DNA of 42,357 bases, taken from positions 1-42,357 of the forward strand of contig JAHIWF010000242.1 in NCBI GenBank assembly GCA_018815555.1. Reading direction: 5' to 3'. The DNA is from Spirochaetota bacterium (GTDB taxonomy: Bacteria > Spirochaetota > Spirochaetia > Treponematales > UBA12059). Each line of letters opens with the position of its first letter. Within the stretch, counting starts at the first letter, position 1. A program made the translations under genes and the position numbers. Below the pieces are notes generated by a model. That model did no database searches, was not told the origin of the DNA, and saw only the letters and a list, made by a program, of their open reading frames with translations. Positions 1-42,357 of this stretch are shown here, one piece after another.

Positions 1-1138
1 CAGCACCATTCTGTCGATTTCATTGGGAGAGAAACGCAAGCAATACGCCGAAAAGGTATTGGGAAATTCCCTGGTACTCTTGCTGGTTATCGCCCTGTTA
101 TTAACTGCTGCCGGATTTCTGCTTATGGAACCGCTGCTCAGACTTACCGGAGCAAGTGCCACGATTATGCCCTTCGCCAAGGCCTACATGCGCGTAATCC
201 TGCTTGGTACAGTATTCAACGCGCTGGGCTTCGGCATGACCCATTTTATACGGGCTGAGGGCAATCCCAAAATGGCCATGTTTACCATGCTCATCGGTGC
301 CGTACTCAATCTGGTTCTGGATCCTGTCCTGATCTTTGTGTTCGACCTAGGTATCGCGGGAGCTGCCTGGGCTACCGTCATCAGTCAGGCGGTATGCGCG
401 GTGTGGGTAATGTCCTATTATTTTGGCAAGAAAAGCCTCTGCCGCATCCGTGCGGAAAACCTACGACTGAATCCGGGTATTGTCCGGCGTATCGCGGTGA
501 TCGGGTCGGCACCCTTCGCTATGCAGTTTGTGTCCAGTATCTATAATTCACTCCTGAATAATCAACTGCAGCGCTACGGTGGTGACCTGGCCGTATCCGC
601 AATGGGTGTCATCTTCGGGGTTGCCATGCTTATGCTTATGCCGATTTTTGGCTTAAACCAGGGTATGCAGCCGATAATCGGCTATAACTTCGGAGCCGGG
701 CAGTATCAAAGAGTGGCTCATGCCACCAGAATCACTATACTGTTTGCTAGTATATTAGCTTCTGCCGGTTGGCTGGTCACACGGTTCGCTCCTGTTTTGA
801 TTATCGGCATGTTCAGCCATGATAATGCCGAGTTCAGCCTACTGACCGAGAAGGCTTTGCGCATATTTTTTCTGATGTTCCCATTGGTGGGGTTCCAGAT
901 TATTGCCGGTGGTTATTTTCAGGCAGTCGGCAAGCCAAAACAGGCAACGCTCTTAAGCCTCTCCCGGCAACTGCTCTTCCTGGTTCCACTCATGTATATT
1001 TTACCCTTGCGTTTCGGGCTTGAGGGGGTGCTCAGCGCTGCACCGACATCGGATTTTCTTTCTTCCATGCTTACCGCCGTGTTTTACTTCCTGGAACTGA
1101 AGCGGCTCAGACTCCATCCCGCGGCTGTCCGGCCCTGA
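1..1138 (+). CDS. MATE family multidrug/Na+ efflux protein, 5' truncated by the window edge
   Basis: Frame is open to base 2 upstream of the track's TTG start (STILSISLGEKRKQYAEKVLGNSL...), which resembles the conserved MATE region; many TM helices; MATE-like GFGMTHFIRAEGNPKMAM and QGMQPIIGYNFGA segments. Confidence 0.93.
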   Translation, partial: STILSISLGEKRKQYAEKVLGNSLVLLLVIALLLTAAGFLLMEPLLRLTGASATIMPFAKAYMRVILLGTVFNALGFGMTHFIRAEGNPKMAMFTMLIGAVLNLVLDPVLIFVFDLGIAGAAWATVISQAVCAVWVMSYYFGKKSLCRIRAENLRLNPGIVRRIAVIGSAPFAMQFVSSIYNSLLNNQLQRYGGDLAVSAMGVIFGVAMLMLMPIFGLNQGMQPIIGYNFGAGQYQRVAHATRITILFASILASAGWLVTRFAPVLIIGMFSHDNAEFSLLTEKALRIFFLMFPLVGFQIIAGGYFQAVGKPKQATLLSLSRQLLFLVPLMYILPLRFGLEGVLSAAPTSDFLSSMLTAVFYFLELKRLRLHPAAVRP

Positions 1139-1228
1139 CAGCCGGACTACGCAAGGATGTGCAGGGCAAACTAAACATCGTGGCATACAGGTCCGATGTT
1201 GCTCGGCATACCGGAATAGTCCGCCTTT

Positions 1229-1582
1229 CTATTTTCCTGCATCCTTTCCCTGCGGTTCTTCGAAAAGCCTCTCCCAGCCGGAGTACGGCAGCAAACGGGT
1301 GAGTGTATACTTGATACAGCCGGCTTTAACCAGTGGAAACTCATTCAGTATAGCTTTTGCCAGCCCCTGCTCCCCGGTTTCCAGAATAAGCAGGGCATCC
1401 ATTCCCTCGGTAAACCAGATATTCCTGATCACACCCTGCATGTAGAGCCCCCAGACATGCAGGGCCTCACGTCGCAATAGCTCGGAATGCAGGGACCAAT
1501 CAATATTACCGTTATCAAATGTGGTTACCAGATATTGCATGACCTTCTCCGCCTGCTTACGCTTCACGCTCCGAAAGAACAA
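1229..1582 (-). CDS. Small muconolactone-isomerase/YciI-like (dimeric alpha-beta barrel-like) protein
   Basis: ORF with a compact MQYLVTTFDNGNIDWSLHSELLRRE...LLPYSGWERLFEE fold pattern; true start is probably the internal Met (MQYLVTT). Confidence 0.55.
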   Translation of the reverse strand: MFFRSVKRKQAEKVMQYLVTTFDNGNIDWSLHSELLRREALHVWGLYMQGVIRNIWFTEGMDALLILETGEQGLAKAILNEFPLVKAGCIKYTLTRLLPYSGWERLFEEPQGKDAGK

Positions 1583-1606
1583 AAATAGAACCGTTACCCG
1601 AACCTT

Positions 1607-2407
1607 TTAATGGAACCCGACTTTCAGGTTGCAGCCGGCAAAGTGGTAAAAAACTTCGGACCCTTCGAAAATATACTGCTCACGGCTGACAACTACGAGC
1701 ATACGGTCCTCGAAGGGGCTGAGGAAGCAGCCAGAGATCCATATGCGCAGAGCCGTCACCTCGGAGCTGATTGCCAATATTTTCTTGCCTTTCTTCCGCG
1801 ATGTAGCCAGAACCTGATACGATTTGACCTCATCCATAAACCGGTCAGCTTCCGTCTCCGGAACCAGCACCAACTCAGCCGAAAAATCATCGCCGTTCAA
1901 AGCCAGGGGAAAGGACAGTAAATCAACTCCTTGATTGAGTGCAACTCCGAACTGTGCCATAGCCGTCTCGAACCGGTCACCGACATGAGACCAAGCAGTA
2001 CTCCATCCACTGTCGACCGTCGACTCCTCCATTGACTCGCTAGCAGCTGATACCCCCTCCATCCAGTCGCTATCGGCCATTAAGTCTTCCATCCAGTCGA
2101 AACTGTCATCCATTTCCTCCCAGACCACTGTGTCTGCTACTGCATCAAAGATCACAAAGTGATACTGGGTACCGCCTCTGCCATCAATGGCCCGGACTTC
2201 TGACCAGGCCACTTTACCGTCGGGCGACCAGCCAAACATGCGGAATTCCGGATATCCCCAGTCGGGAATATCTTCGGACACCATGTACTGCTGCAATTCC
2301 ACAGGCCACGGAAGCTCACTCACCTGCATAAGCTGTGCCTGTGCCGGGGAAACGGCATGAAGGCAGACCATTAGGATTAATAATGCTTTATAAAGGTATT
2401 GTCGCAT
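1607..2407 (-). CDS. Hypothetical secreted protein with an acidic internal repeat
   Basis: Clear signal peptide MRQYLYKALLILMVCLHAVSPAQA; 266 aa; acidic DSFDWMEDLMADSDWMEG segment. Confidence 0.7.
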   Translation of the reverse strand: MRQYLYKALLILMVCLHAVSPAQAQLMQVSELPWPVELQQYMVSEDIPDWGYPEFRMFGWSPDGKVAWSEVRAIDGRGGTQYHFVIFDAVADTVVWEEMDDSFDWMEDLMADSDWMEGVSAASESMEESTVDSGWSTAWSHVGDRFETAMAQFGVALNQGVDLLSFPLALNGDDFSAELVLVPETEADRFMDEVKSYQVLATSRKKGKKILAISSEVTALRIWISGCFLSPFEDRMLVVVSREQYIFEGSEVFYHFAGCNLKVGFH

Positions 2408-2634
2408 AACTGCTCCTTTGCCATATTATTGATTGCTGCCGTAGCACAGTCAAGAAAAACCAAAATATTTTATGGCTAGTGCCGATACTTAGATTTTTCA
2501 GGCTGTTTTATGCTATATTCAATTCAGTTTTTGCCCTTAAAGACAAGACGCATAAATTAAAAGATACCACAATTTTTTTTCGACAGGAACCAGACTTCTG
2601 GTTTTAGAGTAATTCGGATTAAGATGGAGTCGAC

Positions 2635-3372
2635 ATGGCACGGATCGGTAATTATTTCCTACTAGGCATAGCATTGCTTTCGACAATCGCTTGCAGCGAT
2701 GAAATTCTTCCCAAGAAACCAGTTAGTACTTCCATAAACAAAATATTGCCTTTAGGAGCATCTCGAGTCGAAGGGGCAAGACCAGAGTTTGAAAGTTACC
2801 GATATGAACTCTGGAAGGATCTTGTTGATAATGGATGGACTTTTGATTACATCGGCACACAAACTGATGAAGCGTCATACCCCATACATAATGGAAAGAG
2901 TTTTGACCCAGACCATGAAGGCCGGGGAGGGTGGACGTCTGGCGATATTCTCGACCAAATCGCTAAATGGCTTGAGTATACGGGCTCCCCTGATATTGTG
3001 CTGTTCAGTTCTCCAGGCGGAAATGATGCTCTTCAAGGATTGCCATATAATCAGACCTTATCGCATATCAACTCCATTATTGATGTTCTCCAAAACGCTA
3101 ACCCAAATGTTACAATCATCATAGAAAAATTAGCCCCTGCGCATTCAAGCTATATGTCAGGGGAATTATCCGATTATTTTTATCAACTACAGCAGGATGT
3201 GGCATTTGTTGCCAAAAATAAAACGACCGCTTCATCGCGTGTTATTACAGCTGATATGTGCACCGGTTTTACGGATCAGATGCTAGCAGATGATGTGCAT
3301 TACAATGCGGCAGGAGCAGCCTTTATCGCGGACCGTTATTACGAAGTGCTTGTGACAATTTTGGAAGGTTAA
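2635..3372 (+). CDS. SGNH/GDSL-type hydrolase, lipoprotein
   Basis: Lipobox-like LLSTIAC; GAS(R) block I in place of GDS, GGND block III, DDVHYN block V. Confidence 0.8.
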   Translation: MARIGNYFLLGIALLSTIACSDEILPKKPVSTSINKILPLGASRVEGARPEFESYRYELWKDLVDNGWTFDYIGTQTDEASYPIHNGKSFDPDHEGRGGWTSGDILDQIAKWLEYTGSPDIVLFSSPGGNDALQGLPYNQTLSHINSIIDVLQNANPNVTIIIEKLAPAHSSYMSGELSDYFYQLQQDVAFVAKNKTTASSRVITADMCTGFTDQMLADDVHYNAAGAAFIADRYYEVLVTILEG

Positions 3373-3670
3373 AGCCTTCAGTATAGGATGATTTATCCAG
3401 AATACTCAGATTTTAACTTACTTTCCCTATATTATAAAAAAATGATACGGTTTACACAAAACCTGATGCGGTCCTAAAGCAAATTCCAAGAGTTATCATA
3501 TTTTAATTGACTTTCATTAGGACCTAAAAAGTTGAGATATTAATAAAGCAACCGGAAAACACCCTGGTATTATAGCTCTTAAACTGCGTTCATTTAGCAG
3601 CCCAAAATTCTAACCAATTTTTACTAGAAAAAACATAATTAAATAACATTCTTTATCGAAGCTGTTACGC

Positions 3671-4795
3671 ATGCTTTGCCTAGACAAAAAACAAGTTGAT
3701 TTATATTGCATCCGACCAAGTCTAATAGTTGCAATCATACTTTTAATGATTTCCTGTGCAAATACCCCAAAAAACAAAAATGAGGCCATCCTGGAAATAA
3801 ATGAGAGTACATTCTTACAAATTGGCGGGATTGAACAATATATCCAGATAAAAGGTTCAAACAGTAATAATCCAATTATACTTTGGCTGCATGGCGGTCC
3901 CGGTTTCCCACTGACTTATCTATCATATTACTATCAATCAGGACTAATCGATAAATACACTATTGTTAGCCTCGAACAACGCGGCTGTGGTCGTACCTAT
4001 TACAGAAATCGTGCCAATGACTGCTCCATTCAAAGACTTCTTGTCGATATTGATGAACTAACAGATTACTTACGGAAAAGATTTAATAAAGAAAAAATCA
4101 TTATACTAGGGCAGTCCTGGGGTACGATTTTAGGGATTACCTATGTACAAAAATATCCAGAGAAGGTCGCGGCGTATATCGGAGTTGGTCAAGTAGTCAA
4201 TTTTGATGAAGGTAAAATTTATGCGGCTGAAACGGCAGCGGTTGTGGCAAGAGAACATCAGAATTACAAGGATGTCAATGAACTAGCTACCTGCATGCAA
4301 TCATTCAAAACTTCAAAAACAGTAACCGACCTGAATTTAGCAAACCTCGAAAGAATGATACTTAAATCCTTACAATATCTTCCTGCAGAAAAATCCATAA
4401 GTGCGAGGAAGCAGCTGCAACTCGGCTTGCTTTCTCCAGATTTAAACTTGAATGACCTGCGCTGGTTTTTGATTGCTTCGAATACCCATCGGATATTCTC
4501 TCATCAATCAGAATTATTGCAATACATGTACTTTGATTTTGATGTGGATACGCTTATTGATGAATTCAAAATACCCATCTACTTCATCCAAGGCAGTGCT
4601 GACTGGATAACGCCTACTGATATGGTTACACAATATGCTGGCTCAATAAGTGCTCCTGAAATAAAAACTATTATTCTTAATGGCATGGGGCACACACCAT
4701 TTTTAGATGATCCTGAGCAATTCGGAGAAGCACTGGAAAGCTGCCTTTCAAGAATCCCCGTTCCGGCCGATTCAAACGCTATCCAAGGTGATTAG
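3671..4795 (+). CDS. Alpha/beta hydrolase, proline iminopeptidase-like (S33), probable lipoprotein
   Basis: ILLMISCAN lipobox; LHGGPGFP oxyanion motif; GQSWGT nucleophile elbow; GMGHTPFLDDPEQF catalytic His region. Confidence 0.9.
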   Translation: MLCLDKKQVDLYCIRPSLIVAIILLMISCANTPKNKNEAILEINESTFLQIGGIEQYIQIKGSNSNNPIILWLHGGPGFPLTYLSYYYQSGLIDKYTIVSLEQRGCGRTYYRNRANDCSIQRLLVDIDELTDYLRKRFNKEKIIILGQSWGTILGITYVQKYPEKVAAYIGVGQVVNFDEGKIYAAETAAVVAREHQNYKDVNELATCMQSFKTSKTVTDLNLANLERMILKSLQYLPAEKSISARKQLQLGLLSPDLNLNDLRWFLIASNTHRIFSHQSELLQYMYFDFDVDTLIDEFKIPIYFIQGSADWITPTDMVTQYAGSISAPEIKTIILNGMGHTPFLDDPEQFGEALESCLSRIPVPADSNAIQGD

Positions 4796-4831
4796 AGCAT
4801 TACTCTCCATTGGTACATAGGATGGAGCAAG

Positions 4832-5833
4832 GTGCCTGTCAAGAATCAATACATCCGGCCGTATCGGCTATTGCTTCAGCAATTGCGCTTTACTGGCCAT
4901 TTTAGCTATACTTTTGCCATGACCGGACTTGAAGATATTCGCCATCGACTTTCTACAACCTATAATTTTAGTCAGATACTCAAGCTTATTACCGGCATTG
5001 CCCTACTAATTGGCGCCACCTGGCTATTCCCGGATGATTTCAGGCAAATCAGGGACAATGCTGTATATCTGGCTATTCTGGCCGGATTGCTGATAATCTG
5101 GATCAGCCTTTTTAGCATATATATACGCACGAAGCTTTCGAGCGCAACCAGCCCGGCGTCCATTGCCGTGCTCATTCGGATTGAATCATGTGGATTCGCT
5201 GTTTCTGTTTGCCTTTTAGCTATACTGATGCCCTTATCCGAGCCATATTATGCAAATCTGGCCTGGTTTTTCTCGGCGTTTTTATTCTGCTATGCGCTGG
5301 CGAATCCGGCGCTCGAATCACGCCTGGCTACCGGTCTAGTTTTTTCGCCGGTGGCCGGGTGGATAGTACACAGTGCAGTGCACTTTGTCATAGGGCGTCG
5401 GCCTATCCATATCCCGGCGCTTTTATTCTGCCTGGTTATCAGCGCGATATTGCTTTATTCCAGGGCTTATTTTGTCACCCGCCAGACACGCTCGGATATG
5501 GAACGCGACAGTCTGGAAAACATGCATCCTGCGGCCCAAAGTATAAAAGACCTGGATGCAGTATATTTATACTCAAAAACCTATAGCCTTAGCCCGCGGG
5601 AATCCGAAGTATTGCGCAAAATATTCCATGGCCGGATAAGCAAGGAGATTGCGGCCGAGCTGGGTATTTCAGTCACAACCATAAAAACCCATGTCCGGAA
5701 TATTTTTGACAAAACCGGGGTACGATCCCGGCTTGAACTGATGGCAAATTTCAACCGCTTCAACCATTCTCCACTTGACGGATCGCTTCTCATCACAAAG
5801 GAGGATGGCCCGCAGGAAGAGAATCATCCCTAA
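4832..5833 (+). CDS. Membrane-anchored LuxR-family HTH transcriptional regulator
   Basis: GTG start preceded by GGAG; multiple TM helices; C-terminal LSPRESEVLRKIFHGRISKEIAAELGISVTTIKTHVRNIFDKTGVRSRLEL is a typical GerE/LuxR HTH. Confidence 0.88.
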   Translation: MPVKNQYIRPYRLLLQQLRFTGHFSYTFAMTGLEDIRHRLSTTYNFSQILKLITGIALLIGATWLFPDDFRQIRDNAVYLAILAGLLIIWISLFSIYIRTKLSSATSPASIAVLIRIESCGFAVSVCLLAILMPLSEPYYANLAWFFSAFLFCYALANPALESRLATGLVFSPVAGWIVHSAVHFVIGRRPIHIPALLFCLVISAILLYSRAYFVTRQTRSDMERDSLENMHPAAQSIKDLDAVYLYSKTYSLSPRESEVLRKIFHGRISKEIAAELGISVTTIKTHVRNIFDKTGVRSRLELMANFNRFNHSPLDGSLLITKEDGPQEENHP

Positions 5834-5900
5834 GCAGGATACCTGAAATCTTCAGATTGCGTTATTTTCTGACCACACTATTTATCCGAGGAGAGAAATT

Positions 5901-6357
5901 ATGGTCACGAGTAATAGGAAATCGCATGACGGTTTCGGTCGAAGAGCTGGAGTATTGATAGGACTCCTTATACTTGTAACATTATCATCATGTATAACCA
6001 CTAAGGATCTTTTTGGCGGGATGGAAGAAGGTCCGGCCTATGTACCTTTCACCGTATACCAAGTATGGGATGGAGTCGAGTACGGACCCTTAATGGTTTC
6101 GGCCGATAGCGATCTAAAAGCAAAAAAATCAGATATTTCTGAATTCCCCACAGCTTCACCAGACTGGGTGGCTGTAATTGAGGAAGCGATGGCTAAAGAA
6201 CCGACCTGGTTTGAAGGTGCTGCCTCGGTGACGGAGGTAAGCAGGCAAAGCGGTTTGGAATATCCGGCGGGACGATTTTGGCAACATTCTCTCGCGCCAT
6301 CTGCAGATCTTTGCCTGGTACGACAGGAAAGAGTATTTGGCCAAAGGATTCTTCTAA
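5901..6357 (+). pseudogene. Lipoprotein of unknown function, apparently frameshifted at ~6241-6255
   Basis: Lipobox LVTLSSC. Frame 5901 stays open to 6506 but runs through a terminator-like hairpin. The +1 frame from 6241 reads AGKAVWNIRRDDFGNILSRHLQIFAWYDRKEYLAKGFF* (stop 6355-6357), which looks like the authentic C-terminus. Confidence 0.55.
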
Positions 6358-6383
6358 GGAGCTGGAATTCTGATAATGGTACC

Positions 6384-6412
6384 AAGCCGGCACGTGCTGG
6401 CTTGTGCTTTTT
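6384..6412 (+). terminator. Intrinsic terminator-like hairpin between convergent genes
   Basis: AAGCCGGCAC/GTGCTGGCTT near-perfect inverted repeat at 6384-6403, followed by GTGCTTTTT. Confidence 0.6.
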
Positions 6413-7267
6413 ACGGGCGAGACAAAGCCTGATAGAGCGCCTGGAATGCGGGTTTTGGCATAAAATTTTCATCATATGGATGCGGCCAATCCTTATCCTG
6501 ACTTAGCCAGCTGCTATGGTTGACATAGCTGTCGGCATCGGATAATCCCCACAACACCAAGGCAGAGCACTCCGGATAGCGCTGTGCGGCTTCGCTGGCG
6601 ATTGCCCCGAACAGCTCGGCCTGGGCAGCCAGTTTTTGGCTGCTTTTGCCAGTCTGATCGTCATTGATCCTAACATCCAACTCGGTGATCTGCACCTCGA
6701 GTCCTTTGGCAATTACCGCATCCATAGCTTGTCCCAACTCGGAAGGGGAAAATTCTTCATCAATACTTGTATGGCACTGAAAGCCCACGCCGTCTATAGG
6801 AACGCCGGCGGCCAACAGCTCATCGAGCAGCGACAATAGCCCTTCCAACTTTTCCCCACTCTGTTCGATTCCGTATTCATTGATGAACAAACCGGCTTCC
6901 GGCGTGAGTTCGCGCGCTTTAACGAAGGCACGAGCGATATATATATATAACCTCCACCGGTACGGCTGCCAAAAAAATCGGAGCGGAGCGTTCCGTCGTC
7001 ATCCAAGGGCTCATTGACTACATTCCAATAAAGTACACCACCAGGATAGCGCTCCTCCACATGGGTTATGACAGCTTCTATATAGTCATCGATCAAGGAA
7101 AGCAGGTCTTCGCCAGCGAGCGAGCTTTCGGCCAGCCAATCAGGTGGCATATAAGACCATACCAAAGTATGCCCCCGCAAGTGCAGCCCATTGTTCCTGG
7201 CAAAATCAATCAGCTGATCCGCGTACGTAAAATCATATTCATGCGGTCCGCACCAGATTTCTTCCAT
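6411..7267 (-). pseudogene. GH10 endo-1,4-beta-xylanase remnant (N-terminally truncated and frameshifted)
   Basis: Two ORFs (6794-7267 and 6411-6890) together give LHLRGHTLVWS...WNVVNEPLDDDG (acid/base Glu), ARAFVKARELTPEAGLFINEYG and VQITELDVRI (nucleophile Glu). The frame switches at the TA tract 6937-6950, and the first ~60 residues of the GH10 domain are missing. Confidence 0.85.
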
Positions 7268-7316
7268 CGCCGGCCGTTATCGGTAGATACTATTGAGCGG
7301 CTCGAGCCGCCCTGAA

Positions 7317-8126
7317 TCAGGATACGAACAGCGCAATCAGCCGACCAGCCAGCCGGGCGAACCTAACCTTGAACCAACCGGCCCGGTGCGGCACAAAGTA
7401 GCTGCAGCTGCCTCCCAGCCAGCCTCTTGACTGCCACCACTGGTAGTCGTAGGAATCGGGAGGCTCGCGTTGCCAGGCCAGCTGCTGTATCCTGAAAATC
7501 ATCAGGGATAGGAATGAGGGCTGCCGTCGTCTCTGGCGATCCAGCACGGCCACTATGCATCGTGCCGCACGGGCGGTCGCAGGACGGAAATCAGGCATGG
7601 TCGTATCTGGTGCCAGCGCGCCCATGCGCAATCCGGTTTGGCCTGCCAGGCGGAAGCCCCAGGTAAGCGCCGCGGCACTCAGGGTTCGAAGCGTGTGGCG
7701 GGTCGGGCTAACTGCAGACGTAGCTATCGGCCAGGCCAGCTTTCCAGCCATCTCCGGTCTGTGGCAGAGATACGCCAGCCGGTCTAGCAGGTTTTTCATC
7801 ACGCCGCTTACATCGTCGACATAGACAGGGCTGGCGAAGACCACGATATCAGCCTGGTCCATCCACTCCCTGATCGTCTGAACCTGGTCCTTGAGGGGGC
7901 AGCTGGCCTCGCCGCGGTCAAAGCATAACCTGCAGCCGATGCAGGGCCGGATGTCCAGGTCAGGCAGATACAGCCGGGTAAAGATTAGGGGTTCTTTCCG
8001 GTCATGCAGGATGCTTTCCAGCTCTTCCTGCAACAGTGCCACCATCCGCGCGGTATTGCCCTGTTTGCGGGCGCTTCCTACCAGAGCAAGTACGCGTATG
8101 GCTGCTTCTGGATCTTTTTTGCTCAA
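7317..8126 (-). CDS. NADPH-dependent FMN reductase / flavodoxin-family protein
   Basis: VLALVGSARKQGNTARMV phosphate-binding loop; CIGCRLCF; ADIVVFASPVYVDDVSGVMKNLLDR; TTG start with GGAGGAG upstream. Confidence 0.85.
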   Translation of the reverse strand: MSKKDPEAAIRVLALVGSARKQGNTARMVALLQEELESILHDRKEPLIFTRLYLPDLDIRPCIGCRLCFDRGEASCPLKDQVQTIREWMDQADIVVFASPVYVDDVSGVMKNLLDRLAYLCHRPEMAGKLAWPIATSAVSPTRHTLRTLSAAALTWGFRLAGQTGLRMGALAPDTTMPDFRPATARAARCIVAVLDRQRRRQPSFLSLMIFRIQQLAWQREPPDSYDYQWWQSRGWLGGSCSYFVPHRAGWFKVRFARLAGRLIALFVS

Positions 8127-8390
8127 AGCTCTCTCCTCCAACGCTACGTATCAGCGACTTTGTCCGGGCGGGCTGGTCATAATACGAGGAAAGTATAGCA
8201 AAGCTCTTTCCATATTGCTATGAAAAAATACCAGGTTAGAAAATTCTTCTTTAATACATCCTCCAGAATATATCAAAATTGTTTACACATTGTTTTGAAT
8301 GAATTTCATGTCGCGCTCTTTGATACAAATTGACGATAGTATGCCTCTACCTGGCAGCAACCCTAGTGGCGGATTTTATCATGCCGCCAA

Positions 8391-9449
8391 CTACCAAGAG
8401 GCACACCAGCCAGGCTGCTTAGCCGATCCGGCTCTTTCCCTATACTCCCGCGGGGTTAGCCCGGACCATTTTTTAAATGATCTGCGAAAGACACTCACGT
8501 CAGAAAAACCCAGCAAACAGGTAATATGCTCAACTGTATAATTCTCACGCAGGTATTTTTGTGCCATATGTTGACGAATTTCACGTAATAATTCACTGAA
8601 TACTATTCCCTCCGCTTCAAGACGCTTTTGCAGGGTCCGAACACTCACTGCCATTTGCCGGGCGACACCAGCCAGGGACAGCTTTTCGTCAGGCAGTTGC
8701 GTCAGAATTATGCGGGTTACAGCCCCGGTGGCAGAATCAGCTCCCTCAAGGCGTAACAACAGCTCCTGGGCATATACCTCGAACTGATCCTTTAGAGCTG
8801 GATTGGCCATCCGCACAGGCAGACTACCCATTCTTGAGTCCAGCAATAACGAATTGTGTTGATGGCCGAATATAACCGGACACTGAAAAACCCGCTCATA
8901 CTCTTCACGTACCGGTGGGTCTGGATAGGTGAATGTTACTTCCAGAGGCTTGAGTGGTAGTCCGGAGAGGCTGCGAGCCAAACAAATGCTGCTGGAAAAG
9001 GCGGAATCAAAACAATGCCGGGACATCACAGGGGCATGTTGAGGTGAAGAATATATAAACCGAACGGTATTTATGCCAAACACAGTACGGCTATTGATTA
9101 AATTGCCGATTATCCGCTGATATTGCCCGGATTTTTCGAATGCCTCTTTAAGGTTTCTGCAATTCATCATAATATACCCCAATATAGACCAGCTGCCGGG
9201 ATGAGCAAACTCTCCCATATGCAGTCCAAAACTATGGTCATTTAGCATAGCAGCTGCCGCTTCTTGTATTTCCAGGTAGGTTTCGATTGGCAGATAAGTA
9301 TCGGGAGCACATACATGGTTACGATCAAGCCCCATCGAAAGCAAAAACCTGTCTAGATCAACCTTGAGCGATTGCAAATATAAAAACATCTGGGAAAGCA
9401 CACTGGTAGAAACAGTAATCGGTTCAGGATTCATATTTTTATTATACAT
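8391..9449 (-). CDS. AraC-family transcriptional regulator with arabinose-binding-like N-terminal domain (OruR/ArgR type)
   Basis: LSLAGVARQMAVSVRTLQKRLEAEG...YTVEHITCLLGFSDVSVFRRSFKKWSGLTPREYRE is a canonical AraC double HTH. Confidence 0.92.
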   Translation of the reverse strand: MYNKNMNPEPITVSTSVLSQMFLYLQSLKVDLDRFLLSMGLDRNHVCAPDTYLPIETYLEIQEAAAAMLNDHSFGLHMGEFAHPGSWSILGYIMMNCRNLKEAFEKSGQYQRIIGNLINSRTVFGINTVRFIYSSPQHAPVMSRHCFDSAFSSSICLARSLSGLPLKPLEVTFTYPDPPVREEYERVFQCPVIFGHQHNSLLLDSRMGSLPVRMANPALKDQFEVYAQELLLRLEGADSATGAVTRIILTQLPDEKLSLAGVARQMAVSVRTLQKRLEAEGIVFSELLREIRQHMAQKYLRENYTVEHITCLLGFSDVSVFRRSFKKWSGLTPREYRERAGSAKQPGWCASW

Positions 9450-9622
9450 GTATTTTTGGCAAAGTCATCCAATATCATAAATGCAGTTACCGGATAATGT
9501 TCAGAAATAGTTAATTATCGCTTTAACAAAAAAGTTTTAAACACAAACATGAATAGAGGTTTTATACTACCGCTATCACCGGGTCTTGTGACCTCAGGTA
9601 TCCCTGTCTTGGATGGTAACTT

Positions 9623-10270
9623 ATGCTTAAAGTTGTGCTAAGTGTTATGGTACTCATTGGATTTCTATCACCTGTTTTCTCCCAGAACAGTCTGCCCGAT
9701 TACAACTTTGCCTCCGGAACCTGGAATTTTATCGGATCTCGACTGCATCAGGAAGATGAAAAAGCCGGATTGGCCAAACTCAACATCCATGTTCCGCAGA
9801 ACAGTAAGATGATCTATTCTTTTAATGCCCGTTATGAATCTGGTGCTGAAGATGGGCATGCCGGCTTTGGGGTGCATCTTTTTGCAGACACCGTACATCC
9901 TAAGGCCTCATGGGGCAATGGCGAATCATGGTTGCTTTGGCTGAACTATGATGAGAAGCCAGTATCACCGGATATTCCCGCCGGATTCAGTGCCCAGGTA
10001 TATCGCAGCCGATCGCACTCACGTATGGATCTGGTTCAAACTATTGACCTAAATCAATTTGGGAACCTAATTACCTCCGAGATACTTGCCCAGCCAATAC
10101 CAATACGGATCTGGCTGGATGGCGAAACTGGGGAAGTAAGGATCTACGATCCAATTGATCAATCCTATTACTATTATTTCTATCTTGAAAGCGATGGCTT
10201 GCCGCTCCGGGGCGATTGGATTGCGCTCAGAACTAATGGCGTGCATTTATCGTTCGGACTTGATAGCTAA
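9623..10270 (+). CDS. Hypothetical secreted protein
   Basis: Signal peptide MLKVVLSVMVLIGFLSPVFSQ; ORF free of stops with protein-like composition. Confidence 0.7.
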   Translation: MLKVVLSVMVLIGFLSPVFSQNSLPDYNFASGTWNFIGSRLHQEDEKAGLAKLNIHVPQNSKMIYSFNARYESGAEDGHAGFGVHLFADTVHPKASWGNGESWLLWLNYDEKPVSPDIPAGFSAQVYRSRSHSRMDLVQTIDLNQFGNLITSEILAQPIPIRIWLDGETGEVRIYDPIDQSYYYYFYLESDGLPLRGDWIALRTNGVHLSFGLDS

Positions 10271-10291
10271 ACCTCACACTGGGAATGGGGC

Positions 10292-10348
10292 AGGAACGAA
10301 TGAAGTTATCCAGCCAGACGGTGGCGGGTTCGACTTTAATTCGTTCCT
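10292..10348. other. 10-bp inverted repeat between convergent genes (possible terminator or structured 3' UTR)
   Basis: AGGAACGAAT (10292-10301) and ATTCGTTCCT (10339-10348) are perfect reverse complements flanking 37 nt. Confidence 0.4.
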
Positions 10349-10372
10349 TATTTGAAATGACCTATATATTCT

Positions 10373-11857
10373 TTAGCCAAATGCAACATCGAAATCCCGA
10401 CACAAGTGCTGTACAGCAGTACGGGCGGTATTTACCGCCGAAGGCAAGCCGCCCGGAGGACTTATTCTTTGCCCGGCAAAATAGACATTTTCAATACTTC
10501 TAACCTTACAAGGATACATGCCCATTTTACTGCCAACTGTACTAATGCCCATCCATGATCCTTTGTATGAATGAATATAGCGTTCATACGTTAATGGGGT
10601 GGCAACATCCCAGACCTCAATCTGCCCTTTGAGATGTGGAAAGTGCTGGGTTAAAACCGCTATAAAATCTTGTGCCAGTTGCTCTTTAGTTTGCTTATAG
10701 GTACCTGCAAGTTCTCGATTCTTCCAGAAATCATAAGAATCACCGCCAATAATGCTGGTGATTGCTGTTCCCTTACCAGGGGCATAGCCGCTTTCAGCTG
10801 AATAGAGATGATAGTTAATGATATTAAACTGGCAATCTCCCAGCTTCAATGGTGTACCAGCAATAAAAACTCCACTTTTCGGCTCATTACATAAATCAGC
10901 TTTGGTGCCGACACAAAGAAAGGTACAGGACTTCGGCACGAGTGTATTTCGCATTTGTAAAACCCAACGGTCACTTAAGGGTTTTTCGAATAGATCCTGA
11001 GTAGCAACAGCGGCATCCTGGGTTATAATAACAGCATCGGCATCAACTTGCCTGTCATTCACTTCCAACCCAACTGCCCGGCCCTCTTTTACAACAATTT
11101 TTGCCACTTTATGTTTATACTCAATTACACCCCCGAGCGACTGATATTTTGCTGCCATGCGAGCTGCCATAGCCAGTGAGCCGCCATCCGGGAAAGCTCC
11201 ATCGCCATTCATCAAGGTTGCCAGAGTAAAAACTGTTGCGGTAGCTGCGTATTCATCGCCGGTTATGCTTCTGAGCAAAAGTCTGATGGCAGGATTTTTA
11301 AAACGCCTGGCATAATCTTTTGAACTGATTTTCGCATAGTACCCGATACGAATAATAGCAGGCAGTAACGCGACAAATTTAAGCAGGTTGAATTTTTCAA
11401 ATACTATTGGCTTCCGAAGTTTTAATCCTTTCAAGTCCTTAATCGGCATGGAGAATTTGGAAAAATCGCTAAGATCTGAACATAAACGCTTTATTTCTTT
11501 ATCATCTTCCGGTGCTATAGAAATCAAGTGTTGCTGCCACCTTGCCAGATTCCTGTAAAGGCAGACGATTTGCCCTTCGCACTCGACCGTCAAAAATGGA
11601 TCCACACTGTGGAACTGTACCTGATCATTAATTGCGCCTACGTCTCGCCACAATTGGTGGTATGAACTCTTAGGTGACGATCCGGTAAGCCAGTGCATGG
11701 CCCCCTCAAAGATGTACCCCTTTCGTTTCCAGCTAGTGCATGCACCACCTGGCATAGTGTGGCTTTCATAAATAGTGGTGTCAAATCCGCAATTCTGTGC
11801 GTATACTCCTGCGGCTAACCCGGCTATTCCCCCACCAACGATTGCTATTTTCTTCAT
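10373..11857 (-). CDS. FAD-dependent oxidoreductase, phytoene desaturase/CrtI-like
   Basis: MKKIAIVGGGIAGLAAGVYAQNCGFDTTIYESHTMPGGACTSWKRKGYIFEGAMHWLTG dinucleotide-binding motif; C-terminal NVYFAGQRISPPGGLPSAVNTARTA. Confidence 0.93.
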   Translation of the reverse strand: MKKIAIVGGGIAGLAAGVYAQNCGFDTTIYESHTMPGGACTSWKRKGYIFEGAMHWLTGSSPKSSYHQLWRDVGAINDQVQFHSVDPFLTVECEGQIVCLYRNLARWQQHLISIAPEDDKEIKRLCSDLSDFSKFSMPIKDLKGLKLRKPIVFEKFNLLKFVALLPAIIRIGYYAKISSKDYARRFKNPAIRLLLRSITGDEYAATATVFTLATLMNGDGAFPDGGSLAMAARMAAKYQSLGGVIEYKHKVAKIVVKEGRAVGLEVNDRQVDADAVIITQDAAVATQDLFEKPLSDRWVLQMRNTLVPKSCTFLCVGTKADLCNEPKSGVFIAGTPLKLGDCQFNIINYHLYSAESGYAPGKGTAITSIIGGDSYDFWKNRELAGTYKQTKEQLAQDFIAVLTQHFPHLKGQIEVWDVATPLTYERYIHSYKGSWMGISTVGSKMGMYPCKVRSIENVYFAGQRISPPGGLPSAVNTARTAVQHLCRDFDVAFG

Positions 11858-11918
11858 TTCTTTTTCACTCCCTGTACGTTTTCACATGGCTATAATTATC
11901 AAGTTTTTTTGTGTAGTG

Positions 11919-12575
11919 CTATTGTCGGACTTCCAGACTCGTTAGCTCAGTAATTGTTAGTGGAGTACCTGGACCACCCTCCACAGATTCGTAGCGCACA
12001 TAACGGCCATCAGACTTGCGGAACCAATAATTAGCCTGCCAGAAGAGACTTCTAATTCCGGTAAGTGTAACCTTTAGCTGTGAGGATTCAAAACTTAAGC
12101 CGTAAGCTTCAATCTTTTTATCTCCCATCCTTGAAACTTCCATCTCGTAGGCGACCATTTCATCAAGCTTGACCACCCAATATTTCATGGAACGCAGACT
12201 ACCTGCATTAAAGTGCTCCAGTGCCAGTTCCTGCGCCTGATACCATGGATGATTATTGATTCTCAATTGTTTTGCTGTTACTTGGTTTTCAAACTTTCCA
12301 GAAATGATAATAATGTCCCCTACTCTTTCAAAATTGATATCGGTTCCTACTTCTTTGTTACATAAATGCCACACCAAAGTTGAATATGAGTCATTGAGCT
12401 CAATTTTTGATGTCTGGTTATAAGTAACATTAAAACCATACGAAGTATTCTGTATTACCATTGTATTGATACTTGTTCCTGCACCAGTTATTGACCGGTA
12501 GTTACGGATTTCCTGTACATGGCCATAAGTGCAGATAATGAATATGAACAGGCAGACAAAAAACGGATATTTCAT
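11919..12575 (-). CDS. Hypothetical secreted protein
   Basis: N-terminal signal peptide MKYPFFVCLFIFIICTYGHV; 218 aa; compact spacing with neighbours. Confidence 0.7.
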   Translation of the reverse strand: MKYPFFVCLFIFIICTYGHVQEIRNYRSITGAGTSINTMVIQNTSYGFNVTYNQTSKIELNDSYSTLVWHLCNKEVGTDINFERVGDIIIISGKFENQVTAKQLRINNHPWYQAQELALEHFNAGSLRSMKYWVVKLDEMVAYEMEVSRMGDKKIEAYGLSFESSQLKVTLTGIRSLFWQANYWFRKSDGRYVRYESVEGGPGTPLTITELTSLEVRQ

Positions 12576-12598
12576 TGCTCTCTACTCCTGGTTAGCCC

Positions 12599-13024
12599 TT
12601 ATGGTATAAGCGCCTGTTCTATTGCTTTCAAATAGGCTTTACCTGTATACCCCGGATGTAACGTAGCCCCACTCACCGCATCCAGACTCAGAAGATTCTG
12701 ATTTTCAAGAATCGCAATCCGCATTGATTCCAGATAATTGTCTGATCGCAGCGCAGTTGGATCTATCACTTCGATATCTTCATACAATTGGTTTTTTATG
12801 GTAACGCTTACCTTGACATAGGGATTGGCTACCATTTTCCCTTTTGCGGGCTTGATACGATACTCTCCTACATAATTTCCATCTGCCAATGAATCAAGAT
12901 CCGGCTCAGTAATTATAATTGAATGATAATAGATTGTCTGAACATCATTACTAGCACAGGCAGCCAGCAGAACTGCAATTATAAAAAAGAAGCCTGAGAT
13001 AACAATTCCTCGTTTCATCTTCAT
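12599..13024 (-). CDS. FMN-binding-domain lipoprotein
   Basis: Start refined to MKMKRGIVISGFFFIIAVLLAACAS (lipobox LAAC) after AGGGGTG; DGNYVGEYRI...SLDAVSGATLHPGYTGKAYLKAIEQAL matches the FMN_bind pattern with SGAT. Confidence 0.75.
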   Translation of the reverse strand: MKMKRGIVISGFFFIIAVLLAACASNDVQTIYYHSIIITEPDLDSLADGNYVGEYRIKPAKGKMVANPYVKVSVTIKNQLYEDIEVIDPTALRSDNYLESMRIAILENQNLLSLDAVSGATLHPGYTGKAYLKAIEQALIP

Positions 13025-13186
13025 CTGATCACCCCTTACCGGTTTGTAGAATTTCGTTAGAATCACATTTATTGTCATATTATCCAGTTTCCTTAGGCCC
13101 AGGCAGCTCCTATACATCAGCCGTTCGCTAAAAGACAAGGTTTTTGATGGTTGCTTCAACAAATAAATATATCAAATTTCACAGCA

Positions 13187-13969
13187 TTAAAATCTTTTTA
13201 ATGATATCCACCAACTCTTGTTGATCGCGTTTCTTCGCCTGAAAGACTGCACGATCATATAGGTAAAATATAAACTTATTATTACACAAGTCAGATAGAA
13301 TAAGAAATCAATATCATCATGCAAAGAACCATTTAATGCAACCGAAACAGCCCCCGTCACTTGATGGGCAAGAGCTACAAGAATGAGAGATTCACTCCAC
13401 AAATACAGAAGTAAGCTGACTGTATAATAAGCAAAGAGAAACAACTGTACTGCCAGCGTTAGGCCAGCTGGATAAAAATGAAACTGAGCCAGATGATACA
13501 ATGAAAAAGCCAAAGCCGTGATTAGAACTGAAGTTTTAGTGCTAAAAGTCAGACGTAGTACCGGCAACAAAAGAACAGCAAAGAGCGGATAATAAGTGGT
13601 ATGAAACAGCAGTATACTGACAAAATGTATAACAAATGCAGGTATTCCAATACTGCTGCCGGAAAGAGCCTTGATAGATTCAAAATTTACAACAAACAGA
13701 AACAAGGCAAAAACTAATAGCACCTGACTGGTTTTTTTAGTCTGAGGCCAAAATGAATACTCAAGCTTCCATTTTCTAGCCAAGAAAAATGGCAGGATAA
13801 TGCCAAAAAATGGTATTCCAATAAACCCAAACAAAACACCAGACAGTGCCTGATAGACTTCGCTGCCATTAATAAGAGACATTTTCATCAGCTGATTGGA
13901 AAGAGCGATTGTACCTGTATATATTAAATATATAGCAGAAGCGATAAATAATTTACTCTTAACATTCAT
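13187..13969 (-). CDS. CPBP-like polytopic membrane protein (possibly degenerate intramembrane protease)
   Basis: ~7-8 TM helices; SVLITALAFSLYHLAQFH and LVALAHQVTGA resemble CPBP motifs 2/3, but no clear EExxxR motif 1. Confidence 0.5.
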   Translation of the reverse strand: MNVKSKLFIASAIYLIYTGTIALSNQLMKMSLINGSEVYQALSGVLFGFIGIPFFGIILPFFLARKWKLEYSFWPQTKKTSQVLLVFALFLFVVNFESIKALSGSSIGIPAFVIHFVSILLFHTTYYPLFAVLLLPVLRLTFSTKTSVLITALAFSLYHLAQFHFYPAGLTLAVQLFLFAYYTVSLLLYLWSESLILVALAHQVTGAVSVALNGSLHDDIDFLFYLTCVIISLYFTYMIVQSFRRRNAINKSWWISLKRF

Positions 13970-14095
13970 TTGCTACTCCTCATTACAGCCAGCTATCGAC
14001 CTACCAAAACAGACAGTAATTCCTTTTATATCGAACTACAATAAAGGTCGCTATGTTACTAATTCCACCGACTGCACCTTTCGCCCTTGCCATGG

Positions 14096-14872
14096 TCAAC
14101 GCATAATAAGTGTCTTCTTTAGACGGAACAGATCCAATGCGATAAGAATGCAGAGGGGAATGGTAGTCAGGGTATTAAACAACAGGAATAACTGACCAAT
14201 TATGGGCAGCCAGAATCCGACACCGCCGGCTGCACAAATTAGGCCAGTCCAGGCTGTACCCCGACGATAATATGCAGTCCTGAACATTAGAGTAAAATTG
14301 AGCAATCCGGCCAACATTAACAGTGCGGTCTGTGCCAGCCAGGCGATTCCGTCCATTTGGGCCAAAAATACCTGCCCGGCAGCCAGCAAACGCGCTTGCT
14401 CCACAACATCCATTGCAGAAGAAAATTGCTTGCTTAAATTCACCAGCTCGACTAAGGGACGGCAAACAATCATTAGTCCAAGACCCATGATATTTAGGGC
14501 CAACGCCAGCAAGGCGAGAGAAGGACTTATCGGTTTAAGAGTCCTATACAACGCTATGTACATAAGAATGGAAGCAGGGCCAATAAACAGCATAAGAACA
14601 TCGAGTGATATTAAACCAACCAACAAGTCAGTTTGCAACATAATAAATATTTCTTCAGAACCCAATGTGTTACCGGTATAGGGCCAGATTACCCAGGCGA
14701 CCAGGGCCAACACCACAGAAAAAGCGACAGTCAAGGCCGAGACTCCGCCTGGAACTAACAAAGCTGTATCTTTCCGGTCAAGCACCTCTATACCCTGTCG
14801 CAAGCCAGACGTGTCATGTTTCATAGTCATACTAATCAAAGCTCCCTTCATGCAAGTCTGTGAATCTGACAT
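14096..14872 (-). CDS. Polytopic membrane protein of unknown function
   Basis: Long ORF with ~6 hydrophobic segments; start may be the internal MTMKHDTSG. Confidence 0.65.
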   Translation of the reverse strand: MSDSQTCMKGALISMTMKHDTSGLRQGIEVLDRKDTALLVPGGVSALTVAFSVVLALVAWVIWPYTGNTLGSEEIFIMLQTDLLVGLISLDVLMLFIGPASILMYIALYRTLKPISPSLALLALALNIMGLGLMIVCRPLVELVNLSKQFSSAMDVVEQARLLAAGQVFLAQMDGIAWLAQTALLMLAGLLNFTLMFRTAYYRRGTAWTGLICAAGGVGFWLPIIGQLFLLFNTLTTIPLCILIALDLFRLKKTLIMR

Positions 14873-15224
14873 TCTACTGCCATAATGCCGACATTGCTGC
14901 AGGCATTACGATAACGCACTAAAGGCTAGAGGGAAATGACCAAACGCGCAAATTTCGTGACCTATTGTGAATAGTTAGCAGCTACCAAAAATCCACCAAG
15001 ACTCAAGACAGGTAAAGCGCCACTAAGCGACCGAGCAGGCATCGCCATAAGACAAGCATAGCAAAACTTTACTGACTTTGCGATGACAAATCCCTGAATT
15101 TTAATTACCATTGATTTCTCGGCATATTTTCAGATGCCGCGAAAATATAATTTTGGCTGATGCAGAGAAGCACAACACAGAACCTTTCATGCCGGCCGAA
15201 GACTAAAGAAGGAGAACTACTACT

Positions 15225-16058
15225 ATGAACAAGAATAAAACGCGCTACGGATATTTCCGCAATGGTCTGCCCTATGCCACAAGCGGACAGGGCTCAAAAC
15301 CCCTGCTGATTTTCCAGGGCCTGATGTTTGAGAACAAACCGCAGTCTGGCATGCTCTTTGGCTACGGTTTTCTTGAGCAGGAGTACACCCTGTTCTCCGT
15401 TCTGCGCAAGCCGGGGCAGCCCCGGCACTGTACGCTTAAGGCGATGGCAGAAGATTACGCCGATTTAATCAGGGAAGAGTTCCATTCCCCACTGGATATA
15501 ATCGGTGTTTCGACAGGTGGATCTATTGCCCAATATTTTGCCGCCGACCATCCCGAACTCCTTCGACGCCTGGTGATACACTCCAGCGCGCACAGTCTGG
15601 GCGAAGCCGGTAAGCGATTACAGCTGGAACTAGCACGGCTTGCCGCGAGCGGAGAAGGCAAGGCAGCCTTTCAAGCCATGATGCGCTTTATCCTGCCCAA
15701 AAGCGGCATCTGGAGCCTCTTGAATCCAATGCTGACAGCTATGCTGGGCGGCCTGCTTGCGCCAAATCAAAAGGCGGATCTTTCCGATCTGATAACAACC
15801 ATAGAAGCAGAGGATCAGCATGCTTTCTTAGACCGCCTGCACGAGATTAAGGCCCCAACCTTGGTCATAGCCGGTTCGGAGGATCCCTTCTACAGTCCTG
15901 AACTATTCCGTGAAACCGCGGCCGGCATTCCGGATGCCCGGCTGGTTTTGTACCCTAAGATGCGGCATCCTGCAACCGGCAGGCGTTTTAGTCAGGAAGT
16001 GATGGAGTTCCTAGCCGGAAAGCCTTCCACTATTAACCGTAATCTAACAAATGATTAA
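15225..16058 (+). CDS. Alpha/beta hydrolase
   Basis: GVSTGGSIAQYFAADHPELLRRLVIHSSA (nucleophile elbow region), APTLVIAGSEDPFYSPELF, MRHPATGRRF; RBS AGAAGGAG. Confidence 0.87.
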   Translation: MNKNKTRYGYFRNGLPYATSGQGSKPLLIFQGLMFENKPQSGMLFGYGFLEQEYTLFSVLRKPGQPRHCTLKAMAEDYADLIREEFHSPLDIIGVSTGGSIAQYFAADHPELLRRLVIHSSAHSLGEAGKRLQLELARLAASGEGKAAFQAMMRFILPKSGIWSLLNPMLTAMLGGLLAPNQKADLSDLITTIEAEDQHAFLDRLHEIKAPTLVIAGSEDPFYSPELFRETAAGIPDARLVLYPKMRHPATGRRFSQEVMEFLAGKPSTINRNLTND

Positions 16059-16081
16059 CAGGGTTGTAGTAAGATTGTCTC

Positions 16082-17704
16082 ATGAGTACAAAGAAAAGGC
16101 GTGACGCCAGCCGTAGCGTTTTCCTCCTGGCTTTCGGATCGGTATTGATGATGATGGCGGTTTTGGCAGCCGTTTCCTTCCTTACCGGCTGTTCCCGCAC
16201 TTCCGTCGAGGGCTTCTCCATCATCTCCGGATCGGAAAACGAGACCCTCGAGCCTATCATTAAAGAATTCGCCGACCGGCAAGGAATCGAAATCAGTATC
16301 GTATACAAAGGCTCGGTCGATATCATGCTCCAGCTCAAGGATCCAGGCTTCGCCTACGATGCGGTCTGGCCGGCCAATGCTCTCTGGGTTACACTTGGAG
16401 ATACTTCAAGAAAGGTCAAACACCTTACCTCAATTATGACCTCGCCGGTGGCCTTTGGAATCAGGCATAGTACCGCCGAGCGCTTGGGCTACATCGGACA
16501 GGAAGTACGCGTCCGGGATCTATTGGAAGACATCCGCTCGGGAGAGCTCTCATTCATGATGACCTCGGCAACCCAAAGCAATTCGGGGGCTTCCGCCTAT
16601 TTAGGCTTCCTCTATGCCCTGGCTGGCAACCCTGATGTGTTAAGTATGGAACAGTTGCGTTCCCCGCAACTGAGAGAGGAAATACGCACTCTTCTGTCCG
16701 GCATCAACCGGTCATCGGGAAGTTCCGGCTGGCTCAAGGACCTGTTCCTCTCTTCTAACTATGAAGCCATGGTCAATTATGAAGCGGTACTGATCGAAAC
16801 CAACCAGGCATTGATCGCCACCGGTCGCGAACCGCTGTACCTGGTATATCCGGTGGACGGCACGGTCCTGGCCGATTCTCCCCTGGGTTATTATGACCAG
16901 GGAGATGCCGACAAAGAGCAGGTATTTCTTGATCTACAGAAACACCTGCTTTCCGAAGCGGTACAGAAACGCATCGCCGGCATGGGACGGAGAACTGGAA
17001 TGGCCGGCCTGGCCTCCGCTTATGATCCGGCAGTGTTCCGCTCCGAATGGGGTATCCAGCCGGAGCGTATTCTGTCTCCCATCCGCATGCCGAATGAGCT
17101 GGTCCTGTCCGAGGCACTCCGGCTATATCAGACGGATTTCCGTAAACCATCCTATACTGTGTTTGCTTTGGACTATTCGGGCAGTATGGCCGGTGAAGGC
17201 GCAGTCCAGTTAAAAGAAGCCATGAACCTGCTGCTGGATCCGGAACGCTCGTCTACCTATATGCTGCAGCCTGGTATCGACGACCATATAGTTGTATTGC
17301 CTTTCTCCAACCGGGTCCTGGAAGTTTGGGACGCGGACGGTGGAGACTCCACTCAGCTGGCAGCCCTTCGTGACCGCATCCGGCTCATGGAGCCTGGTGG
17401 GGGTACCGATATTTACTCTCCGGTTATCGAGGGCATCAAGCGCATTGCAAAGGATCAGGACCACAGAAATTATATAAACTCGGTAATCCTGATGACCGAC
17501 GGAAGCTCGAATGCCGGACGCAAATTCAAGGATCTGGAACTGGCCTTCCGCGACCTTGGACTTGATGTTCCGGTTTTCTGCATCATGTTCGGCGCGGCAT
17601 CCCGGGAGCAGCTGGACGAAATCGTAAACTTGACACGAGCCCGGGTTTTCGACGGGCGCAAGGACCTGGTTGAGGCTTTCCGGCAGGTCCGGGGATACAA
17701 CTGA
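16082..17704 (+). CDS. Lipoprotein fusing a periplasmic substrate-binding-like domain to a von Willebrand factor A domain
   Basis: Lipobox SFLTGC; SBP-like EPIIKEFADRQGIEISIVYKGSVDIMLQLK...ATQSNSGASAYLGFLYAL; VWA MIDAS DYSGSMAG...GGGTDIYSP...MTDGSSN. Confidence 0.9.
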   Translation: MSTKKRRDASRSVFLLAFGSVLMMMAVLAAVSFLTGCSRTSVEGFSIISGSENETLEPIIKEFADRQGIEISIVYKGSVDIMLQLKDPGFAYDAVWPANALWVTLGDTSRKVKHLTSIMTSPVAFGIRHSTAERLGYIGQEVRVRDLLEDIRSGELSFMMTSATQSNSGASAYLGFLYALAGNPDVLSMEQLRSPQLREEIRTLLSGINRSSGSSGWLKDLFLSSNYEAMVNYEAVLIETNQALIATGREPLYLVYPVDGTVLADSPLGYYDQGDADKEQVFLDLQKHLLSEAVQKRIAGMGRRTGMAGLASAYDPAVFRSEWGIQPERILSPIRMPNELVLSEALRLYQTDFRKPSYTVFALDYSGSMAGEGAVQLKEAMNLLLDPERSSTYMLQPGIDDHIVVLPFSNRVLEVWDADGGDSTQLAALRDRIRLMEPGGGTDIYSPVIEGIKRIAKDQDHRNYINSVILMTDGSSNAGRKFKDLELAFRDLGLDVPVFCIMFGAASREQLDEIVNLTRARVFDGRKDLVEAFRQVRGYN

Positions 17705-17706
17705 CC

Positions 17707-18351
17707 ATGGCGGACAAGGCACGAAGACAAAGAAGCCAATCAGGAACCAAAGAGAGCATGCTGGCCGGACTACTGGCCGGTGCTGTATTTTTGGGTTTAT
17801 ATTTCTTTATACTGCCTGCCAACCTGGTGGTATCGCTGGTATCCTCCCTGGCTGCCTTCGGCGCTGGACTTTTACTGACCGGTAAACGGCAGAACCAGAT
17901 CCAAGGTAGACGCGAAGTAGTAAGTGAGGACTACCTGAACAGAGTGCTCGACGCAGGCGAAAATAAACTTGCCGAGTTGCAAAGTATCATTCCGCAACTT
18001 CTGGATAGCAAAATAAGAGACCAAGCCAACCTGATCGCCGGCCTGGTCAAAAAAATTATCGATGATATTGAAGCCGATCCGACCGATCTGGAACCCGCCA
18101 GCAAATTCTTCGCACAGTACCTGGATGCCACGCTTGGTATCCTCAGCCGGTACCTCGATATCAGCCAGCGCGGTATTGGCAGCCCTGAAACAACTGCTGC
18201 TGTAGCCAAGGTAGAAACAGTACTGAATACAATCAGACAGGCCTTCGAAAAGCAGCTGGACAAGCTGCTTGAGAATGATGTAATCGGCCTGGAAGTAGAG
18301 ATCCAGATGCTGGAAGAGACACTCATACGGGAAGGGTTGCAAAGACCATGA
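17707..18351 (+). CDS. XpaC-like (5-bromo-4-chloroindolyl phosphate hydrolysis family) membrane protein
   Basis: Two N-terminal TM helices, then a long coiled/helical region ENKLAELQSIIPQLLDSKIRDQANLIAGLVKKIIDDIEADP...KFFAQYLDATLGILSRYLDIS typical of the family. Confidence 0.7.
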   Translation: MADKARRQRSQSGTKESMLAGLLAGAVFLGLYFFILPANLVVSLVSSLAAFGAGLLLTGKRQNQIQGRREVVSEDYLNRVLDAGENKLAELQSIIPQLLDSKIRDQANLIAGLVKKIIDDIEADPTDLEPASKFFAQYLDATLGILSRYLDISQRGIGSPETTAAVAKVETVLNTIRQAFEKQLDKLLENDVIGLEVEIQMLEETLIREGLQRP

Positions 18352-19445
18352 AGAAAAAATTACTGGGGATCCTGATACTTGTCGCCATTGTCGCGTTCGC
18401 GCTATCGTTCCGTTTCTTGTTTCCCTCATCCGGCGGCACCGCTGGCCAACCTGATATTTTCGGCCGTAGCACCGATACAGTAAGCGGCTTGATCGGCAGT
18501 GAAAAGGCCAACTTCCTTGAAAATCCAGAAACGAAGGAGCTGCTCCGGAAAACCGGGGGACTGCAAGTTGCCTACCAGCGGGCCGGTTCGATCGAAATGA
18601 TTGGCATGGACCACGTCGGCAAGGATTTCCTCTGGCCGTCCAGCCAGGTATCGCTCGAACTCTATAAACTGCGTGGCGGAACCGGCCAAAGCACAATTAT
18701 CTTCAATTCACCTATCGTGATCTACTCCTGGGACGTAGTGGTTGACGCGCTGGTTGCCGGCGGATATGCCGAAAACCGCAACGGCGTCTATTACATCGTA
18801 AGGTTCAGGGAACTGATCGAGCACACCCTTGACGGGACCACCTGGAACAGCATTGGACTACCCCAACTGTACGGCCGCTTCAGCATCATATCCACCGACC
18901 CGAACAAATCCAATTCCGGAGCCCAGTTTGCCGGCCTGCTGGCGAACATGCTTGCGGGAGAGGTAGCCACTGAAAAGCAAATTGACACAGTGAGCCCGCA
19001 GGTGCGCGAGTTTTTCGACAGCCTGGGCCTGATGGAACATTCTACTGGTACCTTGTTCGAGCGCTATATCACTCAGGGAGTGGGCTCCTATCCACTCATC
19101 GTAGGCTATGAAAACGGTCTGATCGAATTCGCCAGGCAGAATCCAGACATCTGGCCAAAGGTCAAGGACCGGATGCGCATTCTGTATCCCCTGCCGACAG
19201 TCTGGAGCTCGCATCCCCTGATCGCGCTTAATGAAAAAGGAAACAGGCTGATCGAAGTGCTAACCACCCAAAAATTCCAGGAGCTCGCCTGGAAAGAACA
19301 CGGCTTCCGCTCCGGCGTTCCGGGCACTCTGAACGACCCGATCGGACTCGGTATTGCAGGCATAGCCCGCGACATCGAACAGGTCATGCCGATGCCATCG
19401 CCGGTGATTATGGAAAAATTGCTTCTGACGATCGCCGGAAATTAA
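18348..19445 (+). CDS. Extracellular solute-binding-like protein
   Basis: N-terminal TM/signal anchor; SNSGAQFAGLLANMLAG motif parallels SNSGASAYLGFLYALAG in the 16082 protein; ATG overlaps the upstream stop (ATGA). Confidence 0.78.
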   Translation: MKKKLLGILILVAIVAFALSFRFLFPSSGGTAGQPDIFGRSTDTVSGLIGSEKANFLENPETKELLRKTGGLQVAYQRAGSIEMIGMDHVGKDFLWPSSQVSLELYKLRGGTGQSTIIFNSPIVIYSWDVVVDALVAGGYAENRNGVYYIVRFRELIEHTLDGTTWNSIGLPQLYGRFSIISTDPNKSNSGAQFAGLLANMLAGEVATEKQIDTVSPQVREFFDSLGLMEHSTGTLFERYITQGVGSYPLIVGYENGLIEFARQNPDIWPKVKDRMRILYPLPTVWSSHPLIALNEKGNRLIEVLTTQKFQELAWKEHGFRSGVPGTLNDPIGLGIAGIARDIEQVMPMPSPVIMEKLLLTIAGN

Positions 19446-20283
19446 GATGGATGGGATACTTCAGCATTCGGTACTTCCAGTAGATCAGCCTGCCAATCCT
19501 TAGTGTTACTGGCGAAGGTCCTGTTCCTCGCCGTCCGCACTACTTTAAAGATCCAACCTGATGGAAACACACTCGGCAGGGACAAACAGAATCGATCTTA
19601 TGAAAATAAGCCGCAGCAGACTAACATTCCCGGTTAGGTTGTAAATAAAACATAGCTGTTCAGCACTGGCATCCAACTGCCGGCACTGATAGACTGATTC
19701 CTGAACTGTACATCAGCCCGGAGCTGGCCTGAACGGTGAACCGGGAAGCGACTTCGAGACCTGGGTCTTGGATATCATTTTCCGGATCAGCTGGCTCGCA
19801 CTGCTTAATTACAAAAGTAGATTGTACTGAGCTTTAAGCTGCGGATACATCGGAGCATACAGCAATTCTCTTGGCGAAGCGATTACCACCGAAATGAAGA
19901 TGAGAAGACCAGATACGATCGAGACCGGAAACACCTCGACACCCCGCATCTAACCTATGATTGTGTGAGTGAAAAAATCCTGCATACCCCGTATATATTC
20001 GTTTCCAGCACCAAGCTGAAATTAAGCAATGTTGTCTGTGACCAGATTGGACTCAACGACGCATACTTAATACAGCCTACGACTAATCGCCATATGCTCT
20101 TCGTTATTGGAACCCCACACCACGATTCATCTGACAAGACATACATCGACATATTAAAGTACAGGGGAAGGCCCGGTCCGGTCGACAACCAAAGCCTCCG
20201 GACCAGGTCAGCAGTATAGCCACATTAATTTTACCGATAGTTTCCACTACCACATTGTCTTCACATCCAGTATCATCAGTATC

Positions 20284-21279
20284 ATGATGGCAGAAAATAC
20301 CACTTTTACCGAAGAACTCATAGCTTTGCTCGCCCCGGCCTTTGGACTGGACCGAAACGGGATCAGCTTCCTGACCGAAGGAGAAAACCTGATATTTTTA
20401 TATCAGAACGACAGCGACAGGCGCATTCTGCGGGTAAGCGGCAACCACGATCGCCGGCGCGCCGATATCGAAGCAGAGATGGACTTCATGCTCTGGCTTA
20501 ACCACTGTGGTGATGTGGCGGTACGCGTGCTGCCGACCAGCGAAGGCAGCTGCCTGGCCGAGCTGCCGTTAGAGGGAAAAACCAGGTACGCCATCTGCTA
20601 CGAAATGCTGGAGCGGCCCTTCCCCGGCAAGCAGGCTTGGGACAGTAAAATGTTCACCCGGCTGGGAGAACGCTGTGGTCAACTCCATCAGGCCAGCCTT
20701 CAATACAAGCCCGGCACTACGCAGCGCTACCAATGGCATGAGAATCCTGACCTGCACTACATCATGTCGCTCGACGGCAAATACCGCCTGGTAGCCGAAC
20801 GGACCCAAACCCTGGTCGAAAGGCTGCGGGCGCTGCCGGCTGACCGCTCCAAATTCGGGCTTATTCATGCCGACCTGCACTGCGGCAATATGGGCTGGGA
20901 CCGGCAGGGACAAATCCGCTTCTACGACTTCGATGACTGCCACTATGGCTGGTTTATGCAGGATCTGGCGGTTGCCTTGTTTTTCTCCTACTGGGAGCCG
21001 GACATGCTAGGGGGCATCATGAACCATAGTTCTGGCGATACCAACCATGCCGCCGATTTTGCCGGATCCTTTCTGGCCGGCTACCGTCGCCATGCCAGTC
21101 CGGATTCGGTACAGCTGTCCGCCCTGGGAGACCTGCTCAAACTGCAGCGCTGCCTGTTGTGGGGCGTGCTGCATGCCGATGGCGAAAACCGCGGAGAGTG
21201 GGAACAAGTCTACCAAAAATGGCAGAAAGAAATTGAAGCAGACCTGCCCTTTGTAGAGCTGGATTTTTCCGGGTTTTAA
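20284..21279 (+). CDS. Aminoglycoside phosphotransferase/SrkA-like kinase family protein
   Basis: LIHADLHCGNMGWDRQGQIRFYDFDDCHYGWFMQDLAVALFF catalytic HxDxxxxN and DxD motifs. Confidence 0.9.
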   Translation: MMAENTTFTEELIALLAPAFGLDRNGISFLTEGENLIFLYQNDSDRRILRVSGNHDRRRADIEAEMDFMLWLNHCGDVAVRVLPTSEGSCLAELPLEGKTRYAICYEMLERPFPGKQAWDSKMFTRLGERCGQLHQASLQYKPGTTQRYQWHENPDLHYIMSLDGKYRLVAERTQTLVERLRALPADRSKFGLIHADLHCGNMGWDRQGQIRFYDFDDCHYGWFMQDLAVALFFSYWEPDMLGGIMNHSSGDTNHAADFAGSFLAGYRRHASPDSVQLSALGDLLKLQRCLLWGVLHADGENRGEWEQVYQKWQKEIEADLPFVELDFSGF

Positions 21280-21422
21280 TACTTCTGCATAGCACTGAAA
21301 TCAACTCGCACTCCGCCAGCCCCCGGCAGCGGCAATTGACAAACGCGGCCTATCGGAACTAATCTGCACTAACTCGATACTACTGTCGCCACCAAATCAT
21401 GTCATAGAACGGAACCCGTACA

Positions 21423-22460
21423 ATGCTTCCTGCAACCAAAATATCCGCATTGCTGACCAACGCCAAAAACATACAACCCTGGTCTTTCACCCGTTTCGGC
21501 CGGCGTCTCCGTGCCTTGACGCTGCGGGCAGCCATGGCTGCCGCCTGGCTGGGCCGCCATACAGTATGGGCATATCATTACTCCTACAACGCACTGCAAA
21601 CCCGCCTGATCTACGCAGCCAGCGCAAAAAAGCTCCGCACGGCTCTGTGTGCCGATTTCTGCCGTCCGGAGCGCAAGACCCTGCTCCCCGCCCTTGTGTC
21701 CAAAGCAGCAGCCGACCCGACAGTCTCATCGTCGGCCTCCAGAGCTGCTCCGGCCGCAAAGCGGTCCAGATTCTCCGGGCTGCTCACCGGCTTCAAACGC
21801 TGGTCACTCCGCGCCTTTCGGCTCATAGTCTATATGCATATCGTATTTGTGGCGACTACAACATTGCTCATCGTTGTTTACAAAAAGGTTGACCCGCCGT
21901 TTACCGTCCTGGCCCTGTCACGCAAATATTTCGACGGCTGGACCATTCAGCCACCGCAGCCGGCCACACTGGAAACCCTGCCCAAAACCCTGCGCTTCAT
22001 GCTCGTGGCGGTGGAAGATTCCAAATTCTGGACCCATCCCGGCTTCGACCTGGAAGCCTTCCGGCGGGCCGCAGCCGTAAACAAAGCCATTGGCCAGCCG
22101 CTGTATGGCGGTTCCACGCTGACCATGCAGCTGGCGCGCACGCTTTTTCTGGTACCGGCCAAGAGCTACCTGCGCAAATACCTGGAGCTTATCATAGCCC
22201 TGGAACTGGAGCTGATCCTGCCCAAAGAACGTATACTGGAGCTGTACTTTTCCTGGGCGGAATGGGGCAAAGGGGTATTCGGTGTAGAAGCCGCTGCCCT
22301 TTGGCACTATAAAAAGCCGGTAAAAAACCTGAGCGTCGGCCAGATGGCTCGACTGATTGCCATACTTTCCTCCCCCATACGCTATGGCCCCCACGAGGTG
22401 GGAAAGCGTGCCATCCTGAAAAGCCGCTATGATTTCCTGATAAAAAAATATGGCGGCTAG
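21423..22460 (+). CDS. Monofunctional peptidoglycan glycosyltransferase (GT51, MtgA-like) with long N-terminal extension
   Basis: AVEDSKFWTHPGFDLEAFRRA, GGSTLTMQLARTLFLVP, RKYLELIIALELELILPKERILELYFSWAEWGKGVFGVEAAA: GT51 motifs 1-4. Confidence 0.92.
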   Translation: MLPATKISALLTNAKNIQPWSFTRFGRRLRALTLRAAMAAAWLGRHTVWAYHYSYNALQTRLIYAASAKKLRTALCADFCRPERKTLLPALVSKAAADPTVSSSASRAAPAAKRSRFSGLLTGFKRWSLRAFRLIVYMHIVFVATTTLLIVVYKKVDPPFTVLALSRKYFDGWTIQPPQPATLETLPKTLRFMLVAVEDSKFWTHPGFDLEAFRRAAAVNKAIGQPLYGGSTLTMQLARTLFLVPAKSYLRKYLELIIALELELILPKERILELYFSWAEWGKGVFGVEAAALWHYKKPVKNLSVGQMARLIAILSSPIRYGPHEVGKRAILKSRYDFLIKKYGG

Positions 22461-22508
22461 TGGCATCGCACAGCCCGGCCGGCAGTCTGGCTACACAGCC
22501 TGGGGCCC

Positions 22509-23678
22509 TCAGGAAACACTGGACGCGGTTGACCGGCCCGAGGTCGCGGCCCGATCAGGTTTATATAACAAACCGGCTATCAGCGCTGTCAGCGGCGCAA
22601 CCGTAACCAGCCCGAAGCTGCCAACCAGTGTGGTCAATATGTCCGCAGAAATATAGGACAGGTTAAGCATGTTTGCCAGTGGAATATTCTGCGCCATGAA
22701 CACCATCAAGAGCGAAATATAACTGCTGGAGTAGGCGAACAGCAGGGTGGTGGTCATGGTGCCAACCACCGAGCGTCCGACTGCCATGCCGGATTTTACC
22801 AGCTCGGCCCGGCTGATGTCCGGATGCTTCTCGTGTATCTCATGCACGGCAGCAGCTATGTCCATCGACAGGTCCATCACCGCCCCGGACGCGGCGATAA
22901 AGATGCTTGCATACAACAGGGCGGTCAGGTCCAGATGGCCGAAGCCGGAATGCAAAAGGCTTTCCGAAAATGGTTTTATAGCTCCATGCAGCCGGAAAGC
23001 CTGCCCAAACAGCTGGGCCAGAATCGCCGTAACCACCACGCCGCTGATGGATCCGAGAAAAGCGGTCCAGCCTTTGCGGGTAAAACCGGCGACCAGAAAG
23101 CATACAATGGCGGTAAGGAAGGCAACCAAAGCAACGGCAAACAATACCGGATCCAGGCCCCGCAGTATGCCCGGCACAAACAGCTTCCAGATTACCAGTA
23201 TAGATACCACGAACGACAGTATGGCTTTCAGCCCGGTACGTCCGGCATACAATATCAGAAACAGCACAAACAAACCCAGCAGCAGCGCCTGTACATCCAG
23301 ACGGTAGGGTCCAACCAGGCTGACATATGCTACCTCGCCACTGTCAGGATGCAGACTCAGTACGGCCAGAGCGCTGTCACCGGGCCGGTACAGGGTATCC
23401 AGCTCCAGTTTTCCCATTAATAAATTATCACTCTCCCATACTGCTTTGCTAAATCGCCGATTCCGGCTCTCCACCACCAACGACTGATGGCCGTGACTGG
23501 TCACTCCAACTTGTTTCACCTGGCTGTTGTCAACCGACACCACCCGCACTTTGATGCGGACGGAATTAGCATACAGTTCATTCTCATAGCCGGTCGGAAT
23601 CAACAATAAACCGATACTGAACAAGACAAGCACGGCAAGCAGAATAATGTTGGAAGTCGACGGTCGTACTGCAGGCAT
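22509..23678 (-). CDS. YibE/F family membrane protein
   Basis: SSYISLLMVFMAQNIPLANMLNLSYISADILTTLVGSFGLVTVAPLTALIAGLLY and the preceding AASGAVMDLSMDIAAAVHEIHEKHP are typical YibE/F; start refined to MPAVRPSTSN behind GGAG. Confidence 0.9.
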   Translation of the reverse strand: MPAVRPSTSNIILLAVLVLFSIGLLLIPTGYENELYANSVRIKVRVVSVDNSQVKQVGVTSHGHQSLVVESRNRRFSKAVWESDNLLMGKLELDTLYRPGDSALAVLSLHPDSGEVAYVSLVGPYRLDVQALLLGLFVLFLILYAGRTGLKAILSFVVSILVIWKLFVPGILRGLDPVLFAVALVAFLTAIVCFLVAGFTRKGWTAFLGSISGVVVTAILAQLFGQAFRLHGAIKPFSESLLHSGFGHLDLTALLYASIFIAASGAVMDLSMDIAAAVHEIHEKHPDISRAELVKSGMAVGRSVVGTMTTTLLFAYSSSYISLLMVFMAQNIPLANMLNLSYISADILTTLVGSFGLVTVAPLTALIAGLLYKPDRAATSGRSTASSVS

Positions 23679-23723
23679 ACACAACTCCAATGGTGGATAT
23701 AGATTCAGGTCAAACATACAGAA

Positions 23724-23760
23724 GGCAGCCGACCGGTCTGCTGCAGACCGGCGGGCTGCC
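23724..23760. other. Strong hairpin in the phosphatase-yibE/F intergenic region
   Basis: GGCAGCC-GA-CCGGTCTG-CTG-CAGACCGG-CG-GGCTGCC: 7+8 bp arms with a small internal mismatch. Confidence 0.6.
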
Positions 23761-23777
23761 CTTATAGCATATTCAGG

Positions 23778-23807
23778 ACGGCCTTCCTTCAGCAGACGGA
23801 AGGCCGT
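23778..23807. terminator. Second hairpin just 5' of the phosphatase stop on the + strand (3' of the gene on the - strand)
   Basis: ACGGCCTTCC/GGAAGGCCGT perfect 10-bp arms with a 10-nt loop; no strong U-run, so Rho-independent termination is uncertain. Confidence 0.4.
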
Positions 23808-23817
23808 AAAGTTCATG

Positions 23818-25314
23818 TCAGCGGCGGCTGACCAGAGTTTCCAGACGCATGACAGCCGTCAATTTGCGGAAGATGTCAGTATTGTCATAGTATCCGCCGA
23901 ACAGATCCGCACCTTTACCGAGGGCAAAGGTGGCAACCGGCACACCGGTATGCGAATAGGAAGTCCAGCCGATACCGGCATACTGGTTCATGATATGGAT
24001 AACCTTTACGGTAAAGGGTTCATAACCGCCGTACATCAGATAGGTATTTTCCTGTACGGCCCGTTCCACCTCGTTGCCCATACTGCGCTGGAAAGCCCGT
24101 TCCAGCTGTTCTTTCTCATGGTCAGCCAGATCGGCAAACTTGATACCAAACCAGGCTTCTACCTGTGGCATAAGGTCAGCCAGCCGGGCGGCAGCGGCGC
24201 TGGTGGCGGTCTTGTAGGGCTTCAGCACCTGCTGGTCAAAGGCCACAAAAGAACCTTTCTGCAAGCCGATGCGGTCAAAGAAGGTTGAGTACTTGGTACC
24301 GGCAAAGCCGAGGGTCATGCCGCCGGTCTCATGGTCACCGGTAACGATGATCAGAGTATCTTCGGGATGCTGTTCGTAGAAGGCCACGGCCTTGGCAATG
24401 GCGCGGTCAAAGGCCAGGGTATCATTGATGGAAGCGGCGGCATCGTTGGCATGGCAGGCCCAGTCTATCTTGCCTGATTCTACGGCCATAAAGAAGCCGT
24501 CTTCGTTGTCCAACAACTCGATGCCTTTGGCTACATAATCAGCCAGCGACAGGTCGCCGCTCTGGCGGTCCATGTCATACGGCATGGCTGCAGAATCCTG
24601 CAGGGTTGCGTTAACTGCCAGCACTTTTCCGGCAGCCGGGGTAAGAGCTCTGAACGCGGCCGGATCATTAACATAGGTATAGCCGGCGGCCTTGGCCAGA
24701 CCGATCACGTCCGGCTGATCCTTGTTCTTGCCGGTGGGCTGGGCAAAACCGCCACCGCCGAAATAGTCAAAACCGCTCTGGGTAAGCTGTACGGCAATAT
24801 CGTACATATTGCTGCGTGACGGAACCTTGGCGTAGAAAGAGGCCGGGGTGGCATGGTCAAGTGAAACATTGGAGATAACGCCAACCTTGTACCCGGCTTG
24901 TTTAGCCAGCTCGGCAATGGTGGTAAAGGCAACAGTCTTGCCGGTGTCCATATTGATAACCCCGCTCAGGGTCTTATTACCGCTGGCGATGGCAGTTCCT
25001 GAAGAAGCGGAATCGGTGATGAACGAACTGGCATCATAGGTGGTGGTCAGTCCGGACACCGGAAAGCGGGTAAAGCCAAGCTGCTGGATGCGGATATCCT
25101 TGTTCGCCAAAGCGTTGGCATAAATTTCGGCAGAATTAATCTGGGTCATGGACATGCCGTCGCCGATAAACACGAACACATACTTGGCGGCAGTCTGCTC
25201 CATCGGCTGTGCCTGTGCGGGGGCCTCTTTCTGGCCATTGGCAAAAACCAGGGTGGGCAGAAGCAGAAGAGCCAGCAGCAGCGCGGCCAGCACTTTTCCT
25301 TTGTTGCGATTCAT
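23818..25314 (-). CDS. Alkaline phosphatase
   Basis: YVFVFIGDGMSMTQINSAEIY; DSASSGTAIASGNKT nucleophile region; TGDHETGGMTLG; HTGVPVATFALGKGADLFGG. Start refined to MNRNKGKVLAALLL behind GGAGGAG. Confidence 0.95.
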   Translation of the reverse strand: MNRNKGKVLAALLLALLLLPTLVFANGQKEAPAQAQPMEQTAAKYVFVFIGDGMSMTQINSAEIYANALANKDIRIQQLGFTRFPVSGLTTTYDASSFITDSASSGTAIASGNKTLSGVINMDTGKTVAFTTIAELAKQAGYKVGVISNVSLDHATPASFYAKVPSRSNMYDIAVQLTQSGFDYFGGGGFAQPTGKNKDQPDVIGLAKAAGYTYVNDPAAFRALTPAAGKVLAVNATLQDSAAMPYDMDRQSGDLSLADYVAKGIELLDNEDGFFMAVESGKIDWACHANDAAASINDTLAFDRAIAKAVAFYEQHPEDTLIIVTGDHETGGMTLGFAGTKYSTFFDRIGLQKGSFVAFDQQVLKPYKTATSAAAARLADLMPQVEAWFGIKFADLADHEKEQLERAFQRSMGNEVERAVQENTYLMYGGYEPFTVKVIHIMNQYAGIGWTSYSHTGVPVATFALGKGADLFGGYYDNTDIFRKLTAVMRLETLVSRR

Positions 25315-25488
25315 AAACGTCTCCTCCAGAGTTATTTTGTCCCGTCGGCAGTGCACCGCAGGACTCCACCACAGGTGGTGTATGGCCAGCATTGTGAAGC
25401 AGCTGTGTAATAAAAAGATGAAACAATCGTTAATAAATGATGGAAATTGTGTTACATTCTAGGACAACATTACTTCCAGGAGTGCGTC

Positions 25489-26355
25489 ATGGCCGACTTT
25501 AATATAGAAGAACATATATTGACCCTGCCCCAACTGCAGAATCGCAAACATACGGTGCGGGTACTTTTGCCGCCGGGTTACCACGATGAACCTGCGCGGC
25601 GCTATCCAGTACTGTACATGCACGACGGGCATAACCTTTTCTTCGCGGATACGGCTACCTACGGCACCCACTGGCAAATCGGCGAAACCATGAACGCCAT
25701 GGCGGCCGCCGGCGATCCCCGGCGTATTATCATCGTCGGGGTGGACTGCAACCACGGCCGCGACGGCATAGCCCGGCTGGACGAGTACTCCCCCTGGATA
25801 AACACCGGCATCGGCGAACTGCTCAGCCGTGCCGACGGCGTTACGGCCGCTGGTGGCGAGGGGGCGGCCTACACCGACTTTATTACTGATACCCTCATTT
25901 CCTGGACCGACCGGCATTATCGGACTATCGCAGCCGCCGGGTCACGCGCTATAGCCGGATCCTCCATGGGCGGCCTGATTTCGCTGTATGCCCTGTACCA
26001 AAAACCGGACTGCTTCCGCCTGGCCGGAGCCTTCTCCTCGGCCTTCTGGTTTGCCAAGGAGCAGGTGCTGGAACATCTGGCCGCCCATTACCGTCCGGGC
26101 AAGGCTGTGTATCTGGATATCGGCACAGCCGAAACCTCGGACCCTAGCAAGCCGGATTTTGCCCGTCGCTATCTACAGGACACTTTGGATGTCCGCGATT
26201 ATCTGGTCAGCTGCGGTCAGGAGCTCAGCGAACTGCCCTGTGTTATAGAGGAAGCTGCCGTACACAACGAGGCGGCCTGGGCCCGGCGCTTCCCTGGCTT
26301 CATCGACTGGGCGCTGCAGCGGCTGGAGGGAGCTCTGCCGGGAGAGCAAAAATGA
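25489..26355 (+). CDS. Alpha/beta-hydrolase fold esterase (esterase D/enterochelin esterase-like)
   Basis: RRYPVLYMHDGHNLF; AIAGSSMGGLISLYALYQKPDCF nucleophile elbow; VIEEAAVHNEAAWARRFPGFIDW catalytic His; start MADFNIEEH behind CAGGAG. Confidence 0.92.
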   Translation: MADFNIEEHILTLPQLQNRKHTVRVLLPPGYHDEPARRYPVLYMHDGHNLFFADTATYGTHWQIGETMNAMAAAGDPRRIIIVGVDCNHGRDGIARLDEYSPWINTGIGELLSRADGVTAAGGEGAAYTDFITDTLISWTDRHYRTIAAAGSRAIAGSSMGGLISLYALYQKPDCFRLAGAFSSAFWFAKEQVLEHLAAHYRPGKAVYLDIGTAETSDPSKPDFARRYLQDTLDVRDYLVSCGQELSELPCVIEEAAVHNEAAWARRFPGFIDWALQRLEGALPGEQK

Positions 26356-26975
26356 CCGAGAGCCAGCGGGTAGCCCAGACCATCCAGGAAGCTAAATATA
26401 ACCGGCGCCAGGCACTGCGCACGACACGGGCTGGAAGCAAAAGCCTGAATCTCGACAAAGCCGCCGGCATTGCACTGCGCCGGCAGCGCCTGCTGCCCAA
26501 AGTTCTGCTGGCAGCAGCCGGCCTGTTTGTGCTGCTGCTGCTGTTTCCGCCCTTTATCGTGCCCGCGGATGGCCCGGTAACTTCGGCTTTTTTCTTCCGC
26601 TTCGCACCGGACAAGACAGTACCACAGGCCGAATTCCACGACGCCATCGATATCGGCATACCGGCAGGTACACGCGTTAAACCCACCACCATCGGCCGGG
26701 TTGTCGAAGCCGGCTATAACAACAGCGCCGGCTACTATGCTCGTATCAAACATCCCGGCGGCTTCAGTAGCTATTATGCTCACTTGTCCAAACTGCAGGT
26801 GAGCACCGGCGATCTAATACTGCTGCCTTTTTTCAGTTCAGTTGGTCTGTCCGGAAATACCGGCCGTTCCACCGGGCCTCATCTGCATTTCAGCATCTAT
26901 GCCGGCAACATTCCGCTGCCGCCGCAGAGTCTGCTGCTGTTCCACCGGCTGCGCCTGCATATACTGCGCTTTTGA
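26352..26975 (+). CDS. M23-family peptidoglycan metallopeptidase
   Basis: EFHDAIDIGIPAGTRVKPTTIGRVVEAGYN...YYAHLSKL...GNTGRSTGPHLHFSIY; ATGA overlap with the esterase. Confidence 0.92.
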   Translation: MTESQRVAQTIQEAKYNRRQALRTTRAGSKSLNLDKAAGIALRRQRLLPKVLLAAAGLFVLLLLFPPFIVPADGPVTSAFFFRFAPDKTVPQAEFHDAIDIGIPAGTRVKPTTIGRVVEAGYNNSAGYYARIKHPGGFSSYYAHLSKLQVSTGDLILLPFFSSVGLSGNTGRSTGPHLHFSIYAGNIPLPPQSLLLFHRLRLHILRF

Positions 26976-26997
26976 ATTTCGGTCTGCCCGGAACTGA

Positions 26998-27762
26998 CTA
27001 CCGCAATCTATTCAGCTCCTGCATGGCCCGGCTGGCTGCCAGCGGCAGATAAATATCGGTAATACTGTCGGTAAAGGCACTCGGTTCTGGGTTTATCTCG
27101 ATTATTTTACCACCGCGGGCATGCACACGTTCAGGAAGCGAGGCCGCCGGATATACCTGCCCGGTAGAGCCGATAATCAGACACAAGTCGGCCTGCGCGG
27201 CGGCCTCCATCGACAAGCGCCAGGCGGCCGGCGGGATGCCCTCGCCAAAGAAAACAAAATCCGGCTTTAAGACCGCTCCGCAAGTACAGTAGGGCGGCAG
27301 TTCGCGCAAAACATCAGCAGTGGCATTGCAGCGGCAGCCGCAAGCGGGGCACAGCAGCTCGGTGCTTGCACCATGGAATTCTGCCAGCTTGCGGCTACCG
27401 GCTTTACGATGCAGCCCGTCGATGTTCTGGGTTACTACACAGGAAAGCCAGCCTTTCTGTTCCCACTCGGCCAACACTCTATGCGCCGTGTTCGGCTGCG
27501 GCTCGGTATCCAATGAATAAAATATCGCCCGTATAGTCGGCCAGGCCAGCTCCGGATGACGGCGAAAAAAAGCTATTTCCAGATGCCGTTCGTCATACTG
27601 GCCCCACAAGCCTCCGGCTCCGCGAAAAGCCGGAATGCCCGATTCTACCGAAATTCCTGCACCGGTAAAGGCCATTACATAGCAGGAGTTGCGCAATAAA
27701 GCCGCCGCTTCGGATAAAAGCGCGGCAGTTCCGGCCGGTGATCCGGCCTGTGCGGATGTCAT
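26998..27762 (-). CDS. NAD-dependent protein deacylase, sirtuin family
   Basis: AFTGAGISVESGIPAFRG, TQNIDGLHRKAGS, EFHGAS catalytic His, CPACGCRC/CTCGAVLKPDFVFFGE Zn region, GSTGQVYPAA. Start refined to MTSAQAG, overlapping the upstream stop as ATGA. Confidence 0.95.
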   Translation of the reverse strand: MTSAQAGSPAGTAALLSEAAALLRNSCYVMAFTGAGISVESGIPAFRGAGGLWGQYDERHLEIAFFRRHPELAWPTIRAIFYSLDTEPQPNTAHRVLAEWEQKGWLSCVVTQNIDGLHRKAGSRKLAEFHGASTELLCPACGCRCNATADVLRELPPYCTCGAVLKPDFVFFGEGIPPAAWRLSMEAAAQADLCLIIGSTGQVYPAASLPERVHARGGKIIEINPEPSAFTDSITDIYLPLAASRAMQELNRLR

Positions 27763-29633
27763 TTTGTCAGATACCGTTGAACCATATCCCACTCATCCGA
27801 AGGCGGTTCGATCAGGAAATCCCGGCAGCGCTCACGGAATATCAGGCACACCGGATCATCAGGACGGGTCTCTAAAATGCGATCAAGATAGCCGGCAGCG
27901 GTCTGCCAGTTACGCAGGCGATACATGGCAAGAGCCTTTTTATACAGATCATACTCCTGCTCATCCAAACAATGTGGGCCTTCATCTTCCAGCAGGTATA
28001 TCAGGGTCGGCTCTTCTTTACCCTTTACTATAACCTGCTCGATTTCCCTAAACCGCACACAGGAAACTTCATGTTTGTTTGCTTCCAGTTCGCGCACCAC
28101 GCTTTCGGATACAATAATCCTTGATTGATACTGCTTGGTAAGGCCTTCCAGGCGTGAGGCAAGATTAACTGTATCGCCGATTACCGTATAATCGAATTTG
28201 GTGGATGACCCGACAGTACCCACGATGGCGTCGCCCATATGCACACCGATACCGATATCCAGACCTTCAGGCGGCAGGATAATGCCGGCAGTATCGAAAG
28301 TTTCCAGCGCCCGCGACATGGCAATGGCGGTCTCAACCGCGCGCCGGGCGTTGTCCGGCCAGCTTTTTGGAGCGCCAAATACGGCCAGAATTGCATCGCC
28401 GATAAATTTGTCGACCATGCCTCCATGCTCGATAATAATATCACACATGGTTTCAAAATATTTGTTAAGGAACGACACCACAGATTCCGGAGTATTGGTT
28501 TCTGACAGAGTCGTAAACGCCCGTATGTCGCTGAATACAATGGTTAGTTCGCGCTTCTCGCCGGCCAGCATGGATGCATGTGTTTTGCGTGCCACCAATT
28601 CGTTAATTATTTCCTGTGGCACAAACTTGGAAAACACATTGCGTATTTCCCGCTCCATCACCGAAAGATTTTTGAATAGCATAGCATTGTGAACCACCAC
28701 GCCGGCATCACGGATAAAAGCATTAATATTCTCGACCACCGAATCTGTAAAATAATTATTGCGCACGTGTCCTAGATGCAAGGTGCCTATAAGCTCGTCT
28801 CCCGACCCGTAAATCGGACAGCTGTAATATGAACACAGCCTATTGTCCTGCAGACGCAACTTGGTCCAGTCCTGTCGGTGCTCGATATTAAAAATATGGG
28901 CATCAACCGGTTTTATCGAACTCAACTGAAAAAAGCTGAAAAAATCCTGCAGGGATACAGAAATAAAATCATCGGCCATTTCTTTATTTATACAATCCAG
29001 TGGATAGATATAAGGCGAAGCTTCGCGCCCAGTTGCCAGGATTATTGCGGCTATCTGCCTCTCGGTGGCAAGATCAATCAACTCCAGCACCCTCAGAATC
29101 GTTCCAGCCAATGAAGAAATGCTTCTTGCAGCATCACCCAGCTGGTTGATGATGGTGGACTGAAACAATTCCTTGTCCAGAATATCGGACAGTGTTTCAG
29201 CAATAAACTCCCGGCTCATGGCCTTGGCATCCTCTGCGATCAATTCTTTGTCCAGCGCCTGATGATCTATCCACTTGCCTACCGTCTCGACCAAAGGCTG
29301 AATGTTATTAAAATCTTTTATCACAAAAGCGCAGGCACCGGAATTATATGACCAGAAACGGTCCTTGTCCTCAGAATTTGCCGTATGCATAATTATCGGA
29401 ATATCGCGTACACCGCGCCGGGTTTTCAGCAGCCGGCTGGCCTGGTAACCCTTCAGCAACGGCATGTCAATATCCATGATAATCAAATCCGGAATACTCC
29501 GGTAACAAAATTCGATGGCCTCGTAACCGTCCTTAGCCCTTATTACCCGATAGCCGGCTTCCGAAAGACTGTCTCCGATTATTTCGGCAACAAGATCCGA
29601 GTCATCCGCCAGCAGTATTGTTCCCTGTTTCAT
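27759..29633 (-). CDS. Response regulator (REC)-GAF-like-class III adenylate cyclase
   Basis: REC: ILLADDSD...LIIMDIDMP...MHTANS...FVIKD. Cyclase: RELTIVFSDIRAFTTLSE, GGMVDKFIGDAILAVFGAP, KFDYTVIGDTVNLASRLEGL, with metal-binding Asp, K/D purine pair, and N/R transition-state residues present. Confidence 0.93.
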   Translation of the reverse strand: MKQGTILLADDSDLVAEIIGDSLSEAGYRVIRAKDGYEAIEFCYRSIPDLIIMDIDMPLLKGYQASRLLKTRRGVRDIPIIMHTANSEDKDRFWSYNSGACAFVIKDFNNIQPLVETVGKWIDHQALDKELIAEDAKAMSREFIAETLSDILDKELFQSTIINQLGDAARSISSLAGTILRVLELIDLATERQIAAIILATGREASPYIYPLDCINKEMADDFISVSLQDFFSFFQLSSIKPVDAHIFNIEHRQDWTKLRLQDNRLCSYYSCPIYGSGDELIGTLHLGHVRNNYFTDSVVENINAFIRDAGVVVHNAMLFKNLSVMEREIRNVFSKFVPQEIINELVARKTHASMLAGEKRELTIVFSDIRAFTTLSETNTPESVVSFLNKYFETMCDIIIEHGGMVDKFIGDAILAVFGAPKSWPDNARRAVETAIAMSRALETFDTAGIILPPEGLDIGIGVHMGDAIVGTVGSSTKFDYTVIGDTVNLASRLEGLTKQYQSRIIVSESVVRELEANKHEVSCVRFREIEQVIVKGKEEPTLIYLLEDEGPHCLDEQEYDLYKKALAMYRLRNWQTAAGYLDRILETRPDDPVCLIFRERCRDFLIEPPSDEWDMVQRYLTK

Positions 29634-31945
29634 GCCCGACCCTCTCTCTCCAACAAAAGCTGCCGGACAGCCTGGATCAAATTATCCTGGTCAAAAGTCG
29701 ATTTCAGAATATAGCGCGACGCCCCAAGTAGGTCAGCTTTCGCGCGTATCTCCGGATCATCGACGGTTGTAACCAAGATTACCGGCAACTGGCTCAAAGC
29801 CTCGTCGTTTTTAATATTTTCCAGCAATTGCAATCCATCCATACGCGGCATGTTCAGATCCGATACAATGAGGTCCATGTGCATGGCATGTATTTTCTCG
29901 AGCGCATCGACACCGTCCATCGCACCTATCACATTATAGCCCTCGAGTGAAAGCATGGAAATCTCGATTTCCCTTGTACTGATCGAGTCGTCAACAACCA
30001 GGACCGTCGGTTTCTCCAGATGGGCCGATGCCGAAAAACGTTTGCGTGTATCCATAAAGCGTACAGAACGCGTGCGGTCCAGCACCGCACCCATATTCAA
30101 GATCGGAATAATATCAAAGGCGATATCAAAAACCACACCCAGCACCAGCGGGTTTTTGCGCAATGATGCCGGCAGATTCTGGTACACCAAGGAGTCATAG
30201 CCAAGAATCCGGTCAACCCGCAGCCCGGCCAGTTGCCCGGTGCTGTGTATCAGCAGCACCGGTATCTTTCCGCTGCGTTCCGAAGGTCGGTCGTTCTGCA
30301 GACACACACCAAGATCATGCAGGGCAATATTCACACCATCCAGGGTAAACATTTCTTTCTGCCGCACATTAAAAATTTCCAGATCGTCCAGCAGAAGGGT
30401 TCTGGCGATCGATGAAGCCGGTACATAATATGTATTGCCGGCGGACTCTACAAACATACCATCCATCGTCGAGGCGGAAACCGGCAGCAGCAGGCTAAAG
30501 ACACAACCCTGGCCGGAAACCGATTCAAGAAGTATCTGGCCGCGGGCAGCTTCAATATTGCTTTTTACAATATCCAGGCCGACCCCCCGGCCGGACAAGG
30601 TAGTACTTGCCTTTCGGGTAGAGAAACCGGGCTGGTATAAATAGCGTATCAGTTCGCTATCCGCCAGAACCTTAAACTCGTCCTGGTTCTCCGGCCATAA
30701 CTGCAGACAGCGCTCGCGTATAGCTGCATAGTCCAGTCCGCGCCCGTCATCCTGCACCACCACCAGAATGCGGTTACCCTCTGTTTTGCACTGTATGCTT
30801 ATATTGCCATGGGCAGGCTTTCCGGCTTTAATCCGTTGCTCGGCCGGCTCAATTCCATGATCAACCGCATTGCGCACAAGATGAATCAGCGGATCAGACA
30901 GTTTATTCAGCACCGCCCGGTCCAGGCGCACCGCATCTCCGGAAATATGCAAGCGCACATCTTTGCCCAGCGAGCTTGCCGCATCTTCTACCATACGCGG
31001 GAAACGCTCCAGAATCATCGACAGCGGCAACATGCGCATGCTTACCACCGATTCACGTAATTCCTGTGTACCATGTTCAATTTCAAAAAGCTGGTCAGAA
31101 TATTGACTCTTGTAAGCGCGCAGCATCCGTGATACCGAAAGCAATTCTTTGCGCATTTTTTTTACGTCGTCCAGATTCCGATATGCGGCAGTCAGCGCCG
31201 CTTCCATGTTGTCCAGCTCAGCGATCCCTGAACGCAAGCGCATCTGCCGTATGGTCATGGTATTGACCAGGCTGATTGAACGGTCGATAGTAGAGCCATC
31301 CACCCGGATGCTGCTTTCGAACGAACTATGCTCCTGTGTCGCGGCGACGGCTTCGGCCGGTTTGGCCTGGCTGTCGTCTTCGGTTCCGGCTGGCTTGTTG
31401 CCGAAAGTTCCGGAAGGCGAATCGAGCGTGGCGGTAAGCCCAGTCAAGGCGACTCGATTCCCGACAGGCTCCTTGATATCCTGGGCTGCGTCTGCACCAC
31501 GTTTGGGATGTTCATCTGCAGCCGGGGCGAGTTCCAATGCTGAAGGGTCATAGGCCTCATTGGAACAGATTTTCTCACAGTCCGCCAGAAACTGGTCAAG
31601 CTTGGCAATCTGTTCAGCCTGACCCTGTTCAATCCGGTCAGCAGTTTTGCGCAGTTGATCGAGCGCCATAAAAAAGAACCGGGCCAGTTTGGCATCCACC
31701 AAATAGCGCCCCTCGCGCACGCCTTTAAACACTGTCTCCAAACCATGCACCAGCTTTTCTATTTCCACAAACTGCAGCATTCGGGCGGAACCTTTTATGG
31801 TGTGCAGAGTACGCAGCAAAAGGGTAAGGGTGTCTGTATTTTCCGGATCATTTTTTAACAGTATAATCTGGTTCTCCGCCACGGTCAGATTTTCGCGGAA
31901 CTCTCCAAGAAACAGAGCAAGAAATTTTTCCTTGGAAACAGCCAT
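29630..31945 (-). CDS. cheA: CheA-type chemotaxis histidine kinase with C-terminal REC domain
   Basis: Hpt TLHTIKGSARMLQ; HATPase RNAVDHGIEP, DDGRGLD, GRGVGLDIVKS; CheW-like P5; C-terminal REC VLVVDDSIST...LIVSDLNMPRMDGL...ILKST. Start ambiguous among 31966/31948/31945. Confidence 0.94.
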   Translation of the reverse strand: MAVSKEKFLALFLGEFRENLTVAENQIILLKNDPENTDTLTLLLRTLHTIKGSARMLQFVEIEKLVHGLETVFKGVREGRYLVDAKLARFFFMALDQLRKTADRIEQGQAEQIAKLDQFLADCEKICSNEAYDPSALELAPAADEHPKRGADAAQDIKEPVGNRVALTGLTATLDSPSGTFGNKPAGTEDDSQAKPAEAVAATQEHSSFESSIRVDGSTIDRSISLVNTMTIRQMRLRSGIAELDNMEAALTAAYRNLDDVKKMRKELLSVSRMLRAYKSQYSDQLFEIEHGTQELRESVVSMRMLPLSMILERFPRMVEDAASSLGKDVRLHISGDAVRLDRAVLNKLSDPLIHLVRNAVDHGIEPAEQRIKAGKPAHGNISIQCKTEGNRILVVVQDDGRGLDYAAIRERCLQLWPENQDEFKVLADSELIRYLYQPGFSTRKASTTLSGRGVGLDIVKSNIEAARGQILLESVSGQGCVFSLLLPVSASTMDGMFVESAGNTYYVPASSIARTLLLDDLEIFNVRQKEMFTLDGVNIALHDLGVCLQNDRPSERSGKIPVLLIHSTGQLAGLRVDRILGYDSLVYQNLPASLRKNPLVLGVVFDIAFDIIPILNMGAVLDRTRSVRFMDTRKRFSASAHLEKPTVLVVDDSISTREIEISMLSLEGYNVIGAMDGVDALEKIHAMHMDLIVSDLNMPRMDGLQLLENIKNDEALSQLPVILVTTVDDPEIRAKADLLGASRYILKSTFDQDNLIQAVRQLLLEREGRA

Positions 31946-31969
31946 CATCCCTCCAGTTTCAATCAATAA

Positions 31970-33487
31970 TCAAAGAGCCAGTTTTTCCACCATTCGATCA
32001 ACCATATGGCGGTAATATTCCATATCAAAACCATCGAGCAGGGCCAGATACTGTTCGGAGCTCTTGCCTGCAATCAGCATTTTGCGACACTCCTGCAGTA
32101 ATTCTCCGGCACGCTCAGGAGCTCGCTGGTGGTATTCCAGCGCAAGATAGAAAGAAGCCGGCCAGAAACCACCCTCATACAGCCGCGCAGACTCCCATTG
32201 TTCCATTGCTTCCAGAGATCTTCCCTGATGCTTCAGCAGCAGCCCGCGCAAAAAAGTGCTGACAAAATTCTCGCTAGCGAAGGTTTCAAAACTTTCAAGC
32301 AACTGCTCCGCCCTGCTAAAGCGGTTCTCCCTAATTGCCTTAACAATATCGACCAGTGACGCGGCCACCTGCCCGGCAGCCGTAGACTCGCAATCAGTAA
32401 CGGCGGCAGTTGCCGGCTGACTGGCGCCATCCACTGCGAGTAGCAGTAATGCTGCCTGCTCCAGCCCTGCCCGGATATCGTTCCGGCTGACAATTTGGCC
32501 TTTCTGTCGCCGCTGCCGGCCGGACCTTTGGATCAGCACCTCAGCCGAGGCTGCAGCAGCCGAGCCGGTGGCTATATTGCGCTTTTCAGACCTAAGTCGC
32601 ATTGGCGGGTCACCAGCTGACTTAGCTGAGGCCGGCTTCCTTGACGCGGCGGCCGGTCCGGCCTCCTCACGCATGAAAAAAAAGGTACCTTCGCGCTCCA
32701 TGATCTTCAAGCCCGGATGACGCACTGTCGGTATCTCCGGGGAAGCCAGAAACAGAAAACCGCCCGGTTTTAACACCGAAACCAGCCTGTCCACTATACG
32801 GCTTTTATGCTCAGGTTTCATGTACAATAAAGTATTACGAAAAAAAATCAGATCTACGGCCGCCTCGGGCAGCCTTCCGCTCAGGATATTCAGCTGCCTA
32901 ATATCTATCGAAGCCAGAATTTCCGGATGGCACAACCATTGGTCTCCCGAAAAACCGCCTATTGTATCCAGCAAGGGATGCCACTGCCGGCCGTCAGTTC
33001 GAAACGAGCCCATACCGAAGTGACCCTGCCGAAAGAAATCAAGCGCTTTGCGGTTAATGTCGGTAGCCAGTAGCTGAAGGTCAGAACCGCAGCCAAGACT
33101 CTGCTGCACATGAACAGCCATGGCCATCAGCGACAAGGCTTCCTCACCGCTGGCACAAGTTACTGACCAAAGCTTCGCCGGCCCGCCATGGCGCAACACC
33201 TGCGGCAGTACATAATGTAAAAGTGCGGAAAAATGCTTCTCATCGCGAAAAAAATAGGTCTCGCCTATCATGATATCATCCAGAAACCGGGCTTTTTCTT
33301 CACTATTTGTATGGAAAATTTTGGCATAGTCACCAGATGCCAACCCCAGCTGGCTGCAATGCTCTCTGGCCGCCTTTATGATAGTGTCATGATGCACTTC
33401 CGGGAAACACAATCCGGTTTCCAGTTCTATACTGCGTACCAGAGCTTCCAGATCATTGTCCGGCAATAGGACAGCCGCTTCACTCAT
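31970..33487 (-). CDS. cheR: CheR-type methyltransferase with C-terminal extension/TPR-like tail
   Basis: ETYFFRDEKHFSALL, LWSVTCASGEEALSLMAM, LLATDINRKALDFFRQGHFG, DLIFFRNTLLYM; C-terminal helical repeats RFSRAEQLLESFETFASENFVSTFLRGLLLKHQGRSLEAMEQWE. Confidence 0.93.
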   Translation of the reverse strand: MSEAAVLLPDNDLEALVRSIELETGLCFPEVHHDTIIKAAREHCSQLGLASGDYAKIFHTNSEEKARFLDDIMIGETYFFRDEKHFSALLHYVLPQVLRHGGPAKLWSVTCASGEEALSLMAMAVHVQQSLGCGSDLQLLATDINRKALDFFRQGHFGMGSFRTDGRQWHPLLDTIGGFSGDQWLCHPEILASIDIRQLNILSGRLPEAAVDLIFFRNTLLYMKPEHKSRIVDRLVSVLKPGGFLFLASPEIPTVRHPGLKIMEREGTFFFMREEAGPAAASRKPASAKSAGDPPMRLRSEKRNIATGSAAAASAEVLIQRSGRQRRQKGQIVSRNDIRAGLEQAALLLLAVDGASQPATAAVTDCESTAAGQVAASLVDIVKAIRENRFSRAEQLLESFETFASENFVSTFLRGLLLKHQGRSLEAMEQWESARLYEGGFWPASFYLALEYHQRAPERAGELLQECRKMLIAGKSSEQYLALLDGFDMEYYRHMVDRMVEKLAL

Positions 33488-34668
33488 ACCGACAATCCCG
33501 TCGCTGCCCGTACATATTTGCTGATCAGCGGCAAAGGCACAATATAACTTGCGGCGTCACAATCAACCGCGGCTTTAGGCATACCGTATATCAGGCTGGT
33601 AGCCTCATCTTGCACCAGGGTACAGCCTCCCTGTTTTTTTATGGCAAGACAACCGGCAGCGCCATCAGTGCCCATGCCGGTCATTAATATGGCCAACACT
33701 CGGGAACCATAACTTTCACAGGCAGAGTTAAACAGAACATCCACCGAAGGCTTTTGGTTAAGTACTTTAGGACCATCATCAAGCCGCAGTCGGCCATATT
33801 CGCAGCGTAAATGAATATCAGTAGGCGCTATATACACAACACCAGCCTTGGGCACCTCGCCATCCATGACCAACCGTACTAGCTGCCGGCTTTCTTCGGA
33901 CAACCATTCGGCGTAGCCTCGGTCAAAACCGGTTTCTATATGCTGGACTACAAGCAGTGGAATTGGCAAAGGCGCTCCAAGATCAGTCAAAAAACGCAGC
34001 ACGGCCTGCGGGCCGCCAGTAGACGCGCCAAGCACCGCCATGCCCGGCCGCAGCAACGACAAGTCAGGCGGAATATTTATATCACCTGCATCCACTATTA
34101 CCCGAATCGACTGGTGGTTCTGTCTTGGTACTGGCTGTGGCTGGCCGGCCACTCCGGCACCAGGACCGGCCAACGGCCGGGATGCAACGTCAGTCTGCCG
34201 GCTGGTCGAGGGCGGCGGCTGGTGGGCTGCGCTGGCCACACAATCATCTGTCGACTGTCGATAGGAAAAGAATATGCGGCCTTTATAGCGAGCGCTGATA
34301 CTGGCCAATAGATCTACAAATTTTCGGATATATTCAGGCTTGTTTATATCGTTAAAATCCGGTTTGCGTAAAAAATCGGCAGCTCCGCGTTCCAGTGCCC
34401 GAAAAGGTAATTCTGGATCGGCATTGTTGCTGAACATAAGCACCGGAATCGACGACGACCTGGTAATCCGGCAGGTTGCTTCCAGGCCATTCATCACCGG
34501 CATGTCCATGTCCATGATAACAATATCTGGCTGCAGCTCCAGTACCCGGCTAAGCGCAAGCTGGCCATTGGCAGCTTCGCCAACTACTTCAAAGCCTTTC
34601 TGTTGGGCTAGAATTTCCTTGACTATATTACGGATAACTACAGAATCATCGGCAATGAATACTCTCAT
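33484..34668 (-). CDS. cheB: CheB-type protein-glutamate methylesterase/response regulator
   Basis: REC MRVFIADDSVVIRNIVKEIL...DIVIMDMDMPVMNGLE; methylesterase AVLGASTGGPQAVLRFL, VVQHIETGFDRGYAEWL, ILMTGMGTDGAAGCLAIKKQGG. Start refined behind GAGGAG. Confidence 0.95.
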   Translation of the reverse strand: MRVFIADDSVVIRNIVKEILAQQKGFEVVGEAANGQLALSRVLELQPDIVIMDMDMPVMNGLEATCRITRSSSIPVLMFSNNADPELPFRALERGAADFLRKPDFNDINKPEYIRKFVDLLASISARYKGRIFFSYRQSTDDCVASAAHQPPPSTSRQTDVASRPLAGPGAGVAGQPQPVPRQNHQSIRVIVDAGDINIPPDLSLLRPGMAVLGASTGGPQAVLRFLTDLGAPLPIPLLVVQHIETGFDRGYAEWLSEESRQLVRLVMDGEVPKAGVVYIAPTDIHLRCEYGRLRLDDGPKVLNQKPSVDVLFNSACESYGSRVLAILMTGMGTDGAAGCLAIKKQGGCTLVQDEATSLIYGMPKAAVDCDAASYIVPLPLISKYVRAATGLSV

Positions 34669-34687
34669 GCCCGCTCCTCTTTCATCG

Positions 34688-35155
34688 TCAAGCTGTTTTT
34701 TCTCTGTCGCGCCCGGTAGCAGTGCTGCCAGAACTAGAGACATCCAGCAGGTACTGCAGCCGATCAGCTGTACTAAAACGCACAGCGACCAGCCCCAACA
34801 ATCCGAGCCGCTTACGCAAACCGGCCGGCAGAAGTTTCAGTTCATGCAAGGGAAAAGTCAGCAGCTCAAAGCTGCGATATGTAGCCAAAACCGCCTCCTC
34901 AGTCCGGCGCTCACGAACAACAAAAAAAGTCGGCAGACCGGAAGTCTCCGCTTCCACAGCAGGAAGCAAATGGCTAACAAAATTGTCTAGCCATACCAGT
35001 CGGGTTTCCCGTCCGCGCAAAAGGCAAGCGGGGCATCCATATTCGGGCAAGTCTTTTAATTCACTTCCCGAAATAAGCTCGCCAAAATCACCGGCTGGCA
35101 GCAGTATGTCAAAGCGGCCATAATCCAGCAAAAAAACCTCAGGAGTGTCAGCCAA
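34688..35155 (-). CDS. Divergent CheW-like protein
   Basis: TTG start overlapping the upstream cheW stop with GGAG upstream; TPEVFLLDYGRFDILLPAGDFGELI...LRGRETRLVWLDNFV resembles a reduced CheW domain. Confidence 0.65.
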   Translation of the reverse strand: MADTPEVFLLDYGRFDILLPAGDFGELISGSELKDLPEYGCPACLLRGRETRLVWLDNFVSHLLPAVEAETSGLPTFFVVRERRTEEAVLATYRSFELLTFPLHELKLLPAGLRKRLGLLGLVAVRFSTADRLQYLLDVSSSGSTATGRDREKTA

Positions 35156-35648
35156 GATCCTGCTCCAGTTGAGCCAGCAGCTGCGGAATCGAAAGAACCA
35201 GCACCCGTTGACCTCCATGATCAAACATGGCCAGGCAGAAACGGCCATCAGCATCAGCAGCCGCAAAAGTTGAGACAGAGCTTGCCGGAAGATCAACAAT
35301 TTCGTTAACCTCGGTACAGCCGATTGCCACATTGTCCTGCTCCAGTTTCAACACTAAAAACATTGCAGCAGGCTGACGTTCGTTTTCAAACAGTACCCGT
35401 AGGTCAAACGCGGTATACGGCTGCCCGTGGCAGTTAACCAGGCCGGGAATATAGGGCGGACAAGAGGGAAGCGGATATACTTCCAGACCGGCGATTATCT
35501 CGTGCACAGCTTCGGGCGGTAGTGCAAATAAAAGATCACCGACTGAAAAAACAAAAAAACGGCTTTTCAGCTCTTCAGTGTCAGCTAAACCGATCTCCTC
35601 TAATCCTTCGCTGGCCGAAAGCGCTTCCTTTATCTCACTACTTTTCAT
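35148..35648 (-). CDS. cheW: CheW adaptor protein
   Basis: RFFVFSVGDLLFALPPEAVHEIIAGLEVYPLPSCPPYIPGLVNCHGQPYTAFDLRVLF is canonical CheW; ATG overlaps the mcp stop region. Confidence 0.92.
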   Translation of the reverse strand: MKSSEIKEALSASEGLEEIGLADTEELKSRFFVFSVGDLLFALPPEAVHEIIAGLEVYPLPSCPPYIPGLVNCHGQPYTAFDLRVLFENERQPAAMFLVLKLEQDNVAIGCTEVNEIVDLPASSVSTFAAADADGRFCLAMFDHGGQRVLVLSIPQLLAQLEQDLG

Positions 35649-37398
35649 TATCCACCCTTTCCTGCACAACCGGGGAAAATTCAGCCGCCTGCAATTTCAG
35701 ACTACTGGCCATAGAGCCCAAAGACTCAGCCGTCTGGGCGGTCTGCTGCTGGGTAAGAACCAGATTGTCGATACCACGTGATATTTCTTTCATCGTCACC
35801 AGTATCTGCTCAAACGCTGCCGCCTGCTGACGTATTGAGAACTCAATATTTTCCGAAGAACTGGCCGAGATATCAGCTGAATCAAGAATGTCCGAGAAAA
35901 CACTGTGCAACTGTTCCGATAGTTCATGCCCCTGCCGAATGCGCTCGGTACCCTCTTCGGAAACTACGATCAGGTTGTTTGCCGCCTTCTGGATTTCAGT
36001 AATGCGGCTCTGAATCTCGCTGGTAGACTGATTGGTGGAATCGGCCAGCCGCTTTATCTCGCCTGCGACAATACGAAAATTCCTTCCGGCCTCTCCAGCG
36101 GTGGAGGCTTCCAGGGCAGCGTTAAAAGCTATGATCCTGGTCTGCTCAACAATAGTATTGATGATGTCTACAATGTCCCAGATGGCGCGGATCTTGTCGG
36201 CCAGCGAACGTATGCCGGCTATTGTATCCATGTTTTTTTTACGAATCTCCGACATTTTCTGACTGGTATCCTGTACCAGCGTGGTTCCATCCTCGACATG
36301 CTCCTTGGTCTTCATAGCTATCCGCGTGACCTCGGAAATGGAACGACCTATCGACTGCGTGATATGATTGGAATCTTCCATTGTAGAAACCACTTCCTTT
36401 ACCGCCGCTGCCTGCATGTTTGAGGTGGAGCTGACTTCTTTGGTAGTGGTGGACAAATCCTGTACAGAGTTGGAAAGCATCAAGGTTGACCCGCTGATCT
36501 CGGTCAGCAGCTTGCGAAATTTATCGCTAAAGCGGTTAAACAGGGCCGCCAGCTCCCCGACTTCGTCAAAAGCCAGCAGTTGCACTTGGTCACCGCTTGC
36601 CGCGGTACTGCTGTCCACCAGACGCCCAAGATGCTGCTTCAGGAAAACCAGCTGATGCTTATACTCATAGCGGGAAGCAAAGCCGAGACCCACCAGCGCC
36701 AGCATAAAATAGCTTAACCAGAGCGCAAGGGGCAATAGCAGGGCATAGCTGCCGCCGGCCGAACCAATCAGATACCAGGCAATATAGACGCAATGAACAG
36801 CCATCAAAAAGGCAGCGGAAAAAACAATGAACAAGTTTTTGTTGCGCATAAAATGGTCGGTTTCGCCGCTGCGCATATCCACAATGCGCATTTCTTGCTT
36901 TATCGGCAGAAGATGAATGTTGGCGATTACACAATTGAACAGCGACCCGACAAACCCGACTGAAAGCTTAAGCAGGATACTGAACACATAGGGCAGACCG
37001 CTCTCCGGATTCCATCCGCGCAGGATAAAATACACCGTAGTGCCCAGAATCCAGGTGCCGCTCTGAATAAGCACGATACGCCAGGGTAATTTAATGGCGG
37101 CCAGGCGGGCTTCCGCATAACTTTCACCGTTATCCAGATAGCGAACCATTGGCCGCAAGGTTATGAACATCATCACCAACTGAAAAATATAGGCACCTAT
37201 AAACACACCCAAAACGGTAGGCTTAAAAAAGAAGGGCAGACGCTCAAGCATCGCCAAGCCAAGCGAGTCAAAACGCTGATTAAAAAAACCGTTAAATATC
37301 TCACTGGAATACAGAGCAATAAACTGGATCAGAAATGATGAAAGCGCAATTTTCAGCGCTACCTTTTTTTCCAGCGGCGTAAGCCGAAGTTGATTCAT
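35638..37398 (-). CDS. Methyl-accepting chemotaxis protein with a ~6-TM integral-membrane N-terminus
   Basis: ~6 hydrophobic helices, then MCP signalling domain INTIVEQTRIIAFNAALEASTAGEAGRNFRIVAGEIKRLADST; start MNQLRLTP behind GGAGGAG. Confidence 0.93.
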   Translation of the reverse strand: MNQLRLTPLEKKVALKIALSSFLIQFIALYSSEIFNGFFNQRFDSLGLAMLERLPFFFKPTVLGVFIGAYIFQLVMMFITLRPMVRYLDNGESYAEARLAAIKLPWRIVLIQSGTWILGTTVYFILRGWNPESGLPYVFSILLKLSVGFVGSLFNCVIANIHLLPIKQEMRIVDMRSGETDHFMRNKNLFIVFSAAFLMAVHCVYIAWYLIGSAGGSYALLLPLALWLSYFMLALVGLGFASRYEYKHQLVFLKQHLGRLVDSSTAASGDQVQLLAFDEVGELAALFNRFSDKFRKLLTEISGSTLMLSNSVQDLSTTTKEVSSTSNMQAAAVKEVVSTMEDSNHITQSIGRSISEVTRIAMKTKEHVEDGTTLVQDTSQKMSEIRKKNMDTIAGIRSLADKIRAIWDIVDIINTIVEQTRIIAFNAALEASTAGEAGRNFRIVAGEIKRLADSTNQSTSEIQSRITEIQKAANNLIVVSEEGTERIRQGHELSEQLHSVFSDILDSADISASSSENIEFSIRQQAAAFEQILVTMKEISRGIDNLVLTQQQTAQTAESLGSMASSLKLQAAEFSPVVQERVDNEK

Positions 37399-37422
37399 GA
37401 GCTCCTCCACAGGGCTGCTTTA

Positions 37423-37450
37423 AGTATAGCACAGCGGCCCGCCAGTACAA
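37423..37450 (-). promoter_or_regulatory. Candidate sigma70-type promoter for the minus-strand chemosensory operon
   Basis: On the minus strand TTGTAC-N16-TATACT, with TG one base upstream of the -10 (extended -10 TGCTATACT), ~25 bp before the start region. Confidence 0.45.
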
Positions 37451-37482
37451 GCTATACTTGACAGATACAAGTCTATCCTTGA
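37447..37482. promoter_or_regulatory. Tandem imperfect palindromes in the divergent mcp promoter
   Basis: ACAAGCTATACTTGA (37447-37461) and ACAAGTCTATCCTTGA (37467-37482); each is CAAG-N5/6-CTTG; starts 20 bp apart. Confidence 0.45.
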
Positions 37483-37505
37483 GTATATAGGCAGACGAGG
37501 TGATA

Positions 37506-39269
37506 ATGCAAAACAAAAATACCGAAGCAGCACTTATCCGGCGTTTTTACCTGACGGAACTGTTCGCCAACCTGGTGGGAGCGCCGCTTGCTACCATATA
37601 CGGGGGCTCGCTGATAAATTTTGCCGAAGTACCGGCCGGCCGTTTTATGATCGGACTGGCACTGGTAATCCTGCTCAATCAGCTTCTGCTGGCCCTGCCC
37701 ATGAATCTGTACCTCGGATCACTCATCCGCAAACATCAAAAGGGCGGGCCGGACTATCCACCGGTACGGGTTTACAATTTTATGGCCAGACTGCCAATGA
37801 TCCAGTCGGCTCTCATTTTCGGCCGCATGCTGCTTTGCATTATCGTTGCAGTTGTCAATGTCGGAGCCTGGTTCGGCAGCAGCCTGCATGTCAGCGCCAC
37901 CATCATCTACGGACTGTATGCGGCCTTTATCACCGGGCTGGTAATCTACTATTTTCTACATACCGCCACCACGGACATCACCGAACGCATAGTTGCCGAA
38001 AATCGCAGCAAAGCTGGTCAGGCTATACCCATCAGCTATTCTGGCAGCCAGAAACGGCTGCGGACCTTTGTCGCTGTACTACCGCTGATGATGCCAAGCC
38101 TGCTTACCAGTACCGGAATCGTGCTCCTAATTTTAGCCATCCAGCAGAGTCCGGCCGACAGCGCCTTTTTTACCGCCCGCATTATTTTCGCCCTCGGCCT
38201 TAACCTGCTAACAGTACCGGCCATACTCATGTACAACCGGCATTTCAGCAAGCGACGGCTGATGGCCATCCAGCAGGCCTTGCTGGATATGGTAGAGCAT
38301 GGCAATACCGGAAGCCTTATTGCCAGCGACCTGCGCGACGACAACAGCCGCACCGCCGCCCTCATGAACGACGCACTGGATATTTTCCGGCTCATGCTGG
38401 ATAAACTCAAAAACACCACCGACAGCCTCTCCACTACCGTCATGCATTTCTCCAGCCAGAACCGCGAAACAGTGGCGGCAACCACCCAACAGGCTTCGGC
38501 CGTCAAGGAAATCGTCTCCACAATGCAGGACTCCAGCAGCATCAGCCGCCAGATTCAGGATCAGGCAATCGCGCTTGCCGGCAATGCCGACGAAAGCCAG
38601 GATCTGGTAGACAGCGGCTTCGGCAAAGTTCAGGACACCATCCAGAAAATGGCCGAAATCCGCGAAGCCAACCAGACCACCCTGCAGGAAATCAGCGAAC
38701 TTACCGAAGAGATCTCGTCAATTGGTGAAATCATCGAACTGATCAACGGCATAGCCAATCAGACTCGTATCATCGCCTTCAATGCCGAGCTGGAAGCGTC
38801 TTCAGCCGGAGCGGCCGGAGCCAGTTTCCGTATTGTGGCCGAAGAAATCCGGCGGCTGGCCAACGGTACGGTGGAATCACTGTCCGGCATCAAAAGCCGC
38901 ATCACCCAGATACAGCACTACTCACAGCGACTGCAGACCTCCTCCGAAGAAGGCACCCTGAAAATCGGCGAAGGTATGAATTTATCACGCGACCTCAACA
39001 CTATATTCATGCAGATACGCGGTTCGGCAGAACATACGGCCAACAATTCAAAGGACATCAGTTCAATCCTGGTAGGGCAGAACCAGGCCTATGAGCAGAT
39101 TTTTGCCACACTCAAGCAGATATCCGAAGGCGCCGAACAGATTCTGTCCGGCACTAAAGATGGCAGTACCGAGACTGCAAAAGTACAGCAGCTTATCGAC
39201 GAGCTCAAAATACTGCTGCAGCGTTTTTCAGAATCGACTGTACACGGCAGCACAGGAGAAGCATCATGA
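37506..39269 (+). CDS. Methyl-accepting chemotaxis protein with ~6-TM N-terminus
   Basis: Multiple TMs; signalling tip INGIANQTRIIAFNAELEASSAGAAGASFRIVAEEIRRLANGT; start ATG behind GAGG. Confidence 0.93.
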   Translation: MQNKNTEAALIRRFYLTELFANLVGAPLATIYGGSLINFAEVPAGRFMIGLALVILLNQLLLALPMNLYLGSLIRKHQKGGPDYPPVRVYNFMARLPMIQSALIFGRMLLCIIVAVVNVGAWFGSSLHVSATIIYGLYAAFITGLVIYYFLHTATTDITERIVAENRSKAGQAIPISYSGSQKRLRTFVAVLPLMMPSLLTSTGIVLLILAIQQSPADSAFFTARIIFALGLNLLTVPAILMYNRHFSKRRLMAIQQALLDMVEHGNTGSLIASDLRDDNSRTAALMNDALDIFRLMLDKLKNTTDSLSTTVMHFSSQNRETVAATTQQASAVKEIVSTMQDSSSISRQIQDQAIALAGNADESQDLVDSGFGKVQDTIQKMAEIREANQTTLQEISELTEEISSIGEIIELINGIANQTRIIAFNAELEASSAGAAGASFRIVAEEIRRLANGTVESLSGIKSRITQIQHYSQRLQTSSEEGTLKIGEGMNLSRDLNTIFMQIRGSAEHTANNSKDISSILVGQNQAYEQIFATLKQISEGAEQILSGTKDGSTETAKVQQLIDELKILLQRFSESTVHGSTGEAS

Positions 39270-41374
39270 ACCCGGCCCAGGCATCGGCTTTACACGGCAA
39301 TACCGGAAGATTATCCCACAGCAGGCTGGCCGCAATACTGATCTGCGCTTTAGGAACCCTTATACTCGTCTCCTGCGGCCCCTCGCTCAAATCCATAAAC
39401 CTTATGGAAACCAGCAGCCAGCAGCTCGACTCCGGGCTTGGAATGCAGACAATGGCCGAAGAGCTCCTTCCGGCAGCGACTACAAAGGACGTTAAGCCGT
39501 ATGAATTTCTTGTTGATTTTGACCTGCAACTAACCCCGACGCTTATTTCCGGCAAGACCGACCTGGCTTTGATAATAGGACCAAGTTCGTATCCCTACCA
39601 GTTGTTTCTGAATGGACGCAAGCTGCATAGCTTTGGAACAAAAGAAGACGCCAACCGTACCAGACTTTTCTCGACCATAATGGTCCAACTCGATCCCCTG
39701 CTGCTGCGTGAACAGAATACCATCATGGTTCAGGCGTACATTCGTAGCGAACGAAATCCCCTGCCGGACCTGGCAATCGCCAGCTCGCAGCAAGCCTCTT
39801 CATATGTATATTGGCGCAATTTTTTTATGACGCAACTGGTAACCGGCGGCTTTGTAATCGGCCTGCTTTTGCTGGTTTATTTTATGTTCATGTATATTGC
39901 CGGCAAGGGCCGCAACAGCGTTTACTTTTGGTTCGCTCTGTTCTGCGGCAGTTTTGCGCTGGCATACGTAAATATTGTATTCAACCATCTGGCGGCGTCT
40001 GATACTCTGCTGACCAAATTCAGCAGAACCGGTTTTTTCCTCTGTGTCAGTTTCTTCACATTTTTTGTAATGGAGACAACCGGGCTTCTGCACCGACGTC
40101 GGATCATAAAGCAGTTCATGCTGGGCCTGGTGGCCATAGCCAGCCTGTTGATCTGGCTGCAGCCTGATTTTAACAGCGCCAACAGTATGTTCCACATTAC
40201 CATGCAGTTCATCATAACACCCAATCTGCTGTTCTGCATCGCACTGATCGTCGCCAGCACCATACGCCGGGGTATCAAGAAAAACCTGGTGCTGATAATC
40301 GGCTTTACCGGCGTTATCATCACCAGCCTCTATGACATGGGCTTTGAAACCGGACAGTTAATGCCCTACGCGTGGATGCTGGTGTACGGCTACCTATGGC
40401 TGGTACTCTGCATTTTCTTCGAGTTGGCAATCAAGCAGGAACTGGTATTCCGCACCTCTCAGGAACAGGCGGAGGCCATCAACAAGCAGAATTCTATCCT
40501 GCAGAATGTATTCGGACTTCTGGATCAGGAATCCAGCCAGCTTACTACCTCCGCCGAGGAAATTGCGGTATCGGCACGTGAGGTAAGTGTCACCGGAAAT
40601 CAGCAAGCAGCCGCCGTGCGCGAAATGGTTGCCACCATGGAGGATGCCGGCAGCCTGCTTAACCAGATTGCCCGCGAATCGGACAATGTAAACGAAGCTA
40701 CCGAGGCAACACTTAGCAAAGCTACTGAAGGCGCAGACAGCGTACGCAATGCCCTCAAGAAGCTGGAGGCCGTAATCAACCATACGGCCGAGGCCATCAA
40801 TCTGATCAACAGCTTCAATGAAGAACTAACGACCATCACCGACATTGTACGCCTTATCGAAGGCATTGCCACTCAGATCAGAATCATCGCTTTCAATGCA
40901 TCTCTGGAAGCAGTGGCGGCCGGAGACGCCGGTAGAAATTTCCGCATCGTGGCAGAAGAAGTAAAACGCCTGGCTGACTCCACCATGAGCAGCGTAAAAA
41001 ACATAAAAACCAAGGTTAACAGCCTTATTGCTTTTTCCGGCAAAGTGGTTAGCGTATCACGCGAAGGATACAGTTCGCTGGAACAAAGCTGGGACATAGC
41101 CTCCGGAATGGGTGATGCCTTCTCCGGAATTGTCGAATCCGCTGAAGCTTCCGCCGGCGCTACCCAGAAGATACACAACTCAATCAATGAAGAAAACATG
41201 GCCTTCAGCCAGATACTCCAGGCCCTCAAGGAAATTTCTTCCGGCGTAAACAGCTTTGTCGAATCGGCTAACTACACCAGCGAAACCACCAAAAAGCTGC
41301 ATGGCATCGCCGGACAGCTGCATGAGCTAATCATAAAATATTCAAGCAATAAGCCTGCCGAAAATGCAAGCTGA
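39266..41374 (+). CDS. 7TMR-DISM-type receptor fused to an MCP signalling domain, with possible lipobox
   Basis: N-terminal ALGTLILVSCGPS lipobox-like; extracytoplasmic beta-rich domain (YQLFLNGRKLHSFG); seven hydrophobic helices; MCP tip IEGIATQIRIIAFNASLEAVAAGDAGRNFRIVAEEVKRLADST; ATGA overlap with the upstream MCP. Confidence 0.88.
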   Translation: MNPAQASALHGNTGRLSHSRLAAILICALGTLILVSCGPSLKSINLMETSSQQLDSGLGMQTMAEELLPAATTKDVKPYEFLVDFDLQLTPTLISGKTDLALIIGPSSYPYQLFLNGRKLHSFGTKEDANRTRLFSTIMVQLDPLLLREQNTIMVQAYIRSERNPLPDLAIASSQQASSYVYWRNFFMTQLVTGGFVIGLLLLVYFMFMYIAGKGRNSVYFWFALFCGSFALAYVNIVFNHLAASDTLLTKFSRTGFFLCVSFFTFFVMETTGLLHRRRIIKQFMLGLVAIASLLIWLQPDFNSANSMFHITMQFIITPNLLFCIALIVASTIRRGIKKNLVLIIGFTGVIITSLYDMGFETGQLMPYAWMLVYGYLWLVLCIFFELAIKQELVFRTSQEQAEAINKQNSILQNVFGLLDQESSQLTTSAEEIAVSAREVSVTGNQQAAAVREMVATMEDAGSLLNQIARESDNVNEATEATLSKATEGADSVRNALKKLEAVINHTAEAINLINSFNEELTTITDIVRLIEGIATQIRIIAFNASLEAVAAGDAGRNFRIVAEEVKRLADSTMSSVKNIKTKVNSLIAFSGKVVSVSREGYSSLEQSWDIASGMGDAFSGIVESAEASAGATQKIHNSINEENMAFSQILQALKEISSGVNSFVESANYTSETTKKLHGIAGQLHELIIKYSSNKPAENAS

Positions 41375-41873
41375 CTTTCCCAAACCACTGGTACTGATCG
41401 GCTTCATGGGCTGCGGCAAAAGCAGCGTTGGCCGGAAACTGGCTGCAGCGCTCGACCGGAAGTTTCTGGATTGCGACACAGTATTAGAGGCGCAGTTCGG
41501 GCAGGCAATTTCCGCACTCTTTGCGGCCGGTCGCGAAGCCGAGTTCCGCCAGGCAGAGGCAGATCTCGTTCAGAGCTTGTGTAAAAGCGCGACCAATATC
41601 GTTATTGCCACCGGCGGCGGTGTCTGCATGGCCGCAGCCAGCGCAAACGCCATTCGCGAACACAGTCTGTGTATCTGGCTGGACGCTCCCTGGCCGGTAC
41701 TGCAGGCCAGGCTTGGTAAAGACCCTTCCCGTCCACTACTGGCAGGCAATCCGGAACAACTGTACAGGCAGCGCCAGGCAGTCTATGCAGCCTGCGCCAG
41801 CGTACGGGTAAAGGCCGATCAAGCAGTCGAACTGGTACTGGATGAAATTATTGCCAGAATAAAAAGTATATAA
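41364..41873 (+). CDS. aroK: Shikimate kinase
   Basis: LIGFMGCGKSSVGRKLAAALDRKFLDCDTVLEAQFGQAISALFAAGREAEFRQAE, VIATGGGVCM, DPSRPLL; overlaps the upstream MCP stop by 11 nt. Confidence 0.93.
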   Translation: MQADFPKPLVLIGFMGCGKSSVGRKLAAALDRKFLDCDTVLEAQFGQAISALFAAGREAEFRQAEADLVQSLCKSATNIVIATGGGVCMAAASANAIREHSLCIWLDAPWPVLQARLGKDPSRPLLAGNPEQLYRQRQAVYAACASVRVKADQAVELVLDEIIARIKSI

Positions 41874-41971
41874 AAGTCACTAACAGCCAGGCGACAACGC
41901 CCGCTCAAAGCAACAGCGCATGACCGTATCGGCAACAATAAGACAAAGTTTACGCGTTCAAACTTGTATTA

Positions 41972-42357
41972 TCAAGCTTTAACCTGCACGCGTATAGCCT
42001 GGCGCGCCTGCTCGGCCCGCTGTATTGCTTCCTCTATCGTAGAGCCCAGAGCGGTCAGATGTCCCATTTTGCGGAACGGCTTTACCGTGCGCTTACCGTA
42101 CAGGTGCACGGCAACTCCGGGTACAGCCAGCGCCGTTTCAAGCCCTACATATTCCGGCTCGCCGTCGGCATTCGGCTCCCCCAACAGGTTTATCATCATT
42201 GCCGGGAGCACCTGATCGGTAGCACCCAGTGGATAGCCGGCCAAAATACGGTAATACTGATTAAATTGCGAAGTAATACAAGCTTCGATTGTAAGATGAC
42301 CAGAGTTGTGCGGCCTGGGTGCAATTTCGTTAACCAAAATATCACCGTCAGCACTCA
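41972..42357 (-). CDS. purK: 5-(carboxyamino)imidazole ribonucleotide synthase C-terminal part, truncated by the window edge
   Basis: SADGDILVNEIAPRPHNSGHLTIEACITSQFNQYYRILAGYPLG...MINLLGE...HLYGKRTVKPFRKMGHLTALG is the diagnostic PurK ATP-grasp C-terminus; frame continues past the right edge. Confidence 0.95.
   Translation of the reverse strand, partial: SADGDILVNEIAPRPHNSGHLTIEACITSQFNQYYRILAGYPLGATDQVLPAMMINLLGEPNADGEPEYVGLETALAVPGVAVHLYGKRTVKPFRKMGHLTALGSTIEEAIQRAEQARQAIRVQVKA

Follow-up and report, generated by a model that had tools for sequence, protein, structure and literature searches.

Results

A chemosensory gene run with a cyclase as its predicted output

The stretch of DNA analyzed here (the window, 42,357 nucleotides) is positions 1 to 42,357 of contig JAHIWF010000242.1 in the spirochete assembly GCA_018815555.1. 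Pfam matches and open reading frame coordinates place eight minus-strand genes in a row at 26998-37410, with ends that overlap or nearly touch, encoding MCP1, CheW, a second CheW-fold protein, CheB, CheR, CheA-REC, a REC-GAF-class III cyclase, and a Sir2 deacylase. Two further chemoreceptors, MCP2 and MCP3, lie divergently on the plus strand at 37500-41374. The features are as follows, with gene-start coordinates inferred from the overlaps:

35638-37410, minus strand: MCP1, membrane chemoreceptor with several estimated N-terminal TM segments (Pfam MCPsignal, 4e-29); signaling tip EQTRIIAFNAALEA
35148-35669, minus strand: CheW coupling protein (Pfam CheW, 3e-16); probable ATG at about 35648
34688-35155, minus strand: CheWL, the second CheW-fold protein (AlphaFold and Foldseek); starts with TTG at 35155, where it overlaps the CheW stop
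33484-34668, minus strand: CheB methylesterase with N-terminal REC (Pfam CheB, 2.5e-54; REC, 2.5e-24)
31970-33487, minus strand: CheR methyltransferase with a long C-terminal extension (Pfam CheR, 2e-27)
29630-31966, minus strand: CheA-REC hybrid kinase (Pfam Hpt, HATPase_c, CheW, and C-terminal Response_reg); H55 in Hpt, D703 in REC
27759-29633, minus strand: REC-GAF-class IIIb adenylate cyclase, the predicted output (Pfam Response_reg, weak GAF_2, Guanylate_cyc); TPR-like tail
26998-27792, minus strand: Sir2 (CobB-type) deacylase (Pfam SIR2, 7e-42; NCBIfam PRK00481.1-3); ATG probably at 27762, overlapping the cyclase stop
37500-39269, plus strand: MCP2, divergent chemoreceptor (Pfam MCPsignal, 6e-21); tip NQTRIIAFNAELEA
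39266-41374, plus strand: MCP3 (Pfam MCPsignal, 3e-22; 7TMR-DISM_7TM, 4e-08); tip TQIRIIAFNASLEA

Overlaps of 4 nt occur at each of the CheB/CheR, CheA/cyclase, and cyclase/sirtuin junctions, and the CheW gene overlaps the genes on both sides. The CheB open reading frame opens at 34743, with 34668 the probable start. The eight-gene run and the two divergent receptors had been described in an initial annotation of the sequence, and are confirmed here by Pfam, by the coordinates, and by the structure predicted for CheWL. MCP, CheW, CheA, CheR, and CheB, the components by which a chemosensory system is recognized, are all found together by Pfam. The divergent position of MCP2 recurs in two other loci (L035 and L038).

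When all window open reading frames were searched with the CheA receiver, no stand-alone REC was found; REC domains in the window are confined to CheA, CheB, and the cyclase, and there is therefore no stand-alone CheY in the window, in agreement with the initial annotation. The window CheB retains its REC site and the S-H-D catalytic triad. The CheR had been labeled CheR-TPR: its CheR identity holds, and the TPR assignment is tentative, the tail matching an NCBIfam TPR model weakly at 354-465 and showing no TPR above the Pfam cut-off, with TPR_2 detected in 3 of 10 CheR orthologs. CheWL has no Pfam match, and a profile comparison with CheW gave a probability of only 52%. Its AlphaFold model has a mean pLDDT of 78, and all 18 significant Foldseek matches in the PDB are CheW or CheA-P5 structures. 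Since its structure matches solely these folds, the original CheW-like label holds, and the gene occupies the equivalent position in orthologous operons.

CheA residues were placed by alignment to the E. coli and T. maritima CheA proteins. The P3 dimerization domain of the window CheA has no Pfam match, and the CheA dimerization family H-kinase_dim, which detects the three other CheAs of the genome, misses it; the window CheA is thus divergent at the dimerization domain.

The cyclase is predicted to make cAMP

The receiver of the window cyclase contains D54, T84, and K106, and the catalytic domain contains D369, K409, D413, T483, N490, and R494, which supply the two metal-binding Asp residues, the adenine-binding Lys and Thr, and the Asn/Arg transition-state pair of class IIIb enzymes. 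The metal Asp pair, the Asn/Arg pair, and Lys409/Thr483 are kept in every complete non-tandem copy, with Ser replacing Thr in some. K409 and T483 align with the corresponding residues of CyaB and CyaC, whereas the guanylyl cyclase Cya2 has Glu at the K409 position. With all adenylate cyclase residues kept, cAMP is the predicted product; on K409 and T483 in this alignment, a guanylate cyclase was rejected. The best single-domain Foldseek matches of the cyclase are CyaB (3r5g), Cya2, and CyaC (1wc1). The GAF_2 match, at 23.3 bits, falls below the Pfam cut-off of 28.6, and the AlphaFold model of this stretch has an alpha/beta, GAF-like fold.

A separate flagellar chemotaxis set in the same genome

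The 3.66 Mb spirochete assembly that holds the window (415 contigs) encodes flagellins, and another contig (L073) carries an F2-type set consisting of CheA, a CheW-CheR fusion, CheX, and a receiver-only CheY. The F2 flagellar chemotaxis set has been described for T. denticola (PMC7666581). Two more CheAs are found on further contigs. The window system is not F2: the CheW-CheR fusion, CheX, and CheY sit elsewhere, and the window CheA has a REC domain. That the window system would not be flagellar had been proposed initially, and is borne out by the recurrent cyclase linkage described below and by a separate F2 set with its own CheX and CheY. The genome also has 23 cNMP-binding-domain matches, which are possible cAMP receptors.

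Receptors of the cyclase clusters have their own tip motif

Of 103 pattern matches in MCPs from cyclase clusters, 102 show [KRN]-x-I-A-[FL]-N-[AT] at the hairpin tip, the exception not being a real tip. Within the window's genome, the [KRN]xIAFNA tip is found only in the three window MCPs; all 29 other MCPs examined have N-[LMI]-L-[AS]-[LM]-N-A, and none of the 29 has the cluster type. The tip of Wsp-like MCPs is NLLAVNA. In Tsr, the tip region is the meeting place of receptors, CheA-P5, and CheW, and a distinct motif at this contact region therefore suits the needs of a separate array. The private tip may enforce separation of the two arrays.

The CheA-cyclase linkage is conserved across spirochetes

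We searched 119 relatives, 393 genomes of the phylum, and a named genome collection, samples that are mostly MAGs, for the REC-GAF-cyclase and read its gene neighborhoods. In about 60 spirochete loci (one record, L119/L288, being counted twice), CheA-REC is the gene immediately 5' of the cyclase, usually with a 1-8 nt overlap. It is immediately 5' of every full-length cyclase match with enough upstream sequence, and the setting is an MCP/CheW/CheW-like/CheB/CheR cluster. Named carriers include Treponema, Spirochaetaceae, and Spirochaetales MAGs. The spread is patchy: 5 of 23 sampled genomes of the window's own family, the window's included, have the system. A CheA-centered search concurs, in that CheAs of this clan are cyclase-linked and the other CheA-REC matches belong to Wsp-like, other, or F2/flagellar clusters. 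A gene order that is repeated in dozens of genomes lies far outside what chance would give, and this recurrence rules out a linkage peculiar to one genome. The principal check proposed in the initial annotation, that linkage of CheA-REC to the REC-cyclase should recur across genomes, was thus passed.

REC-cyclases from Magnetococcales and Rhodospirillales (L140, L170, and L171) are located near long hybrid-type proteins, with no such CheA, and were set aside. The sirtuin, which had been noted as the last gene of the run, is indeed there in the window and does not belong to the conserved unit: no SIR2 was found in L035-L039 or other orthologous loci, and it is missing beside the cyclase even in a congeneric genome (G001, locus L035).

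In a maximum-likelihood tree built by a quick method, a branch with SH-aLRT support of 100 separates 45 cyclase-linked CheAs, all on one side, from the Wsp-type and flagellar F2 CheAs. This was the second tree, made without the long rows L070, L128, L111, L110, L112, and L067; an earlier quick tree with the long rows recovered this split with support of 99, L111 excepted, and the ATPase-less CheAs are in neither tree. The CheA of L111 belongs to a different lineage, which has a REC-cyclase of its own. CheA and cyclase distances are strongly correlated (Mantel r = 0.91, 44 pairs, none of 2000 permutations as high), and also within two subclades (r = 0.90 and 0.93).

Phosphotransfer residues are intact in the window's lineage and lost in Treponemataceae

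The 32 loci outside Treponemataceae come from the window, from its relatives, from termite treponemes, and from distant families. In 29 of the 32, the cyclase receiver retains its acidic site together with the Asp, the Thr/Ser, and the Lys, and the CheA Hpt His and CheA-REC Asp are present in 32/32 each. The intact receiver and CheA residues in the window's lineage fit direct phosphotransfer from CheA to the cyclase REC. Among the 26 Treponemataceae loci (f3 and named Treponema kin), by alignments of degenerate receivers that carry some uncertainty, no cyclase receiver has the full set, the Lys being lost in all 26 and the Asp in 21. The cyclase catalytic residues are intact in 26/26 and the CheA-REC Asp in 25/26. 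An error in one residue of one MAG could occur, but MAG error is an unlikely explanation for receiver loss in 26 of 26.

Eleven of the 26 Treponemataceae CheAs (about 40%) lack the phospho-His, and most of these also lack the ATPase. Pfam detects only CheW and REC in the ATPase-less CheAs of L058, L063, and L120, and in L067, and detects HATPase and no Hpt in the tandem-cyclase loci L070 and L128. A third tandem locus is L289; the two cyclases of such a locus may act together as a heterodimer. In three genomes (G114, G447, and G448), the sole cyclase-clan CheA found lacks the ATPase, and there is one other CheA match, flagellar-like in size or likeness. CheB has for the most part kept its receiver and its catalytic triad intact. 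The placeable f3 CheAs form one clade (SH-aLRT 100), and receiver loss was therefore probably one event; L050 and L285 are separate losses outside the Treponemataceae branch.

With receivers and CheAs degraded and the cyclase intact, phosphotransfer cannot be the universal means of coupling. The initial annotation had proposed that CheA phosphorylates the cyclase REC: the residues required are there in the window's lineage, and the proposal does not stand as a general rule. Since the operon outlasts the direct phosphotransfer route, coupling in Treponemataceae has to be by contact, through CheA-REC, or through another kinase.

Discussion

Relationship to known chemosensory systems

The system is best described as Wsp-like and likely belongs to the ACF class, with cAMP predicted to replace c-di-GMP; among ACF features, the REC-cyclase and CheA-REC are present and the CheR-TPR is weak. 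Like the Wsp system of P. aeruginosa (WspA-F/WspR), it has an MCP, two CheW proteins, an extended CheR, CheB, a CheA with C-terminal REC, and a REC-cyclase regulator as output. Wsp-like spirochete operons (L105-L109) have the equivalent gene order, with REC-PAS-GGDEF in the role of the cyclase. In contrast to the GGDEF output of Wsp, the window system has a class III adenylate cyclase (predicted product cAMP) and no GGDEF, and it also differs in its separate CheA clade, unique receptor tip, and gene order. It is not a member of Wsp, because the output domain and the CheA clade both fail to match.

Similarity to the Pil-Chp system of P. aeruginosa (ChpA, PilG, and CyaB), the parallel drawn initially, extends to the C-terminal REC of CheA and to chemosensory control of cAMP via a class IIIb cyclase, and the CyaB catalytic domain is related, 3r5g being one of the top structural matches. 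Several Hpt/Xpt domains are present in Pil-Chp, where PilG and PilH stand alone and PilG activates CyaB, a separate protein (PMC12632253), whereas the window system has one Hpt, no CheY, and a cyclase that itself carries REC. With a single Hpt in CheA and no stand-alone REC in the window, the system does not belong to the Pil-Chp/Tfp class, and the parallel is looser than that with Wsp.

The catalytic domain is also close in sequence and fold (1wc1) to cyanobacterial CyaC-type REC adenylate cyclases. In CyaC, a receiver controls the adenylate cyclase via phosphotransfer, and the protein carries its own histidine kinase; in the window system, the kinase is instead CheA in a receptor array. The F2 system of T. 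denticola (PMC7666581) shares the phylum, and an F2-type set is found elsewhere in the window's genome, but F2 drives flagella and has a CheA without REC, tips of the NLLAMNA/NLLALNA type, and no cyclase.

The broad kind of system is already known, because Garcia-Fontana et al. (2012; PMC3447774) already name mononucleotidyl cyclases as one of the outputs fused to REC in cheR-TPR clusters. The window locus resembles these ACF-type clusters in having a REC-nucleotide cyclase output. In the main text of that census, the architecture is one entry in a list, with no mechanism, and spirochetes are absent; we did not find the lineage, receptor tips, pseudo-receivers, or dead CheAs described there. 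The cyclase as the effector of the system, as put forward in the initial annotation, is thus upheld as a conserved effector by the phylum-wide linkage, and is not wholly new as an idea. We found no description of a spirochete chemosensory-cyclase system, its tips, or its pseudo-receivers in the literature searched, which is weak evidence, since subscription papers and supplements lay outside the search.

How the array may control the cyclase

The operon, its phylum-wide conservation, the intact residues, the private tips, the co-divergence, and the separate flagellar system are computational results. We consider it probable, from the conserved residues, that the window encodes a dedicated, insulated chemosensory array with cAMP output, in which CheA-REC phosphorylates the REC-cyclase in the window's lineage. 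This array, apart from the flagellar F2 system, would be built from CheA-REC, the two CheW-fold couplers, and MCPs of the private tip type, and CheR and CheB would adapt it. Receptor signals would lead to CheA autophosphorylation at His55, and the phosphoryl group would pass to cyclase Asp54, and also to CheB and to the C-terminal REC of CheA, which may be a sink or second acceptor. Once phosphorylated, REC would alter the REC-GAF-cyclase dimer, and cAMP would be made at a different rate. What we infer is that CheA passes phosphate to the cyclase and that the product is cAMP, together with the direction of regulation and the function in the cell. Phosphotransfer would be the ancestral state and that of the window, and the treponemal state would be derived, the receiver hypothetically having turned into a docking domain.

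The Treponemataceae are the main difficulty for this model: none of their 26 receivers keeps the chemistry, yet the operon persists, so coupling there may be independent of phosphate, and a non-phosphotransfer link could also act in the window. The REC of CheA itself could be the real acceptor, receivers were lost in L050 and L285 outside Treponemataceae, and the GAF domain is weak by Pfam. On a rather unlikely alternative for the window, control is by contact, the receiver being a docking pseudo-receiver that senses which state CheA, or phosphorylated CheA-REC, is in. Treponemataceae receivers devoid of chemistry, 22 of 26 of which are still recognized as Response_reg (alignment A1), speak for contact, as do the intact cyclase residues and the near-universal CheA-REC Asp in the same loci, the retention of the rest of the operon around 11 CheAs without the Hpt His (most without ATPase), and the loss of that His in the tandem-cyclase loci as well. 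But the receiver and kinase of the window are complete and conserved across distant families, arguing for chemistry in use, and receiver loss looks derived because it is concentrated in one clade.

For Treponemataceae themselves, we tentatively suggest, as a possibility short of an even chance, that the array controls the adenylate cyclase without phosphotransfer: the pseudo-receiver would read CheA by contact, in some species CheA would be a kinase-dead CheW-REC adaptor, and the array would serve as a scaffold that exerts direct allosteric control over a second-messenger enzyme.

Two accounts would detach the cyclase from the array. CheA could in principle act in trans, mainly phosphorylating a CheY-like regulator elsewhere (the genome has other CheY-like proteins, in L071 and L073), with the cyclase a side branch or an independent operon gene. 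This is improbable, as the F2 cluster owns its CheA, CheX, and CheY, the receptor tips are private, and the cyclase linkage is obligate across the phylum with matched divergence. An accidental or passenger association with no functional link draws on the sirtuin at the 3' end, which demonstrates that passengers do occur in the run; against this stand some 60 loci with constant order and overlap, one CheA clan, and no exception among the full-length cyclases whose upstream sequence is available, and we give it almost no credence. The passenger reading is refuted for the cyclase by conservation, and stands for the sirtuin.

Implications for spirochete signaling

Spirochetes probably turn outside signals into cAMP, and not into swimming, via a separate receptor array. 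If so, a second array with cAMP as its readout exists beside the flagella-steering one in spirochetes, including many gut and termite treponemes. The [KRN]xIAFNA signature could assign orphan receptors to the cyclase array by sequence alone. The loci would also form a natural series, from intact kinase and receiver, through intact kinase with pseudo-receiver and dead kinase with pseudo-receiver, to a complementary two-gene cyclase, which would allow a test of whether a receptor array can govern its output only through phosphotransfer.

Multiple origins of the CheA/REC-cyclase pairing

The pairing of CheA with a REC-cyclase arose more than once, since the CheA of locus L111 belongs to a second lineage, unrelated to that of the window, and is likewise followed by a REC-cyclase. 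An apparently independent case of a REC-cyclase beside chemosensory genes was found in a Myxococcota MAG, where the adjoining CheA has no REC domain.

L111 (G025:C26), 7969-13058: REC-cyclase 3' of CheA from the second lineage
L153 (Myxococcota MAG), 1094-9731: REC-cyclase adjoining CheA without REC, CheW, MCP, CheR and CheB

Spirochaetes of the same order as the window organism also encode Wsp-like operons (L105-L109), composed of CheW, CheR, CheW, MCP, CheA-REC, CheB and REC-GGDEF; in L105, the one of these loci covered by the domain scan, the output protein is REC-PAS-GGDEF. The genome of the window contains two additional CheA loci outside the flagellar set F2, L071 (G000:C147) and L072 (G000:C313), each preceded by a small protein that is putatively STAS-like, as judged by eye; L071 also encodes a receiver-only CheY.

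Variation in kinase, cyclase and downstream genes

The CobB-type Sir2 gene of the window (26998-27792, minus strand) overlaps the cyclase stop codon by 4 nt, and no Sir2 gene adjoining the cyclase was found in the relatives' loci examined. In L048, L049, L051 and L052, all from one termite-treponeme genus (g16), similar genes lie 3' of the cluster, and in L051 their products are a TonB-dependent receptor-like protein, one member of the MotA/ExbB family and a pair of ExbD proteins.

CheA homologs of approximately 500 to 560 amino acids in L058, L062, L063, L120, L126 and L292-L296 lack the ATPase domain and the Hpt histidine, and retain CheW and an intact REC. With this CheW and REC composition they resemble the adaptor CheV, and are predicted to be kinase-derived, CheV-like adaptors.

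In three loci two cyclase genes stand in tandem, each keeping the part of the active site that the other lacks:

L070 (G025:C76), 8774-12222: tandem cyclase genes
L128, 8372-11430: tandem cyclase genes
L289 (G178), 8815-12236: tandem cyclase genes

The first cyclase keeps the metal-binding Asp369 and has lost the transition-state pair Asn490/Arg494, whereas the second has His at position 369 and retains the Asn/Arg pair. This division of the active-site residues over both genes presents the pattern expected of an obligate heterodimer such as the mammalian C1/C2 cyclase.
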